The position numbers were made by a program, and so were the translations under genes. A stretch of DNA of 64,000 nt from the NCBI RefSeq assembly GCF_017876595.1, contig NZ_JAGIOG010000001.1, forward strand, positions 1,736,001 to 1,800,000, read 5' to 3'. This DNA comes from Aeromicrobium fastidiosum. Lineage in GTDB: Bacteria > Actinomycetota > Actinomycetes > Propionibacteriales > Nocardioidaceae. Shown here piece by piece: positions 1-64,000 of the stretch (the stretch's first letter is position 1; every line of letters begins with the position of its first letter). The notes beneath the pieces were generated by a model that saw only the letters and a program-made list of their open reading frames with translations, had not been told where the DNA came from and did no database searches.

Positions 1-590
1 TCCAGTTCGTGACTCCGGGGCTGCTGGGCTGGGCCGTGGCGATGAGCGCGACGTTCGGGGCCGCGTCCAACCTCGTCGTCTGGCGCAAGAACGGCCTGCT
101 GCGCCGACTGCGACTCGCCCCCGTGAGGACGCAGTCGGTCGTCCTCGCACGGGTGGCCGTCAGCCTCACGATCGCCGGCGTCCAGACCGCGATCTTCCTG
201 GCGCTGGGCATGGTGGCCTTCGGACTCCGACTCAGCGGCTCGTGGCCCCTCATCATCCCGCTGCTGCTGTGCGGCACGCTCGCGTTCATGTCGATCGGCC
301 TGCTGGCCGGCTCCGTGGCCAAGACCGAGGAGGGGGCGATCGGCATGGCCAATTTCGTGGTGCTGCCGATGGCGTTCCTGTCGGGCTCCTTCTTCCCGCT
401 CGACGGGGCCCCCGGGTGGGTGCGCGCAGTGGGTCAGGCGCTGCCGCTCAAGCACCTCAACGACGGGATGCTCGACACCATGGTGCGAGGCGAGGGGCCC
501 TCGTCAGCGGTGTTGCCGATCGTGATCCTGCTGGGATTCGCGGTGGTCATGACCGCGATCGCGAGCCGCCTGTTCCGCTGGGACGGCTGA
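1..590 (+). CDS. ABC-2 type transporter permease (3' part)
   Basis: The reading frame is open through the left edge, so this is the C-terminal ~195 residues of an ABC exporter membrane subunit. It shows about five hydrophobic helices and the usual ABC-2 permease order: a cytoplasmic loop with LRRLRLAPVR, then helices with FLSGSFFPLDGAP before the last extracellular loop (PLKHLNDGM) and a final helix ending in SRLFRWDG. Such permeases pair with a DrrA-like ATPase, which would lie upstream outside the window. The substrate cannot be read from the sequence. A GTG at position 9 is internal and not the start. Confidence 0.85.
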   Translation, partial: QFVTPGLLGWAVAMSATFGAASNLVVWRKNGLLRRLRLAPVRTQSVVLARVAVSLTIAGVQTAIFLALGMVAFGLRLSGSWPLIIPLLLCGTLAFMSIGLLAGSVAKTEEGAIGMANFVVLPMAFLSGSFFPLDGAPGWVRAVGQALPLKHLNDGMLDTMVRGEGPSSAVLPIVILLGFAVVMTAIASRLFRWDG

Positions 591-599
591 GCGGTCGCC

Positions 600-875
600 T
601 CAGAGACCCCGCAGGTAGTCGGGGTCGTCGTCGGGGCCACGGGGTGCCGGGGGAGGAGTCCATCCGCCTCCGGTGCTTCCGGGGCGGGGCGGCGCGGAGG
701 GCCTGGCGTGGCCGACGAACAGCCACAGCAGGGGCCCGACGAACGGGACGAGGACGATCACGAACCACGCGATCTTGGGCAGCAGCTTGACCTGGGGCCG
801 GGGCGTGGCGATCAGGTCGAAGATCGCGTAGACGACCAGCACGACGCCGAGCACGAGGACCAGAGCCTTTCCCAT
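600..875 (-). CDS. PLDc_N-domain small membrane protein
   Basis: This 91-residue protein has an N-terminal helix (MGKALVLVLGVVLVVYAIFDLIA), a short basic loop and a second helix (AWFVIVLVPFVGPLLWLFVG), followed by a Pro/Gly-rich cytoplasmic tail. The spacing and the WFVIVLVPFVGPLLWLFVG segment match the PLD-nuclease N-terminal family, common in actinobacteria as stand-alone two-helix proteins of unknown role. The start is ATG 875: a TACGGT -10 box (882-887 on this strand) lies 6 nt upstream, suggesting a leaderless mRNA. It converges with the ABC permease, 9 nt apart. Confidence 0.75.
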   Translation of the reverse strand: MGKALVLVLGVVLVVYAIFDLIATPRPQVKLLPKIAWFVIVLVPFVGPLLWLFVGHARPSAPPRPGSTGGGWTPPPAPRGPDDDPDYLRGL

Positions 876-881
876 TCCCCC

Positions 882-887
882 ACCGTA
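882..887 (-). promoter_or_regulatory. -10 box of the PLDc_N gene, leaderless spacing
   Basis: TACGGT on the minus strand ends 6 nt before ATG 875, so transcription should begin at or next to the start codon. No convincing -35 was seen. Confidence 0.45.
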
Positions 888-931
888 GCCAGCGCCTGCA
901 ACCGGACGCCCTGCGCGTGGGGGCGACCGTT

Positions 932-937
932 TAGGCT
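932..937 (+). promoter_or_regulatory. -10 box of the DUF4229 gene, leaderless spacing
   Basis: TAGGCT is followed by 6 nt (GGCGGC) and ATG 944. There is no Shine-Dalgarno sequence, which fits a leaderless transcript. This promoter would also serve the overlapping Cds1-like gene. Confidence 0.5.
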
Positions 938-943
938 GGCGGC

Positions 944-1210
944 ATGAAGGCTTTCTGGACCTACACGCTCGCCCGCCTGGGTGTCTTCGCGGTGTGCTTC
1001 GTGATCGTCTGGGGCCTGTCGCAGATCTGGCTGGAGTCGACCGCGGTCCTCAACATCTGGGTGCTGCTGATCTCCCTGGTCATCTCGTCGGTCATCTCGG
1101 TGTTCCTCCTCGCGGGGCTCCGCGACAAGCTCGCGCTCAACGTCCACGAGCGGGCCACCCGCATGACGGAGCGCATCGAGGAGTCCCGCCGTGCCGAAGA
1201 CGTCGACTGA
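944..1210 (+). CDS. DUF4229-like small membrane protein
   Basis: An 88-residue protein with two transmembrane helices (about residues 8-28 and 32-57) and a charged cytoplasmic C-terminus ([21 protein letters not shown]). Size and pattern fit the actinobacterial DUF4229 family, whose role is unknown. Its 3' end overlaps the start of the PLP enzyme by 20 nt, so the two are translationally coupled. This family is often found near menaquinone genes, as here, but no functional link is visible. Confidence 0.65.
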
Positions 1211-2276
1211 GAGCCGGGCCTGGATCGCCGAGGCGATCCGCCGCGTCGACGCCGACGCCAACCGCAGCGCCGACACGCACCTGCACGTCCTGCCGATCCC
1301 AGTGCCGGGCATCGACCTCTACCTCAAGGACGAGTCGGTGCACCCCACCGGCAGCCTCAAGCACCGTCTGGCGCGTTCGCTGTTCCTGTACGCCCTCTGC
1401 AACGGCTGGATCGGTCCCGGCTCGACGGTCATCGAGGCGTCGAGCGGGTCGACGGCCGTCAGCGAGGCCTACTTCGCGCGCCTGATCGGGCTGCCCTTCG
1501 TGGCGGTCATGCCGGCGTCGACGAGTCGCGAGAAGATCGCGCTGATCGAGTTCTACGGGGGGCGCTGTCACCTGGTCGACGATCCGGGGACGGTCTACGA
1601 CGTCGCCCGCGACCTGGCCGACGAGTCGGGCGGCCACTACATGGACCAGTTCACGTACGCCGAGCGCGCCACCGACTGGCGGGGCAACAACAACATCGCG
1701 GAGTCGATCTTCGACCAGATGTCGGCCGAGCCGCACCCGTGCCCGACGTGGATCGTGGTCAGCGCCGGCACGGGTGGCACGTCCGCGACGATCGGACGGT
1801 TCGTGCGCTACCGCCGCTTCGACACCCGCATCGCGGTCGCCGACCCCGAGAACTCGGCCTTCTACGGCGGCTGGGAGTCCGACCGGTCCGACGTCACGAC
1901 CGGCAGCCCGTCCCGCATCGAGGGCATCGGACGCATGCGCGTCGAGCCGTCGTTCGTGGGCGGTGTCATCGACGACATGGTCAAGGTGCCCGACGCCGCG
2001 TCGATCGCGACGATGCGATGGGTCTCGGGCATCCTCGGACGTCCCGTGGGCGGATCGACCGGCACCAACGTGTGGGCGTCCCTGACCCTGATCGGCGACA
2101 TGCGCGACGCCGGCGAGGAGGGCAGCGTCGTCACGCTGCTGTGCGACGGCGGCGAGCGCTACCTGCAGACCTACTACGACGACGAGTGGCTGGCGGGCCG
2201 GGGCATCGACATCGCGCCGTACGCCGCCGCGCTCGAGCAGTTCGGTGCCACCGGGGTGCTCCCGGACGTCGGCTGA
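1191..2276 (+). CDS. PLP-dependent cysteine synthase-fold enzyme, Cds1-like cysteine desulfhydrase
   Basis: 361 residues with the cysteine synthase/beta-family fold of PLP enzymes. The PLP lysine is Lys57 in HPTGSLKHR; the substrate loop is EASSGSTA (about 82-89); the phosphate-binding glycine loop is [12 protein letters not shown] (about 194-205). The protein closely follows the mycobacterial Rv3684/Cds1 type, reported to release H2S from L-cysteine; ordinary CysK/CysM would show a shorter C-terminus. Start GTG 1191 lies inside the 3' end of the upstream gene. Desulfhydrase rather than synthase activity is inferred from overall resemblance, not from a diagnostic residue. Confidence 0.8.
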
Positions 2277-2360
2277 ATCCCACGAGACCGTGGTGTTCTG
2301 GCACGTACCTCGGGTTGCAACCCTGGGTAGGTGCTCGAATCCCACGAGACCGTGGGATTC
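2275..2360. repeat. Triple-hairpin intergenic element, probable bidirectional terminator
   Basis: GAATCCCACGAGACCGTGG occurs twice as direct repeats (2275-2293 and 2337-2355, 62 nt apart). The second copy forms a perfect 10-bp stem with an AGAC loop (2337-2346/2351-2360); the first forms an imperfect version. Between them is a third hairpin around the 12-nt palindrome GGGTTGCAACCC (2312-2323), flanked by GCACGTACC/GGTAGGTGC. It sits between convergent genes, and the first copy overlaps the stop codon of the Cds1-like gene. Confidence 0.65.
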
Positions 2361-2362
2361 CG

Positions 2363-2860
2363 TCACGGGGTGACGGGGATGATGTCGGCCGAGACGAGCA
2401 CGCCATCGTCGATCACGAGCAGTCCCAGCGTGCCGTGGGGCTGTCGGCGCTTGTCGGTCGGCGACCCGGGGTTGAACAACCGCTGACCGTCCTGCTCGGT
2501 GTCCCACGGGATGTGGGAGTGCCCGAACACGACGAGATCGGCGTCGGGGAACCGGCGGCGCATCCGCGCGGCCCGGCCGTCCTTCGACCCGGAGTCGTGG
2601 ATCATCGCGATGGACAGCCCGTCGAGGTCGAGCTCGAGCGTCTCGGGCGCGCCCCACGCGACGACGTCCGGCCCGTCGTTGTTGCCCGCGACGACGTGCA
2701 CGGGCGCGAGCTGGGCCAGCTCGTCGAGCACCGAGGGCTGGCATACGTCGCCGGCGTGCAGGATGACGTGGACGTCCGCGAGCCGGGCGGCCACCGCGGG
2801 CGGCGTGGCCTTCCAGAAGCGTGGGGCATGGGTGTCGGCGACGACCCCGACGCGCAGCAC
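2363..2860 (-). CDS. YfcE-type metallophosphoesterase
   Basis: 165 residues with all the metal-binding motifs of the calcineurin-like YfcE/MJ0936 phosphodiesterases: VADTHAPR near the N-terminus, HAGDV, AGNND, HDSG and GHSHIPW, in canonical order. The size (about 165) is typical for this compact family, which acts on small phosphodiester substrates with Mn/Ni; the natural substrate is unknown. Start GTG 2860 follows the menA stop by 1 nt, so it is very probably co-transcribed with menA. An upstream in-frame start would add a low-complexity extension overlapping menA and is less likely. Confidence 0.85.
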   Translation of the reverse strand: MLRVGVVADTHAPRFWKATPPAVAARLADVHVILHAGDVCQPSVLDELAQLAPVHVVAGNNDGPDVVAWGAPETLELDLDGLSIAMIHDSGSKDGRAARMRRRFPDADLVVFGHSHIPWDTEQDGQRLFNPGSPTDKRRQPHGTLGLLVIDDGVLVSADIIPVTP

Positions 2861-2861
2861 G

Positions 2862-3746
2862 TCAGGCCCCGATCGCGAGGCCGATCGCGAGCCCCGCGGC
2901 GTAGACGAGCTCGGCCAGCCCCGTGTCGCGCAGCACCGGGATGAGTGCCATCCCGCCGGCACCCGATGCGACGACCTGGCGGGCGCGCACCGCGAACGGC
3001 ACCATCGCCAGCCCCAGCAGCGCCCACGGGGTCGCGACGGACGCGGCGACGAGCGACAGCACCGCGATCAGCACGAGCAGGGTGAAGAAGTGGCGGGTGC
3101 GGGCGTCGCCGAGCACCACCGCGAGGGTCTTCTTGCCCGTGACGGAGTCGGTCGGGATGTCGCGCAGGTTGTTGGCGACGAGGATCGCGCACGCCAGCGC
3201 CCCGACCCCGATGGACGCCGCCACGGCGACCCGGGTGATCTCCTCGATCTGCACGTACGCCGTGCCGAGCACCGCGACGAGGCCGAAGAACACGAAGACG
3301 CTGACCTCGCCCAGCGCACGGTAGCCGTAGGGGGAGGGGCCGCCCGTGTACGTCCACGCGGCCCCGAGCGCGGCGACGCCGACGAGCAGCAGCCACCACG
3401 TCGTGGTGGCGGCGAGCGCGAGGCCGAACGCCGCGCCCAGGCCGAGGAACCCGAGGGCGGCGATCTTGACGGAGCGGGCGGGGACGAGGCCCGAACCCAC
3501 GAGCCTCAGCGGTCCGACGCGGTCGTCGTCAGTGCCCTTGATGCCGTCGGAGTAGTCGTTGGCGTAGTTGACGCCGATCTGCAGGGCCAGCGAGACGCCG
3601 AGGGCGAGCAGCGCCTTCCACCACACGACGGAGTCCGCGTAGGCCGCGGCTCCCGTGCCGGCCAGCACGGGTGCCACCGCGGCGGGCAGCGTGCGCGGCC
3701 GGGATCCCGCGATCCAGAGCTGGGCGGGGGAGAGCGAGGTGGTCAT
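2862..3746 (-). CDS. menA: 1,4-dihydroxy-2-naphthoate polyprenyltransferase
   Basis: A 294-residue UbiA-superfamily membrane enzyme that attaches the polyprenyl chain to DHNA, giving demethylmenaquinone. Visible motifs are the prenyl-diphosphate-binding NYANDYSDGIKGTDDDR (about 65-80) and the second NNLRDIPTDSVTGKKTLAV. The flanking RPRTLPAAVAPVLAG at the N-terminus is characteristic of MenA rather than UbiA or heme O synthase. About nine hydrophobic segments follow. The start is ATG 3746; a longer start at 3779 would run into the divergent promoter. It is divergent from the small HTH gene at 3822 and heads the menA-phosphoesterase pair. Confidence 0.93.
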   Translation of the reverse strand: MTTSLSPAQLWIAGSRPRTLPAAVAPVLAGTGAAAYADSVVWWKALLALGVSLALQIGVNYANDYSDGIKGTDDDRVGPLRLVGSGLVPARSVKIAALGFLGLGAAFGLALAATTTWWLLLVGVAALGAAWTYTGGPSPYGYRALGEVSVFVFFGLVAVLGTAYVQIEEITRVAVAASIGVGALACAILVANNLRDIPTDSVTGKKTLAVVLGDARTRHFFTLLVLIAVLSLVAASVATPWALLGLAMVPFAVRARQVVASGAGGMALIPVLRDTGLAELVYAAGLAIGLAIGA

Positions 3747-3774
3747 GGGCCGCAAGTCTGCCACCTGATCGGCT

Positions 3775-3819
3775 GTCAAGTTCCGGTTGACGCCATTGGG
3801 TCGTCAAGCTAGCGTTGAC
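3775..3819. promoter_or_regulatory. Twin GTCAA-N7-TTGAC operators over a leaderless promoter
   Basis: Two dyads with identical arms lie 28 bp apart: 3775-3791 and 3803-3819. The promoter TTGACG (3787-3792), 17-bp spacer, TAGCGT (3810-3815) is overlapped by both. Only 6 nt separate the -10 from ATG 3822, so the mRNA should be leaderless. The first dyad also contains a minus-strand TTGACA (3774-3779) pointing toward menA. The HTH protein just downstream is the obvious candidate ligand (inference). Confidence 0.6.
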
Positions 3820-3821
3820 GC

Positions 3822-4382
3822 ATGAGCATCGACGACGCGGAGTTCTCCGACCTCATCGCCCGGGCCATCGCCCGACTCGACCCGTCGCTGGAACGGCGGC
3901 TCGACACCGAGCCCGAGGCGCACCTCGACCTGGTGATGCTGACCCGTCGCGCGCACGACGAGACCAATCGGCTGCTGCACGCCGCGGTGGCGTCCGCGCG
4001 CGCCGCCGGATCGAGCTGGGAGGCAGTCGGGTCGGCCCTCGGCATGAGCCGCCAGGCCGCCCAGCAGCGCTTCGGCCACAAGACCCCCGCCGTCCCCGGC
4101 ACGACCGAGCACCGTCAGCTGGTGGGGCTCACGGCGTTCAGCGAGATGGAGCAGCTCGACCTGTGGGGACGTCACGGCTGGCACTCGATCGGCTACGGGC
4201 CGCTGTTCCACGACGTCGAGCGGTCGGAGACGCAGTGGGAGCACAAGCGCGCCGTGGTCGGCAGCCGCAGGGCCCGCGACCTCGAGGCCCAGGGCTGGGA
4301 GCGGATCGGCTCGATGTGGTTCCCGTGGGTCTACTTCAAGCGTCCCCTGCCACTGCCGGCCGTTCCGGGTGAGCCGGGCTGA
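3822..4382 (+). CDS. Small helix-turn-helix protein of unknown function
   Basis: 186 residues. The N-terminal half holds a predicted helix-turn-helix, SSWEAVGSALGMSRQAAQQRFG (about residues 66-87), of the kind seen in sigma-like and AsnC-like small regulators. The C-terminal half is rich in aromatic residues (RHGWHSIGYGPLFHDVE, WERIGSMWFPWVYFKR), suggesting a small ligand- or protein-binding module. I do not recognise a named family. It lies between menA (divergent) and menE (its 3' end overlaps the probable menE start), and twin palindromes sit on its promoter, so autoregulation and control of menA are plausible inferences. Confidence 0.6.
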   Translation: MSIDDAEFSDLIARAIARLDPSLERRLDTEPEAHLDLVMLTRRAHDETNRLLHAAVASARAAGSSWEAVGSALGMSRQAAQQRFGHKTPAVPGTTEHRQLVGLTAFSEMEQLDLWGRHGWHSIGYGPLFHDVERSETQWEHKRAVVGSRRARDLEAQGWERIGSMWFPWVYFKRPLPLPAVPGEPG

Positions 4383-5418
4383 CGACGTGAGTGCGTCCCT
4401 GCGGCCCGTGGCCGGTCCCGCCCGTGAGGTGCTCGAGCTCGTTCGCGCCTGGGTCCGTGACGGCGGCGACCCGATCGTCGTGCGCACCTCGGGCAGCACC
4501 GGCGAGCCCAAGGACGTCGTGCTGTCGCACGCGGCCGTCACGTCCTCGGCGCGCGCCAGCCTCGACCGGCTGGGCGGACCGGGCGGGTGGCTGCTGGCGA
4601 TGCCGGTGACGGGCGTGGGCGGCCTGCAGGTGCTGGTCAGGTCGGCGCTCGCCGGCGTCGATCCCGTCTTCGCCGACGACCACGCCTCGCTGGCCGATGC
4701 GGTCGCGGCGGTCCGCGGACCGCGGCGCTACGCCTCGCTCGTCCCCACCCAGGTGCACCGCCTGGTCGAGGCCGGTGAGGTGGACGCGCTGCGGTCGCTC
4801 GACGGGCTGCTGATCGGCGGCGCTGCCGTGTCGCCCGACCTGCTCGCGGCGCTCGACGAGGTGCGGGTCGTGCGCACCTACGGCATGAGCGAGACCAGTG
4901 GCGGATGCGTCTACGACGGGGTGCCGCTCGACGGAGTGCGGTTGCGCGTCGACGACGCCGGTCAGGTGCACGTCTCGGGGCCCGTGCTGTTCGACGGCTA
5001 CGCCGATGCCGCTGCGACCGCCCGGGTGCTGAGCGACGGCTGGTTCGCCACAGCCGATCTCGGGACGATCGACGCATCCGGACGGCTCAGCATCACAGGC
5101 CGCCGCGACGACGTCGTCATCAGCGGCGGCGTCAACATCGCACTTCCGGCGGTGACCGAAGCGCTGCAACGGCTCGACGGCGTCCGCGACGCGATCGCTC
5201 TCGGCGTGCCCGATGTCGAGTGGGGGCAGCGGGTGGTGGCGTACGTCGTGCCAGCCGGGGATGTGTGCCTCGACGCGCTGCGGCTGGACGAGCTGCGCGA
5301 CGGGGTCGAGGCCTGCGGGCTGCCCCGCACGTGGGCGCCTCGCGCGCTCGTCCTCGTCGACGAGCTGCCGTTGCTGCCCGGCGGCAAGGTCGACCGTCAG
5401 GCGCTACAGGGCCGCTGA
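4369..5418 (+). CDS. menE: o-succinylbenzoate-CoA ligase
   Basis: A member of the ANL superfamily that activates o-succinylbenzoate with ATP and CoA. Motifs: P-loop VVRTSGSTGEPKDVVLSH, YGMSETSGGCVYDG, the hinge GRRDDVVISGGVNIALPAVTEAL, and the C-terminal catalytic Lys in PGGKVDRQALQ. At ~349 residues it is shorter than typical acyl-CoA ligases, as is usual for actinobacterial MenE, which lacks much of the N-terminal domain. The start may be GTG 4369 (overlapping the upstream stop) or GTG 4387; neither has a Shine-Dalgarno sequence. The men context makes the assignment secure. Confidence 0.9.
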   Translation: MSRADDVSASLRPVAGPAREVLELVRAWVRDGGDPIVVRTSGSTGEPKDVVLSHAAVTSSARASLDRLGGPGGWLLAMPVTGVGGLQVLVRSALAGVDPVFADDHASLADAVAAVRGPRRYASLVPTQVHRLVEAGEVDALRSLDGLLIGGAAVSPDLLAALDEVRVVRTYGMSETSGGCVYDGVPLDGVRLRVDDAGQVHVSGPVLFDGYADAAATARVLSDGWFATADLGTIDASGRLSITGRRDDVVISGGVNIALPAVTEALQRLDGVRDAIALGVPDVEWGQRVVAYVVPAGDVCLDALRLDELRDGVEACGLPRTWAPRALVLVDELPLLPGGKVDRQALQGR

Positions 5419-5434
5419 CCCCGCCGTCCGGGGT

Positions 5435-5481
5435 GGTGCGCTGGCGTCCACGATCGCGACGCGGGTGGACGCCGACGCACC
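5435..5481. terminator. Strong hairpin between convergent menE and SDR genes
   Basis: GGTGCG and GGCGTCCAC (5435-5451) pair with GTGGACGCC and CGCACC (5465-5481), separated only by a 2x2 internal loop, around a 13-nt loop. The stem is symmetric and lies between two convergent genes, so it should terminate from both sides. There is no U-tract, as is common in GC-rich actinobacteria. Confidence 0.65.
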
Positions 5482-5512
5482 GCCCACGGGACGGGGTCGG
5501 CGGCGCTGGACG

Positions 5513-6172
5513 CTAGCGCACCGCCGCGGCGATGGCGTCGGCGATCGGGGTGGACCCGCCGACGAGCTCCCACTGTTGGCGGTGCGTGGCCGGGTCGTCC
5601 AGCACCGCGGCGATGACCGCGGCGACGTCGGCGCGCGGGATCTGGCCCCGGTCGACCTTCTCGGCGATCGTCACCTGCCCCGTCGGGGCGTCGTCGGTCA
5701 GACCGCCGGGACGGATGATCGTCCAGTCGAGGTCGCTCGCGCGCAGGACGACATCGGCCTCGCGCTTGGCGTCGACGTAGGCCTTCCAGGAGTCCTCGAC
5801 GTCGTCGGCCAGGGGCTCGTCGACGCTGATCGCCGAGATCTGCACGAAGCGGCGGACGCCCGCAGCCGTGGCCCCCGCGATCGACTTGAGCGAGCCGCCG
5901 AGGTCGACGGTCTTCTTGCGCTCGACATTGCCGTCTCCGCCACCGCCTGCGGCGAACACCACGGCGTCCGCGCCGGTGAAGGCCTGTGCGAAGTCGTCGT
6001 CGCCCGACGCCTCGATGTCGAGCAGGACGACCTCGGCCCCGAGCTCCTGCAGCTCGGCGGTGTGGTCGGGGTTGCGGACGAGGGCGACGGGCTGGTGGCC
6101 GCCGTCGACCAGGACGGGGATGAGGAGGCGGGCGATCTTGCCGTGGCCTCCGACGATGGCGATTCGGGTCAT
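5513..6172 (-). CDS. NAD(P)H-binding atypical SDR / epimerase-like protein
   Basis: 219 residues of the atypical SDR (NAD(P)H-binding, YwnB/HSCARG-like) type. It has a Rossmann start IAIVGGHGKIARLLIP (about 4-19) with a GxxGxxG-like loop, DADVVFAAGGGG at the second motif, FVQISAISVD, AKREADVVLRASDLDWTIIRPGGL in place of the usual Tyr-x3-Lys, and ending in WELVGGSTPIADAIAAAV. The start is ATG 6172, with a very strong Shine-Dalgarno AAGGAGG 6 nt upstream. It is divergent from menC. Cofactor binding is clear; the substrate is unknown and it is probably unrelated to menaquinone. Confidence 0.8.
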   Translation of the reverse strand: MTRIAIVGGHGKIARLLIPVLVDGGHQPVALVRNPDHTAELQELGAEVVLLDIEASGDDDFAQAFTGADAVVFAAGGGGDGNVERKKTVDLGGSLKSIAGATAAGVRRFVQISAISVDEPLADDVEDSWKAYVDAKREADVVLRASDLDWTIIRPGGLTDDAPTGQVTIAEKVDRGQIPRADVAAVIAAVLDDPATHRQQWELVGGSTPIADAIAAAVR

Positions 6173-6279
6173 GCCGTCACCTCCTTCGAAGAAGGACGGT
6201 AAGTAGGTACCGGCATGACCTGTGTCTGTCGTTTCACTCGCTGGCGCTCGCTCATGCCTCCAACGTAGGTCGGTGCCGG

Positions 6280-6285
6280 TAAGTT
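6280..6285 (+). promoter_or_regulatory. -10 box of menC deciding its GTG start
   Basis: TAAGTT lies 7 nt upstream of GTG 6293, the leaderless spacing seen repeatedly in this window. The alternative TTG at 6284 overlaps the -10 itself and is unlikely to be the start. Confidence 0.5.
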
Positions 6286-6292
6286 GCCAGTC

Positions 6293-7237
6293 GTGCAGCC
6301 CCGTACCTTCTCGATCCCGATGCCGACGACGTTCCGCGGCATCACCCGGCGCGAGGGGATGCTTCTCGAGGGCCCTGCAGGCTGGGCGGAGTTCAGCCCC
6401 TTCCTCGACTACGACGCCCGCGAGAGCGCCCCGTGGCTGGCCGCGGCGATCGAGTCGGCCGAGCGCGAGTGGCCGACTCCGCTGCGCGACCGGGTGCCGG
6501 TCAACTGCACCGTTCCCGCGATCGGGCCCGAGCACGCGGCTGCGATCGTCCGCCGCAGTGGCTGCTCGACGGCCAAGGTCAAGGTCGCCGAGAAGGGCCA
6601 GACGCTCGCCGACGACATCGAGCGCGTCGAGGCGGTGCGCGACGCCATCGGGCCGCGCGGACACGTGCGGGTCGACGCCAACGGCGGGTGGACGGTCGAC
6701 GGTGCGGTCAGTGCGATCGCCGCGCTCAACCTGGCCGCGCACGGTCTGGAGTACGTCGAGCAGCCGTGCGCGTCGGTCGAGGACCTCGCCGCCGTCCGCC
6801 GCCGTGTCGGCGTGCCGATCGCCGCCGACGAGTCGATCCGCCGAGCCGACGACCCGCTGCGCGTCGCCCGGCTCGGGGCCGCCGACATCGCGGTTCTCAA
6901 GGTCGCGCCACTGGGCGGGGTGCACGCGTGCCTGCGTATCGCCGAGCAGATCGGGCTCCCGGTCGTCGTCTCCAGCGCCGTCGACACGTCGATCGGGCTC
7001 GCCGCCGGGCTGGCCCTCGCCGCGGCGCTGCCCGAGCTGCCGTACGCCTGCGGACTGGCCACCACGTCGTTGCTCGACGGGGACGTCGTCGCGTCGCCGC
7101 TCGTCCCGGTCGACGGATCCCTGCCCGTCGGTCGGCAGTCGCTCGACCTCGCCGCCTACGACCTGGTCGCGGCCGACGGCGAGACGGACGCCCGCTGGCA
7201 GGCCCGTCTCTCAGCCGTCCGGGCGGTGCTGGCATGA
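6293..7237 (+). CDS. menC: o-succinylbenzoate synthase
   Basis: 314 residues of the enolase superfamily; dehydrates SHCHC to o-succinylbenzoate. Catalytic features: KVKVAEKG (Lys pair of the first catalytic strand), the metal ligands in VDANGGWTVD, EYVEQPC and AADESIRR, and the second catalytic Lys in VLKVAPLGG, in canonical order. A short N-terminal capping domain (FRGITRREGMLLEGPAGWAEFSPF) is typical of the actinobacterial form. Start GTG 6293 is chosen from promoter spacing. It overlaps menD by 4 nt (ATGA), so the two are translationally coupled. Confidence 0.92.
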   Translation: MQPRTFSIPMPTTFRGITRREGMLLEGPAGWAEFSPFLDYDARESAPWLAAAIESAEREWPTPLRDRVPVNCTVPAIGPEHAAAIVRRSGCSTAKVKVAEKGQTLADDIERVEAVRDAIGPRGHVRVDANGGWTVDGAVSAIAALNLAAHGLEYVEQPCASVEDLAAVRRRVGVPIAADESIRRADDPLRVARLGAADIAVLKVAPLGGVHACLRIAEQIGLPVVVSSAVDTSIGLAAGLALAAALPELPYACGLATTSLLDGDVVASPLVPVDGSLPVGRQSLDLAAYDLVAADGETDARWQARLSAVRAVLA

Positions 7238-8790
7238 GCGAGCAGACCTCGGTGGGAGTCGCCCGCCGTCTCGTGATGCAGCTCCTGGCCCACGAAGTCA
7301 ACGACGCGGTGCTCGCGCCCGGATCGCGCTCGGGTCCCCTGGCCCTGGCCCTGGCCGCTGCCGACGACCAGGGGCTCATCCGTCTGCACGTGCGGGTGGA
7401 CGAGCGCGAGGCCGGGTTCCTCGCGCTGGGTCTGGCCAAGGCCTCGCGGCGTCTCGTCCCGGCGGTGACCACCTCCGGCACCGCGGTGACCAACCTGCAC
7501 CCGGCGATGCTCGAGGCGTCGCACGCAGGCGTCAGCGTCCTGGCCGTCACTGCCGACCGCCCCGGGCACCTGCGGGGCACCGGGGCCAACCAGACGACCG
7601 ACCAGCGCCGCATCTTCCCGGGAGTCGACTTCATCGATCGGGTCAACGCGATCACCGGCCGTGTGCAGCACCTCAACCTCGAGCTCGACGAGCCGCTGAT
7701 CGAGCCGGTCGAGTGGGAGTTCCCGACGAACTCATCGGTGGTGGGCTTCTCGGCACCGGGCGACTCGATCCGCCTCGACCTCGGCCCGCGCACCGTCGTG
7801 GTCGCGGGCGACGACGCCCGCCAACCCGCCCGCGTCGTGGCTCGCGACGCCCGCTGGCCCCTGCTGGCCGAGCCGTCCTCGGGTTCGCGCAACGGCGAGG
7901 CGCTCGTCGCCTACCGCCAGCTGCTGGCGCACTCGCCGCTGGCCGGCCAGGTCGAGCGGGTCGTCAGCTTCGGCCACGCCACGCTCACGCGTCCGGTGTC
8001 GCGGCTGCTGGCCCGCACCGACATCCCGATCGTGCACGTCGGCTCGCAGGCGACCTTCCCCGTCCCTGCCGGACCCAACGTGACGTTCACGGGCGGCGTC
8101 GAGGTCGAGGCTGCGGACGACGGTCAGTGGCTCGACGAATGGCTCGCCGCCGACGCGCTCGCGACCGCCGCGATCGACGGACTCACTGCTGGCACGCACT
8201 ACGAGCTGGCCCGCGCGGTCAACGCCGCCGTGCCGCCGGGCGGCCTGCTGTTCGTCGGCTCGTCCAGCCCGATCCGCGACCTCGACCTCGTGGCCCGCCC
8301 GTACCCCGTGGGCGACAAGCGGCTGATCATCGCCAACCGCGGCCTGGCCGGCATCGACGGCGTGCTGTCGTCGGCGATCGGCGCGGCCCTCGGTCGTCCG
8401 TCGAGCCGGGCGATCGCCTACGTCGGCGACCTGACGTTCCTGCACGGCAGCAACGGCCTGCTGATCGGGCCGGGGGAGCCGCGACCCGACCTGACGATCG
8501 TGGTGGCCTCCGACGACGGCGGCAGCATCTTCACGACGCTCGAGCAGGGCGCTCCCGACTACGCGGCATCGTTCGAGCGGGTCTTCGCGACGCCGACGGG
8601 TGCTGACATCGGCGCGCTGTGCGCCGGCTACGGCGTCGCGCACCGGGTCGTCGAGGTGCCCGACGTCGCCGCGGCGCTCGCCGAGGACGTCACCGGCATC
8701 CGGGTGCTGGAGGTGCCGGTCGACCGGACAGGCCGTCGCGAGCTGGACGCCCGGATCGCGGCCTCGGTCGCTGCCGCGCTGGCTCGTTGA
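7234..8790 (+). CDS. menD: 2-succinyl-5-enolpyruvyl-6-hydroxy-3-cyclohexene-1-carboxylate synthase (SEPHCHC synthase)
   Basis: A 518-residue ThDP enzyme that joins 2-oxoglutarate and isochorismate. Seen: the N-terminal PYR domain with VLAPGSRSGPLALALA and the ThDP-activating Glu in VDEREAGFLALGLAK, TSGTAVTNLHPAMLEA, and the C-terminal PP domain with the Mg/ThDP motif GDLTFLHGSNGLL (about 390-403) preceded by NRGLAGIDGVLSSAIG. Length is slightly short of E. coli MenD (556). Start ATG 7234 overlaps the menC stop. The downstream gap to the GMC oxidoreductase (68 nt) marks the end of this men unit. Confidence 0.95.
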   Translation: MSEQTSVGVARRLVMQLLAHEVNDAVLAPGSRSGPLALALAAADDQGLIRLHVRVDEREAGFLALGLAKASRRLVPAVTTSGTAVTNLHPAMLEASHAGVSVLAVTADRPGHLRGTGANQTTDQRRIFPGVDFIDRVNAITGRVQHLNLELDEPLIEPVEWEFPTNSSVVGFSAPGDSIRLDLGPRTVVVAGDDARQPARVVARDARWPLLAEPSSGSRNGEALVAYRQLLAHSPLAGQVERVVSFGHATLTRPVSRLLARTDIPIVHVGSQATFPVPAGPNVTFTGGVEVEAADDGQWLDEWLAADALATAAIDGLTAGTHYELARAVNAAVPPGGLLFVGSSSPIRDLDLVARPYPVGDKRLIIANRGLAGIDGVLSSAIGAALGRPSSRAIAYVGDLTFLHGSNGLLIGPGEPRPDLTIVVASDDGGSIFTTLEQGAPDYAASFERVFATPTGADIGALCAGYGVAHRVVEVPDVAAALAEDVTGIRVLEVPVDRTGRRELDARIAASVAAALAR

Positions 8791-8858
8791 CAGTGGTTGT
8801 GTCAGCGACATACTCGCAGTAGGTTTGTGGCCCACGTCACCTGCCGGAAGAAGGAACC

Positions 8859-10439
8859 ATGGGCCAGGAGTCCTTCGACTACATCGTCATCGGATCGGGC
8901 AGTGCCGGCGGGGTGGTCGCGGCTCGGCTCTCCGAAGATCCGCAGGTGTCCGTCCTGATGCTCGAGGCAGGCCCGCAGGACGACGACGAGATGATCCACA
9001 TGCCGCTGGGCTTCTCGACCCTGTTCAAGACCAAGTGGGACTGGAACTACGAGACGACCCACCAGAAGCACCTGGCCGGACGCCGTGCCTACTGGCCGCG
9101 CATGAAGGCCCTCGGCGGCTGCTCGTCGATGAACGCGATGATCTACATCCGCGGCAACCACGCCGACTACGACGAGTGGCGCGACGCCCACGGCGCCGAG
9201 GGGTGGGGCTACGACGACGTCCTGCCGTACTTCAAGAAGGCCGAGACCAACACCCGTCTGGGCAATCCGTTCCACGGCACCGACGGGCCCCTGCACGTCG
9301 AGGACCGCCGCTACGACCACGAGCTCAGCACCGCATTCGTCGAGGCCGGCGTCGCCGCAGGCCTCAAGCGCAACGACGACTTCAACGGTGCCGCGCAGGA
9401 GGGTGTCGGCCTCTACCAGGTCACGTGCAAGAAGGGACGGCGCTGGTCGGTCGCGGACGCCTACATCCGTCCGGCCGAGGACCGTCCCAACCTGACGATC
9501 CTCACCGAGGCCTTCGCGACCCGCATCATGCTCGAGGGCAACCGCGCCGTCGGCGTCGCCTACACGCGCGGCGGGGAGTCCTTCGTCGTGCGGGCCGACG
9601 CCGAGGTCGTCCTCAGCGGAGGGACGATCAACAGCCCGCAGCTCCTGATGCTGTCGGGCATCGGACCCGGCGCACATCTGCGCGAGATGGGTATCGACGT
9701 GGCCGTCGAGTCGTCCGGAGTGGGGCAGAACCTGCAGGACCACCCCGTCTCCGGCGTGCTCAGCTACACCAAGGACACCACCGACATCGCCGAGATGCTG
9801 GGCCTCGGCAACCTGGTCAAGTGGCGTGCCACGGGCAAGGGGCCGCTCGGCTCCAACGTCGCCGAGGTGGGGGCGTTCCTCGCCTCCCGCGACGACCTCG
9901 ACCTGCCCGACATCCAGCTGCACGTGGCCCCCACGGGCTTCTACGACAACGGCGTGCACGAGCCGACGCGGCGGGCGCTCACGACGGCGGTCACGCTCGT
10001 CAACGTGCAGAGCAAGGGCCACATCAGGCTGCGGTCGGCCGACCCGACGTGGCACCCCGAGATCGAGCCCGGCTACTTCGACGACCGCGCCGACCTCGAC
10101 GCGATGATCAGCGGGTACCGCCGGACGCTCGACATCCTGCGTGAGGGGCCGATCGCCCGCTACATCGACGAGCCGTGGATCCCCGCGACGGCCGAGCCGA
10201 CCGACGACGACATCATCGAGACGATCGGTCGACACGGCCAGACGCTCTACCACCCCGTCGGCACCTGCGCGATGGGCACGATCGAGGGCAGCGTCGTCGA
10301 CGCCGAGCTCAAGGTGCACGGCGTCGAGGGCCTCCGGGTCGCCGACGCGTCCGTCATGCCGCGGGTGCCTCGCGGCAACACCAACGCCCCCACCATCATG
10401 ATCGGCGAGAAGTGCGCCGACCTCATCAAGGCCACCTAG
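8859..10439 (+). CDS. GMC-family FAD-dependent alcohol oxidoreductase
   Basis: 526 residues of the glucose-methanol-choline family. The N-terminal dinucleotide motif is [19 protein letters not shown] (residues about 7-25) with LEAG ending the second strand; GMC signature 1 is around [19 protein letters not shown], signature 2 [18 protein letters not shown], and the C-terminal active-site His in [11 protein letters not shown] with the trailing [17 protein letters not shown]. It resembles choline dehydrogenase and AlkJ-type alcohol dehydrogenases equally; the following ALDH suggests it makes an aldehyde for the next enzyme. Start ATG 8859 has a good GAAGGAA ribosome binding site. Confidence 0.85.
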
Positions 10440-10502
10440 GGCTGTGCCTCCCAGAAGCCAGTGCCATGCAGTTCCCAGTGCCCACCAACATCAGGAGACC
10501 CG

Positions 10503-12020
10503 ATGACCGCCACGCTGGACCCGACCACCGCCACGGATGCACCGGTCGAGACGTTCGACTCGTTGAACCCGTCCAACGGCGACCTCGTCGGCACCTACCC
10601 GGTCGCGTCGAAGGCGGACGTCGATGCCGCCGTCGCGCGGGCGCGTGAGGCGGCCGGCTGGTGGGGGTCGCTGTCCTTCGCCGAGCGTGCCGAGCACCTG
10701 CTCACGTGGCGCAGCGTCATGACCCGCCGCATCGCCCAGCTCGCCGACCTCTCGCACCGCGAGACCGGCAAGCCGCACGGCGACGCACAGCTCGAGATCG
10801 TCCTCGCGATCGACCACGTCGCCTGGGCCGCCAAGAACGCCAAGAAGGTGCTCGGACCGCACAAGGTCAAGTCGGGCCTGCTGATGGCCAACCAGGCGTC
10901 GACCGTCGAGTACAAGCCGCTCGGCGTCGTCGGCGTCATCGGGCCGTGGAACTACCCGGTCTTCACGCCGATGGGCTCGATCGCCTATGCGCTGGCCGCC
11001 GGCAACACCGTCGTGTTCAAGCCCAGCGAGTACACCCCCGGCGTCGGCCAGTGGCTCGCCGACACGTTCGCCGAGGTCGTGCACGGCCGCCCCGTGCTGC
11101 AGGTCGTCACGGGTCTCGGTGCCACCGGCAACGCGCTGTGCACCGCCGACGTCGACAAGCTCGCGTTCACCGGATCGGGCGCGACGGGCAAGAAGGTCAT
11201 GGCCGCGTGCGCCGACAACCTGACCCCCGTCATCATCGAGGCCGGCGGCAAGGACTCCCTGATCGTCGACGAGGACGCCGACCTGACCAAGGCCGCGGAG
11301 GCAGCGCTGTGGGGCGGCATGTCGAACGCGGGCCAGACCTGCATCGGCACCGAGCGCGTCTACGTCCACGAGAAGGTCTTCGACTCGTTCATGACCGAGA
11401 TCCTCGACCAGGCCAAGGGGCTGCGGGCCGGAGCCGACGAAGGGGCCAAGATCGGGCCCATCACGATGCCGTCGCAGATCGACGTCATCCGCCGGCACAT
11501 TGACGACGCCATCGCCCAGGGCGCGGACGTCGCGCTCGGCGGTGCGGACGCCGTCGGTGAGCGGTTCGTGCAGCCCACGATCCTCACGCACGTCCCCGAG
11601 AGCTCGACGGCCATCACGGAGGAGACCTTCGGCCCGACCCTCGCGATCAACCCCGTGCGCAGCATGGACGAGGCCATCGAGCTGACCAATGCGACGTCCT
11701 ACGGCCTGGCCGGTGCGGTGTTCTCCAAGTCCAAGGGCATGGAGATCGCGCGGCAGATCAGGTCGGGCATGACCTCGGTCAACTCCGTCATCGCCTTCGC
11801 CGGCGTCCCGACGCTGCCGTTCGGCGGGGTCGGCCAGTCGGGCTTCGGCCGCATCCACGGCCCCGACGGCCTCAAGGAGTTCACCTACGCCAAGGCCATC
11901 ACGCGGCAGAAGTTCAAGCCCGTCATGATGTTGACCTCGTTCGAGCGCACCGCCAAGGACGACGGACGCGTCGCCCAGCTCATGACGCTCCTGCACGGGG
12001 GCAAGCAGACGCTGAAGTAG
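10503..12020 (+). CDS. NAD(P)-dependent aldehyde dehydrogenase
   Basis: 505 residues of the ALDH superfamily. Seen: the cofactor/oxyanion region GVIGPWNYPVFTPMGSIAYALAAGNTVVFKPSEYTP, the glycine motif FTGSGATGKKV, the catalytic Glu in IIEAGGKDSLIV, and the nucleophile Cys in NAGQTCIGTERVYV. The style is closer to succinic-semialdehyde/general ALDHs of mycobacteria than to betaine aldehyde dehydrogenase. ATG 10503 is preferred because CAGGAG precedes it by 7 nt; an in-frame start further upstream lacks one. It follows the GMC oxidoreductase by 63 nt, consistent with sequential alcohol-to-acid oxidation. Confidence 0.88.
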   Translation: MTATLDPTTATDAPVETFDSLNPSNGDLVGTYPVASKADVDAAVARAREAAGWWGSLSFAERAEHLLTWRSVMTRRIAQLADLSHRETGKPHGDAQLEIVLAIDHVAWAAKNAKKVLGPHKVKSGLLMANQASTVEYKPLGVVGVIGPWNYPVFTPMGSIAYALAAGNTVVFKPSEYTPGVGQWLADTFAEVVHGRPVLQVVTGLGATGNALCTADVDKLAFTGSGATGKKVMAACADNLTPVIIEAGGKDSLIVDEDADLTKAAEAALWGGMSNAGQTCIGTERVYVHEKVFDSFMTEILDQAKGLRAGADEGAKIGPITMPSQIDVIRRHIDDAIAQGADVALGGADAVGERFVQPTILTHVPESSTAITEETFGPTLAINPVRSMDEAIELTNATSYGLAGAVFSKSKGMEIARQIRSGMTSVNSVIAFAGVPTLPFGGVGQSGFGRIHGPDGLKEFTYAKAITRQKFKPVMMLTSFERTAKDDGRVAQLMTLLHGGKQTLK

Positions 12021-12069
12021 GGCGCGGCCCTCGTTCCTCGGGCCTCCCGCTGCTCGTACCTCGCAGCGG

Positions 12070-12084
12070 CCGGGCTTCGCCCGG
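12070..12084 (+). terminator. Short GC hairpin after the ALDH gene
   Basis: CCGGGC pairs with GCCCGG around a TTC triloop, 50 nt after the ALDH stop. It is followed immediately by a CTCGCTGCGCTCGCTCGG repeat (about 12095-12116). The region 12021-12172 holds no gene. Confidence 0.5.
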
Positions 12085-12172
12085 GCGCCTGCCTTCGCTC
12101 GCTGCGCTCGCTCGGCCTGTGCTGACGGCGAATGAAGGGGCAGTCGCCCCCGAAGCGTCCGAGGCTTCGGCC

Positions 12173-15079
12173 ATGATGGACGGCATGGCCAACCACCGTG
12201 CTCCGTCGACGCCGCTGGTGGGTCGCGACCGCGAGCTGGGTCTGCTGCTCGCACTGGCAGGAGTCACCGCGCCCGACGCCCGCGACGTCGTGCTGCTCGG
12301 CGGCGATGCCGGCATCGGCAAGACCCGTCTGCTGCGCGAGCTCGGTGCCGCCGCCAGCGACGCGGGCCATCGGGTCATGGCCGGTCACTGCCTCGACCTC
12401 GGCGACAGCGCCCTGCCCTACCAGCCGTTCGCCGAGGCGTTCGCGGGTCTGTCCGACGACGATCGTGACGAGCTGGCGGCACGGTTCCCGGCCGTGGGCC
12501 CGCTCCTGCCGTGGCCGACGCCCGCCCCGGGACCCGGCGTCGAGCGGGCCGAGCTGTTCGCGTCCGTCGTCGCGGCCCTCGACTCGCTGGCCGACGCGGG
12601 TCCCGTCCTGCTGGTCATCGAGGACGCCCACTGGGCCGACGCCTCCACGCGCCACCTGATCCGGTACGTCCTGGCCCAGAGGTTCCGCGGCGCGGTGCAC
12701 GTCGTGGTCAGCTACCGCGCCGACGACCTGCACCGTCGCCACCCGCTGCGCGAGGCGCTCGCCGAGTGGGTGCGGCTGCCGCGGGTGCGTCGCGTCGAGC
12801 TCGAGCCGCTCGCCGATGCCGATGTCGTCGACCTCGTGCGGGCACGGGCCACCGCCGAGCTGCCACCCGATGCGATGAGCGCCGTCGTGCGACGCTCCGG
12901 GGGCAACGCGTTCTTCGTCGAGGAGCTGCTCGACGCAGGCCTGGCCGACCACCGCTCGGCGCTGCCCGAGACCCTGGCCGACCTGCTGCTGGTGCGGCTC
13001 GAACGGCTCGACGACGCCACGCGGAGGCTCGTGCGGGCCGCCTCGGTCACCGACGGACGGGAAGGCTTCGGGGCGCTCGCCGCTGCTGCCGGCCTGACCG
13101 ACGACCAGCTCGACGTCGCCCTCGGATCGGCCGTCGACCACAAGGTGTTGCGGCGCGCGGGCGACGACTACGCGTTCCGCAATGCCCTGCTGGGCGAGGC
13201 GCTGCGCGACGACCTGCTGCCGGGCGAGCGACGTCGCATCCATGTCGCGTTCCTCGAGGCGTTGACCGACGAGGCTCCGCCCGCGACGATCGCGCGGCAC
13301 GCCCTGGCCGCCGGCCGACGCGAGACGGCCTTCACGGCCACGGTGCGGGCGGCCGAGGCGGCCGGCCGCGTCGCGGGCTACGACGAGGCGGCCCAGCACT
13401 ACGAGAGAGCACTCGAGCTGATCGACGCCGCCCCGCCCGGCACCGACGAGATCGATCTCGTGATCGACGCGGCCGACGCGCTCGTGACGTCCGGCCAGCT
13501 GCTGCGGGCACTCGGCCTCCTGCGCGACCACCTCGCGGCCCTGGCGACCGACGTCCACCGCGACTGCCACGGTCGCCTGCTCGTCGCGATCGGCAACACG
13601 AGCTACTTCGCCAACCTCGACGCCGACGCCGAGGAGGCCAGCGTTCGGGCCATCGAGGTGGTGCCCGAGGGTGCGACGACCCTGCGCGGCGAGGTCGCGG
13701 CGCTGCGGGCGCGCGTGCTGTCCAACCGGAGGCACGACCGGGAAGCGGCCGAGTGGGGCGAGCAGGCCCTGCAGATCGGCGAGCAGCTGCGTGTCGACGC
13801 GATCGTCTTCGATGCCAAGGCCACCTTGACGCGCATCATGGCGCGCACCGGCGACGCGCCCGGCCAGTCGGTCACGGCGTTCCGTGAGCTCATCGACGCC
13901 TCTCGCGCATCTGGGCACGTGCTGGGCGAGCTGCGCGGACTCAACCAGCTGGCGTTCGTGCTGCTCAACGCCGGACAGCTCGACGCCGCCGACGAGGCCT
14001 TCACCGAGGGCATGCGTCGTGCCGCCGAGACGGGCTGGTCGTGGGGTCCGTACGGCTTCGACGGCCGCTTCTTCGGTGCGCTGATCGCCTACCTGCGTGG
14101 CCGGTGGGACGACGCCGTCGCCCTGTGCCACGTCGATGGAGGCGCTCCTGCGCAGTTCGAGTCCTACCTGGCGGCGATCTCGCTGCTCGTGGCGGCTGGC
14201 CGCGGCGAGACGAGTCAGGTCGAGCGGACCCTGCCCCACCGTGCGATGTGGCGACTCGACGAGGCCTCGGCCATCCACAGCACCTCGGCCTTGATCGAGC
14301 TCAGCGCCGCCGCTGGCGATCTCGCCGGGGCCCGACAGCACTACGACGACCTGGTCGAGCTGCACCGACGCGCATGGGACTCCCCGGAGTTCCCCGCGAC
14401 GATCCGGCTGGTCGCGCTGCTGGTGGGCCGCTACGCCGATGCCGTGCAGGTCCTCGACCGCAGCGCGCGGCAGTCGCTCGTCGACCAGCTGCCGGGTCTG
14501 GCCGACGACGTCGACCGGGTGGTGGTCGCCACGCCGTCGCTCGGACCCGAGGCTCGGGCGTGGCAGCTGCGGGTCCGTGCCGAGATGGCCCGCCTGCGCT
14601 GGCTGGCGGGCCTCGAGGCCGGAGCAGGGACGGATGCGGCCGCGGCCGGCGAGCTGGTCGAGGCCTGGCGGGGCGTGCGCGCCGCCTTCGTCGAGCTCGG
14701 CGATCCCTACGAGTCCGCGAGATCGGCTGCTCGTCTGGCAGCAGTGCTCGCCACGTCCGGCGGCGACGCCGAGGCGTCCGCGCTGGTGGCTGAGGCACGG
14801 CAGGCTGCCGAGCGGCTCGGGGCACGTCCCCTGCTGGCTCAGCTCGACCTGCTCGTGCCGAGACCGGCGAGGTCCGACGTCGACCTGACGCCGCGCGAGC
14901 GCGAGGTGCTGCAGCAGGTCGCCCTCGGTCGCAGCAACGGCGAGATCGGCAGCAGGCTGTTCATCAGCACCAAGACCGTGTCGGTGCACGTCTCCAACAT
15001 CCTCGCCAAGCTCGGTGCCGCCGGACGCACCGAGGCGGCCGCGATCGCACGTCGCAGGGGGCTGATCGACGAGGGCTGA
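12173..15079 (+). CDS. LAL-type (large ATP-binding LuxR-family) transcriptional regulator
   Basis: 968 residues. The N-terminal AAA/STAND ATPase has TPLVGRDRELG, Walker A GGDAGIGKTRLL (about 43-54) and Walker B PVLLVIEDAHWAD. A long helical middle with TPR-like repeats (AAQHYERALELID, ADEAFTEGMRRAAE) precedes a C-terminal LuxR/GerE helix-turn-helix in the last ~65 residues (LTPREREVLQQVALGRSN, STKTVSVHVSNILAKL). LAL regulators bind inducers through the repeat region. Start ATG 12173 lies 6 nt after a GAGGCT -10-like hexamer; ATG 12185 is an alternative. The GMC/ALDH pair immediately upstream is a likely but unproven target. Confidence 0.85.
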   Translation: MMDGMANHRAPSTPLVGRDRELGLLLALAGVTAPDARDVVLLGGDAGIGKTRLLRELGAAASDAGHRVMAGHCLDLGDSALPYQPFAEAFAGLSDDDRDELAARFPAVGPLLPWPTPAPGPGVERAELFASVVAALDSLADAGPVLLVIEDAHWADASTRHLIRYVLAQRFRGAVHVVVSYRADDLHRRHPLREALAEWVRLPRVRRVELEPLADADVVDLVRARATAELPPDAMSAVVRRSGGNAFFVEELLDAGLADHRSALPETLADLLLVRLERLDDATRRLVRAASVTDGREGFGALAAAAGLTDDQLDVALGSAVDHKVLRRAGDDYAFRNALLGEALRDDLLPGERRRIHVAFLEALTDEAPPATIARHALAAGRRETAFTATVRAAEAAGRVAGYDEAAQHYERALELIDAAPPGTDEIDLVIDAADALVTSGQLLRALGLLRDHLAALATDVHRDCHGRLLVAIGNTSYFANLDADAEEASVRAIEVVPEGATTLRGEVAALRARVLSNRRHDREAAEWGEQALQIGEQLRVDAIVFDAKATLTRIMARTGDAPGQSVTAFRELIDASRASGHVLGELRGLNQLAFVLLNAGQLDAADEAFTEGMRRAAETGWSWGPYGFDGRFFGALIAYLRGRWDDAVALCHVDGGAPAQFESYLAAISLLVAAGRGETSQVERTLPHRAMWRLDEASAIHSTSALIELSAAAGDLAGARQHYDDLVELHRRAWDSPEFPATIRLVALLVGRYADAVQVLDRSARQSLVDQLPGLADDVDRVVVATPSLGPEARAWQLRVRAEMARLRWLAGLEAGAGTDAAAAGELVEAWRGVRAAFVELGDPYESARSAARLAAVLATSGGDAEASALVAEARQAAERLGARPLLAQLDLLVPRPARSDVDLTPREREVLQQVALGRSNGEIGSRLFISTKTVSVHVSNILAKLGAAGRTEAAAIARRRGLIDEG

Positions 15080-15107
15080 TCGACGAGTAGGGCTGCGTGC
15101 CGAGGGC

Positions 15108-15113
15108 TACGCT
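15108..15113 (+). promoter_or_regulatory. -10 box of the SGNH hydrolase gene, leaderless spacing
   Basis: TACGCT ends 6 nt before GTG 15120; no Shine-Dalgarno sequence is present. Confidence 0.5.
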
Positions 15114-15119
15114 GTTCCG

Positions 15120-15884
15120 GTGACCTTCCACCGCTTCGTCGCGCTCGGCGACTCGTTCACCGAGGGCGTCGGCGACCCCGACGAGACACGTCCCAACGGG
15201 GTCCGCGGCTGGGCCGACCGGGTCGCCGAGGTCTTGGCCGGCGACGACTTCACGTACGCCAACCTCGCGATCCGCGGCCGCAAGCTGCTGCCGATCGTCG
15301 ACGAGCAGATCGAGCCGGCCGTCGCGATGTCGCCCGACCTGGTCAGCATCTACGCGGGTGCCAACGACGTGCTGCGTCCGCGCATCGACGTCGACGTCCT
15401 CATCGAGGCCTACGACGCCGCGATCGGACGGCTGACGGGCGCCGGTGCGCTCGTCGTGATGTTCACGGCCTACGACCCCGGCGGATCGCCGGTGTTCGGG
15501 GCGCTGCGCGGACGGTTCGCGATCTACAACGAGCTGGTGCGCGAGGTCGCCGATCGCCACGGGGCGACCTTGGTCGACTTCTGGCGGCTGCGCGACTACC
15601 GCGACGATCGGTTGTGGGACGGCGACAAGATGCACATGTCAGCGGCCGGGCACCAGCGGATGGCGATCGCGGTGCTCGACGCGCTGGGCGTCGACCACGA
15701 CCTCGCGCCCCTGCGGCTCGACGAGCGTCCCGTGCTGTCGGCGAGCGACCGACGAGCCGCCAATCTCGAGTGGGCGCGTTCCCACGCCGGCCCGTGGGTC
15801 AAGCGGCGGCTCACCGGCACCTCGTCGGGCGACGGCCTCGCCCCGCGGTGGCCGCAGCTCGCCCCCGTGGTGGCGGCAGGCTGA
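15120..15884 (+). CDS. SGNH/GDSL hydrolase
   Basis: 254 residues with all four SGNH blocks: FVALGDSFTEGVGD (nucleophile Ser near residue 12), ANLAIRGRK (block II), YAGANDVLRPR (block III Asn) and DKMHMSAAGHQRMA (block V, catalytic Asp-x2-His-like). No signal peptide is present, so it is probably a cytoplasmic esterase or deacetylase; the substrate cannot be deduced. The C-terminal ~60 residues (RRAANLEWARSHAGPWVKRRL) form the extension common in actinobacterial members. It is followed 6 nt later by the ParB-like hypothetical gene, probably the same transcript. Confidence 0.88.
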   Translation: MTFHRFVALGDSFTEGVGDPDETRPNGVRGWADRVAEVLAGDDFTYANLAIRGRKLLPIVDEQIEPAVAMSPDLVSIYAGANDVLRPRIDVDVLIEAYDAAIGRLTGAGALVVMFTAYDPGGSPVFGALRGRFAIYNELVREVADRHGATLVDFWRLRDYRDDRLWDGDKMHMSAAGHQRMAIAVLDALGVDHDLAPLRLDERPVLSASDRRAANLEWARSHAGPWVKRRLTGTSSGDGLAPRWPQLAPVVAAG

Positions 15885-15889
15885 CCAGC

Positions 15890-16318
15890 ATGGTCCGTCT
15901 CCCGCGGCTCGGCCCGCGGCTCGCCGCCGCACCGACGGACCTCGACGACGACTCGATGGAGCGTCTCGCCGAGTTCACCCGCATGACCGGCGACGACAAG
16001 GTCGTCAGCACGAAGCGGCTGCTGTGGCTCGCGGTGGTGTTCGCGGGGCCGCTGAAGCTCAAGGACGACGAGGCCCCCAGGCCGTCCGGCGACGTGGTCG
16101 TGCTGAGCCCGCACGCCGTCGTGATGACGCCGCAGCAGCTCGTGGGCGTCGCCAAGGTCAACTACTACCTGACCGAGCTCGACGCCGGTCGGACGATCAA
16201 GCCGGCCAAGGTCTACGAGGTGCAGGACGGCAACGGGTGGTGGCACCTCGACGGCCTGCACCGGCTGCTGGCGGCGCGCATCCTCGGCCAGTCGCTCGAG
16301 GCCACGGTGTACCGGTAG
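15890..16318 (+). CDS. Hypothetical protein with a ParB/sulfiredoxin-like C-terminal segment
   Basis: 142 residues with no signal peptide or membrane segment. The N-terminal half is charged and unrecognised. The last 30 residues (DGNGWWHLDGLHRLLAARILG) resemble the ParB/Srx nucleotide-binding motif, in which a Gly-x-His-Arg-x3-Ala signature precedes a Gly turn; the rest of a ParB domain is not evident, so function is open. Start ATG 15890 is 5 nt after the SGNH hydrolase stop. The gene is convergent with menF. Confidence 0.55.
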   Translation: MVRLPRLGPRLAAAPTDLDDDSMERLAEFTRMTGDDKVVSTKRLLWLAVVFAGPLKLKDDEAPRPSGDVVVLSPHAVVMTPQQLVGVAKVNYYLTELDAGRTIKPAKVYEVQDGNGWWHLDGLHRLLAARILGQSLEATVYR

Positions 16319-16339
16319 GTCTGCGCGACGCGGTCAGCG

Positions 16340-17590
16340 TCAGCTGAGTGCTTCGCGCACGGGGACGAGCTTGGCGTCGGACTCGGCGAGCTCGTCGGCG
16401 GGCACGGAGTCGGCGACGATGCCGCACCCCGCGAACAGCCGCACGGTGCGCCCGTCGTCGCCGACCTGGGCCGAGCGCAGGCCGATGCCCCACTCGCCGT
16501 CGCCGCGGGCATCGATCCATCCCACGGGGCCGGCGTAGCGTCCGCGGTCGAGCTGCTCGAGCTCGGCGATGAGCCGGACCGCCTCGGCCGTGGGGGTGCC
16601 GCCGACCGCCGCCGACGGGTGCAGCGACGCCGCCAGCGTGAGCGCGCTGGCACCGTCCTTCATGACGCCGGTGACGTCGGTCGCCAGGTGCATGACGTTG
16701 GGCAGGTGCAGCACGAACGGGGTCTCGGGCACGAACATGTTGGTGCAGTGCGGAGCGAGGGCATCGGCCACCGACCGCACGGCGTACTCGTGCTCCTCGA
16801 GGTCCTTGCTCGACCGGGCGAGCGACCCGGCGAGGGCGAGGTCGTGGGTGTCGTCGCCGGTGCGGCGGATCGTCCCGGCCAGCACCCGCGACGTGACGAG
16901 TCCGCGTTCGAGGCGCACCAGCATCTCGGGGGTCGACCCGAAGAAGCCGTCGACGTGGAACGTCCAGCAGCTGGGGTAGTCGGCAGCGAGACGGGCCAGG
17001 GGAGCGCGGACGTCGAGGGGCTCGTCGAGGGTGGCGACGAGGTCGCGCGCCAGCACGACCTTGTCGAGCGCATCGGCCTCGATGCGGGTCACGGCCTCGG
17101 CGACCAGCTGCTGCCACGCCTGGCTGTCGACCGGCCCGTCGGCGAACGTGGCACCCGAGGGCTGGCGCGGGGGAGCCCCGGCCACGAGGGCAGGCACAGC
17201 GCCGATGCCGGTGCCGATGACGGTGATCCACGTGACGCCGTCGCGTCGACCGACCACGACCTCGGGCACGACCAGGACGCTGCCCTCGGCGTCGTCGGCG
17301 AAGGTGAACGAGCCGAAGGCGACCAGACCCGAGCCCGGTGTGCCCACCTCGTCGCGGACGACGGCGCGCGCCGACAGGTCGCGCCACCAGGCGGCCGCGT
17401 CGGCGAAGCGGGAGGCACCCGCGGTGTGCAGCTCGGCGGCCCGGCCCCAGCCCACGAGTCCGTCGCCGCCGTGGACCCACGCGTAGGCGTCATCGGGTGG
17501 CAGGAGCGACAGCAGCGCACCGGGGTCGGCGACCGGTGCAGAACGGACCACGAGGGGTCCGCTGCGGGGGTCGACGGCGGGGTGGCTCAC
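16340..17590 (-). CDS. menF: Isochorismate synthase
   Basis: 416 residues of the chorismate-binding superfamily. The C-terminal catalytic domain shows [31 protein letters not shown], the turn [38 protein letters not shown] and the final [21 protein letters not shown] with [10 protein letters not shown]. These fit MenF/EntC/DhbC rather than anthranilate or ADC synthases. No siderophore genes are nearby and men genes surround it, so MenF is favoured. Start GTG 17590 lies 8 nt after a TAGGCT -10 box. It is divergent from menG, whose start is 125 nt away. Confidence 0.9.
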
Positions 17591-17598
17591 AACACTTG

Positions 17599-17604
17599 AG
17601 CCTA
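17599..17604 (-). promoter_or_regulatory. -10 box of menF
   Basis: TAGGCT on the minus strand, 8 nt upstream of GTG 17590, close to the leaderless spacing used elsewhere here. Confidence 0.45.
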
Positions 17605-17703
17605 CTCGCGGGGTCCCGCGGACGCTCAGGATGTGTCGAGACAGACACCCGCCGCGGCATGCGATCGACTCGGCCTGAGGGGGCGGCCGCATCGCCGTGG
17701 CCG

Positions 17704-17709
17704 TACGAT
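17704..17709 (+). promoter_or_regulatory. -10 box of menG, leaderless spacing
   Basis: TACGAT ends 6 nt before GTG 17716 and no Shine-Dalgarno sequence is present. It fixes the menG start. Confidence 0.5.
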
Positions 17710-17715
17710 TCAGCG

Positions 17716-18411
17716 GTGAGCAGAGCCGGTCTGGACAAGCAGCCCCACGACGTCGCGAAGATGTTCGACGGCGTGGCCGAGAAGTACGACCTGACCAACG
17801 ACGTCCTGTCGATGGGGCAGGACCGCCGCTGGCGGCGACGGGTCGTCGACCTCGTGGCGCCCATGCCCGGTGAGGTCATCCTCGACCTCGCGGCCGGCAC
17901 CGGCACGTCCAGCCAGCCCTTCGCCGATGCCGGCGCGACCGTCGTCCCGTGCGACTTCTCGATCGGCATGCTCGAGGTCGGCAAGCGCGACCGGCCCGAC
18001 CTGCCGTTCACGGCCGGCGACGGCATGCGGCTGCCGTTCGGCGACGACACGTTCGACGCCGTGACGATCTCGTTCGGCCTGCGCAACATCGTCGACCCGA
18101 TCGAGGGCCTGCGCGAGCTGCTGCGCGTCACGCGTCCGGGCGGTCGCATCGTCGTGTGCGAGTTCAGCACGCCGACGTGGGGCCCGTTCGACGCGGTCTA
18201 CACCAACTACCTGATGCGCGCGCTGCCCCCGGTGGCCCGGGCCGTGTCGTCCAACCCCGAGTCGTACGTCTACCTGGCCGAGTCGATCCGCGCCTGGCCC
18301 GACCAGAAGGGCCTCGCGCTGCGCATGGTCGAGGCCGGTTGGGGACGTGTCGAGTGGCACAACCTCTCGGCCGGCATCGTCGCGCTGCACCACTCGGTCA
18401 AGCCGTCGTAG
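17716..18411 (+). CDS. menG: Demethylmenaquinone methyltransferase
   Basis: A 231-residue class I SAM methyltransferase of the UbiE/MenG family, performing the last step of menaquinone synthesis. Family signatures: [22 protein letters not shown] (about residues 20-41), SAM loop [37 protein letters not shown] and [17 protein letters not shown], then SVKPS at the end. It lies between menF and the nuo operon, so menaquinone production and the quinone-reducing complex are adjacent. Confidence 0.95.
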
Positions 18412-18429
18412 ACGACAGGCTGTACTTAG

Positions 18430-18501
18430 TGTGACCTAAGTTACATCCCGAATTCGGCGGGCGTAGGGTGAGACCGCGATCACGTTGTGAAGCAATTCAC
18501 A
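18430..18501 (+). promoter_or_regulatory. Two CRP/GlxR-type sites upstream of nuoA
   Basis: TGTGACCTAAGTTACA (18430-18445) and TGTGAAGCAATTCACA (18486-18501) match the CRP-family consensus TGTGA-N6-TCACA at 9/10 and 10/10 arm positions; centres are 56 bp apart. The first also has the central TA of the corynebacterial GlxR consensus. They are the only such pair I found, placed exactly in the 144-bp gap before nuoA. Regulation of respiration by cAMP-CRP is established in mycobacteria and corynebacteria; its action here is inference. Confidence 0.65.
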
Positions 18502-18555
18502 AGCACACGATCGCGCTGGATCCACGCTTCGGTCGCACAAGACCCGGGAGGTGCC

Positions 18556-18915
18556 GTGACGGACTACACGCCGATCCTCGTGCTCGGAGGTCTGGCCGCG
18601 CTGTTCGCGATCGGCTCCGTGGCCATCGCCCCGCTGACCGGACCCAAGCGCTACAACCGCGCCAAGCTCGACCGCTACGAGTCGGGCATCGAGCCGAGCC
18701 CCCTGCCCGAGGGCGGCGGACGCATCCCGGTCAAGTACTTCTTCACGGCCATGATGTTCATCGTCTTCGACATCGAGATCGTGTTCCTGTACCCCTTCGC
18801 GGTGGCCTTCGACCAGATGTCCTGGTTCGCGGTCTTCGCGATGATGCTGTTCCTCGTCAACGTCACGATCGCCTACGCCTACGAGTGGCGCCGCGGCGGA
18901 ATGGAGTGGACCTGA
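18556..18915 (+). CDS. nuoA: NADH-quinone oxidoreductase subunit A
   Basis: A 119-residue membrane subunit of complex I with three helices. Diagnostic segments are [13 protein letters not shown] in the first loop and [26 protein letters not shown] spanning the second helix, whose acidic pair belongs to the quinone-to-membrane coupling path. Start GTG 18556 has GGGAGG 5 nt upstream; an upstream in-frame ATG at 18487 overlaps the CRP-type site and is unlikely. The stop overlaps the nuoB ATG by 1 nt. First gene of the complete operon. Confidence 0.94.
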
Positions 18916-19469
18916 TGGGTCTTGAGGAAAAACTGCCCAGCGGTGTCCTGCTGTCCACGGTCGAGGGACTGGCCGGCTACATGCGCAAGGCCTCGTTCTG
19001 GCCCGCGACGTTCGGGCTGGCCTGCTGCGCGATCGAGATGATGACGTTCGGCGCTCCGCGCTTCGACTCCGCGCGCTTCGGCATGGAGGTCTTCCGCCCG
19101 TCGCCGCGCCAGGCCGACCTGATGATCGTCGCGGGCCGCGTCAGCAACAAGATGGCCCCCGTCGTGCGCCAGATCTACGACCAGATGGCCGGACCCAAGT
19201 ACGTCCTCGCGATGGGTGTCTGCGCCAGCTCGGGCGGCATGTTCAACAACTACGCGATCGTGCAGGGCGTCGACCACGTCGTCCCCGTCGACATGTACCT
19301 GCCGGGCTGCCCGCCGCGGCCCGAGATGCTGATCGACGCGATCCTCAAGCTGCACGACCAGATCCAGCACACCAAGCTCGGCTCGAACCGTCTGGCCGAG
19401 ATCAAGGAGGACGAGCGGACGGCGCTGCTGGCCACTCCGACCTCGGCCATGAAGGGGCTCATGCGATGA
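18915..19469 (+). CDS. nuoB: NADH-quinone oxidoreductase subunit B
   Basis: 184 residues. Carries the N2 [4Fe-4S] cluster that hands electrons to the quinone; all four ligands are visible: the tandem Cys in [19 protein letters not shown] and [10 protein letters not shown]. The quinone-channel sequence [16 protein letters not shown] is intact. It starts inside the nuoA stop codon. The C-terminal tail ([21 protein letters not shown]) is usual for actinobacterial NuoB. Confidence 0.96.
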
Positions 19470-19482
19470 CGGGTGAGCAGCC

Positions 19483-20232
19483 ATGACCGATCCCAAGGGC
19501 GATCGCGACGCGCGCGACGCAGGCACCGAGACGCAGGACGTCTCGCACGAGTCGCACGACAACCTCGTGCGAGCCGACGTCACCCAGCTCGAGGTCGTCG
19601 AGATCCGCGAGGGGGCCTTCGGTGCTCACGGCACGGGCGACACCAGCGGCTTCGGCGGACTGACCCGCCCCGTCGTCATGCCCGGACCGAGCCAGCGTCC
19701 CTTCGGCGGCTGGTTCGACGAGGTCGCCGACCGGTTCGCGGGCGGCCCGGGGCTGGACGGCGCGATCGAGAAGATCGTCGTCGACCGCGGCGAGATCACC
19801 TTCTACGTCCGCCGGCAGCTGCTGCTGGAGGCCGTGACCCACCTGCGCAACGATCCCGTGCTGCGCTTCGAGTTCTGCTCCAGCGTGAGCGGTGTCGACT
19901 TCCCTCACGAGACCGGCCGCGAGCTGCACGTCGTCTACCACCTGCTGTCGATGACCCACAACCGTCGCATCCGCGTCGAGACCACGACGCCCGACGACGA
20001 CCGGCACGTGCCCAGCGTCGTCCCGATCTACCCGACGGCCGACTGGCAGGAACGGGAGGCGTGGGACATGTTCGGCATCATCTTCGACGGTCACCCCGCG
20101 CTCACGCGCATCCTCATGCCGGACGACTGGCCCGGCCACCCCCAGAGGAAGGATTACCCCTTGGGTGGCATCCCGGTCGAGTACAAGGGCGGCACGATCC
20201 CGCCCCCGGACCAGCGCAGGAGCTACTCATGA
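19483..20232 (+). CDS. nuoC: NADH-quinone oxidoreductase subunit C
   Basis: 249 residues, a separate NuoC (not fused to NuoD). The 30-kDa-subunit signature [31 protein letters not shown] is near the C-terminus. The N-terminal ~75 residues form the acidic, low-complexity extension ([28 protein letters not shown]) typical of actinobacterial NuoC. It packs against NuoB and NuoD in the Q-module. It ends overlapping nuoD by 4 nt (ATGA). Confidence 0.95.
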
Positions 20233-21572
20233 CTCAACAGAGCTCGACGATGGGCAGCGATCCCTACGCCGGCACCACCGACTCGTCCGAGGGGCCGGTC
20301 TTCACCGTCACTGGCCAGGACTGGGACACGATCGACGTCTCCGACCTGCAGGGCGACCGCCTCGTCATCAACATGGGTCCGCAGCACCCGTCGACGCACG
20401 GCGTGCTGCGGCTCGTGCTCGAGATCGACGGCGAGACCGTTCGCGACGCGCGCGCCGGCATCGGCTACCTGCACACCGGCATCGAGAAGAACATGGAGTT
20501 CCGCACCTGGACGCAGGGCGTGACGTTCTGCACCCGGATGGACTACGTTGCCCCGTTCTCCAACGAGGCCGCCTACGTCATGGCGGTCGAGAAGCTGCTC
20601 GGCATCGAGGCACCCGAGAAGGCGCAGGCCATGCGGGTGCTGCTGCTCGAGCTGAACCGCATCTCGTCGCACCTCGTGTGCCTGGCCACGGGCGGCATGG
20701 AGATCGGTGCCCTCACCGTCATGACCTGCGGCTTCCGCGACCGTGAGCTGATCCTCGACCTGTTCGAGATGATCACGGGCCTGCGTATGAACCACGCCTT
20801 CTTCCGTCCCGGCGGCGTCGCCCAGGACCTGCCCGAGGGCGCGATCGAGAAGATCCGTTCCACCGTCACGCTGCTCAAGAAGCGCCTGCCCGAGTACGCC
20901 GCGCTGTGCAACGCCAACCCGATCTTCAAGGGGCGGCTCAAGGGCGTCGGGCACCTCGAGCTCGCCGGCTGCCTCGCGCTGGGCCTGACCGGGCCCGTCC
21001 TGCGGTCGACCGGCTACGACTGGGACCTCCGCAAGAAGCAGCCCTACTGGGGCTACGACACGTACGACTTCGAGGTCGTCACCCGCGACGAGCCCGACGC
21101 CTACGGACGGTTCCGGGTGCGGCTCGACGAGATGTGGGAGTCCATCAAGATCGTCGAGCAGGCCACCGAGCGGCTCGCCGGCATGGAGGGCCAGCCCGTC
21201 ATGGTCGCCGACAAGAAGATCGCCTGGCCCGCGCAGCTGAGCGTCGGTGCCGACGGCCAGGGCAACTCCGCCGAGCACATCAAGCACATCATGGGCGAGT
21301 CGATGGAAGCGCTGATCCACCACTTCAAGATCGTCACCGAGGGCTTCAGGGTGCCGGCCGGCCAGGCCTACGGGGCCGTCGAGGCACCGCGTGGCGAGAT
21401 CGGCTGCCACCTGGTCTCCGACGGCGGCACGCGTCCGTACCGGGCGCACTTCCGCGATCCGTCGTTCGTCAACCTGCAGGGCACGTCGGTCATGAGCGAG
21501 GGCGGCATGATCTCCGACGTCATCGTCGCCGTGGCCAGCATCGACCCGGTCATGGGCGGTGTCGATCGGTGA
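20229..21572 (+). CDS. nuoD: NADH-quinone oxidoreductase subunit D
   Basis: 447 residues. The 49-kDa subunit that forms the quinone-binding pocket with NuoB. Seen: [22 protein letters not shown] with the quinone-contacting His, [36 protein letters not shown] and the C-terminal [52 protein letters not shown]. This is the only nuoD in the window, which matters because the second nuo cluster lacks one. It is separated from nuoE by 124 nt containing small hairpins. Confidence 0.97.
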
Positions 21573-21696
21573 GCCTTCAGTCGCTGCGCTCCCTCGGCTC
21601 GCCGATCGCCGGACGACTTCGTCGTCCCCGCGCTCCGCGCGGCCGCTACCCTCGCTTCGCTCGGGCCGTGGTTGCGTCCGGATGGGATGGTTCTCG
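21573..21696 (+). repeat. nuoD-nuoE spacer with TTC-loop hairpins and a CTCGCTGCGCTC-type repeat
   Basis: This 124-nt gap has no gene. It begins with TCGCTGCGCTCCCTCGG (21587-21603), a variant of the repeat at 12095-12116, followed by GGACGAC-TTC-GTCGTCC (21611-21627), CGCG-CTC-CGCG and CCCTCGCTTCGCTCGGG. The stems could slow decay or attenuate transcription between nuoD and nuoE (inference). Confidence 0.45.
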
Positions 21697-22479
21697 ATGA
21701 CGCTTTCTGACACCACCAAGGCCGAGCTCGTCGAGCTGGGGTCTCGGTATCCGGAGGCTCGTTCGGCTCTGTTGCCGATGCTGCACCTGGTGCAGTCGGT
21801 CGAGGGCAACGTCACGAACGAGGGCATCGAGGTGTGTGCCGACATCCTCGGCATCACGGCGGCCGAGGTGTCGGGCGTCGCGACGTTCTACACGATGTAC
21901 AAGCGTCGGCCGATGGGTCGCCACCACGTCGGCGTGTGCACCAACACGCTGTGCGCCGTCATGGGCGGCGACCTGATCTTCGAGCGGCTCAAGGGTCACC
22001 TCGACGTCGGCAACGACGAGACGACCGACGACGGTGCCGTGACCCTCGAGCACATCGAGTGCAACGCGGCCTGCGACTTCGCGCCCGTCATGACGGTCAA
22101 CTGGGAGTTCTTCGACAACCAGACGCCTGAGTCGGCGATCGAGGTCGTCGACCGGCTGCGCGCCGGAGAGACGGTGCAGGCCACCCGCGGCGCGACGATC
22201 ACGAGCTGGCGCGAGGCCGAGCGGGTCATCGCGGGCTTCGAGGACGGACTGGTCGACGAAGGCCCCACCGCGGCCGGAGCGTCGCTCGCCGGCTTCGAGA
22301 TCGCCCAGGAACGTGGCTGGGCGGCTCCCGCGTTCGGGGCTTCGACGGCCGCGGACGGCGAGGGCGCCGCCGACACCAAGCTCGAGGCCGAGCAGCAGGC
22401 CGACACCACGCGCGCCGGCACCGAGACGCTGATCGAGGAGTCTCCGGCGGACACGGCAGAAGAGGGAAACGATGACTGA
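21697..22479 (+). CDS. nuoE: NADH-quinone oxidoreductase subunit E
   Basis: 260 residues. Holds the N1a [2Fe-2S] cluster: the ligands are GVCTNTLC (Cys-x4-Cys) and IECNAAC (Cys-x3-Cys). The N-terminal helical domain ends in the family motif EVSGVATFYTMYKRRP. After the thioredoxin fold (about residue 170) there is an unusually long acidic, Ala-rich tail (DGEGAADTKLEAEQQADTT...EEGNDD) of ~80 residues. ATG 21697 is chosen; in-frame ATG 21682 would add MGWFS. Its stop overlaps a vestigial ATG whose context duplicates the real nuoF start. Confidence 0.94.
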   Translation: MTLSDTTKAELVELGSRYPEARSALLPMLHLVQSVEGNVTNEGIEVCADILGITAAEVSGVATFYTMYKRRPMGRHHVGVCTNTLCAVMGGDLIFERLKGHLDVGNDETTDDGAVTLEHIECNAACDFAPVMTVNWEFFDNQTPESAIEVVDRLRAGETVQATRGATITSWREAERVIAGFEDGLVDEGPTAAGASLAGFEIAQERGWAAPAFGASTAADGEGAADTKLEAEQQADTTRAGTETLIEESPADTAEEGNDD

Positions 22480-22485
22480 CCTGCT
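22468..22485 (+). repeat. Left copy of the flanking duplication (nuoE stop / vestigial nuoF start)
   Basis: AACGATGACTGACCTGCT recurs at 22640-22657 with one mismatch. Both copies hold the nuoE-type ending Asn-Asp-Asp-stop overlapped by an ATG that starts Met-Thr-Asp-Leu-Leu. The 132-nt element lies between them. Confidence 0.65.
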
Positions 22486-22497
22486 CGTCCCGACGGT

Positions 22498-22629
22498 CCA
22501 CCGATCTTTCGGCCTTTCAGCAGCTCCGACGGCCGAAACGCAGAAAGCTCCGTCCCTGGCGGCGTCGCAGGGGACCGATGTCTCTGCCTTTGCGTCGCCA
22601 GGGCAGCCGCAACGCAGAAAGATCGGTCC
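22498..22629 (+). repeat. 132-nt double-hairpin repeat element, copy A
   Basis: Four copies of a 19-nt motif (consensus GGACCGATCTTTCTGCGTT) lie at 22498-22516 (+), 22537-22555 (-), 22572-22590 (+) and 22611-22629 (-). They can fold as two tandem stem-loops with 20-nt loops and a 16-nt spacer. Start-to-start spacings are 39, 35 and 39 nt, exactly as in copy B at 45972-46103. It fills the nuoE-nuoF gap and contains no start codon that I would call a gene. Confidence 0.8.
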
Positions 22630-22639
22630 ACACGGAGGC

Positions 22640-22657
22640 AACGATGACTGATCTGCT
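22640..22657 (+). repeat. Right copy of the flanking duplication (functional nuoF start)
   Basis: AACGATGACTGATCTGCT; contains the nuoF ATG at 22644. It matches 17 of 18 positions of the left copy at 22468-22485. Confidence 0.65.
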
Positions 22658-23987
22658 GACCCCCGTCCTCACCGCCGACTGGGGCACCGACCGTGCCTGG
22701 ACGCTGGCCGAGTACCGCAAGACGGGTGGCTACGAGGCGCTCGAGAAGGCCCTGAAGATGGCTCCCGCCGAGGTCGTCGAGCTGGTCAAGGAGTCGGGCC
22801 TGCGCGGCCGCGGCGGTGCAGGCTTCCCGACCGGGATGAAGTGGGGCTTCATCCCCCAGGACAACCCGAAACCGAAGTACCTGGTCGTCAACGCCGACGA
22901 GTCCGAGCCCGGCACGTGCAAGGACATCCCCTTCATGATGGCGACGCCGCACACCCTCATCGAGGGCGTCATCATCGCGGCGCACGCGATCGGTGCCCAG
23001 CAGGCGTTCATCTACGTCCGCGGCGAGGTGCTGCACGTCATCCGTCGCCTGCGCGCCGCGTGCCGCGAGGCGTACGAGGCCGGCTACCTCGGTGACGGCC
23101 TGAACGGCAAGGGCATCCTCGACAGCGGCATCAGCATCGATCTCGTGATCCACGCCGGGGCCGGTGCCTACATCTGCGGCGAGGAGACGGCGCTGCTCGA
23201 CTCGCTCGAGGGACGTCGCGGCCAACCGCGCCTGCGTCCGCCGTTCCCGGCCGTCGAGGGTCTCTACGCCAGCCCGACCGTCATCAACAACGTCGAGTCG
23301 ATCGCCTCGGTGCCCTCGATCGTCCGCGGCGGCCACGAGTGGTTCGCCTCGATGGGCACCGAGAAGTCCAAGGGCTACGTCATCTACTCGCTGTCGGGGC
23401 ACGTCAAGAAGCCCGGGCAGTACGAGGCCCCGCTGGGCATCACCCTGCGCCAGCTGATCGACCTCGGCGGCGGCATGCGCGAGGGAGCTGCGCTCAAGTT
23501 CTGGACGCCCGGCGGGTCGTCCACTCCGCTGCTGACCGCGGAGCACCTCGACATGCCGCTCGACTACGAGTCGGTCGGCGCGGCCGGCTCGATGCTCGGC
23601 ACCCGTGCGCTGCAGATCTTCGACCAGACGACCTCGGTCGTGCGGGCCGTGCTGCGCTGGACCGAGTTCTACAAGCACGAGTCGTGCGGCAAGTGCACCC
23701 CGTGCCGTGAGGGGACGTGGTGGCTCGTGCAGACCCTGCAGCGCCTCGACGCCGGCGAGGGCAAGGAGGGCGACATCGAGCTGCTCGTCGACCTCTGCGA
23801 GAACATCCTCGGACGCTCGTTCTGCGCCCTGGGCGACGGTGCCACGAGCCCCATCACGTCGGCGATCCAGCACTTCCGCGAGGAGTTCGAGGCCGGCATG
23901 CACACGCCGTCGAGCGAGCTCTTCCCGCCCGCGGCGTCGATGCTGTTCACCGACCGCTCCTTGAGCCTGTCGAAAGGACGTGCGTGA
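22644..23987 (+). CDS. nuoF: NADH-quinone oxidoreductase subunit F
   Basis: 447 residues. NADH-binding subunit with FMN and the N3 cluster. Seen: the FMN/NADH glycine loop [61 protein letters not shown] and the [4Fe-4S] ligands in [15 protein letters not shown] with the fourth Cys in [10 protein letters not shown]. The last ten residues (SLSLSKGRA) are encoded by a short repeat shared, inverted, with nuoI2. That repeat supplies AAAGGA, the only Shine-Dalgarno candidate for nuoG. The nuoF start has GGAGG 8 nt upstream. Confidence 0.96.
23955..23980 (-). repeat. 26-bp TTTCGACAGGCTCA-type repeat at the nuoF 3' end
   Basis: Identical over 26 bp, in inverted orientation, to 46660-46685 in nuoI2. 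It encodes the last NuoF residues and carries AAAGGA (23973-23978), spaced 8 nt from the nuoG ATG. Confidence 0.75.
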
Positions 23988-26407
23988 TGACCGTGCAGGA
24001 CGTTTCGACCAGGTCAACGGGCGACGTGCCCGTCGAGCTCGTCACGCTGACGATCGACGACGTCGAGGTCAGCGTGCCGAAGGGCACCCTGGTCATCCGC
24101 GCCGCCGAGCTCGTCGGCACCGAGATCCCGCGATTCTGCGACCACCCGCTGCTCGACCCCGTCGGGGCGTGCCGCCAGTGCCTCGTCGAGATCACCGATG
24201 CCGGCAACGGTCGCGGCTTCCCGAAGCCGCAGGCCTCGTGCACGATCGAGGTCGCCGCGGGCATGGTCGTCAAGACCCAGGTCACGTCGCCCGTCGCCGA
24301 GAAGGCGCAACGCGGCAACATGGAGTTCCTGCTCATCAACCACCCGCTCGACTGCCCCGTGTGCGACAAGGGCGGCGAGTGCCCCCTGCAGAACCAGGCC
24401 ATGACGCACGGCCAGGGCGAGTCACGGTTCACCGAGACCAAGCGGACGTTCCCCAAGCCGATCAAGGTCTCCGAGCAGGTGCTGCTCGACCGCGAGCGCT
24501 GCGTGCTGTGCGCCCGGTGCACGCGTTTCTCCGAGCAGATCGCCGGCGACCCGTTCATCGCGCTGATCGAGCGCGGTGCCCACCAGCAGGTCGGCATCTA
24601 CGAGGAGGAGCCGTTCAGCTCGTACTTCTCGGGCAACACGATCCAGATCTGCCCCGTGGGCGCGCTGACCAGCGCCGACTACCGCTTCCGCTCCAGACCG
24701 TTCGACCTCGTGTCGGCACCGTCGATCGCCGAGCACGACGCGAGCGGCTCGGCCATCCGGGTCGACCACCGTCGCGGCAAGGTCATGCGCCGGCTCGCCG
24801 GTGACGACCCCGAGGTCAACGAGGAGTGGATCACCGACAAGGACCGGTTCGGCTTCGCATGGGCCACGCAGGGCGATCGTCTGACGACGCCGCTCGTGCG
24901 CAACTCCGCGACGGGTGAGCTCGAGGTCGCCTCGTGGCCCGCGGCCCTCGCGGTCGCCGGTCGCGGGCTCGCCGCCGCAGGTGGCAAGGTCGGCGTGCTC
25001 ACGGGCGGACGACTGACCGCCGAGGACGCCTTCGCGTACGCGAAGTTCGCCCGCACCGTGCTGCGCACCAACGACGTCGACTTCCGCGCCCGGGCGCACT
25101 CGGCCGAGGAAGCCGCCTTCTTGGCCTCGCACGTCGCCGCCACCTCGCTCGACGTGACCTTCACCGATCTCGAGAGCGCATCCGTGGTGGTGCTGGTGGG
25201 CTTCGAGCCCGAGGACGAGAACGGCAGCATCTTCCTGCGCCTGCGCAAGGGCGCGAAGACCCGCGGCGTCCGGGTCGTGGCGATCGCCAGCCACGCGACG
25301 CGCGGGCTCCGCAAGATGTCGGGCGAGCTGGTGCCCACCGTGCCGGGCGACGAGCCCGCCGCGCTGGCAGGTCTCGACCTGCCCGCCGGCGCGATCATCC
25401 TGGCGGGTGAACGCCTGGCAGCCGTGCCAGGTGGCTTCAGCGCGGCGCTCGCCGCGGCAGACGCCTCGGGTGCCCGTCTGGTGTGGGTTCCGCGACGCGC
25501 CGGAGACCGCGGAGCCGTCGAGGCCGGATGCCTGCCGACACTGCTGCCCGGCGGACGCCCGCTGGCCGATGCCGAGGCACGCGCCGACCTGGCCGCCGCC
25601 TGGGGAGTCAAGACGATCCCCGCCACCAAGGGTCGCGACACGTCCGCGATGCTCGCCGCCACATCGTCCGGGACGCTCAAGGCTCTGCTGGTCGGTGGCG
25701 TCGAGATCGACGACCTGCCCGATCCTGCGGCCGCCCGCGCGGGCCTCGAGGCCGCGGAGTTCGTCGTGAGCCTCGAGGTGCGGCACAGCGCCGTCACCGC
25801 CCTGGCCGACGTCGTGCTGCCGATCGCTCCGGCCGTCGAGAAGCCCGGCACGTTCGTCAACTGGGAGGGCCGCGTCCGCACGTTCGACGCCGTCCTGCAC
25901 CAGCCCGCCTCGCTGACCGACATCCGCGTGCTGGCCGGCATCGCCGAGGAGATGGGGCAGTCGCTGGGCTTCCGCACCGTCGCCGCGGCGCGCCGCGCTA
26001 TGGCCGAGCTCGGCCCCTGGGATGGTGCGCGGGCCGAGGCCCCCGCGGTCGCGGCGAAGGGCCTTTCGACAGGCTCACGGGGCAAGAAGGGGACGGTCGT
26101 GCTCGACTCCTGGCGACTGATGGTCGACGACGGACGCGGTCAGGACGGCCAGGCGCAGTACAAGGCCACGGCCCGCCCGGCGGTGCTCCGCGCGAGCGCG
26201 GCGACGCTGGGTGCGTTCGGCATCGACCCCGGCGGCCCGGCCTCGATCTCGACGACGGCGGGCAGCGCGACGTTCTTCACGGAGGTCGCCGACCTGCCCG
26301 ACGGAGTCGTGTGGGCACCGGCCAACTCCGGGGTGAGCCTGCGGGCCACGCTCGGGGCGGGCTTCGGCGACCGCGTCACGCTGACGGCGGGAGCCGACCA
26401 TGAGTGA
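23987..26407 (+). CDS. nuoG: NADH-quinone oxidoreductase subunit G
   Basis: 806 residues. The N-terminal Fe-S domain has the [2Fe-2S] ligands in [20 protein letters not shown], the His/Cys set [17 protein letters not shown], and [4Fe-4S] ligands [17 protein letters not shown] and [11 protein letters not shown]. The long C-terminal molybdopterin-type domain is catalytically empty, as in other complex I. Near residue 692 the linker KGLSTGSRG is encoded by the TTTCGACAGGCTCA repeat (26062-26077). Start ATG 23987 overlaps the nuoF stop; the end overlaps nuoH by 8 nt. Confidence 0.95.
26062..26077 (+). repeat. TTTCGACAGGCTCA repeat inside nuoG
   Basis: CCTTTCGACAGGCTCA is in frame and encodes part of the linker LSTGS between two nuoG C-terminal segments. 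It is a 16/16 match to the copy in nuoI2. Confidence 0.65.
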
Positions 26408-27647
26408 TCTGTTCGGGAACGAGCCGTTCTGGGTCGTCGCGCTCAAGGCGCTGCTGATCTTCGTCTTCCTGCTGCTCTATACGCTGTTCAACATCTGGTT
26501 CGAGCGGCGCGTCGTGGCCAAGATGCAGCACCGCATCGGCCCCAACGTCAACGGTCCGTTCGGCCTGCTGCAGAGCCTCGCCGACGGCGTCAAGCTGGCG
26601 CTCAAGGAGGACATCGTCGTCAAGGCGGCCGACAAGGCCGTCTACATCCTCGCGCCGATCCTGGCCGTCATCCCGTCGTTCCTGGCGTGGGCGGTCATCC
26701 CATTCGGCCCCGAGGTGCGCATCCCGTTCACCGACACCGTCACCCCGTTGCAGCTGACCGACCTGCCGGTCGCGGTGCTCTACGTCCTGGCCGTCACGTC
26801 GATCGGCGTCTACGGCATCGTGCTGGCGGGCTGGGCGTCCGGCTCGATCTACGCGCTGCTCGGCGGCCTGCGCTCCAGCGCCCAGGTCATCTCCTACGAG
26901 GTGGCGATGGGCCTGTCGTTCGTGTCGGTGTTCATGTACGCCGGCTCGATGTCGACGTCCGAGATCGTCGCCGCGCAGAGCGACATGTGGTACTTCATCC
27001 CGCTGTTCCCCTCGTTCGTCATCTACTGCATCGCGATGGTCGGCGAGACCAACCGTGCGCCGTTCGACCTCCCCGAGGCCGAGGGCGAGCTGGTCGGCGG
27101 GTTCCACACCGAGTACTCGTCGCTCAAGTTCGCGCTGTTCTTCCTGGCCGAGTACATCAACATGGTGACGGTGTCGGCGCTCGCGACGACCCTGTTCCTG
27201 GGCGGCTGGCGCGCCCCGTTCGGCATCGGGCAGATCAACGACGGCTACTTCAACACCGGCTACTGGCCCGTGCTGTGGTTCTTCGGCAAGACGCTCGCGT
27301 TCATCTTCATGTTCGTCTGGCTGCGCGGCACGCTGCCCCGCATGCGGTACGACCAGTTCATGACCTTCGGCTGGAAGATCCTGATCCCGATCTCCCTGGT
27401 CTGGATCGTCGCGGTCGCGTTCATCCGCAAGGCCAAGAGCGAGGACATGCTCGACCAAGGCGTCATCGTGCCCGTCGCGATCGTGTTCGGGGTGCTCGCC
27501 CTGCTGACCTTCCTCATCCCCGAGAAGAAGCAGGAGCCCGAGCCGGACGAGGTCGAGTTCGACGCCTTCGCCGGCGGCTACCCCGTCCCTCCGATGCCCG
27601 GCCAGCGCGCCGAGCACACCACCGACACCAGCGAGGTGAACTCATGA
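26400..27647 (+). CDS. nuoH: NADH-quinone oxidoreductase subunit H
   Basis: A 415-residue membrane subunit linking the Q-module to the proton pumps. Seen: [16 protein letters not shown] on the first loop, LKLALKED (quinone-site loop), the [25 protein letters not shown] acidic loop that surrounds the quinone channel, and eight to nine helices. The ~80-residue C-terminal tail ([17 protein letters not shown]...) is long and acidic, usual in actinobacteria. Overlaps nuoG by 8 nt and nuoI by 4 nt. Confidence 0.96.
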
Positions 27648-28243
27648 CGAACCCGGTCAAGGAGACGCTCTGGGACCCCATCGCCGGCTTCGGCGTGACG
27701 TTCCGGACGATGTTCCGCAAGCCCGTCACCGAGCAGTACCCGTTCACCAAGGTGCCGACCGCGCCGCGCTTCCACGGCCGCCACCAGCTCAACCGCTGGC
27801 CCGACGGCCTCGAGAAGTGCATCGGCTGCGAGCTGTGCGCGTGGGCCTGCCCGGCCGATGCGATCTACGTCGAGGGCGCGTCCAACATCGACGACGCCGA
27901 CGGCTCCGGGCGCTTCAGCCCGGGGGAGCGGTACGGCCGCGTCTACCAGATCAACTACCTGCGCTGCATCCTGTGCGGGCTGTGCATCGAGGCGTGCCCG
28001 ACGCGTGCGCTGACCATGACCAACGAGTACGAGCTGGCCAACGACAACCGCGCCGACCTCATCTGGGAGAAGGGCGACCTGCTCGCCCCGCTGCTGCCGG
28101 GCATGGTCGAGCCGCCGCACGAGATGATGATCAGCGACGACCACCACGACTACTACCGCGGCAAGCAGCTGCCCATCGTCGCGGTGTCGGCGGGTTCGCC
28201 AGCCTCAACGGGCGAGACGACGGGCGTGGGGGGCGAGGAGTGA
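27644..28243 (+). CDS. nuoI: NADH-quinone oxidoreductase subunit I
   Basis: 199 residues. Ferredoxin-like subunit with clusters N6a/N6b: [12 protein letters not shown] (about 61-72) and [12 protein letters not shown] (about 107-118). The C-terminal ~45 residues are an actinobacterial extension; the part [13 protein letters not shown] is encoded by a degenerate relative of the TTTCGACAGGCTCA repeat (around 28194-28215, 17/22 matches). It overlaps nuoH and nuoJ. Confidence 0.96.
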
Positions 28244-29019
28244 CGACCTTCTGGATCCTCGCGCCGATCATGGTGATCGCCGCGCTGGGACTCATCTTCG
28301 CCCGCAAGGCCGTGCACGCGGCGCTCGCGCTGGCCGTCGTCATGATCAGCCTCGCCGTCCTCTACGCCGCGCAGGGCGCACCCTTCCTGTTCGCGGTGCA
28401 GATCATCGTCTACACCGGCGCGATCATGATGCTGTTCCTGTTCGTCCTGATGCTCGTGGGCGTCGACACCTCGGAGTCGCTGCGCGAGACGATCGGCGGC
28501 CAGCGGCTCGCCGCGACCGCGGTCGGCCTGTCGTTCGGCATCGTCATGGTGACGGTCGTGGGCCAGGGCGTGTCATCCTCGGTCGTGGGGCTCAAGGACG
28601 CCAATGCCGGCGGCAACGTCGAGGGCCTCGCCGCCTTGATGTTCGGGCCCTACATCCTCGCGGTGCAGTTCACCGCGGCGCTGCTCATCACGGCGGTGCT
28701 CGGGGCCATGGTCATGGCGCACCACGAGAGCCTCGTGCCGAGGCGGACGCAGGCCGATCTGGCCCGTCAGCGCATGCGCGACTATGCCGAGTCGGGCGTC
28801 CACCCCGGCAACGCGCCCACCCCCGGCGTCTTCGCGCGGCACAACGCCGTCGACACCCCGGCCCTGCTGCCCGATGGCAGCCCGCTGGAGGCGTCGATTT
28901 CCGACAGCATCATCGGACGCGGGCAGGTGCGCGACGGCTACGACGAGGCGGTCGAGGAGATGACGCAGCAGCTCGAGGCGTCCGACGGCGAGCGCGACGA
29001 GGACGGTGACGGCAAGTGA
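28240..29019 (+). CDS. nuoJ: NADH-quinone oxidoreductase subunit J
   Basis: 259 residues. Five-helix membrane subunit; the third helix carries [21 protein letters not shown], the conserved pi-bulge region. A ~90-residue hydrophilic C-terminal tail ([19 protein letters not shown] ... [21 protein letters not shown]) exceeds the E. coli subunit (184) but is usual in high-GC Gram-positives. GTG 28240 overlaps the nuoI stop. Confidence 0.94.
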
Positions 29020-29309
29020 ACGAGTACATCACCCTGTCGATGATCCTGTTCACGATCGGAGCCGTCGGCGTCCTCGTGCGGCGCAACGCGATCATCGTGT
29101 TCATGTGCGTCGAGCTGATGCTCAACGCCACCAACCTGGCGTTCGTGAGCTTCTCGCGCCAGCACGGCAACCTCGACGGCCAGCTCGCCGCCTTCTTCGT
29201 GATGGTCGTGGCCGCCGCCGAGGTCGTCATCGGCCTGTCCATCATCATCTCCATCTACCGCGCGCGACGGACGACCTCGGTCGACGACGCGAGCCTGCTG
29301 AAGTCCTAG
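29016..29309 (+). CDS. nuoK: NADH-quinone oxidoreductase subunit K
   Basis: 97 residues, three helices. The proton-channel glutamates are present: [16 protein letters not shown] (second helix) and [19 protein letters not shown] (third helix). GTG 29016 overlaps the nuoJ stop by 4 nt. Confidence 0.96.
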
Positions 29310-29322
29310 GAGCGCCGAGACC

Positions 29323-31215
29323 GTGTTCGATCTTCAGTGGCTGCTCATCGCCATTCCCCTCGCCTCCGGTGCCCTGCTGCTCATCTGGGGCAAGGAGTCC
29401 GACCGTTTCGGCCACCTCATCGGCACCGCGGCGTCCGCGGCCTCGTTCGTGCTCGGCGTGGTGCTGTTCGTCGCCCTGCTGGGTGACGCCGCCGACGACC
29501 GGTCGCACGCCACGTCGCTGTTCACCTGGATCGACGCCGGCACGTTCCACGTCGAGATGAGCTTCGTGTACGACCAGCTGTCGGCGCTGTTCGTCCTGCT
29601 CATCACGGGCGTCGGCACGCTGATCCACGTCTACTCGATCGGCTACATGGAGCACGACGAGCGGCGACGCCGGTTCTTCGCGTTCCTCAACCTGTTCATC
29701 GCCGCGATGCTGACGCTGGTGCTGGCCGGCGACTACCTCGTGCTGTTCCTCGGCTGGGAGGGCGTCGGCCTGGCCTCGTACCTGCTGATCGGCTTCTGGC
29801 AGCACAAGCCCAGCGCCGCTGCTGCCGCCAAGAAGGCCTTCGTCGTCAACCGGGTCGGCGACATCGGCATGGCCCTGGCGATCATGCTGATGTTCGCCCA
29901 GTTCGGCACCTCGGCGATCGCGGCGGTCAACGCCGCAGCGCCCGGTGCCACCGACGCCGTCACGACCTCACTGGGCCTGCTGCTCCTGCTCGGCGCGTGC
30001 GGCAAGTCGGCGCAGGTGCCCCTGCAGAGCTGGCTGCTCGACGCGATGGAGGGCCCCACCCCGGTGTCGGCCCTGATCCACGCGGCCACGATGGTCACCG
30101 CCGGCGTCTACCTCGTGGTGCGCAGCAACGCGATCTTCGACGCCTCCGAGGTGGCCCGCACCGCGGTCATGATCGTCGGTCTCGTGACGCTGCTCGCGGG
30201 TGCCTGGATCGGTTGCGCGAAGGACGACATCAAGAAGGCGCTGGCCGGCTCGACGATGAGCCAGATCGGCTACATGATGCTCGCCGCGGGACTCGGCCCC
30301 GCCGGCTACGCGTTCGCGATCTTCCACCTCATCACGCACGGCTTCTTCAAGGCCAACATGTTCCTCGGTGCCGGGTCGGTCATGCACGGCATGACTGGGC
30401 CCGACGGTGAGGGCGACGTCGACATGCGGCACTACGGCGGCTTGCGCACGATGATGCCGGTCACGTTCGCGACGTTCGCCCTCGGCTATCTAGCGATCAT
30501 CGGCTTCCCGGGGTTCTCCGGCTTCTGGTCCAAGGACAAGATCATCGAGACCGCGTTCGGCGAGAACCTCTGGGTGGGGCTGGGTGCCCTGCTGGGTGCC
30601 GGCGTCACGGCGTTCTACATGACGCGCCTCATGATGATGACGTTCTTCGGCGAGCAGCGCTGGAAGGACGACATCCATCCGCATGAGTCCCCGAGGGTCA
30701 TGACCTGGCCGCTCATCGCGCTCGGAGCGCTGTCGCTGCTGGGCGGCGTGCTGCTGATCGGCGACTGGATCGTCGAGTGGCTCGAGCCCGTCGTCGGCCA
30801 CGGCGAGCACCACGAGCTGACGATCCCGGCCATCGCGTTGACCGTCATCATCACGCTCGTCGCCGCCTCGGGCGTCGCGCTGGGCTACATCACGTACGGC
30901 ACGAGGCCCATCGCGGCCGAGACACCGGCCGACAGCTCGGTGTCGGTCCTCGCCCGCGTCGGCCGCCACGAGCTGTACGGCAACGAGATCAACGACGCCG
31001 TCGTCGTCCGTCCGACCCGTCACCTGACCCGCTTCCTGGTCTGGTTCGACGGCAAGGGCATCGACGGCTTCGTCACCGGCCTGGCCGACCGCCTCGGCGA
31101 CACCTCGCAGTTCCTGCGCAAGCCGCAGACCGGCTTCGTCCGTTCCTATGCCCTCACGATGTTCGCTGGCGTGGCCATCGTCGTCCTGTGCCTCCTGGCG
31201 GTGACCCTCGCATGA
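29323..31215 (+). CDS. nuoL: NADH-quinone oxidoreductase subunit L
   Basis: 630 residues. Antiporter-like distal pump. Key residues: Glu in [19 protein letters not shown], Lys in [31 protein letters not shown], the His-rich [23 protein letters not shown], and [15 protein letters not shown]. The C-terminal lateral helix region ([23 protein letters not shown]) and final helix are present. GTG 29323 has AGGAG about 10 nt upstream; ATGA overlap with nuoM. Confidence 0.96.
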
Positions 31216-32765
31216 TCCTCTCGATCCTCGCCGCGACCCCGATCGTGGGCGCCCTCGTGCTCGCGCTGATGCCGCGCGGCGCGACCCACAGCTCTCACCT
31301 GCAGGCCAAGGCCGTCGCCCTCGGCGTCTCGCTCGTCACGCTGGTGCTGTCGCTGGTCGTGCTGGCCCGCTACGAGCCCACCCGGGGCGGCTACCAGCTC
31401 ACCGAGGAGCACACCTGGATCCAGGCCTTCGGCGCCCACTACTCGATCGGCGTGAACGGCATCGCGATCACGCTGGTGCTGCTGACGACGATCCTGGTGC
31501 CGATCGTCGTCCTCGCCTCGTTCGACGACCGCCTGCCCGACCCGAAGGGCACCAACGCCTACTTCGCGTGGATGCTGGCCGTCGAGGGGCTCGCGCTCGG
31601 TGCCTTCATGGCCACGGACGCGTTCTTGTTCTACGTCCTGTTCGAGGCGACGCTGATCCCGCTGTACTTCCTGATCGGCAGCTTCGGCGGACCCGGTCGG
31701 TCGTACGCGGCGGTCAAGTTCCTGATCTACAACCTGGTCGGCGGCCTGCTGATGCTCGCCGCGATCGTCGGGCTGTACGTCGTCAGCTCACGCCAGGGCG
31801 ATGCGTCCTACCTGCTGAGCGATCTCAAGAACCTCGACATGGGCCAGAACACCGAGCGCCTCCTGTTCCTCGGCTTCATGGCCGCGTTCGCGATCAAGGC
31901 ACCGCTGTGGCCGCTGCACACGTGGCTGCCCGATGCCGCCAAGGAGGCGACGCCCGGCACGGCGGTGCTGATGGTCAGCGTCGTCGACAAGATCGGCACG
32001 TTCGGCATGATCACGTGGTGCCTCAACCTGTTCCCCGAGGCTGCCGACTGGGCGAGCCCCGTCATCATCACGCTCGCGGTCATCAGCATCGTCTACGGTG
32101 CCCTGCTCGCGATCGGGCAGGACGACATCCGCCGGCTCATCGCGTTCACCTCGGTGTCGCACTTCGGCTTCATCATCCTCGGCATCTTCGCGTTCACGTC
32201 GACGTCGATGGCCGGCTCGACGCTCTACATGTTCAACCACGGACTCTCGACCGCGGCGCTGTTCCTCGTCACCGGCATCATGGTGTCGCGGCGCGGATCG
32301 GCGAAGATCTCCGACTTCGGCGGCGTCCAGAAGATCGCGCCGATCCTGTCGGGCGTCCTGCTGCTCGCAGGCCTGTCGAGCCTCTCGCTGCCCGGCCTCG
32401 CGCCGTTCGTGTCGGAGTTCCTGGTGCTGGCCGGCACATTCACCGTGTCGATCCCGGCCGCGGCCGTCGCGACGCTCGGCATCGTCCTCGCGGCGCTCTA
32501 CATCCTGATCATGTACCAGCGCACCATGACCGGTCCGCTGGCTCCCGGGGCCGAGGGCGTCACCGACCTGCAGCCGCGCGAGATCGCAGCACTGACCCCG
32601 GCGATCATGCTGATCATCGGGCTCGGCTTCTTCCCGCAGCCCGTGCTGAACGCGATCAACCCGGCCGTCGACACCGTCGTCAGCCACCTCGGCAAGAGCG
32701 ATCCGGTGCCGAAGACGCCCACGCCGATCTCTGCGCAGACCACGGACGAAGGAGGCCACGAATGA
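31212..32765 (+). CDS. nuoM: NADH-quinone oxidoreductase subunit M
   Basis: 517 residues. Second antiporter-like pump. Glu in [17 protein letters not shown], Lys in [28 protein letters not shown], and [15 protein letters not shown] / [18 protein letters not shown] are canonical. The C-terminus has a polar ~30-residue tail. Overlaps nuoL and nuoN by 4 nt each. Confidence 0.96.
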
Positions 32766-34399
32766 GCACGCTCCTGTCGAGCACCTCGCTCGCGTCGGCC
32801 ACCGACCTGCCGCCGATCCCCGCCGCCGACATCGAGTACTCGCTGATCGCGCCCCTGCTGATCATCGCCGGAGCCGCGATCGTGGGCGTGCTCGTCGAGG
32901 CGTTCTGGCCGCGGGCCACCCGCTTCACCGCCCAGGCGGTGCTGGCCTGCCTCGCGATCGTCGCGGCGCTGGCCGACACGGTCTGGGTCTACACCGATCT
33001 CGACCGCGTCGAGGCGAGCCTGCAGGCGCGCGGCCAGGTGGCCGCCGAGGGCGCGCTGTCGGTCGACGGCCCGGGCGTCTTCACATGGGGCATCCTGCTG
33101 GTGTTCGGGCTGCTCAGCATGCTGCTGTTCGCCGAGCGACGTCTCGAGGGCGGGCTGAGCCAGTTCACCGGACGCGCTGCCGACGCACCCGGCTCGGCCG
33201 CCGAGGCCGACGCCGTCCGTCGTCGCCTCGAGCACAGCGAGGTGTTCCCGCTCGCGCTGTTCGCGCTGGTCGGCATGATGCTGTTCGCGACCGCCAACGA
33301 CCTGCTGACGATGTTCGTCGCGCTCGAGGTGCTGAGCCTGCCGCTCTACATCCTGTGCGGGCTCGCCCGACGTCGCCGGCTGCTGAGCCAGGAGGCGGCG
33401 CTCAAGTACTTCCTGCTCGGGGCGTTCTCGTCGGTGTTCTTCCTGTACGGCGTCGCGCTGGCCTACGGCTACTCCGGCAGCTTCGAGCTGTCGGCGATCG
33501 ACACCGCCGTCACCAACCGCACCGGCAGCGAGACGATGCTCCTCGCGGCGACCGCGCTGATGGCGGTGGGCCTGCTGTTCAAGATCGGTGCCGCGCCGTT
33601 CCACACCTGGACGCCCGACGTCTACCAGGGCGCGCCGACCCCCGTCACGGCATTCATGGCCGCCGGCACCAAGGCGGCGGCGTTCCTCGCCCTGCTGCGG
33701 GTCTTCTACGTCGCCTTCGGTGGTTCGCAGTGGGACTGGCGGCCGACGATCGTGGCGATCGCGATCATCACGATGTTCCTGGGCGCCGTCGTCTCGATCT
33801 CGCAGACCGACGTCAAGCGGATGCTCGCGTACTCGTCGATCGCCCACGCGGGCTTCCTGCTGGTCGGCTTCGTCGGCGTCTACGCGGGCGTCGCCGGGTC
33901 GGACCGCGTCACGTCCGTCTCGAGCGTCCTGTTCTACCTCGCGGTCTACGGCCTGTCGTCGATCGGCGCGTTCGCGGTCGTGACGCTCGTGCGCGACTCC
34001 GGCGGCGAGACGACCCACCTGTCGAAGTGGGCCGGACTCGGTCGGACGTCACCGCTGCTCGCCGGTGCGTTCGCGATTTTCATGCTGTCGTTCGCTGGCA
34101 TCCCGCTGACGGGCGGCTTCATCGGCAAGTGGGGCGTCTTCAGCGCCGCATACTCCGGCGGGTTCTGGTGGCTCGTGGTCGTCGGCGTGCTGGTCAGCGC
34201 CCTCGCGGCGTACTTCTACGTGCGGGTCATCGTGCTGATGTTCTTCACCGACCCGGTCGGCGACGGCCCGACGGTTGCCGTCCCCAGCCTGCTGACTACC
34301 GTGGTGATCGTCGTCGCTGTGGTGGGTACGGTCGGACTCGGTATCATTCCGGGACCGGTGCTGGATCTCGCACAGCATGCGGGCGCGTTCGTGCGCTGA
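32762..34399 (+). CDS. nuoN: NADH-quinone oxidoreductase subunit N
   Basis: 545 residues. Third antiporter-like pump. Glu in FVALEVLSLPLYILCGLARRR and Lys in LLFKIGAAPFHTWTPDVYQGAPTPVTAFMAAGTKAAAF are conserved, with YSSIAHAGFLLVGFV. A charged loop (RRLEGGLSQFTGRAADAPGSAAEADAVRRRLEHS) between early helices is an actinobacterial insertion. It ends the nuo set; the polyprenyl synthase starts 34 nt later. Confidence 0.95.
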   Translation: MSTLLSSTSLASATDLPPIPAADIEYSLIAPLLIIAGAAIVGVLVEAFWPRATRFTAQAVLACLAIVAALADTVWVYTDLDRVEASLQARGQVAAEGALSVDGPGVFTWGILLVFGLLSMLLFAERRLEGGLSQFTGRAADAPGSAAEADAVRRRLEHSEVFPLALFALVGMMLFATANDLLTMFVALEVLSLPLYILCGLARRRRLLSQEAALKYFLLGAFSSVFFLYGVALAYGYSGSFELSAIDTAVTNRTGSETMLLAATALMAVGLLFKIGAAPFHTWTPDVYQGAPTPVTAFMAAGTKAAAFLALLRVFYVAFGGSQWDWRPTIVAIAIITMFLGAVVSISQTDVKRMLAYSSIAHAGFLLVGFVGVYAGVAGSDRVTSVSSVLFYLAVYGLSSIGAFAVVTLVRDSGGETTHLSKWAGLGRTSPLLAGAFAIFMLSFAGIPLTGGFIGKWGVFSAAYSGGFWWLVVVGVLVSALAAYFYVRVIVLMFFTDPVGDGPTVAVPSLLTTVVIVVAVVGTVGLGIIPGPVLDLAQHAGAFVR

Positions 34400-34433
34400 A
34401 CCACTTGCGAGTTCCACCGGCTAGGAGATCTGC

Positions 34434-35423
34434 GTGTCCACTCTGGGTGTCTCGTTCACCGACGCAGCCCTCGAGGCGCGGGTGTCCGCCGGGGTCGACG
34501 AGGTCGAACGGCAGCTCGTGGCGGCCGTCGACAGCCCGTCGCGGCTCGTCGCCGAGGCCGCGGCGCACCTGCTCAACGCCGGCGGCAAGCGGTTCCGGCC
34601 CCTGCTGGTCATGCTGGCCGCGGAGTTCGGCGATCCCAGCCGTCCAGAGGTGGCCAACTCAGCCGTCGTGGTCGAGCTGACCCACCTCGCGACGCTGTAC
34701 CACGACGACGTCATGGACGAGGCCGACATCCGCCGCGGGGCGCCCAGCGCCAACTCGCGCTGGGGCAACTCGGTCGCGATCCTGGTCGGCGACTTCCTGT
34801 TCGCGCAGGCGTCCGACCTGGTCTCCGACCTCGGCCCCGATGCCGTCCGTATCCAGGCCCGCACGTTCTCACGCCTCGTGCAGGGACAGATCCGCGAGAC
34901 GATCGGACCCGACGAGACCGAGGACGCCCTCGCGCACTACCTCGGGGTGGTCGCCGACAAGACCGGCTCGCTGATCGCGACGGCCGCCCGGTTCGGTGCC
35001 ATGATGGCCGGCGCGAGCGACGACGTCCAGGAGACGCTCACCGAGTTCGGCGAGCGCATCGGTGCGGCGTTCCAGCTGGCCGATGACGTCATCGACGTCG
35101 CCAGCGAGACGGGCGATTCGGGCAAGACGCCCGGCACCGACCTGCGCGAGGGCGTCCCCACCCTGCCGACGCTCATCGCGCTGCGCTCCACCGACGACGC
35201 CAGCGCGCGGCTGCGCGAGCTGCTGTCGAAGCCGCTGACCGACGACGCCGAGCACGCCGAGGCGCTCGCGCTGCTGCGCGTCCACCCGGCGATCGCCGAG
35301 GCGCGGTCGTACGTGCAGGCCGAGGCCGACGCGGCCGGCGTCCTGCTGGCCAAGCTGCCCGACTCCCCGGCGCGCGCGGCCCTGCAGGAGCTCTGCGACA
35401 CCGTCGCGACCCGCCTCGGCTAA
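34434..35423 (+). CDS. Polyprenyl (probably hepta/octaprenyl) diphosphate synthase
   Basis: 329 residues of the trans-isoprenyl diphosphate synthase family. First aspartate-rich motif LYHDDVMDEADIRRG (about 83-97), second LADDVIDVASETGDSGKTPGTDLREG. Small residues precede the first DDxxD, consistent with a long-chain product. It makes the side chain that MenA attaches. The GTG start has TAGGAG 7 nt upstream. It lies 34 nt after nuoN, probably on the same transcript, so quinone tail synthesis and complex I could be co-regulated. Confidence 0.92.
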   Translation: MSTLGVSFTDAALEARVSAGVDEVERQLVAAVDSPSRLVAEAAAHLLNAGGKRFRPLLVMLAAEFGDPSRPEVANSAVVVELTHLATLYHDDVMDEADIRRGAPSANSRWGNSVAILVGDFLFAQASDLVSDLGPDAVRIQARTFSRLVQGQIRETIGPDETEDALAHYLGVVADKTGSLIATAARFGAMMAGASDDVQETLTEFGERIGAAFQLADDVIDVASETGDSGKTPGTDLREGVPTLPTLIALRSTDDASARLRELLSKPLTDDAEHAEALALLRVHPAIAEARSYVQAEADAAGVLLAKLPDSPARAALQELCDTVATRLG

Positions 35424-35446
35424 AGCGCGCGGCTGATCCGCTGGGG

Positions 35447-35474
35447 GCACCTCCCGCTTGCGGGGGAGTGGTGC
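35447..35474. terminator. Hairpin terminator between the polyprenyl synthase and beta-helix genes
   Basis: GCACCTCCCGC and GCGGGGGA...GGTGC pair around a TT turn with a small internal bulge. It lies between convergent genes and would close the nuo/polyprenyl transcript. The gap 35424-35555 holds no gene. Confidence 0.6.
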
Positions 35475-35555
35475 GGACTGGACGATCTGGGACGGCGTGT
35501 CTGTCCACTGCGCAGCACTCGGGGCCCGGAATGCACCACTCGCGAGGCAGTCGGG

Positions 35556-37577
35556 CTACGCCTGCGTGCGCTGTTCGTGTTGCCTGAGCCAGCGCTCCAC
35601 GACGGCGACCGGCACCTGCAGGGTGCGGGCGACGTGGATGGGCGACTTGCCGCCCTGCAGCACGGCGTGGATCGCGAGGTCCTCGGCCGAGGCGAACTGC
35701 CCCATCGCCCCGCGGGTGACGAGGCGGTCGGTGCGGGTGACCTCCTCGGGGGGTGGGGGCGGGGGCGGGATGGTCGCGGGCCTCGTCTCGACAGGTGCCG
35801 TGGCTGACGCGGCGGCCGGTGCGAGGACGGGGTCGAGGACGATCGCGGGGGCGACGGGCGTCCCGCGGCGGCGCGCCTTCGCCATCGCGATGACGGTCTC
35901 CTCGGTCAGCCGTCGGAGATCGCGGTGCATGCGATGGCGACGCAGGATGAACGTGACGCCGATCGCCGGTACCAGCAGGATCGCGACCCACAGCGGGGCG
36001 AATGGGTTGTGCTCGACCCACTCCAGGACGCGGTGCGTCGTCCGCCATCCGGTGGTGGTGTTGTCGGCGACCGTCACTGTGCCGGACGCCTCGGGCACCG
36101 CGAAGGCGTCGGGTCCCTCGCCGACCACGGTGTTGCCGCGGATCGTGCCGGCAGCCCTCGCGCCGGCAACGGAGACCGCGATGCCTCGTCCGACGGTGAT
36201 CTCGTTGTCGACGACCTCGACCTGTGAGGAGGTCACGTCGACGCCCGAGGTCGTGCCCACGAGCGTGCTGCGGCGGAGGACGACGCCGCGCGCGCCGTCG
36301 TCGACCTGCACGACGGGTCCCCGCCCCGAGGTCAGCGAGCTGTCGCGCACCACGGTGCTGGTCGAGCGTCCGACGAGGCGCAGTGGTCGCCGGTCCTGCG
36401 TGACCGTCAGCCCGTCGAGCGCGACCTCGTCGGTGCCCGAGACCTGCACGCCGCCGGAGGCGTTGCCGCTGACGGTCGTGCGCGACACCGTCAGCCCCGT
36501 CGCGCTGTCCACCCCGTAGCCGAGTGCGTTGGGGCCGCTCGCGCGCGGGCGGCCGTCGATCGTGATCCCGTAGCCGGCACTGCCGGTCAGGCGGGCGTCG
36601 ACGATCCGCAGCTTGCTGCTGTGGTCGTGGGCCCGCAGTCCGTTGAGGCCCGCGCCGTCGACCGTGACGGCCGTGAGCCGCGCCCCCGTCGACCGGTCGA
36701 GCTCGATGCCGTCCCGGTCGGTGCCCGTGATGGACGTGCGGGCGACCGACACGCCCTTGGTGCCGTAGAGGTACAGGCCGATGTGGTCGTCGGCGATCCG
36801 GCTGTCGCGGACGCGCGCCCGGCCGGGGTCGAATGTCGTGCCGGTCACGGCCGTGCCGCCGGTACGTCCGCTCCAGAACCCCAGGTGGGTGAGCACCGTG
36901 TCGCGGAGGTCGAGCCGTCCCGAGTGGGCCCGCAGGTAGCCGCGACCGTCCGTGACGTCGGTGTCGCCCGTGCCGGCCACGGTGTCCCAGCCCTCGACCG
37001 TCAAGGGCTTGCTCGTCGATCCCCGCAGCGACAGGGAGCCGCCCCACGCGACGATGCTCGCGAACGAGTCGTCGGCACCGCCGAGGCGCAGGGTCAGGCC
37101 GGGGCGGTGGATCTCCAGCCTGGCACCCGTGCGGACGACGACCGACTGGTCGAGCGTGACGACCGACGGGCTCGTGCGCGTCGCGGCACCCAGCGTCACG
37201 AGGTCGTCCAGGCCGTAGGCACCACCCACGTCGCGGCGGTCGAGCACGACCGTCCGCACCCCGCCGCTCGTGCTGGTGCCGAGCGAGACGGCCTTCCAGA
37301 TGCGGGCGTCCTCGTCCTCCACCAGCTGCGCCTGCGCGATGTCGCCCGCGGCAGGTGCGGATGCGTCGGGCAGTGCCCTCGCCGACGGTGCGGCCGCGGC
37401 AGGACGGTCTGGGCGGTTCGGGGCGTCATCGGTCCGGTCGGCACCGAGGGCGATGCCGACGACCGCCGCGGCGATCAGCACGGCGACTCCGGCGAATGCC
37501 GCGATGCGCCGTCGGCGGCTCACGGTCGTGCCGCGCTCCTCGTCGGTCAGGCCGGGCGACGGCAACTCGTCGCTCAT
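35556..37577 (-). CDS. Membrane-spanning right-handed beta-helix protein with cytoplasmic HTH-like tail
   Basis: 673 residues. A short cytoplasmic N-terminus is followed by a helix (about 25-45, AFAGVAVLIAAAVVGIAL), then ~450 extracytoplasmic residues of repeated short strands with Asn/Asp turns (VVRDSSLTSG, VALDGLTVTQD, VEVVDNEITVG) typical of CASH/NosD parallel beta-helices. A second helix near 525-547 (FAPLWVAILLVPAIGVTFIL) leads to a cytoplasmic tail with a Pro run and a terminal helix-turn-helix-like segment (about 632-668: VARTLQVPVAVVERWLR). It overlaps the GT2 gene by 4 nt. Beta-helices of this kind bind, epimerise or cleave polysaccharides (AlgG is one example); the activity here is unknown. 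Confidence 0.75.
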   Translation of the reverse strand: MSDELPSPGLTDEERGTTVSRRRRIAAFAGVAVLIAAAVVGIALGADRTDDAPNRPDRPAAAAPSARALPDASAPAAGDIAQAQLVEDEDARIWKAVSLGTSTSGGVRTVVLDRRDVGGAYGLDDLVTLGAATRTSPSVVTLDQSVVVRTGARLEIHRPGLTLRLGGADDSFASIVAWGGSLSLRGSTSKPLTVEGWDTVAGTGDTDVTDGRGYLRAHSGRLDLRDTVLTHLGFWSGRTGGTAVTGTTFDPGRARVRDSRIADDHIGLYLYGTKGVSVARTSITGTDRDGIELDRSTGARLTAVTVDGAGLNGLRAHDHSSKLRIVDARLTGSAGYGITIDGRPRASGPNALGYGVDSATGLTVSRTTVSGNASGGVQVSGTDEVALDGLTVTQDRRPLRLVGRSTSTVVRDSSLTSGRGPVVQVDDGARGVVLRRSTLVGTTSGVDVTSSQVEVVDNEITVGRGIAVSVAGARAAGTIRGNTVVGEGPDAFAVPEASGTVTVADNTTTGWRTTHRVLEWVEHNPFAPLWVAILLVPAIGVTFILRRHRMHRDLRRLTEETVIAMAKARRRGTPVAPAIVLDPVLAPAAASATAPVETRPATIPPPPPPPEEVTRTDRLVTRGAMGQFASAEDLAIHAVLQGGKSPIHVARTLQVPVAVVERWLRQHEQRTQA

Positions 37578-38836
37578 CGGGCCACCTCGGGAGTCGTGTC
37601 GGGAACGGTGACGCTCTTCTCGCTCTGCCCCTCGCCGCCGATCGAGTCGTCGGTGCGGGTCAGCCAGCCCTGCTTGTTCATCGTCACGAGCGCGTAGACC
37701 TTGATCGGCAGGGCGATGAACGCGACGACGACGCTGACCAGAGGCAGGAGCCAGATGTCCTGGGGGCGGCGCCGCAGGTGCGACAGGCTGCGGATGCCCC
37801 GGCCGATCATGAGCCATGAGCAGGCCAGGCCGAGCGTCGCCCCAGGGTGCTCGCTGCGCAGCGACAGCACGACGTAGGTCATGGCGACGGCCATCGTGAC
37901 GGGGGTGAAGAGGATCTGCATGACGGTCAGCTGCGAGATGAACGGGACCCGGAAGATCCAGCCGTTGCGGATCGCCGTGAGGTAGCAGCGGTACGAGTTG
38001 CGACTCCACCGGATGCGCTGCTTGACGAAGGCGCGGAACGTGTCGGGGAACATCGACAGGGCGCGGGCGCTGTCCTGGTGGCCGACGCGGTAGCCCTGTG
38101 ACAGCACGAGCCACGTGAGCCGGCCGTCGTCGCCGGCGATGCACTCGCGTCCCAGGAAGATCTCGTGCTCGAGGTCGGCGATACGGGGCAGCACGACGCT
38201 GGACCGGTAGGCGGCGGTGCGTCCCGAGGCGCAGATGACGCCGCCGAACCGTCCCATCGCCGGGGCGTAGTCGCAGTAGCGGAGGTCGATGATCCAGTCG
38301 GCCACGCGACGCCAGATGCTGGTGGAGGGACGGTAGACGTTCTGGCGGGTGCTGACCGCCCCGATCGCGGGATCGGCGAACGGCATCTGCACCGCCGCGA
38401 GGAGTCCCTCGTCCCACGCGGTGTCGGAGTCGACGAGCACGACGAGCTCGGTGTCGACCATGCGCATCCCGACGCCCAGCGCGGACCGCTTGCCGCGGTG
38501 CTGGAACATGACGGCCTCGACGGTGGGGTCACCCAGGGCCTCGATGCGGCGCTGGGCCTCGGTGTCGGCGACGTCGAGCACGATCAGGATGCGGTCGGGT
38601 GCCTGGTGCCGCCACGTCGCCAGGCACCGCATCAGCACGTCGGGATCCTCGTGGAACGACGGGACGACGACCGAGACGGAGGTCTCGAACTCGTTGACGG
38701 TCGGCCGGCTCGTCGCCGACAGCACCTTGCGCAGCAGCCACACGCCCCAGGAGATCGCACCGAACAGGCCGAACGGCACGAGCCACGTCAGCGAGGACGG
38801 CAGCGCCGAGGCGTCGACCGACCACGAGGGTGTCAT
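37574..38836 (-). CDS. Membrane-bound GT2 polysaccharide synthase
   Basis: 420 residues, processive family-2 glycosyltransferase architecture. One N-terminal helix, then a GT-A domain with VSVVVPSFHED, VLVDSDTAWDEG (DxD), AVSTRQNVYRP, ECIAGDDGRLTW (the TED-like acceptor motif position) and QRIRWSRNSYR (the Q/RxxRW motif of hyaluronan, cellulose and chitin synthases), then four to five C-terminal helices. The absence of a PilZ domain argues against c-di-GMP control within this protein. It is coupled by ATGA to the beta-helix membrane protein, so polymer synthesis plus periplasmic modification is a fair inference. Confidence 0.85.
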   Translation of the reverse strand: MTPSWSVDASALPSSLTWLVPFGLFGAISWGVWLLRKVLSATSRPTVNEFETSVSVVVPSFHEDPDVLMRCLATWRHQAPDRILIVLDVADTEAQRRIEALGDPTVEAVMFQHRGKRSALGVGMRMVDTELVVLVDSDTAWDEGLLAAVQMPFADPAIGAVSTRQNVYRPSTSIWRRVADWIIDLRYCDYAPAMGRFGGVICASGRTAAYRSSVVLPRIADLEHEIFLGRECIAGDDGRLTWLVLSQGYRVGHQDSARALSMFPDTFRAFVKQRIRWSRNSYRCYLTAIRNGWIFRVPFISQLTVMQILFTPVTMAVAMTYVVLSLRSEHPGATLGLACSWLMIGRGIRSLSHLRRRPQDIWLLPLVSVVVAFIALPIKVYALVTMNKQGWLTRTDDSIGGEGQSEKSVTVPDTTPEVAR

Positions 38837-38854
38837 CGCGCGTCCTGACGGGGT

Positions 38855-38876
38855 TGGGGGGCGTCCGTCGCCCCCA
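38855..38876 (-). promoter_or_regulatory. GC-rich hairpin in the GT2 leader
   Basis: GGGGGCG (38857-38863) and CGCCCCC (38869-38875) form a 7-bp stem with a 5-nt loop, 20 nt upstream of the GT2 start codon. It may affect translation of the synthase; no partner sequence was seen. Confidence 0.35.
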
Positions 38877-38949
38877 CGACGCTGGAATGCCGCCGAGATC
38901 CCCGTGTCCCGACTGCACCTGACATCGTAGGTGTGGGAGGGTTCACCCC

Positions 38950-39963
38950 GTGTCGGCGAGGTGGCGTCAGATGGTGCGGGGCGGCGTCGGCGTGCTCGGT
39001 CTGCTCGGCGTGCTGCTGCTCGCCTCCGGCTGCGGGGCCGGCGCCCCCGAGCGCGGCTCGCTGCCGGGATGCCCCGACGGTGAGCTCGTCAGCGGGGCAT
39101 CGCAGCTGGTCGACCGGCTCGCGTCGGCCGCCCCCGGCGACGTCCTGCTGCTGCGGCCGGGGACGTACGAAGGGCACTTCGTGATCGACCGGTCCGGGTC
39201 GGCCACGGCCCCCGTCGTCCTGTGCGGGGGACGCGATGCGGTGCTCGACGGCGGGTCGACGGCGGACGGCTACGCACTGCACCTCGAGGGGGCCGACCAC
39301 TGGCGGGTCACGGGAGTCACGGTGAGGGGCGCCGCCAAGGGCATCGTGCTCGACGGCTCGTCCGACAACGAGATCGTCGGCGTGGCGGTCGAGCGGACAG
39401 GCGAGGAGGGGGTGCACCTGCGCCGTCACAGCAGCCGCAACATCGTGCGCGACAGCACCGTCACCGGCACGGGGCTGGCCCGCCGCGACATCGGCGAGGG
39501 CATCTACGTCGGCTCGGCCGAGGGCAGCTGGTGCCGGCTCACCTCGTGCGAGCCCGATCGCAGCGACGGCAACCGGGTGGTCGGCAACCGGGTGTCGGAG
39601 ACGTCGGCCGAGCCGATCGACGTCAAGGAGGGGACGACCGGCGGGCTGCTGAGCGGAAACCACCTCGACGGCACGGGCAGCGACGCGGACTCGCTGATCG
39701 ACGTCAAGGGCAACGGGTGGACGGTCGAGGGCACGATCGGCGCGGGGTCGTCCGGCGACGGTGCCGCGGTCTACCGCATCCTCGACGGCTGGGGGCAGGG
39801 CAACGTCTTTCGCGGCAACCGGTTCGAGGTGCCCGCGTCGGGATGGGCCGTGCAGATCGTCGGTCCGGCACGGTCGCAGGGCAACCTCGTCGACTGCACC
39901 AACGTCGCGGCGGTCTCCGGCCGGCCGGAGACCGCACGGGTGACCCCCGGCGGGTGTCGCTGA
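38950..39963 (+). CDS. Beta-helix lipoprotein (polysaccharide lyase-like fold)
   Basis: 337 residues. Lipoprotein signal peptide: basic start, hydrophobic stretch GVGVLGLLGVLLLA and lipobox LASGC (Cys about 28). The mature part opens with the NosD/chondroitinase-B-like entry ASAAPGDVLLLRPGTYEGHFVIDRSGS and continues as right-handed beta-helix turns (GIVLDGSSDNEIVGVAVERTG, NIVRDSTVTGTG, NRVVGNRVSETSAEPIDVKEG) to the end. Enzymes of this fold include alginate and chondroitin lyases (PL6), but catalytic residues cannot be confirmed here. GTG 38950 is preceded by GGGAGGG. It is divergent from the GT2 gene, 113 bp away. Confidence 0.78.
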   Translation: MSARWRQMVRGGVGVLGLLGVLLLASGCGAGAPERGSLPGCPDGELVSGASQLVDRLASAAPGDVLLLRPGTYEGHFVIDRSGSATAPVVLCGGRDAVLDGGSTADGYALHLEGADHWRVTGVTVRGAAKGIVLDGSSDNEIVGVAVERTGEEGVHLRRHSSRNIVRDSTVTGTGLARRDIGEGIYVGSAEGSWCRLTSCEPDRSDGNRVVGNRVSETSAEPIDVKEGTTGGLLSGNHLDGTGSDADSLIDVKGNGWTVEGTIGAGSSGDGAAVYRILDGWGQGNVFRGNRFEVPASGWAVQIVGPARSQGNLVDCTNVAAVSGRPETARVTPGGCR

Positions 39964-39976
39964 GCCGCGGCGGCGG

Positions 39977-40885
39977 TCAGATCGCGGCGGCCTCCGCCGT
40001 CCGCCTCAGCAACCGGCGACGGTGGACGATCGCATCGGCCGTGAAGACGACCAGCGCGAGCCACACGAGCATGAAGCCGGCCCAGCGGGCGGCGGTCATG
40101 TCCTCGCCGAAGATCGTCAGGCCCACGATGAACTGGATGATCGGGCCGAGGTACTGCAGCAGTCCGATCGTGGTCAGCGACAGGCGTGTCGCGGCGGCCC
40201 CGAACAGGAGCAGGGGGATCGCCGTCACGATGCCCGTGCCGACCAGGAGAGCCATGTTGGCGGGTCCGTCGTGCCCGAACGTGAGGCTGCCGCGCAGCTG
40301 CAGCACCACGAGGAACGTCAGGGCGACGGGGAAGAGGATCGCCGTCTCCATGCCGAGCCCCTCGAACGCGCCGAGGTCGGCCTTCTTCTTCAAGAAGCCG
40401 TAGGTCGCGAACGAGAACGCCACCATCAGCGCGATCCAGGGGAGCCGGCCGTAGTCGATCGTCAGGACGACGACGGCCGACCCGCCGACCGCGATCGCGG
40501 TCCACTGCACGGGGCGCAGCGTCTCCTTGAGGACGAAGACGCCGAGCAGCACCGTCACGAGCGGGTTGATGAAGTAGCCCAGCGAGGTCTCGATGACGTG
40601 TCCGTTGGTGACGCCGTAGATGAACCCGCCCCAGTTGAGGGCGATCGTGACCGAGGCCGCCGTGAGGATCAGCATCAGCCGGCGGTCGCGGGCGATGGCC
40701 CGGAACTGGGCCCACCGGCCCATCGCGGTGATCGCCACGAGCACGAACACCATCGACCAGACGAAGCGGTGGGCGAGCACCTCGAGCGCGCCGGCCGGCT
40801 CGAGCAGCGGCCAGTAGAGCGGGAAGAACCCCCAGCACAGGTAGGCGCTGACGCCGAAGGCCACGCCGCGGCGGGAGTCGTTCAC
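39977..40885 (-). CDS. rarD: RarD-type EamA-family permease
   Basis: 302 residues with about ten helices in two EamA halves. The N-terminal GVSAYLCWGFFPLYWPLLEPAGALEVLAHRFVWSMVFVL is diagnostic for RarD, followed by VTNGHVIETSLGYFINPLVTVLLGVFVLKE. The family (drug/metabolite transporter superfamily) is linked to chloramphenicol tolerance, but its natural substrate is unclear. Start GTG 40885 lies 6 nt downstream of a TACGCT -10 box on this strand. Confidence 0.9.
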   Translation of the reverse strand: MNDSRRGVAFGVSAYLCWGFFPLYWPLLEPAGALEVLAHRFVWSMVFVLVAITAMGRWAQFRAIARDRRLMLILTAASVTIALNWGGFIYGVTNGHVIETSLGYFINPLVTVLLGVFVLKETLRPVQWTAIAVGGSAVVVLTIDYGRLPWIALMVAFSFATYGFLKKKADLGAFEGLGMETAILFPVALTFLVVLQLRGSLTFGHDGPANMALLVGTGIVTAIPLLLFGAAATRLSLTTIGLLQYLGPIIQFIVGLTIFGEDMTAARWAGFMLVWLALVVFTADAIVHRRRLLRRTAEAAAI

Positions 40886-40891
40886 CCGCCG

Positions 40892-40897
40892 AGCGTA
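40892..40897 (-). promoter_or_regulatory. -10 box of rarD, leaderless spacing
   Basis: TACGCT on the minus strand, 6 nt before GTG 40885. Confidence 0.45.
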
Positions 40898-40929
40898 CGC
40901 CGCGGGGAGGCCTGGTGGACGATGGGGCG

Positions 40930-41523
40930 ATGACCGACATCCCCCGCTGGTTCACCGACACCAAGGACGGCCACTCGCAGTGGTACGTCGACCGGTTCCG
41001 CACGCTGGCCGCGGAGGGTGCCGATCTCGCGGGGGAGGCCCGGCTCGTCGACGCGATCGTCGCTCCCGGCTCGCGCGTCCTCGACGCGGGATGCGGACCG
41101 GGACGGCTCGGGGCCGTGCTGCACGACCGGGGGCACACCGTCGTCGGGGTCGACGCCGATCCCGTGCTGATCGCCGCCGCGACCGAGGACCACCCGGGTC
41201 CGCGGTGGCTCGTCGGCGACCTCAGCACGCTCGACCTCACCGCCGACGAGGAGCCGTTCGACCTGGCGGTCGTCGCCGGCAACGTCATGGTGTTCGTGGC
41301 GCCCGGCACCGAGGTGGCCGTGCTGCGGTCGCTGGCCCGGCACGTCCGTCCCGGGGGCCGCGTCGTGCTGGGGTTCGCGACCGACCGCGAGCTCTCGCTC
41401 GCCGACTTCGACGCCGCGGTGGAGGGCGCTGGACTCGTGCTCGAGCAACGCTTCGCGACCTGGGACCTCGTCCCGGTCGACGACGCCTCCGACTTCGCGG
41501 TGACGTTCCTGCGCGTCCCCTGA
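40930..41523 (+). CDS. Class I SAM-dependent methyltransferase
   Basis: 197 residues. SAM-binding motif I is VLDAGCGPGRLGAVLHDRGHTVVGVDAD (about 53-80); motif II FDLAVVAGNVMVFV; motif III LARHVRPGGRVVLGFATDREL. No extra domains, so the acceptor cannot be predicted. The ATG at 40930 follows a GACGAT -10-like hexamer by 6 nt. It is divergent from rarD with only 44 bp between starts. Confidence 0.82.
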   Translation: MTDIPRWFTDTKDGHSQWYVDRFRTLAAEGADLAGEARLVDAIVAPGSRVLDAGCGPGRLGAVLHDRGHTVVGVDADPVLIAAATEDHPGPRWLVGDLSTLDLTADEEPFDLAVVAGNVMVFVAPGTEVAVLRSLARHVRPGGRVVLGFATDRELSLADFDAAVEGAGLVLEQRFATWDLVPVDDASDFAVTFLRVP

Positions 41524-41537
41524 TCCGGAGCGTCCCC

Positions 41538-41649
41538 GGGGACGTCATCACCGACGCTGCGACCCAGGTACCGACGTGATGACGTCCGACCGTCCGACCG
41601 GGGACGTCATCATGGCGGTGGCCATCCAGGTACTGACGTGATGACGTCC
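41538..41649 (+). repeat. Two tandem 50-nt palindromic repeats
   Basis: Units 41538-41587 and 41600-41649 each begin GGGGACGTCATCA and end GTGATGACGTCC, forming 11-12-bp stems; they are joined by a 12-nt linker. The interiors differ (CCGACGCTGCGA versus TGGCGGTGGCCA) but share CCAGGTAC-GACG before the right arm. They lie between the methyltransferase stop and the MerR-type promoter of the SDR gene. Confidence 0.7.
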
Positions 41650-41659
41650 TGGCTTCGAG

Positions 41660-41690
41660 TTGCGCTGGAGTGCGCTCCAGGTCGTAGCGT
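41660..41690 (+). promoter_or_regulatory. MerR-type promoter with 19-bp spacer and central dyad
   Basis: TTGCGC (41660-41665) and TAGCGT (41685-41690) are separated by 19 bp, and the perfect dyad CTGGAGTGCGCTCCAG (41665-41680) sits in the spacer. Long spacers with an internal dyad are the hallmark of MerR/SoxR-family activation. The -10 is 6 nt from ATG 41697, so the transcript should be leaderless. No merR gene lies in the window. Confidence 0.65.
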
Positions 41691-41696
41691 CGATGC

Positions 41697-42530
41697 ATGA
41701 CTGACAACGCCTCCAAGACCTGGTTCATCACCGGCACGTCGCGCGGCTTCGGCCGCGAGTGGACGATCGCCGCCCTCGAGCGTGGCGACCGAGTCGCCGC
41801 GACGGCCCGCAACACCGACTCCCTCGACGACCTCGTGGAGCGGTTCGGCGACGCGATCCTGCCGATCGCCCTCGACGTCAACGACCGAGCTGCCGACGTC
41901 GCGGCCGTCCAGAAGGCGCACGACCACTTCGGCCGGCTCGACGTCGTCGTCAACAACGCCGGCTACGGCCACTTCGGGTTCATCGAGGAGATCACCGAGG
42001 ACGAGGCCCGGGCGCAGATCGAGACCAACCTGTTCGGCGCGCTCTGGGTCACGCAGGCGGCGCTGCCGTTCCTGCGCGAGCAGGGCTCGGGCCACATCAT
42101 CCAGGTGTCGTCGATCGGCGGCATCTCGGCGTTCCCGCTGGTGGGCATCTACCACGCCTCCAAGTGGGGCCTCGAGGGCTTCTCCCAGGCGCTCGCGCAG
42201 GAGGTCGCCGACTTCGGCATCCACGTGACCCTCGTCGAGCCCGGTGGCTTCTCGACCGACTGGAGCGGCGACTCGGCGTCGCGTTCCGAGGAGAACCCCG
42301 CGTACGCCGACGTCCGTCGCAGGACGATGGAGCAGCGCAGCTCGCGCAACGCCACCCCCGGCGATCCGCACGCGTCCGCCGCCGCGATCCTCGACGTCGT
42401 CGACGCCGAGGTGCCGCCGCTGCGGGTCTTCTTCGGTACGGCCCCGCTCGGCATCGCCAAGGCCGACTACGCCAAGCGCCTGGAGACCTGGGAGCAGTGG
42501 AACCACGTCGCCGAGAAGGCACAGGGCTGA
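41697..42530 (+). CDS. Classical short-chain dehydrogenase/reductase
   Basis: 277 residues. NAD(P)-binding loop ITGTSRGFGREW (TGxxxGxG, about 11-22), VNNAGYG, active-site Ser in IIQVSSIGG and Tyr-x3-Lys in YHASKWGLEGFSQALAQE. The sequence style is of the broad actinobacterial SDR group often annotated as oxidoreductase of unknown substrate; the long C-terminus (after about 190) probably shapes substrate binding. A MerR-type promoter stands directly in front, suggesting induction by a xenobiotic or redox signal (inference). Confidence 0.87.
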   Translation: MTDNASKTWFITGTSRGFGREWTIAALERGDRVAATARNTDSLDDLVERFGDAILPIALDVNDRAADVAAVQKAHDHFGRLDVVVNNAGYGHFGFIEEITEDEARAQIETNLFGALWVTQAALPFLREQGSGHIIQVSSIGGISAFPLVGIYHASKWGLEGFSQALAQEVADFGIHVTLVEPGGFSTDWSGDSASRSEENPAYADVRRRTMEQRSSRNATPGDPHASAAAILDVVDAEVPPLRVFFGTAPLGIAKADYAKRLETWEQWNHVAEKAQG

Positions 42531-42676
42531 CCCCTCCCCGAGGGTGGTGACCTTGTCGCCCGTCCTTCAGGCCATCGGCGACCTGGTCGTCCTTGCCGGG
42601 TCCGGGCGGTGCCGCAGTCGTCCATCACGGGCGTGACAGGCGACTGACGCACCGCTGGGTGACGAGGACGATGGGC

Positions 42677-42682
42677 TAGCCT
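42677..42682 (+). promoter_or_regulatory. -10 box of the TIGR02206 gene, leaderless spacing
   Basis: TAGCCT ends 7 nt before ATG 42690. Confidence 0.45.
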
Positions 42683-42689
42683 CGCGGTC

Positions 42690-43406
42690 ATGATGCTGGC
42701 CGCTGACGAGCGCTTCGAGGCCTACGGCACGTCGCATGTGACGGTGCTGGTGGTCTTCGCGGTCGGCGTCGTGGTCGCGATCGTCGCAGGACGCCGGCTC
42801 AGCGGCGGCGACCGCGAGCAGCTCGTGCGGCGGACGTTCGCGGTCGTCCTGCTGTGCGTCACGATCCCGTTGCAGGTCCTGCAGCTGACGCCCGACGAGT
42901 GGAACCTGCGGACGTCCCTGCCGTTCCAGCTGTGCGACCTGGCCTGGATGTTCGCCGCCCACGCGCTCTGGACCCGCAACCGGCTCACGTCGACCATCAC
43001 CTACCTGTGGGGCATCACGCTCACGACCCAGGGCATGCTGACGCCCGATCTCGCGTCGGACTTCCCGGAGCCGCGGTTCCTGATGTTCTGGGGCATGCAC
43101 GTGCTGATCGTGTGGGCGTCGTTCTTCCTCGTCGTGGGGCTGCGCATCCTGCCGACCTGGCAGACGTACCGCCGCACGGTCGCCGTGACCCTCACGTGGG
43201 CGGTCGCGGCCTACGTCTTCAACGTGGTCGCCGGCACCAACTACGGCTATCTCAACCGGCTGCCGCAGAACGCGTCCCTGCTCGACCACCTCGGCCCGTG
43301 GCCGCTCTACGTCGTGCTCGAGATCGCGATCGTCGCGGCGGTGTGGGCGCTGCTGACGTGGCCCTGGACCCGCGCGAGCGTGCGCGAGACGTCCAGGGTC
43401 GCCTGA
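42690..43406 (+). CDS. TIGR02206-family integral membrane protein (YwaF-like)
   Basis: 238 residues with about seven helices. Recognised by the family segments PFQLCDLAWMFAAHALWTRNR, GITLTTQGMLTPDL, FWGMHVLIVWASFFLVVGLR and the highly characteristic NVVAGTNYGYLNRLP. The role of the family is unknown. ATG 42690 is the first of two tandem ATG-like codons. A 21-bp palindrome follows the gene and separates it from nuoA2. Confidence 0.82.
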   Translation: MMLAADERFEAYGTSHVTVLVVFAVGVVVAIVAGRRLSGGDREQLVRRTFAVVLLCVTIPLQVLQLTPDEWNLRTSLPFQLCDLAWMFAAHALWTRNRLTSTITYLWGITLTTQGMLTPDLASDFPEPRFLMFWGMHVLIVWASFFLVVGLRILPTWQTYRRTVAVTLTWAVAAYVFNVVAGTNYGYLNRLPQNASLLDHLGPWPLYVVLEIAIVAAVWALLTWPWTRASVRETSRVA

Positions 43407-43412
43407 CGCCCA

Positions 43413-43471
43413 AGATGTCGGCACTTATCGACCGCACCACGGTCCGGAAAGGTCGATAAGTGCCGACATCT
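43413..43471. repeat. 21-bp perfect inverted repeat
   Basis: Arms GATGTCGGCACTTATCGACC (43414-43433) and its exact complement (43451-43470), extended one further pair outward, around a 17-nt loop. It starts 7 nt after the TIGR02206 stop and ends 37 nt before nuoA2. It could terminate the upstream transcript or be a mobile palindromic repeat. Confidence 0.75.
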
Positions 43472-43495
43472 CGTGGGCCGGGGTCGGATCTTGCC

Positions 43496-43501
43496 TAGAG
43501 T
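43496..43501 (+). promoter_or_regulatory. -10 box of the second nuo cluster, leaderless spacing
   Basis: TAGAGT ends 7 nt before the nuoA2 ATG. No CRP-type site is seen here, unlike the first nuo operon, so the two clusters are probably expressed under different conditions. Confidence 0.5.
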
Positions 43502-43508
43502 GTCTGCC

Positions 43509-43874
43509 ATGGACGCCTACCTCGAGCAGTACGCGGCGGTCGGCGCGATCGTCGTGGCCGGCGTCCTGCTCGCGACCGCGATGCTGGGCGTCAACCGCCT
43601 CATGCGCCCACAGGTCGCGTCGCGCGACAAGCTCACGACGTACGAGTCGGGGGTCGACCCGGTCGGGCAGGGCTGGTCGCAGTCGACGGTCCGCTACTAC
43701 GTCTACGCCTTCCTCTACGTCATCTTCGCGGTCGACGCGGTGTTCCTGTTCCCGTGGGCGCTGGTGCTGGAGCAGATCGGCCACGCCGCCGCCGTCGAGA
43801 TGGGCGTCTTCGTCGGCGTCCTCGCGGTCGGTCTCGCCTACGCGTGGCGCAAGGGGGTGCTGTCGTGGACGTGA
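43509..43874 (+). CDS. nuoA2: NADH-quinone oxidoreductase subunit A, second copy
   Basis: 121 residues, three helices. Retains the loop [18 protein letters not shown] and the acidic second helix [26 protein letters not shown], where the Glu of NuoA1 (FDIE) is replaced by Ala-Val-Asp-Ala. First gene of a ten-gene set A,B,C,H,I,J,K,L,M,N. Overlaps nuoB2. Confidence 0.92.
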
Positions 43875-44434
43875 CCGGAGCCGTCGACCTGCCGATGCCG
43901 ACCCTGGCGGCGCCGACCCTCGGTGCGGGGTCGCAGAACGCGCCGAAGGCCGCCCGTTACCTGCTCAACTGGGGGCGCAAGTACTCCCTGTGGGTCTTCA
44001 ACTTCGGCCTGGCCTGCTGCGCGATCGAGTTCATCGCGACGTCGATGTCGCGCCACGACTTCATCCGGCTCGGCGTCATCCCGTTCGCGCCGGGTCCGCG
44101 GCAGGCTGACCTGATGGTCGTGTCGGGCACCGTCACCGACAAGATGGCACCGGCCATCAAGCGCCTCTACGACCAGATGCCGGAGCCCAAGTACGTCATC
44201 AGCTTCGGCTCGTGCGCCAACTCCGGCGGGCCCTACTGGGACTCGTACTGCGTCACCAAGGGCGTCGACCAGATCATCCCCGTCGACGTCTACGTGCCCG
44301 GGTGCCCGCCCCGGCCCGAGGCCCTGCTCGACGGCATCGTCCAGCTGCAGGCCAAGATCGCCGGTGAGAACCTCGCCGAGCGCTACGCCCGCCCGGCGAC
44401 ATCGCTGCTGAGCCCCCGCATCGAGGCACCGTGA
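43871..44434 (+). CDS. nuoB2: NADH-quinone oxidoreductase subunit B, second copy
   Basis: 187 residues. All N2 ligands remain: [21 protein letters not shown] and [26 protein letters not shown] lines the presumed quinone path. GTG 43871 overlaps the nuoA2 stop (GTGA); GTG 43865 is an alternative. Conservation of N2 implies the protein still receives electrons, although no NuoD or NADH-module partners are encoded in this cluster. Confidence 0.93.
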
Positions 44435-44997
44435 CCCTCGAGACCAATGCCTTCGGCCCGCCGCACCGGGTCGTCGAGCGTGCTGCCTGGCACGATGCCG
44501 TCGCGGCGCTCGAGGCCGATGGATTCGGCTACTTCGACTGGCTGTCGGCGGTCGACGAGCATCCGGAGGGGTTCCGGCTGGTGCTGCACGTGGCGAGGGT
44601 CCCTTCGACGGGCTCAGGGAGCGGGTCAGGCGGCGGGCTCGAGCACCTGCTGCTGGTGACCTACCTCGACCGCGAGTCGCCGAGCGTCCCCTCGATCGCC
44701 GACGTCTACGCGGGTGCGGCGTGGCACGAGCGCGAGACCCACGAGATGTTCGGCATCGCCTTCACGTCGTCCGCGTCGGGCGAGGCGGTCGACCTCGACC
44801 CGCTGCTGCTGCCCGACGGCTTCGAGGGCCACCCGCTGCGCAAGGAGTTCGTCCTGGCGTCGCGGGTCGCGAAGGCGTGGCCCGGCGCGAAGGAGCCGGG
44901 CGAGAGCGACGCCGACTCGGCGCACTCGCCGGGACGTCGACGGGTCAAGCCGCCCGGCGTCCCCGACGACTGGCTGCAGGACGGTCGCGATGGGTGA
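44431..44997 (+). CDS. nuoC2: NADH-quinone oxidoreductase subunit C, second copy
   Basis: 188 residues. The family core [14 protein letters not shown] and [17 protein letters not shown] is intact. It lacks the long N-terminal extension of NuoC1. An inserted flexible loop ([13 protein letters not shown], about residues 57-69) is encoded by a TTTCGACAGGCTCA-type repeat (44601-44624). Its 3' end overlaps nuoH2 by 8 nt, leaving no room for a nuoD remnant. Confidence 0.9.
44601..44624 (+). repeat. Diverged TTTCGACAGGCTCA repeat inside nuoC2
   Basis: CCCTTCGACGGGCTCAGGGA plus GCGG; it inserts a Ser/Gly-rich loop into NuoC2 that NuoC1 does not have at this place. Confidence 0.6.
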
Positions 44998-45958
44998 GGT
45001 CGTCGACGTCGTGCTGCGGTGCGTCGTCGTGCTGATGGCGTTCCTGACCCTGCCGCTGCTGGTGGGGCAGATGGAGCACAAGGCCATGGCGCACATGCAG
45101 AGCCGGGTCGGGCCCATGGCGGCCGGCGGGTTCCACGGCTGGGCGCAGCTCGTGGCCGATGGGGTCAAGTTCGTCCAGAAGGAGAGCATCACGCCGGTCG
45201 CCGCCGACCGCCGCGTTTTCGAGCTGGCACCGGCAGTGGCGCTCGTGCCCTATCTCGTGGCGATGCTCGCGGTCCCGCTCGGCCCCTTCTTCGGGCAGGG
45301 AGTCCTCATCGGGCAGGATCTTGACGTCGGGCTGTTCTTCGTGCTCGCGGCCATGAGCGTCGGCGTGCTGGGCACCCTGATGGGCGGCCTCGGCAGCGGC
45401 AACAAGTACTCCTACATCGGCGGCATGCGGGTCGCGGCGCAGCTCATGTCGTACGAGCTGCCCATGGTGCTGGCGGCGGCGAGCGTCGCGATGCTCGCCG
45501 GCACGCTGTCGCTGGTCGGCATCGCGGACGCCTTCGAGCCGTGGTGGCTGCTGCTGCAGCTGCCGGGTCTCGTGGTGTTCTTCGTCGCGGGTCTGGCCGA
45601 GCTGCAGCGCCCGCCGTTCGACGCGCCACTGGCCGATGCGGAGCTCGTGATGGGGCCGCTGACCGAGTACGGCGGGATGCGGTTCGCGATGTTCCTGCTC
45701 GCGGAGTACGCCGGCATCGTCGTGCTGGCGGCGCTGACGACCGTCCTGTTCCTCGGCGGCTGGGCGGGGCCGTGGTCCGACCAGCTGGGCTGGGCATGGA
45801 CGCTGCTCAAGATCGTGGCGGTGTCGTTCCTGGTCATCTGGGCGCGGGTCGCCTACCCGCGGCTGCGCGAGGACCAGGTCAACGTCCTGGCCTGGAAGGT
45901 GCTGGTGCCGCTGGCGCTGGCGCAGCTGACGCTCACGACCCTGGTGGTGGTCTGGTGA
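44990..45958 (+). CDS. nuoH2: NADH-quinone oxidoreductase subunit H, second copy
   Basis: 322 residues, about eight helices. Retains EHKAMAHMQSRVGPM, the quinone-loop equivalent VKFVQKESITP and the acidic loop LAELQRPPFDAPLADAELVMGPLTEYGGMRFAMFLLAEY. It lacks the long acidic C-terminal tail of NuoH1, so it is close to the minimal size of the family. ATG 44990 overlaps the nuoC2 stop. A 166-nt gap holding the 132-nt element separates it from nuoI2. Confidence 0.93.
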   Translation: MGEVVDVVLRCVVVLMAFLTLPLLVGQMEHKAMAHMQSRVGPMAAGGFHGWAQLVADGVKFVQKESITPVAADRRVFELAPAVALVPYLVAMLAVPLGPFFGQGVLIGQDLDVGLFFVLAAMSVGVLGTLMGGLGSGNKYSYIGGMRVAAQLMSYELPMVLAAASVAMLAGTLSLVGIADAFEPWWLLLQLPGLVVFFVAGLAELQRPPFDAPLADAELVMGPLTEYGGMRFAMFLLAEYAGIVVLAALTTVLFLGGWAGPWSDQLGWAWTLLKIVAVSFLVIWARVAYPRLREDQVNVLAWKVLVPLALAQLTLTTLVVVW

Positions 45959-45971
45959 CGATTCCCCAGAA

Positions 45972-46103
45972 CGACCGATCTTTCTGCGTTCGTGCTGCTC
46001 TGACGACGTCAACGCCGAGACATCGGTCCCTCCGCGCACGTCGGTGCACCGATGTCGCTGCGTTGATGCAGCCGGGACGACCGGAACGCCGAAAGATCGG
46101 TCA
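45972..46103 (+). repeat. 132-nt double-hairpin repeat element, copy B
   Basis: Motif copies at 45972-45990 (+), 46011-46029 (-), 46046-46064 (+) and 46085-46103 (-), with spacings 39, 35 and 39 nt identical to copy A at 22498-22629. The outer arms form a nearly perfect long-range inverted repeat (GACCGATCTTTCTGCGTTC against GACCGATCTTTCGGCGTTC). Loop 1 also keeps GCWGCTCYGACGRC in both copies. It lies between nuoH2 and nuoI2, and its flanks show no duplication. Confidence 0.8.
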
Positions 46104-46124
46104 CCCTGAGGGCGGAGGGGCGTC

Positions 46125-46697
46125 ATGAGCTGGGGCAAGGGACTGTGGCAGGGGCTCGCGGTGACGTGGCGCAACCTGACCCGGCGCAGCATCACGGCGC
46201 ACTACCCCGACGTGCAGCCCGATCTGCCTCCGCGCAGCCGCGGCGTCATCGCTCTGCAGGAGGAGAACTGCACCTCGTGCATGCTGTGCGCCCGGGAGTG
46301 CCCCTCGTGGTGCATCACGATCGACTCCCACAAGGAGGTCATCCCCGCAGCCACGGAGGGCGGCCGTGACCGCAGCCAGAACGTGCTCGACCAGTTCGAC
46401 ATCGACTACTCGATCTGCATGTACTGCTCGATCTGCATCGAGGTGTGCCCCTTCGACGCCCTGCACTGGTCGCCGGAGTTCGCCTACGCCGAGGGCGACC
46501 TCAAGGACCTGACGCACGACATGAACCGGCTCCGCACCTGGATGGACACCGTGCCGCCACCGCAGGCCCTCGACCCGGGGGCCGAGCAGGGCAAGGAGCT
46601 GGACGCGTACGAGCGGACGCGGGCGACCGAGGCCGTACCGCCCGTTGTGCCTGTCGAGACGTCCTTTCGACAGGCTCAAGGAGCGGGGGACGAGTGA
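46125..46697 (+). CDS. nuoI2: NADH-quinone oxidoreductase subunit I, second copy
   Basis: 190 residues. Both [4Fe-4S] motifs are complete: [15 protein letters not shown] and [16 protein letters not shown]. The C-terminal extension ends in [11 protein letters not shown], encoded by the 26-bp repeat shared with nuoF; the repeat supplies AAGGAG for nuoJ2. The start ATG 46125 has GGCGGAGGGG upstream (46111-46120). Confidence 0.93.
46660..46685 (+). repeat. 26-bp TTTCGACAGGCTCA-type repeat at the nuoI2 3' end
   Basis: Identical over 26 bp to 23955-23980 but inverted. It is part of a larger inverted structure: GCCTGTCGA (46649-46657) and TCGACAGGC (46667-46675). AAGGAG (46678-46683) lies 10 nt before the nuoJ2 GTG. 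Confidence 0.75.
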
Positions 46698-47191
46698 ACG
46701 GCACCGAGGTGGTCTTCGCCCTGCTGTCGGTCGTCGCGGTCGGCTCGGCCGTGCTCGCGATGACGTGCCGTCAGCTGGTGCACGCCGCGCTGTGGCTCGT
46801 CGTGACGCTCGGCGCGGTCGCGGGGTGCTTCGTGCTGATGACGGCCGAGTTCGTCGCCTGGGTGCAGGTGCTGGTCTACGTCGGCTCGGTCGTGGTGCTC
46901 GTGATCTTCGCGCTGATGCTGACCCGTCAGGGTGCCGGCACGACCGCGGAGGTCACCGGCAACCGGTGGATCGCTGCGGTGCTGGGTCTCGTGGCCGCGG
47001 TCGGTCTCGGGGCGACGATGATCGCGGGATTCGGTGGCCAGCGCATCGAGGGACGCCGCATCGGCACGGCCGCCTCGATCGGCGAGGCGCTGTTCACCGA
47101 CTGGGTGCTGCCGTTCGAGATCCTCAGCGGGGTGCTGCTGGCTGCGCTGGTCGGCGCGATCGTCATCGCACGATCGGGGTCGAACCGCTGA
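46694..47191 (+). CDS. nuoJ2: NADH-quinone oxidoreductase subunit J, second copy
   Basis: 165 residues, five helices. The conserved third-helix segment is [23 protein letters not shown]. It lacks the ~90-residue hydrophilic tail of NuoJ1. GTG 46694 overlaps the nuoI2 stop; the stop shares one base with the nuoK2 ATG. Confidence 0.9.
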
Positions 47192-47487
47192 TGTCGCTGC
47201 TCTACCCGCTGCTGCTGTCGTCTGCCCTGTTCGGCATCGGGCTCTACGGCGTCCTGGCCCGGCGCAACGCCGTGCTGATGCTGCTGGGCGTCGAGCTGAT
47301 GCTCAACGCCGTCAACCTCAACCTGGTCGCATTCGACGCGTGGTTCGCGGATGCCCTGCACACGGGGCAGGTGCTGACGCTGTTCACGATCGCGCTGGCC
47401 GCGTCCGAGATCGGCCTGGGCCTCGCGATCGTCCTGGCACTGTTCCGGGCCGTGCGCACCGTCGACGTCGACGAGGTGGGGCGATGA
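47191..47487 (+). CDS. nuoK2: NADH-quinone oxidoreductase subunit K, second copy
   Basis: 98 residues, three helices. Channel glutamates are retained in [16 protein letters not shown] and [18 protein letters not shown]. Overlaps nuoL2 by 4 nt. Confidence 0.93.
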
Positions 47488-49193
47488 TCCGGCGGTGGGC
47501 GTACGTCGGGCTGACCGCGGTGCTGGCGGTCGTCGTCGCGGTGTGGGCGGTCCCCGACCTGGGGCGCGACGGTTTCGCGTTTGCGGGCTTCGCGCCGGAT
47601 GCGTCACCGCCTCTGCCGTCCTTGTCGCCGGACCTCTTCCTGTGGTTCGGATCGGCCGAGATCGTCCTGCTCGCGGTCGGCGTCGGGCTGCTCGTGCAGA
47701 TCTACTCGACGGCCTACCTCGGACACCACCCCCGCTACCGCTCGTACGCGCTGGTCATCATCCTGTTCCTCCTCGCGATGATCGCGGTCGTCGGCACGAC
47801 CAACCTGTGGGTGCTGCTGGTGGGGTGGGAGGTCATGGGCGTGTGCTCGTACCTGCTGATCGGGCACGAGTGGGAGACGCCCGCGGCGCGCGCCGGAGCC
47901 GCGAAGGCCTTCCTGGTCACCCGCGTGGCCGACCTGGGGCTGGTCATGGCGATCATCGTGATCGGCGAGACCTACGGGACGTACGACATCATCGGGGCTC
48001 AGGTCGCCGAGTCCGAGAACCCACGCAACGCGACGGCGATCGGCCTGCTGGTGCTGGTCGCGGTGATCGGCAAGTCGGCGCAGTTCCCGCTGCAGTCCTG
48101 GCTGCCCGACGCGATGCCCGGGCCCACGCCCATCACGGCGCTGATCCACGCCGCGACGATGGTCGCCGCCGGCGTCTACCTCGCCGCCCGGCTGTTCCAG
48201 CTGTACTCCGACTCGACGGTCGTCCTCACGACGATGGCCGTCATCGCCGCGATCACGATGCTGTTGGGCGCGCTGTTCGCCCTCGTGCAGACCGACCTGA
48301 AACGAGCGCTCGCCTGGTCGACCGTCAGCCAGCTCGCGCTGATGCTCTCTGCCGTCGCGGCCGCCGATCCCGAGGTGGGCCTGGACCACCTGGTCGCCCA
48401 CGGCGTGTTCAAGGCGCTGCTGTTCCTCGGCTGCGGATGCCTGATGCACGCGGTTGGCACCAGCGCGCTGTCGGCGATGGGCGGCCTGCGTCGCCCGATG
48501 CCGGTCACGTTCTGGACCATGACGATCGGCTTCGCCGCCCTGGCGGGCCTCGTGCCCACGGCGGGCTTCTTCACCAAGGACTCGGTGTTGGACGCGATCG
48601 TGCGATCGGCGAACGGCGACAGCATGAGCAACCTTGCCGTCGGCACCGCCTGGGGATTGCTGGTCGTGGCCCTGCTGACGTCGGTGGTCACCGCCGCGTA
48701 CGCGGCCCGGCTGTGGGCCCTGGTGTTCCTCGGGCCTCCCGTCGAGCGGCTCGACACCCACCGCACGCCGCTCGCGATGAGCGGCCCGCTCGTCGTCCTC
48801 GCCGTCGGGACGTTCGCGCTGTCGATCGGGCAGACGGTTCACCTGGGCGTCGCGGCCATCAGCACCGTCATCGCGGTCGCGGGAACCGGCGTGGGCCTGG
48901 AGGTTGCTCGCCGGGGCGTGTCGCCACGGTGGGCGGCACCCGTCCTCGCCGCCGAGGCTGGCCTCGACCGTCCCTTCTCGCGCTGGCTCCCGGTGTCGGC
49001 GTCAGCGGTCGCCCGCACCGTCGTCGACCTCGACCGCGACGCCGTCGACGTCTACCCGCGGGGCGGGGCGTCCGCCGTGCAGGCCGTGTCACGCGGCCTC
49101 GGCCGGGCGCAGTCGCGCAACGTGCAGCGCTACGCGACGGTGCTGGCCGCCGGCGCCCTGGTGCTCGTCGTGGTGGCGGTGATGGTCCGGTGA
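47484..49193 (+). CDS. nuoL2: NADH-quinone oxidoreductase subunit L, second copy
   Basis: 569 residues. Proton-path residues kept: Glu in [20 protein letters not shown] and Lys in [35 protein letters not shown], plus [22 protein letters not shown]. The lateral-helix/C-terminal part ([29 protein letters not shown]) is shorter than in NuoL1 (630). ATG 47484 overlaps the nuoK2 stop. Confidence 0.93.
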
Positions 49194-50620
49194 TCGCCGC
49201 AGCCCTCGTCATCCCGTTCGTCGTCGGCTTCGGCCTGATCGTCGGTCGCCGGTTCATCGACGGTCGCCGCGCCGCGTGGCTCGGCGCCGCCGCGATGACG
49301 TCGAGCCTCACGCTCTACGCGGTCTCGTGGGAGGGACGCGGCACGGTCTCGGGCGAGATCGACGTCCCCTGGATCGAGTCGCTGGGTGCCCGCCTGCACC
49401 TCGGCGTCACGGCGGTGTCGTGGCCGTTCGCGCTGATGACGGCGTTCATCGCGATCCTGTGCTGCCTGTGGCTCGCGGTCGAGGGCACGTCGCCGGCGCT
49501 GGTGGGGCTCGTCCTGGTCATCAGCGCCTCGTCGCTGGGGGTCTTCAGCTCGCTCGACGCCCTGCTGCTGTTCGTGTTCTTCGAGCTGGCGCTCGTGCCG
49601 ATGTGGTTCGTGATCGCGTGGTGGTCGGACGGCCCGCCCGACGTCGCTCGCCGGGCCGCGACACGCTTCCTGCTGTTCACGGTGGCCGGATCGGCGCTGT
49701 TGCTCGTCGGCATCGTCATCGCGGCGACGCGGGGCGGCAGCCTCGAGCTGATCACCATCCGTCCCGACGCCGTGGCGATCGTGCTGATCACGCTGGGGTT
49801 CGCGGTCAAGACTCCCGTCGTGCCGCTGCACACGTGGCTGCCCGACGCCCACAGCGCGGCGCCCACGGTCGGCTCGGTGCTGCTGGCGTCGGTGTTCCTC
49901 AAGCTCGGCACCTACGGCCTGCTCGTCTTCGTCGGGCCGTCCGACCGGATCGGGGTCGTCGCACCCTGGCTCGCGGTCGCAGGAGCCGCGGGCATCGTCT
50001 GGTCGGCGCTGGCCTGCTACGTGCAGGACGACCTCAAGCGGCTCATCGCCTACTCGAGCATCGGCCACATGGGCTTCGTCGTGCTCGCGATCTCCACGCG
50101 CAGCGACGTCGGGGTGGCCGCGGCGGTGTTCGGGTCGATCGCCCACGGCCTCGTGACAGGTCTGCTGTTCTTCGCCGCCGGATCGATGAAGGACCGCTAC
50201 GGGACGTCGTCCATGCGGGCGATCGGCCGCGGGCTCTACGGTCGCGCGCCGTGGCTGGCCGTGACGTTCGTGCTGGCCGCCGTCGCGAGCCTCGGGCTGC
50301 CCGGTCTCGCCGGCTTCTGGGGCGAGGTGCTGTCGCTCCGTGCGGCCTACGAGGTCGGCGAGGTGCTCACCCGTCCGGTCGCCTGGACAGGCCTGGGGCT
50401 AGCCCTGCTCGGCATCGCGCTGACGACTGCGTACTTCGTCCGCGCGATCCGCCTCGTCGCGCAGGGCGAGCCCGTCCCGCACGAGGGCGACCGCGACCTC
50501 GTGCGACGTGAGCTCGCCGTGATGGGCGCGCTCGTGGTCGCCGTCGTCGTGCTGGGCCTCGCGCCGCAGCTGCTGCTCGACCTGTTCGAGCCGATGTCGT
50601 GGATGGCGGTGGCGCGATGA
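49190..50620 (+). CDS. nuoM2: NADH-quinone oxidoreductase subunit M, second copy
   Basis: 476 residues. Glu in LFVFFELALVPMWFVIAWW and Lys in [29 protein letters not shown] are conserved, along with YSSIGHMGFVVLAI. GTG 49190 overlaps the nuoL2 stop; the end overlaps nuoN2 by 4 nt. Confidence 0.93.
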   Translation: MIAAALVIPFVVGFGLIVGRRFIDGRRAAWLGAAAMTSSLTLYAVSWEGRGTVSGEIDVPWIESLGARLHLGVTAVSWPFALMTAFIAILCCLWLAVEGTSPALVGLVLVISASSLGVFSSLDALLLFVFFELALVPMWFVIAWWSDGPPDVARRAATRFLLFTVAGSALLLVGIVIAATRGGSLELITIRPDAVAIVLITLGFAVKTPVVPLHTWLPDAHSAAPTVGSVLLASVFLKLGTYGLLVFVGPSDRIGVVAPWLAVAGAAGIVWSALACYVQDDLKRLIAYSSIGHMGFVVLAISTRSDVGVAAAVFGSIAHGLVTGLLFFAAGSMKDRYGTSSMRAIGRGLYGRAPWLAVTFVLAAVASLGLPGLAGFWGEVLSLRAAYEVGEVLTRPVAWTGLGLALLGIALTTAYFVRAIRLVAQGEPVPHEGDRDLVRRELAVMGALVVAVVVLGLAPQLLLDLFEPMSWMAVAR

Positions 50621-52014
50621 ACATCCCCGTCGACTGGACCGTCGCCGGCCCCGCCACGATCGTGCTGGTCGGGGCGCTCGTGGCCCTGATGGTCGACGCC
50701 TTCTACTCGCGCCGCACGTGGCTGGGATCGGGTCTGCCGGCCAGCATCGCCACGGTCGCGGCGACGGCCGAGCTCGTCCGCGGCGACGCGTCGGCCTACC
50801 CGTTCGCCTTCTCCCTCGTCGTGCTGATCGGGACGCTGTTCGTCGTCGTCGCGTCCAACGTCATGAACTTCGAGAATGCGATGCCGCCGGGGGAGTACCA
50901 CTTCCTGCTGATGAGCGCGGCCGCCGGAGCGCTGCTGATGGTCAGCGCCCGCGACCTCGTGACGCTCGTCGTGGCGCTGGAGCTGCTGTCACTGCCGTCG
51001 ATCGCGCTCGTCGGTCTGCGGCAGGGCGACCAGCGCGCCATCCGGTCGGCCTGGACGTTCTTCCTCGCCTCGGTGGTCTCGACGGCCGTCACCCTGATGG
51101 GGGTGTCGCTGCTGTACGGCGTCACCGGCACGCTGCGCTACGACGAGCTGGCAGACGCGCTCACGGTGCCCGACGTGCCCCGCAGCGTCGTGTCGGTCGC
51201 GGTGGTGCTGACGGTCGTCGGCCTGCTGTTCAAGCTGGGTGCCGTGCCGTTCCACCTGTGGATCCCCGATGCCTACGAGGGTGGCTCGGTCATGGTCGCC
51301 GGCTTCCTGTCGGCCGTCTCCAAGGCGGCGGCGCTCGGGGCGCTGCTGGTGCTGCTCGCCGTGTCGCTGCCCGCGGCCAGCGACAGCTGGCAGCCGGTCG
51401 TCGCGGTCGTCGCCGCCGTCACGATGACGATCGGCAACATCGGGGCACTGCGGCAGGACGATGCGATCGGGCTGCTCGCCTGGTCGTCCATCGCCCAGGC
51501 CGGGTTCCTGCTGGCACCTGCTGTCGCCGTCTCCGGGCCGTTCGGCCTGACGCCTGCGGTGCAGTACCTCGCGGTCTACGCGCTGGCCAACCTCGTGGCG
51601 TTCGCGGCGCTCGCGGTGCTGCTGCGGCTGCGGGGCAGCACGCGGCTCGACGACCTGAGGGGCCTGGCCCGCACCGATCCGTGGATGGGCGTGCCGCTGG
51701 TGTTCGCGACGCTGACGCTGGCAGGGTTCCCGCCCGCCGTCATCGGCTTGGTGACCAAGTACGTCGTGATCCGCCCCGTCGTCGAGGACGGCCACGTGTG
51801 GCTGGGCGTCGTCATGGGCGTCAACGTCATGCTGGGCCTGGCCTACTACCTCCGCATGATCGTGACACTGTGCGGCCGGCAGGACGGCGAGCCCTACGTC
51901 AGCCCGTCGCCGCCCATCTCGGTGCGCTTCGCGAAGTCGACCGTGCTGATCGGCACCGCCGCGCTCATCGCGGTCAGCGCCTGGCCCGACCTGCTGCTGT
52001 CGCACCTGCCGTAG
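50617..52014 (+). CDS. nuoN2: NADH-quinone oxidoreductase subunit N, second copy
   Basis: 465 residues. Glu in LVVALELLSLPSIALVGLRQG and Lys in LLFKLGAVPFHLWIPDAYEGGSVMVAGFLSAVSKAAALG are conserved. It lacks the charged insertion of NuoN1. Last gene of the second nuo set; it converges with the carboxylesterase, stops only 5 nt apart, with no obvious terminator between. Confidence 0.93.
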   Translation: MNIPVDWTVAGPATIVLVGALVALMVDAFYSRRTWLGSGLPASIATVAATAELVRGDASAYPFAFSLVVLIGTLFVVVASNVMNFENAMPPGEYHFLLMSAAAGALLMVSARDLVTLVVALELLSLPSIALVGLRQGDQRAIRSAWTFFLASVVSTAVTLMGVSLLYGVTGTLRYDELADALTVPDVPRSVVSVAVVLTVVGLLFKLGAVPFHLWIPDAYEGGSVMVAGFLSAVSKAAALGALLVLLAVSLPAASDSWQPVVAVVAAVTMTIGNIGALRQDDAIGLLAWSSIAQAGFLLAPAVAVSGPFGLTPAVQYLAVYALANLVAFAALAVLLRLRGSTRLDDLRGLARTDPWMGVPLVFATLTLAGFPPAVIGLVTKYVVIRPVVEDGHVWLGVVMGVNVMLGLAYYLRMIVTLCGRQDGEPYVSPSPPISVRFAKSTVLIGTAALIAVSAWPDLLLSHLP

Positions 52015-52019
52015 CCGGA

Positions 52020-53411
52020 TCAGCAGGTCGGGACAGGCGCGTTGAACGGATTGCCCAACGCGGGGCCGGACGTCACGTCCAACGGTGCGACGTCGTCGGC
52101 CCCGCCCCCGAAGCGCCGTGCCCGAGCGGTGGGACCAGCGGCTGGCCACCCGGGGTCCCCGTCGCGGACGAACCGGACCCAGCCGTCGTGGAGGCGAGCG
52201 GCGAGCGCCGCCGAGGGGCTGTGACCCAGTGCCTCGGCCGAGCCCTGGGCGGTGAGCAGGTCCCACACGTACGGCAGGTCGTGGCAGTGGGCGGCCGTGC
52301 GGGTCGCCGAGCTGACCTCCCGGAAGTCATACAGCCAGGTCTGGGCGTGACCGGCCTCGTCGCGGGCAGCCGCGAGGTCTGCGGCCGGGCGCCGGAACAT
52401 GTGGTCGGTCATGAGGTGGCCGACCGGGTCGCCGAGAGGGGGGTCCTCGAACTCGTCGGCCGTCGTTCCGATCAGCAGAGGCCTCGGCGACCGCAGCCAG
52501 GCGCGGCCCATGGGAGACGGGAGCAGGTCGCTGTCCTCCGCGGGCCCGAAGTGCAGGTCGACACGTCCTCGTCGGAGGCTTCTCTGCAGCGTCGCGGCGA
52601 ATGGATGGTCAGGAGCGCCCGGTGCGTCGACCGCCATCTGTCCGGCCTGGAGGTCGAGGACGATCTCGGGGTCGATCGACGCCCACTCCTCGCCGGTTCC
52701 GGAGATGCCGGCAGCCGATGCCATCTGCAGGCCATCGATCTGGTGATCGCGGGTGCGTGTCAGCGACGGGGCGGGAGAGGTGACGGCGACCGAGCGGAAC
52801 AGGCCGTCGGTCCGAGGGGCGGCCATCAACGCGAGGGCCGCGCCACCGCCGGCCGACTGCCCGGCGAGGGTGACCGTGTCGGGCGAGCCGCCGAAGCTCG
52901 AGATGTTGTCGTGCACCCACTCCAGGGCGCACAGCACGTCGAGCAGGCCACGGTTGCTGGGGCGCCGGGCGATCCAGCCGAAGCCCTCGAACCCCAGCCT
53001 GTACGACACCGACACCGTCACGATCCCGTCGCGGTTGAACGACCCACCGTCGTACCAGGGGCTGGCCGGGGAGCCGGCGATGAAACCCCCGCCGTGGACC
53101 CACACCAGCACGGGCAGGCGCGCGTCTGCGTCGCCGGGTGCGGGAGTGAACACGTTGAGGTTGAGGATGTCCTCCCCGGCGATGCTCGGCTCGGGGATCG
53201 TCGTCTGCTCGCTGAGCGGGCGGCGTTGTGGCGTCGGCCCGTGGTGATGGGCGAGGCGGACGCCGCTCCAGCGCGCACGCCGCTGGGGTGCGGCGTACGC
53301 GAGGGGGCCGATCGGTGCGTCGGCGAACGGGATGCCGAGGAACGCCGCGGAGCCGCCGCGCCAGATGCCTTCGACGGGTCCACATGGCGCGCGGACGATC
53401 GGGTTCCGCAT
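52020..53411 (-). CDS. Type-B carboxylesterase
   Basis: 463 residues of the alpha/beta-hydrolase carboxylesterase family. Seen: GEDILNLNVFTP, the oxyanion loop WVHGGGFIAGS, the nucleophile elbow VTLAGQSAGGGAALALM, a C-terminal acidic DEFEDP and the catalytic His in AAHCHDLPYVW. No signal peptide, so it is cytoplasmic. The promoter 33 nt upstream carries the same ROK-type operator as the ABC operon, placing it in one regulon with the glycoside hydrolase and acyl-CoA ligase; ester-bond cleavage on an imported glycolipid fragment is a plausible role. Confidence 0.85.
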   Translation of the reverse strand: MRNPIVRAPCGPVEGIWRGGSAAFLGIPFADAPIGPLAYAAPQRRARWSGVRLAHHHGPTPQRRPLSEQTTIPEPSIAGEDILNLNVFTPAPGDADARLPVLVWVHGGGFIAGSPASPWYDGGSFNRDGIVTVSVSYRLGFEGFGWIARRPSNRGLLDVLCALEWVHDNISSFGGSPDTVTLAGQSAGGGAALALMAAPRTDGLFRSVAVTSPAPSLTRTRDHQIDGLQMASAAGISGTGEEWASIDPEIVLDLQAGQMAVDAPGAPDHPFAATLQRSLRRGRVDLHFGPAEDSDLLPSPMGRAWLRSPRPLLIGTTADEFEDPPLGDPVGHLMTDHMFRRPAADLAAARDEAGHAQTWLYDFREVSSATRTAAHCHDLPYVWDLLTAQGSAEALGHSPSAALAARLHDGWVRFVRDGDPGWPAAGPTARARRFGGGADDVAPLDVTSGPALGNPFNAPVPTC

Positions 53412-53443
53412 GAGTGCCCTCCCGGACTGTACGAAGAGGGACG

Positions 53444-53482
53444 ACGATAGCGCGAGATAGCGACTTATTTCAAGACATGAAA
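53444..53482 (-). promoter_or_regulatory. Esterase promoter with ROK-type operator (box 1)
   Basis: On the minus strand, TTGAAA (53473-53468), an 18-bp spacer and TATCGT (53449-53444) form a sigma-A-like promoter. The dyad TTTCAAGACATGAAA (53468-53482) covers the -35. The same string CTTGAAATAA, with matching flanks, recurs at box 2 (54763-54787). It overlaps the ROK gene stop codon. Confidence 0.7.
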
Positions 53483-54714
53483 TTGCTGAGCCACAGCGGA
53501 GTTCCCAGCAGCTGCTCCACGGCATGCCCCGCAGCGCCGATCCGAGCGGCCCGAGCGCCCAGACGGCCCGGGACGATGAAGCCATCCTCGGGAGCGGCCC
53601 AGGCGAAGTCGAACGAGTCGTCGCCGAGCTGCAGGGTCTGCGGCAGGCCGAGGTGGTCGAAGACGTCCGCCCAGTAGCCGCCGAGGACGACTCGAGCGGG
53701 GTCGAAGGTCAGGGCGATGTCGAGCGTGACACTGGCGATCACCTCGCCCGCGGACGCCACGGCCGACCTGGCCTGAGGGTCGCCCCCGCGCACGCGCTCG
53801 ACCAGCTCTGCCACCGCGACCGAGATGCCGGCCGACCCGGCCAGGGCCGACAGCCCGGCGTCGCCGAGCACGGCCTCGGGCCCGGCCTCGGCGATGAAGC
53901 AGCCGTGGCGACCGCACACGCACGGTCGGCCGCCGGGCCTGACCAGGATGTGCCCCGGCTCGAAGCCGATGCCTCGGTTGCCGGTGACCAGGCGGCCGCC
54001 GGTGATGACCCCGCCACCGATGCCGGTCAACGACTTGAGGTAGACGACGTCGGCAGGGGCGGGAGATCCCGGGTCGCCCAGGGCCTGCGCCTCGGCGATC
54101 GTCGCCATGTTGGCGTCGTTGACCAGCAGGCAACGCCCGGCCAGATCCGGGCGCAGTGCGGTGATGGCAGCGAGCAGGTCGAAGCGCCGCCACTCGAAGT
54201 CGCTCGAGGCGAGCACGACGGGCGGATCGCCCGCGAGCGGGGCCGGCATGATGACCACGACCATGCCGAGATCGACCCCCAGCTCGCGCAGCGTGCGGGT
54301 GTGATCGTCCAGCAGGGTGGTGATCACGGCCACGACCGCGTCCGGATCGCCGAGCGGGCGCCCGTGGGGTGCGCCGTCGAGTCGCAGCCTCCGGCCGGCG
54401 AGATCGGCGGTCTCGACCAGCACGTCGCTCACGGTGATCTCGACCGAGGCGATCGCCATGCGCGAGCCGTCGAACACGATCGGTGCCACCGGCCTGCCGC
54501 CGCGGGGTCCGGCCGTTCCGGGGGTCTCTCGCAGCAGCCCGGCGGTGACCAGCTCGGGCACCATCGTGGTCAGGCTGGCACGAGCAAGACCGGTTCGAGC
54601 CGACACCTCTGCTCGGGTGGTCGGTCCGTGCCGTCGGACGTCCTGCACCAGGAGCGCGAGGTTCTGACCTCGTACGCCGGCGACGTCTGCTGGGCGTCCT
54701 GTGCGGGGGCTCAC
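53470..54714 (-). CDS. ROK-family transcriptional repressor
   Basis: 414 residues. N-terminal winged helix-turn-helix (about 18-65: VRRHGPTTRAEVSARTGLARASLTTMVPELVTAGLL) and a C-terminal ROK kinase-like sugar-binding domain with SLTGIGGGVITGGRL, GFEPGHILV and the structural zinc motif CVCGRHGCFIAEAG. Such proteins (XylR, NagC, Mlc) sense sugars or sugar phosphates and repress catabolic genes. It lies between the esterase and the divergent ABC operon, both of which have the same operator. Start GTG 54714. Confidence 0.9.
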   Translation of the reverse strand: MSPRTGRPADVAGVRGQNLALLVQDVRRHGPTTRAEVSARTGLARASLTTMVPELVTAGLLRETPGTAGPRGGRPVAPIVFDGSRMAIASVEITVSDVLVETADLAGRRLRLDGAPHGRPLGDPDAVVAVITTLLDDHTRTLRELGVDLGMVVVIMPAPLAGDPPVVLASSDFEWRRFDLLAAITALRPDLAGRCLLVNDANMATIAEAQALGDPGSPAPADVVYLKSLTGIGGGVITGGRLVTGNRGIGFEPGHILVRPGGRPCVCGRHGCFIAEAGPEAVLGDAGLSALAGSAGISVAVAELVERVRGGDPQARSAVASAGEVIASVTLDIALTFDPARVVLGGYWADVFDHLGLPQTLQLGDDSFDFAWAAPEDGFIVPGRLGARAARIGAAGHAVEQLLGTPLWLSNFMS

Positions 54715-54762
54715 AGCGCCATGATGCCGTACGCACCGTGGAATGGCGCGCGCGGCACCGGT

Positions 54763-54802
54763 GAATTCAAGGCTTGAAATAACTCCGCGATGTGGTTAGA
54801 GT
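54763..54802 (+). promoter_or_regulatory. ABC-operon promoter with ROK-type operator (box 2)
   Basis: TTCAAGGCTTGAA (54766-54778) is a perfect dyad around a central G. It contains the -35 TTGAAA (54774-54779), followed after 17 bp by TAGAGT (54797-54802). Aligned to box 1 it shares AATT, CTTGAAATAA and TC in register. It lies in the 136-bp gap between the ROK gene and the substrate-binding protein gene. Confidence 0.72.
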
Positions 54803-54850
54803 CTGTGCCCGCGGTCACATCGACCGCCGCCATGTCGAAAAGAGAACCCC

Positions 54851-55879
54851 ATGAAGATGCGCAGTCGCCCCTTGGCCATCGCAGCGATCGTTGCGTCGTC
54901 GACGCTCACGTTGGCCGCCTGCTCCAGCGGCACATCGGCCGAGTCGACGCCCGCGAAGAGCACGGGGGGAGCCTCAGCTCTCGGCAAGGGCGTCAAGGTC
55001 GTCGTCGTCGGCGGCCCGCTCTCCGATCCGTTCTTCTCCGCGGTCGACAAGGGCGGATCGGCCGCGGCGGCCGCGATGGGCGCTTCCTACGACTACACGG
55101 CACCGAAGGACTTCAGCAACGCCGTCGCAGACCTCACCCAGCTCACGCAGGCCGCGATCACCAAGAAGGCCGACGTCCTCGTGATCGGCGACTTCATCCC
55201 CGCCGCCCAGGATGCCGAGATCAAGAAGGCCGTCGATGCAGGCATCACGGTCGTGGTGTTCAACTCCGGCATCGACAGCTGGCAGAAGATCGGCGCGGTC
55301 GGCTTCGCCGGCGAGAACCCCGAGGCGACCGGCAAGGCAGCGGGAGCGGCGTTGAGCAGCGGTGGTGCCAAGAACCTCGTCTGCGTCAACCACATCCCCG
55401 AGAACCCGGTCCTCCAGGTCAGGTGCGATGGGGCGATCGCCGCGGTGAAGGCCGCTGGCGGTACCGGCGAGACACTGACCATTCCCTCGGCCGAGAGCAG
55501 CGATATCCAGGGTGACACCCAGAAGATCAAGGGCTACCTCAAGTCCAATCCTGACGTCGACGGTGTCTTCACCCTGGGTACCAACGTCGCCGTGGCTGCC
55601 GAGGCAGCGGTCGAGCAGTCCGGCAAGGACGTCACGATCGGCACGACGGACCTGTCGACTCAGGTGCTCGACGACGTCAAGAGCGGCAAGCTGGCGTTCA
55701 CGATCGACCAGCAGCCGTTCCTGCAGCTCTACCAGGCGGTCACGGCCGGCGTCATGGACCGTGTCCTCGGACTGCGCACCCTCGACGACATCGAGACGTC
55801 GCCGCTGATGATCACCCGGGACAACGTGGACCAGGTCATCGACGTGCAGAAGAAGTTCGGCGTGCGAGGGGCGTCCTGA
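54851..55879 (+). CDS. Sugar ABC transporter substrate-binding lipoprotein
   Basis: 342 residues. Signal peptide with lipobox LTLAAC (Cys about 19). Two-lobed periplasmic-binding fold of the ribose/LacI class: VVVVGGPLSDPFFSAVDKG, ADVLVIGDFIPAAQDAEIKKAVDAGITVVVFNSGID, GVFTLGTNVAVAAEAAVEQSG, IDQQPFLQLYQAV. It would capture a sugar outside the membrane and deliver it to the permease gene that starts 2 nt later. Confidence 0.92.
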   Translation: MKMRSRPLAIAAIVASSTLTLAACSSGTSAESTPAKSTGGASALGKGVKVVVVGGPLSDPFFSAVDKGGSAAAAAMGASYDYTAPKDFSNAVADLTQLTQAAITKKADVLVIGDFIPAAQDAEIKKAVDAGITVVVFNSGIDSWQKIGAVGFAGENPEATGKAAGAALSSGGAKNLVCVNHIPENPVLQVRCDGAIAAVKAAGGTGETLTIPSAESSDIQGDTQKIKGYLKSNPDVDGVFTLGTNVAVAAEAAVEQSGKDVTIGTTDLSTQVLDDVKSGKLAFTIDQQPFLQLYQAVTAGVMDRVLGLRTLDDIETSPLMITRDNVDQVIDVQKKFGVRGAS

Positions 55880-55880
55880 G

Positions 55881-56894
55881 GTGGCTTCGATCATCGACGT
55901 GACCCGCGCCGGGTCGGCGGTCATCCGCCGACCCGAGGCGGGCTCCGCGGTCGGGGCGGTGTTCGTCTTCGCGTTCTTCGGCCTCTTCGGGATGAGCGCA
56001 GGTTTCTGGTCGACCGACGGCTACGTGTCGTGGCTGGCGGTGGCCGCCGAGCTCGGGATCATCGCGTTGCCCATCGGGATGCTGATGATCGCCGGCGAGT
56101 TCGACCTCTCGATCGGGTCGGTCCTGGCAGTCAGCTCGATGACGACCGCGATATCGGTCACCCAGTGGGGCCTTCCCCTGATCGTCGGGGCAGCGTTGTC
56201 CCTGGCCATCGGTGCCCTGGTCGGCGTGGTCAACGGCTTCCTGGTCGTGCGCACGGGGCTGCCGAGCTTCATCGTCACCCTCGTGATGCTGTTCTCGGTC
56301 TCGGGTGGCTCGCTCGCGCTGAGTCGGGCCGTGACCGGCACGACCTCGGTGTCGATGGTGTCGTCCGGATTCGCTCACGATCTGTTCGCAGGGCACGTCG
56401 GACCCTTCAACGTCTCGCTGCTGTGGTGGCTGGTGGCCGTCGCGGGGGCTCAGCTCGTCCTGCAGGGCACGCGGCTCGGCAACTGGATCTTCGTCATCGG
56501 TGGCGACGCCGACACCGCGGTCCTCAACGGTGTGGCGATCGGCAAGGTCAAGCTCGGCCTCTACGTCTACAGCGGTCTGTCGGCCGCATTCGTCGGCATC
56601 ATCCAGGCCGTCGAGTTCGGCAACGCCGACGTGACCCGCGGGCAGAACTTCGTCTTCCAGGCGATCGTCGCGTCGGTGGTGGGCGGGTGCCTGCTCTCGG
56701 GTGGCTACGGATCCATGATCGGTGTGATGTTCGGCGCGATCACCTACTCGATCGTCAGTGTGGGCATCTTCTACACCGGATGGAATCCCGACCTCGTCCA
56801 GCTGTTCGTTGGCATCCTGCTGTTCATCGCCGTGATCGGCAACAACTTCGTACGCCGTCTGGCGATGGCCAAGACCGCAGGAGGTCAGCAATGA
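55881..56894 (+). CDS. Sugar ABC transporter permease (RbsC-type)
   Basis: 337 residues with about ten helices. EFDLSIGSVLAVSSM near residue 72 is the BPD_transp_2 signature for ribose/xylose-type permeases, with VVRTGLPSFIVTLVMLFSVSGGSLALSR and NGVAIGKVKLGLYVYSGLSAAFVGI later. GTG 55881. Overlaps the ATPase gene by 4 nt. Confidence 0.92.
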   Translation: MASIIDVTRAGSAVIRRPEAGSAVGAVFVFAFFGLFGMSAGFWSTDGYVSWLAVAAELGIIALPIGMLMIAGEFDLSIGSVLAVSSMTTAISVTQWGLPLIVGAALSLAIGALVGVVNGFLVVRTGLPSFIVTLVMLFSVSGGSLALSRAVTGTTSVSMVSSGFAHDLFAGHVGPFNVSLLWWLVAVAGAQLVLQGTRLGNWIFVIGGDADTAVLNGVAIGKVKLGLYVYSGLSAAFVGIIQAVEFGNADVTRGQNFVFQAIVASVVGGCLLSGGYGSMIGVMFGAITYSIVSVGIFYTGWNPDLVQLFVGILLFIAVIGNNFVRRLAMAKTAGGQQ

Positions 56895-57682
56895 CGACCA
56901 TGCTCAGCGCCGAGAACATCACGGTGACGTTCTCGGGCAACTACGCCGTCCACGACGTCAGCCTCCATGTCGACCCCGGGTCGGTGCTGTGCCTGCTCGG
57001 CGACAACGGTGCCGGCAAGTCCACTCTCATCAAGGTGCTCTCGGGCGTCTACCAGCCGTCGAGCGGCAACCTGCGTCTTGACGGCGACGTCGTGACATTC
57101 CCCTCTCCGCGGGCCGCCCGCGAGGCCGGGATCTCGACCGTGCACCAGTACGGCGGCACGGCTCCGTTGATGAGCGTCGACCGGAACTTCTTCATCGGGT
57201 CCGAGCTGACCAGGCGCGTGGGTCCGATCAGGTTCCTGCACCGGTCGAGGATGCGGTCGGAGGCGCTGCAGGCGATCTCGGAGCTCGGCCTCACCCGGGT
57301 CACGAACGCTCGCCAGCTCGTGGGCACCATGTCGGGCGGCGAGCGCCAGGCGCTGGCGATCGCTCGGGCGGTCTACTTCGGGGCCCGCGTGCTGATCCTC
57401 GACGAGCCGACGTCTGCGCTCGGGGTCAAGGAGGCGGCTCTGGTGCTGCGGCTCATCGACCAGGTCCGAGCCTCCGGTGTCGCCGTCATCTTCATCACCC
57501 ACAACGCGCAGCACGCGATGGCCATCGGCGACCGGTTCCAGGTGCTGATCGGCGGCAGGACCGCCGCAGACTTCGCTCGCGGGGAGAAGACCCGCAACGA
57601 GGTGCTGGATCTCATGGCCGGTGGCGAGGAGTTCGCGGCCCTGGCCGGCGACCTGGGCGGCTCGTTCGGAGGAGACGCGTGA
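56891..57682 (+). CDS. Sugar ABC transporter ATPase, single-domain
   Basis: 263 residues. Walker A LGDNGAGKSTL, Q-loop VHQYGG, signature MSGGERQALAIARAVY, Walker B VLILDEPTSALGV and switch His in ITHN. Unlike RbsA/XylG it has only one nucleotide-binding domain, so it must dimerise. Overlaps the acyl-CoA ligase gene by 4 nt, tying transport to lipid activation. Confidence 0.92.
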   Translation: MTTMLSAENITVTFSGNYAVHDVSLHVDPGSVLCLLGDNGAGKSTLIKVLSGVYQPSSGNLRLDGDVVTFPSPRAAREAGISTVHQYGGTAPLMSVDRNFFIGSELTRRVGPIRFLHRSRMRSEALQAISELGLTRVTNARQLVGTMSGGERQALAIARAVYFGARVLILDEPTSALGVKEAALVLRLIDQVRASGVAVIFITHNAQHAMAIGDRFQVLIGGRTAADFARGEKTRNEVLDLMAGGEEFAALAGDLGGSFGGDA

Positions 57683-59217
57683 GCGTGTCGTGGATCGAGC
57701 AGCACGCTCTGCGTCAGCCTCACAACGAGGCTCTGATCGATCTCGAGACCGGGCACGTCCTGACGTACGGAGAGCTCTGGGCACGGGTGAGGTCGATCGC
57801 GTACGCGCTCCAGAGCTCCCACGACGTGGTGCAGGGAGATCGAGTGGCGGTGTTGTCGCGCAACGACACCCGCTTCTTCGAGACGATGTACGCCTGCGCC
57901 CTGCTGGGAGCGATCGTGGTGCCCCTCAACTGGCGGCTGACGCCGTCGGAGCTCGGCCAGATCGCTCGTGATGCAGACCCCGCGGTGCTGATCGCCGAGA
58001 GCTGGGCCTGCGATGCGGCAGCTGAGATCGCGGCGGATGCGCGTGCGTCGTTGGCGCTGCTCGGATGGTCGAGCGAGAGAGCAGGGGGTGACGACTTCGA
58101 GCGCCTCGCGTCCGCCGACGTCCCCCAGGACTGGACCGCGCCGCAGGTGGACGAGGACGAGGTCTGGACGATCATCTACACCTCGGGAACCACCGGCACG
58201 CCCAAGGGAGTGCAAGCCAGCCATCGCAACGTGCTGGCGAGCATCGTGGGCATCGTGATCGCGCACGGCGTCGGTCCCGACAGCCGGTGTCTGACGGTTC
58301 TGCCGACGTTCCACGTGGCGGGCCTCAACGTCTTCGCGAACCCGGTGCTGCTCATGGGCGGCACCGTGCTCGTGGCCCGCACCTTCGACCCCGCACAGGC
58401 CTTGCGCCTGCTGCGCGACGAGCTGCCCGCCGTGACGCACTTCGGCGGGGTGCCGGCGAACTACCAGTTCATCGAACAGCTGCCCAACTTCACCGAACGG
58501 CCGCTACGGCCGTTCGTGGGCGCGATCGGTGGCTCCCCGGTGCCCGAGAGCCTTCTTGCGTCATGGCGGGCCCACGGTGCGGCGCTGTCGACCGTCTTCG
58601 GGATCACCGAGGCGGGGGCCTGCGTGGCCAGCGTCCCGTCCTCGGTCGAGGACGCTGGTGCGGGAGTCGTCGGGATCCCCGTGCTCCACGCGCGCTGTCG
58701 GATCCGGGGCGAGCGTGGCGAGACGCTCGAGGCCGGCCAGGTGGGCCAGCTGGAGGTCGCCGGCGATGTCGTGACGGCCGGTTACTGGCGCAACGCGGAA
58801 GCGACTGCCGAGGCCTGCACCGCGGACGGGTGGCTGCGTACGGGCGATGCCGGATCGATCGACGCCGACGGTCGGGTGCGACTCGTCGACCGGTGGAAGG
58901 ACATGTACATCTCCGGCGGGGAGAACGTCTACCCCGCGGAGGTCGAGAACGTCCTGGCCGCCCATCCGGGAGTCGCGCAGGTTGCCGTCGTCGGCGTCCC
59001 CGACGCCACGTGGGGCGAGGTGGGCATCGCGTACGTCATGGCGGCTGCGGGCGCGGCGTGCTCGACCGGCGAGCTCATCGGCTGGTGCAACGAACGTCTG
59101 GCGCGCTACAAGGTGCCGCACACCGTCGTGCTCGTCGCCGACCTGCCGCGCAACGCGACGGGCAAGACCCTGAAGGGCGAGCTGCGGGCGCGAGCCGCGC
59201 AGTACGTCACCCCATGA
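57679..59217 (+). CDS. Acyl-CoA synthetase (AMP-forming, FadD-like)
   Basis: 512 residues, full-length ANL enzyme. P-loop IIYTSGTTGTPKGVQASH, FGITEAGACVASVP, hinge WLRTGDAGSIDADGRVRLVDRWKDMYISGGENVYPAEVENVL and catalytic Lys in RNATGKTLKGELR. It resembles fatty-acyl/long-chain acid ligases. In an operon with a sugar importer and an endoglycoceramidase-like hydrolase, the likely job is activating the acyl part of a glycolipid (inference). GTG 57679. Confidence 0.9.
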   Translation: MSVSWIEQHALRQPHNEALIDLETGHVLTYGELWARVRSIAYALQSSHDVVQGDRVAVLSRNDTRFFETMYACALLGAIVVPLNWRLTPSELGQIARDADPAVLIAESWACDAAAEIAADARASLALLGWSSERAGGDDFERLASADVPQDWTAPQVDEDEVWTIIYTSGTTGTPKGVQASHRNVLASIVGIVIAHGVGPDSRCLTVLPTFHVAGLNVFANPVLLMGGTVLVARTFDPAQALRLLRDELPAVTHFGGVPANYQFIEQLPNFTERPLRPFVGAIGGSPVPESLLASWRAHGAALSTVFGITEAGACVASVPSSVEDAGAGVVGIPVLHARCRIRGERGETLEAGQVGQLEVAGDVVTAGYWRNAEATAEACTADGWLRTGDAGSIDADGRVRLVDRWKDMYISGGENVYPAEVENVLAAHPGVAQVAVVGVPDATWGEVGIAYVMAAAGAACSTGELIGWCNERLARYKVPHTVVLVADLPRNATGKTLKGELRARAAQYVTP

Positions 59218-59232
59218 ACGTCACCCCATGAA
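59205..59232 (+). repeat. 14-bp tandem duplication at the ligase stop
   Basis: CGTCACCCCATGAA occurs twice back to back (59205-59218, 59219-59232). It contains the ligase stop and creates two ATGs upstream of the GH5 start; see the GH5 entry for the chosen start. Confidence 0.7.
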
Positions 59233-59245
59233 CAAGGAGACTCCC

Positions 59246-60841
59246 ATGAGATCACGAGCTGTCCCCGTCGCCGGGGCGCTGCTGCCCCTGGTCCTGCTGG
59301 CCTCGGCCGTGACCAGCACCAGCCCTGCCTCGGCGGACTCCGGAGCGACGTCGTCGTCGTGCTCGCTCACGCCGGGCCCCACCAGGACCGGCAACCCAGC
59401 CGCGCCGGTCGGCGGCGTCATAGGCACCGGCGAGGGGCCAGCTGTCGAGAAGAAGGTGACGAGCAACGGCCAGTGGCTGCTGGACGATCAAGGGCGCGTC
59501 GTGATCATGCACGGGACCAACCAGATCAGGAAGCTCGCGCCCTACACCCCGAGCAGCATCGGGTTCGGGGCCGACGACGCCGACCGCATGGTGGAGGCCG
59601 GGTTCAACACGATTCGCCTCGGCGTCATCTGGAAGGCGCTCGAGCCGGCACCCGGCCAGTACGACCAGAAGTACCTGGAGGACCTGGCCGGCACCGTCAA
59701 GCTCTTCACGGACCGCAGGATCAACGTCGTCTTCGACTTCCATCAGGACATGCTCAACGAGGCGTTCAACGGCGAGGGCTTTCCTGACTGGGCGATTCGC
59801 TCGGACGGGCTGCCGACGAGCCCCAACTGCGGCTTTCCGCTCAACTACTTCGTGATGCCCGCGCTGCAGCGCGCCTGGGACCACTTCTGGGCCAATGACT
59901 ACACGGACGCGACGGGGCGGCCGATCCAGACGGCGTTCACCGACATGTGGAAGCTCGTCGCCAAGCAGTTTCGCGACGACCCCTACGTCGTCGGCTACGA
60001 CATCTTCAACGAACCATTCCCCGGGACGCTGTACGCGCTGTGCCTCAGCCCGTTCGGCTGCGCGCAGGAGAAGCGGCTGGAGTCGTTCGAGCGCAAGGTC
60101 ATGACGGGCATCCGCTCGGTCGACCCTCAGACGACCCTGTACTACGAGCCGTGGGTGACGTCCGGCTCGGGCGGCGGTACGAGCATGGGAGACCCCGGCA
60201 TCGGGAACTCCGGGTTCTCCTTCCACAACTACTGCTTCACGGGCATCACCGGCCTTGGGCCCAACACGCCGATCATCGCCGACGTGTGCGACACGTTCGC
60301 CGAGAAGATCCCGCTCGACGTCGCAGCTCGTCGGGCCAAGGCGGGTCTCGGCGCGCCCATCATGTCGGAGTTCGGTGCCGTCTCGGACGCGCCGGTGCTG
60401 GACCGTATCGCCAACAACGCCGATCGCGTGATGTCGAGCTGGCAGGCCTGGGCCTGGTTCAACGAGGACCCCTCAGGCGAGCGTCCTCATGAGGGCATCG
60501 TCAAGGATCCAGCCAAGCCCCCCACCGGTTCCAACCTCAACACCGCGCTGATCGATGCCTTGACGCGGCCCTATCCGCGGGCGATCGCTGGCACCCCGTC
60601 GTCCTTCGGGTACGCCTCGGGCACGGGCGTCTTCCAGCTGAAGTACTCCACGGCCAAGGTCGACGGCGGACGGTTTTCGGCCGGTTCGCGGACCGTGCTG
60701 TTCGTGCCGCGCCAGGACTATCCGACCGGGGCCCGCATCAGCGTCACCGGCGGACGGGTCGTCAAGCATGCGGGGGACATCGTCGAGATCGTGTCCACAT
60801 CGGGCGCGACCTCCGTGGAGGTGACGATCCGGCGCAACTGA
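59246..60841 (+). CDS. Secreted GH5-family endoglycoceramidase-like hydrolase
   Basis: 531 residues. Sec signal peptide (MRSRAVPVAGALLPLVLLASAV...ASA). The TIM-barrel shows HGTNQIRK, FNTIRLGVIWKALEP, VVFDFHQDMLNE, the acid/base Glu in YDIFNEPFPG, the HNYCF segment, and the nucleophile Glu in IMSEFGAVSD; a C-terminal beta-sandwich (FQLKYSTAKVDGGRFSAGSRTVLFVPRQDYPTGA) completes the endoglycoceramidase layout of rhodococcal EGCases. These enzymes split glycosphingolipids into oligosaccharide and ceramide. ATG 59246 is preferred because AAGGAG lies 8 nt upstream; ATG 59228 is an alternative. Confidence 0.87.
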   Translation: MRSRAVPVAGALLPLVLLASAVTSTSPASADSGATSSSCSLTPGPTRTGNPAAPVGGVIGTGEGPAVEKKVTSNGQWLLDDQGRVVIMHGTNQIRKLAPYTPSSIGFGADDADRMVEAGFNTIRLGVIWKALEPAPGQYDQKYLEDLAGTVKLFTDRRINVVFDFHQDMLNEAFNGEGFPDWAIRSDGLPTSPNCGFPLNYFVMPALQRAWDHFWANDYTDATGRPIQTAFTDMWKLVAKQFRDDPYVVGYDIFNEPFPGTLYALCLSPFGCAQEKRLESFERKVMTGIRSVDPQTTLYYEPWVTSGSGGGTSMGDPGIGNSGFSFHNYCFTGITGLGPNTPIIADVCDTFAEKIPLDVAARRAKAGLGAPIMSEFGAVSDAPVLDRIANNADRVMSSWQAWAWFNEDPSGERPHEGIVKDPAKPPTGSNLNTALIDALTRPYPRAIAGTPSSFGYASGTGVFQLKYSTAKVDGGRFSAGSRTVLFVPRQDYPTGARISVTGGRVVKHAGDIVEIVSTSGATSVEVTIRRN

Positions 60842-60864
60842 CGGGGGCGCGCGGCGGCCGTCAG
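60838..60864. terminator. Hairpin overlapping two convergent stop codons
   Basis: CTGACGG (60838-60844) pairs with CCGTCAG (60858-60864) around a GC-rich 13-nt loop; the stem includes the stop codons of both the GH5 gene and the short minus-strand gene. Confidence 0.5.
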
Positions 60865-61070
60865 GCGCCGAGGATCGTCCAGAGACGGCTGATCTGTCCA
60901 TCGACGACCGTCACGACGTCCGTGCCCCCTGCGACGGCCTCGCCGCCGGCCGGTCCGAGGGGCCACGCGCGCATGCCGAGGTCACCGACTCCGCGGAACT
61001 CACCGTCGTGGGTGAAGACGAAGCCCGGTGCCCCGGCGGCGAGCAGCTCGGTCACGGTCGGCGAGGGCAT
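60861..61070 (-). CDS. Truncated NTF2/SnoaL-like small protein
   Basis: 69 residues (MPSPTVTELLAAGAPGFVF ... VVTVVDGQISRLWTILGA). The C-terminal VVDGQISRLWTIL matches the last strand of SnoaL-like/NTF2 domains, but that domain is normally 110-130 residues, so the first helices are missing. A good AGGAG 7 nt before ATG 61070 suggests it is still translated. It may be a remnant or a small cone half-domain. It stands next to yajQ. Confidence 0.5.
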   Translation of the reverse strand: MPSPTVTELLAAGAPGFVFTHDGEFRGVGDLGMRAWPLGPAGGEAVAGGTDVVTVVDGQISRLWTILGA

Positions 61071-61109
61071 GCGGTGCTCCTGGGGCTCGGGGCGTCAGTG
61101 GTGCCGGCG

Positions 61110-61601
61110 TCAGCGGTAGTTGACGAACTGCACCGCGAAGTCGAGATCGGCACCCTTGACCAGCGCGATGACCTCCTGCAGGTCGTCGCGCTTCTTGCTC
61201 GTGACCCGCAGCTCGTCGCCCTGCACCTGCACCTTGATGCCCTTGGGGCCCTCGTCGCGGATGAGCTTGGAGACCTTCTTGGCCTGGTCCTGGCTGATGC
61301 CCTCGCCGAAGTCGCAGTTGATCTTGACGTCCTTGCCCGACTGGCGGGGCTCGCCCTCCTCGAGCGACTTCAACGAGATGCCGCGCTTGATGAGCTTGTC
61401 CTTGAAGACGTCGAGGACGGCGAGGGCGCGCTCATCGGCGTTGGCCGTGATCTCGATGCCCCACTCGCCGCTCCACTTGATCTCGGCACCCGTGTTCTTG
61501 AAGTCGTAGCGGGTCTGGATCTCCTTGATGGCCTGGTTGAGGGCGTTGTCAGCCTCCTGGCGATCGATCTTGCTCACGATGTCGAAGGACGAATCGGCCA
61601 T
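61110..61601 (-). CDS. yajQ: YajQ-family nucleotide-binding protein
   Basis: 163 residues, the full family length. Diagnostic segments: [21 protein letters not shown] at the start, [49 protein letters not shown] and [25 protein letters not shown] at the end. YajQ proteins have two RRM-like folds; some members bind c-di-GMP, though the physiological role is uncertain. It is divergent from the tRNA-Tyr gene. Confidence 0.95.
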
Positions 61602-61692
61602 GGGTGCTCCTCGGTGCGGCGTACGGCGGGTCTGATTTCACTCAGCCTAATCGGCTGCGATAGGCTTGCTCGTCGTTGCCCCGGCAACGCCC

Positions 61693-61774
61693 GGCAGGTT
61701 GCCCGAGTGGCCAAAGGGATCTGACTGTAAATCAGACGGCTCAGCCTACGCAGGTTCGAACCCTGCACCTGCCA
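61693..61774 (+). tRNA. tRNA-Tyr (anticodon GTA)
   Basis: The acceptor stem GGCAGGT (61693-61699) pairs with ACCTGCC (61767-61773), discriminator A at 61774, no encoded CCA. The anticodon loop CTGTAAA with GTA at 61727-61729 is closed by CTGA/TCAG. A long class II variable arm (CGGCTCAGCCTAC) is as expected for bacterial Tyr tRNA. T-arm GCAGG-TTCGAAC-CCTGC. Confidence 0.95.
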
Positions 61775-61793
61775 CAGCACGACAGCACCGATA

Positions 61794-61837
61794 ACTCAGG
61801 CCCTGACCGGCGCGGATGCGCCGGTCAGGGCCTGAGT
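61794..61837 (+). terminator. 20-bp perfect hairpin after tRNA-Tyr
   Basis: ACTCAGGCCCTGACCGGCGC (61794-61813) and its exact complement (61818-61837) close on the tetraloop GGAT. It is positioned 20 nt after the tRNA and 29 nt before the SDR gene, whose -10 box follows at 61854. Confidence 0.8.
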
Positions 61838-61853
61838 CGTCCATCGGCCTGCC

Positions 61854-61859
61854 TAGACT
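61854..61859 (+). promoter_or_regulatory. -10 box of the SDR-like gene, leaderless spacing
   Basis: TAGACT ends 6 nt before ATG 61866. Confidence 0.5.
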
Positions 61860-61865
61860 GCGCCC

Positions 61866-62522
61866 ATGACAGCTCCGGTGGTGCTCGTGGTCGCGGCAGG
61901 TCCGGGCGTCAGCGGTTCGGTGGCACGGCTGCTGGCCGCCGACGGCTACCGCGTCGGGCTGCTCGGATCGGACGCCGAGGCGGTCGACGAGCTGGCGGCC
62001 AGCATCTCGGACGACCCCGATGTCGTCCGCCGGGCCGTCGTCGACGCCACGGACGTCGCGGGGTTGACGGGGGAGCTCACCCAGATGGCCCGGGCGTTCG
62101 GACGCGTCGACGTCCTGCACTTCAACCCCAGCGCCTATCGCGGCAAGAACCCGCTCGAGGTGACGGTCGACGAGCTGCTGGCCGACGTCGCGGTGGGCGT
62201 CGGGGCGCTGCTGACCTCGGTGCAGGCCGTCCGCCCCTTCATGTCCGCGGGCGGTCGCATCACCGTGACGGGCAGCGTGGCCGCCGACCGGCCGTCCCCC
62301 GACGCGGCCACTCTCGGGGTGCAGAAGGCTGGCGTGCGCAATCTCGTCACGAGTCTCGACGCGCACCTGCGGGGCGACGGCATCCGGGCGGTGTCGGTGA
62401 CCGTCCGCGGTGCCCTTGCGCGCGAGGGCGCGTTCACGCCCGACCGGGTCGCGGCGGCGATCGTCGCCGCGGCGCGGCAGGACGAGGCCGGCTGGCGCAC
62501 CGAGGTTCCGTACGACGGCTGA
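61866..62522 (+). CDS. SDR-fold protein lacking the catalytic tyrosine
   Basis: 218 residues. Rossmann start VVLVVAAGPGVSGSVARLLAADGYRVGLLG (about 5-34) and RITVTGSVAAD give the SDR fold, but the Tyr-x3-Lys region reads ATLGVQKAGVRNLV, with Leu in place of Tyr while Lys remains. VLHFNPSAYRGK replaces the usual Asn-Asn-Ala-Gly. It may bind NAD(P) without classical reductase activity. Confidence 0.75.
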   Translation: MTAPVVLVVAAGPGVSGSVARLLAADGYRVGLLGSDAEAVDELAASISDDPDVVRRAVVDATDVAGLTGELTQMARAFGRVDVLHFNPSAYRGKNPLEVTVDELLADVAVGVGALLTSVQAVRPFMSAGGRITVTGSVAADRPSPDAATLGVQKAGVRNLVTSLDAHLRGDGIRAVSVTVRGALAREGAFTPDRVAAAIVAAARQDEAGWRTEVPYDG

Positions 62523-62532
62523 TGCCGCTGTG

Positions 62533-63441
62533 TCAGGCTCGCGGAGCGAGGACGTGCCGGCGGACGAAGTCGAGCTGGTCGGCCACGACGATGTCGAACC
62601 ACGGGTCGAGGTAGATCGCGAAGTGGCCCGTGTCGTAGAGCTTGACCTCGGCGCTCCGCACCCGCGCGAGCTGCCGCCGGGCCGTGCGGGCCGGGGCGAC
62701 CGAGTCGCGCAGGCAGATCGCGGCGAAGATCGGCATCGTGGCCCGGCGCACGGCCCGTCCGGGCCGGTAGCGCGCGATCAGCAGGCCGATGCGGGCCGCG
62801 ACGGCGTTGACGAAGCGTCCTTCGGCCTCGGGCGGCACGAGCGCCAGGAAGCCGGGCAGGGCGTCGTCGGCCGTCATGAGGGCACCGGATCGCGAGGGGC
62901 CGGCGGTCGGCACCATGACGGGTGCCCGTCCCAGCCGCGAGCCGATGAGGTCGGCGGCCGCCCGCCACCCCACCCGCAGCGCGCTGAGCGGGTGCATCGT
63001 GACGGAGGAGGCGATGCCGTCGGTGAAGGGGCACTGGGCGATCGCTGCCACGACGCCGTCGGGTGGCACCGCCGCGAGGCTGAGCGCGTGGCCGCCGCCG
63101 AAGGACGTGCCCCAGACGACGACCCGTGCGGGGTCGACGCCCGGCTGCTGGCGGGCGAACCGGATCGCCGCGTGCCAGTCGTCCAGCTGTGCCGCGACGT
63201 CGATGACCTGCCGGGGCGTGCCGCCGCTGGCCCCGAACGACCGGTAGTCGAAGGCCAGGGCCGCGAAGCCCTGCGACTGGAACACGCGGGCGTAGCGGTC
63301 GAGGCCCATCTCCTTGACCGATCCGAGGCCGATGCCCAGCACGACGACCGGTGCGAGGGCGTCGCCGGTGCCCTCGGCGGGGTAGAACCAGCCCGCGCAG
63401 GGCGTGTCCGCCGAGGTGAAGGTGACGTCGACTCTGGTCAT
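62533..63441 (-). CDS. Alpha/beta hydrolase (peptidase S15 / dienelactone-like)
   Basis: 302 residues. VVVLGIGLGSVKEMGLDRYARVFQSQGFAALAFDYRSFGASGG, the nucleophile elbow VVVWGTSFGGGHALSLA (Ser near residue 112), and the catalytic His in YDTGHFAIYLDPWF near the C-terminus. A small inserted cap follows the nucleophile. Family members are serine esterases or acylpeptidases; the substrate is unknown. ATG 63441. It converges with the SDR-like gene. Confidence 0.87.
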   Translation of the reverse strand: MTRVDVTFTSADTPCAGWFYPAEGTGDALAPVVVLGIGLGSVKEMGLDRYARVFQSQGFAALAFDYRSFGASGGTPRQVIDVAAQLDDWHAAIRFARQQPGVDPARVVVWGTSFGGGHALSLAAVPPDGVVAAIAQCPFTDGIASSVTMHPLSALRVGWRAAADLIGSRLGRAPVMVPTAGPSRSGALMTADDALPGFLALVPPEAEGRFVNAVAARIGLLIARYRPGRAVRRATMPIFAAICLRDSVAPARTARRQLARVRSAEVKLYDTGHFAIYLDPWFDIVVADQLDFVRRHVLAPRA

Positions 63442-63546
63442 GGGAGGGTCCGATCGGGAGTGGGGACGCCGGCGGGCGGTGGGACGGGGCGCGCCGGCTG
63501 ACGCAAGGGTAGTGCCGGTCCCGGTGCGGCGTCCCGCCCGACTGCC

Positions 63547-63552
63547 TACCGT
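63547..63552 (+). promoter_or_regulatory. -10 box of the UbiA-family gene, leaderless spacing
   Basis: TACCGT ends 6 nt before ATG 63559. Confidence 0.45.
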
Positions 63553-63558
63553 GAGGGG

Positions 63559-64000
63559 ATGACCCACGGCCGACGTGCGACCGCCCTCGCGTCGGCCCTC
63601 GCCCGCACCAGCCATCCCGGCCCCGCCGTGGCCGTGACGCTGGCCGCGACGCTGCTGGCCGTCACGTGGGGTGCCACCGCCGGCACGGCGCTGCTGGTCG
63701 CCGCGGCGGCGCTCGCGGGCCAGCTCACGGTCGGCTGGTCGAACGATCTCGTCGACCGCGATCGTGACCGCCGGGTCGGGCGGCGCGACAAGCCACTGGC
63801 GACGGGCGAGGTGTCGGCGTCCACGGTGTGGGTCGCGACGGCCGTGGCGGTCGTCGTCGCGGTGACGGCCTCGCTCGCGCTCGGAGCGCACGCCGGGGTG
63901 CTGCACCTGGCACTGGTCGCGACGGGATGGGCGTACAACCTGGGTCTCAAGCGCACCGTGCTGTCGTGGCTGCCCTACGCGGTCTGCTTCGGCGGCCTGC
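63559..64000 (+). CDS. UbiA-family prenyltransferase (5' part)
   Basis: The first 147 codons of a gene cut by the right edge. Four hydrophobic segments and the prenyl-binding motif WSNDLVDRDRDRRVGRRDKPLATGEV (about 64-89) identify the UbiA superfamily. It is distinct from menA (NDxxDxxxD context differs), so it probably acts on another acceptor or is a homologue of unknown role. The ATG follows a TACCGT box by 6 nt. Confidence 0.8.
   Translation, partial: MTHGRRATALASALARTSHPGPAVAVTLAATLLAVTWGATAGTALLVAAAALAGQLTVGWSNDLVDRDRDRRVGRRDKPLATGEVSASTVWVATAVAVVVAVTASLALGAHAGVLHLALVATGWAYNLGLKRTVLSWLPYAVCFGGL

Follow-up and report, generated by a model that had tools for sequence, protein, structure and literature searches.

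The 64,000-nucleotide stretch of Aeromicrobium fastidiosum DNA analysed here (the window) carries two complex I clusters, at 18556-34399 and 43509-52014. Genes were called with a custom codon-usage script and named from NCBIfam models. The first is a complete nuo cluster in which NuoD, E, F and G were confirmed by model. In the second, models were matched by NuoB and, below cut-off, by NuoC, H and I; D, E, F and G genes were not seen among the gene calls when these were inspected by eye. A close NuoI like that of the second cluster is present in 18 of the 49 genomes of the genus, the own genome included. Each cluster holds one element of 132 nt, as a sequence-only reading of this DNA had claimed. 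Copy 1 (22498..22629, given without strand, like all units below) lies at the junction between nuoE (21682..22479, + strand) and nuoF (22644..23987, +), both supported by the gene calls and the NCBIfam NuoE and NuoF models. Copy 2 (45972..46103) lies in the second cluster at the junction between nuoH (44990..45958, +) and nuoI (46125..46697, +), whose NCBIfam NuoH and NuoI matches are below the curated cut-off. The 39/35/39 geometry described in that reading was recovered as well, with motif starts at 22498/22537/22572/22611 in copy 1 and at 45972/46011/46046/46085 in copy 2. Its 19-nt motif is present, but solely in degenerate form, and the repeating unit is 54 nt long. Both copies are pairs of such units with a start spacing of 74, at 22500..22553 and 22574..22627 in copy 1 (locus L001; 20-nt linker at 22554..22573) and at 45974..46027 and 46048..46101 in copy 2 (locus L031). 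When copy 1 served as query, copy 2 was retrieved at E=5e-13 along with many further places in the genome, more than chance would give.

The unit is an inverted repeat with arms of 17 nt around a centre of 20 nt (17-20-17), and its consensus, written with degenerate letters that we set ourselves, reads ACCGATCTTTCKRCGTT-N20-AACGYMGAAAGATCGGT. In a broad set of 98 units, column 21 is always G and column 34 always C. Using a sequence-only model built from 48 units (R1) together with a symmetric scoring scan run on fetched loci, we found 20 sites with a total of 37 clear units in the 3.93 Mb genome of A. fastidiosum (G000), and a further 4 units that are weak or belong to another subfamily; the two nuo copies are thus far from being the only ones in the genome. 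Within the genus, R1 has matches at E<=0.01, weak ones among them, in 25 of the 49 genomes. The initial 132-nt query over 58 relatives had matched 6, the own genome included, all from one genus, and a pattern scan of genome contigs matched one contig. Units occur singly, in pairs or as a fourfold array; one such array, at G000:C1:3434035-3434307, has a 73-nt period and lies between convergent genes. A recount made without preset distances (n=78 units) gave neighbour distances below 900 nt of 64 (18), 63 (1), 74 (5) and 73 (4) and no others in the R1 family, three of the four 73-nt distances coming from that one array. Spacings of 62, 63 or 65 were also seen in other subfamilies (65 was read by hand in L075). 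The pair spacings of 63-64 and 73-74 bp differ by about one DNA turn.

The family lies mostly between genes. The own genome has 23 sites when three weak ones are counted in; 14 of these are in tandem, 7 in convergent and 2 in divergent contexts; 22 are entirely intergenic and one overlaps the end of the nuclease gene described below by 69 nt. Many own-genome sites begin 6-20 nt past a stop codon, and across all 55 sites 5 overlap or lie inside a called gene. The relative G061 has both the nuoE/nuoF and the nuoH/nuoI junction without the element. G061 has the stop/start sequence of nuoE/F once, and G000 has it on either side of the element; there a left copy (22465..22485, +; nuoE stop and start-like ATGACTGA) and a right copy (22637..22657, +; containing the present nuoF start) form a direct repeat of 21 nt at 90%. 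Direct repeats scoring >=11 flank 2 of 39 sites from three species, against 0.3% of shuffled flanks, and these two long duplications are unlike in length and distance. A regular fixed-length target-site duplication, as for a MITE of a DDE insertion sequence, was not found at the 39 sites, where duplications of at least about 8 nt can be detected and those shorter than about 8 nt are indistinguishable from chance. Some sites, compared by eye, are common to two or three species (L004/L033/L041; L009/L039/L045; L042/L059) and many copies are therefore old; as most long matches are moreover just 65-88% identical, activity is old or slow. The copy number, the spread over the genus, the intergenic placement and the two empty junctions in G061 together support the earlier suggestion of a structured, BIME/MITE-like palindrome that is non-autonomous and tolerates operons.

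The proposals made on the RNA side fared less well. A double hairpin had been read from the sequence, but RNAfold folds each copy as one long hairpin in which outer arm pairs with outer arm and inner with inner (MFE z -2.86 for copy 1 and -6.27 for copy 2). The divergence between copies had been taken as compensating. Over 48 units, however, pairing cells amount to 83.4% compared to 84.5% after shuffling, and the covariation score is 0.087, a value reached by 432 of 500 shuffles, compared to 0.096 after shuffling. Within the subfamily covariation is thus not above that of shuffles, but between subfamilies and species the arms do change together (pairs 8:47, 10:45 and 11:44, z 6-8 under a shuffle that ignores relatedness). 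A permutation of arm partners over 25 pairs and 24 singles, which unlike the spacing recount used preset pair distances, showed a small pairing excess over re-dealt partners (arms 1-17; z 3.2 for the outer arms and 1.2-2.5 for the others), and this weak excess may reflect relatedness. A period-3 pattern was not significant for information content; for arm pairing (p=0.002 for all units over arms 1-17, 0.07 in the other species, none over 1-24) it was dropped as post hoc. On the transcribed strand of 30 units in tandem contexts G.U pairs (61) are about as frequent as A.C pairs (58), and no difference in folding energy was seen between the sense and the antisense strand. No Rfam family matches the element, one tRNA being all that reaches a gathering threshold within the window. 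Our data therefore do not support a selected RNA structure, nor do they support an RNA signal that would act between complex I modules in regulation or processing, since 18 of the 20 sites lie outside the window's nuo clusters. This, together with the constant length of the unit and the one-turn step in spacing, leads us to infer that a protein recognises the palindrome as dyad DNA.

A candidate for this protein is found beside the repeats themselves. In G000, G011, G034, G023 and G065 a single gene is enclosed by sites that lie about 1 kb from each other; in A. fastidiosum this cognate gene (G000:C1:3815598-3816539, outside the window) lies between copies of the R1-type repeat, and a paralogue in the same genome lies between repeats with different arms. 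The product of about 310 aa has an AbiEi-like front part and a DUF559-like back part of the PD-(D/E)XK type; for a MITE, a full-length insertion sequence with the same ends and a DDE transposase would be expected. In five single members that were scanned Pfam matches were just marginal and NCBIfam gave nothing relevant. Over 38 members DUF559 (PF04480) was matched by 19 at E<=0.1 (best 1.1e-5), a weak but repeated signal. AbiEi_4 was matched by 17 of the 38 (best 2.9e-5) and PADLOC AbiEi models by 37 at E<=0.01 (best 7.9e-22), the match spanning residues 16-168 in the first member; judged from these models, the front part is likely to be DNA-binding. Invariant residues include E191, R208-Q209, L221-D222, E233 and G236 (E191, D222 and E233 in L162 numbering). 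The best PDB profile match is 3hrl, an 'Endonuclease-Like Protein', and is weak (E=0.053), with the D and E.DG..H in register; a single-sequence structure model reached a pLDDT of 36 and was unusable. DUF559-type nucleases share with the family the pattern E ... D ... E.(D/H)G as well as the weak profile matches to PF04480 and 3hrl, but here the nuclease-like part is fused to an AbiEi-like part and adjoins cognate palindromes. Vsr-like (EDxHD) homing endonucleases are linked to DUF559-type PD-(D/E)XK nucleases.

The gene is widespread and resident. At E<=1e-5 it was found in 29 of the 49 genomes of the genus and, at E<=1e-20, in at least 128 of 296 sampled genomes and at least 50 of 105 genera of the class, both counts being lower bounds because eight candidates were scored per genome. 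No relative was found on viral contigs or on plasmids. The gene is syntenic within clades and vertically kept, with 11 of 50 loci sharing an ndk neighbourhood; the palindromes listed for these ndk loci nonetheless differ between species. At one locus (L206, G031:C51) the nuclease gene is seemingly split into two reading frames and the palindrome is still present downstream.

Palindromes adjoin the gene family more often than they adjoin ordinary window genes. Fifty of the 56 genus matches were taken and palindromes above a fixed score counted in their flanks, which gave 32 loci with a palindrome upstream, 38 downstream, 28 on both sides and 42 on any side, some of those counted resembling terminators (e.g. 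L183); in the remaining 8 loci none was above threshold. The control consisted of 60 window genes with both elements masked, of which 11 had a palindrome upstream, 11 downstream, 6 on both sides and 16 (27%) on any (Fisher p=1e-9 for any and 3e-7 for both). A second control on 45 nuo loci (3 upstream, 2 downstream, 1 both, 4 any) is lenient because their flanks are mostly coding, and the window genes are the control to use. The same pattern holds in other genera of the class: among the 25 best-scoring loci, one of which was skipped as cut by a contig end, 22 of 24 had a palindrome on any side and 15 on both, compared to 2 and 2 in far-flank windows.

The arms of the palindromes track the lineage of the protein. 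Arm and protein distances are correlated (Mantel Spearman r=0.45, p=0.0002, 34 of 37 loci with arm pairing >=12) in a test whose units were picked automatically, some of them wrongly, and whose r includes the species phylogeny. A stricter first comparison of own and other flanks, in which some units were wrongly centred and weak flank units were dropped, had found the own flank closest or equal in 9 of 31 units. It is superseded by a comparison of 76 dispersed units, 59 of them from G000, G011 and G034, in which 68 lie within 3 of 17 positions of the flank of the gene in their own genome (median 1, against an average of 4.5 for other genomes); the misses include units of G004, G028, G030, G033 and G068.

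The pattern extends to other paralogues. A model of 9 units taken solely from flanks of the second-paralogue clade in five genomes (R2) is matched by 21 of 49 genus genomes at E<=0.001, in many places away from any gene copy, with 28 matches in G000, 106 in G011, 58 in G003 and 116 in G010, units usually being matched on both strands. Counted in this way, R1 and R2 matches range from 0 to 116 per genome within the genus. For 86 units among the R2 matches listed, distances below 200 are 64 (15), 74 (5), 73 (1) and 148 (1), so that the one-turn step recurs in a second family. The window itself contains a pair from yet another palindrome family, with unit 1 at 41540..41587 (GGACGTCATCAC...GTGATGACGTCC, 48 nt) and unit 2, which starts 62 nt further on, at 41602..41649. 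Its counterpart stands beside a third paralogue (G000:C1:306816), in a flank that has the same spacing of 62; the 12-nt ends and right-hand core of the window pair equal a unit beside that gene, with a single change in one arm of the right-hand unit.

Across the genus, R1 or R2 finds matches, some of them weak, in 27 of the 29 genomes that bear the gene, compared to 6 of the 20 that do not (p=5e-6). Neither model is matched in the gene-bearing genomes G018 and G022, and several others show just one to three weak matches. When the 20 genomes lacking a close gene were searched by profile, 11 proved to contain faint homologues, a few of which carry palindromes of their own (L246, L247 and L255). 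The complete genome of G019 has 35 R2 matches and a faint homologue alone, with no palindrome nearby. This suggests that the link between gene and repeat is not strict, and a possible alternative is gene loss that left orphan repeats.

These features call to mind the REP/BIME-RAYT systems and REPINs, which likewise consist of short dispersed extragenic palindromes, as singles and as inverted pairs able to form hairpins. RAYT genes are described as resident, vertically kept genes between two palindromes, and REP repeats as commoner in genomes with a RAYT gene (PMC2817692, PMC8049555). Here too a gene is flanked by its own palindromes, on both sides in 28 of 50 loci. The enzyme, however, is AbiEi-DUF559-like and not of the Y1/HUH type. 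PF01797, the Y1/HUH domain of RAYT-type transposases, had no match in the own genome or in any of the 49 genus genomes, in a search that was positive in 5 of 14 control genomes, and a RAYT or other Y1 enzyme was rejected on this absence. The units differ as well, measuring 54 bp (17-20-17, paired at 63-64 or 73-74) against 20-40 bp for REP, and no unpaired GTAG or CGTC head of the REP type was seen by eye at their ends. Because PF01797 is absent and the unit lacks the REP size and tag, we file the system as REP/RAYT-like and not as REP/RAYT. Comparable too are the CGTC-tagged REPs, described as dispersed, mostly inverted dimers that apparently lack a dedicated transposase, with stems of 8-9 bp, loops of 4-5 nt, a CGTC end motif and an occurrence mostly in alphaproteobacteria (PMC3733652). 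Both are dispersed and largely paired palindromes, but the present units are 54 bp long and found in Propionibacteriales. With the AbiE type IV toxin-antitoxin system, whose antitoxin AbiEi is reported to bind inverted repeats (PMC7319586), the family shares the front part that matches AbiEi models; it differs in the DUF559-like back part and the dispersed sites, and no AbiEii (DUF1814) toxin gene was recognised by eye among the neighbours at six loci. Among the matches listed in our literature search, no paper connects DUF559 or AbiEi genes to dispersed palindromes.

We therefore favour, as the probable explanation, that the nuo elements belong, as non-autonomous copies, to a family of extragenic palindromes that is dispersed over the genome and has a cognate AbiEi-DUF559-like nuclease, a system similar to REP/RAYT and built on an unrelated enzyme. 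The association of the palindromes with the gene is shown by the data, and we infer from it that the nuclease mobilises the repeats. In such a mechanism the AbiEi-like front part would bind the palindrome as dyad DNA and the nuclease part would nick or cut at or near it. Repair or copying could then set a new pair at a second site, occasionally accompanied by a flanking duplication such as may have arisen at nuoE/F, and copies would persist mainly directly behind stop codons.

The palindromes might instead be genome-wide DNA-binding sites for chromosome organisation, and the protein a domesticated architectural factor that is a mobility enzyme no longer. The length of 54 bp, kept nearly without indels, the spacing step of about one helical turn in two families and the synteny of the gene within clades, such as the ndk neighbourhood at 11 of 50 loci, would all suit architectural sites. 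We nevertheless consider this unlikely, as the number of matches per genus genome varies from 0 to 116, the nuoE/F element is absent in G061 with its flanking sequence doubled in G000, the acidic nuclease residues are invariant and other subfamilies have spacings of 62 or 63. It seems improbable that the protein is an AbiEi-like repressor with the flanking palindromes as its autoregulatory operators and the dispersed copies as its regulon. AbiEi is indeed described as binding inverted repeats in its own promoter (PMC7319586) and AbiEi models match 37 of 38 members, but palindromes are no less frequent downstream of the gene than upstream (38 against 32 of 50) and just 2 of 23 own-genome sites are in a divergent position.

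Less probable still is that the unit was selected as an RNA hairpin, that is, as a 3' UTR terminator, processing or stabiliser element. The strong folding of copy 2 (z -6.27), the frequent position directly behind stop codons and the slight surplus in arm pairing relative to re-dealt partners are what such an element could produce; against it stand a covariation not above that of shuffles in 48 units and the equality both of G.U with A.C on the transcribed strand and of sense with antisense energies, and at three sites (L009, L039 and L045, by eye) a separate terminator-like hairpin adjoins the repeat.

The cognate-nuclease explanation has a wider form, for which we see about an even chance: a second, independently evolved REP-type system, widespread across the class, in which vertically kept AbiEi-DUF559 nucleases spread lineage-specific palindromes whose arms co-evolve with them, with no tyrosine transposase involved. 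The agent that moves dispersed palindromes in the absence of a RAYT is an open question, as a 2013 survey states for CGTC REPs (PMC3733652). AbiEi-DUF559-like proteins, found in at least 128 of the 296 genomes sampled from the class, would be a candidate class of enzyme for such RAYT-less palindromes. If this were correct, REP-like systems would have arisen at least twice, from unrelated nucleases, and the co-evolution of repeat and enzyme could be studied across a large number of natural palindrome specificities, among them those of loci that share the ndk neighbourhood and differ in their palindromes. The system also offers putative nucleases with long dyad sites that could be assayed directly.

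In relatives G028 and G005, the flanks of L066 and L070 contain ATCGGTGGATCTGCAACCGCAG... and its reverse complement, a further large palindrome. A different short repeat was seen in the window, at 23961, 26065, 44604 and 46666. It resembles TTCGACAAGCTCAG with at most 2 mismatches and lies near or inside the ends of genes, where it is read as peptides such as SLSKGRA and FRQAQGAG.
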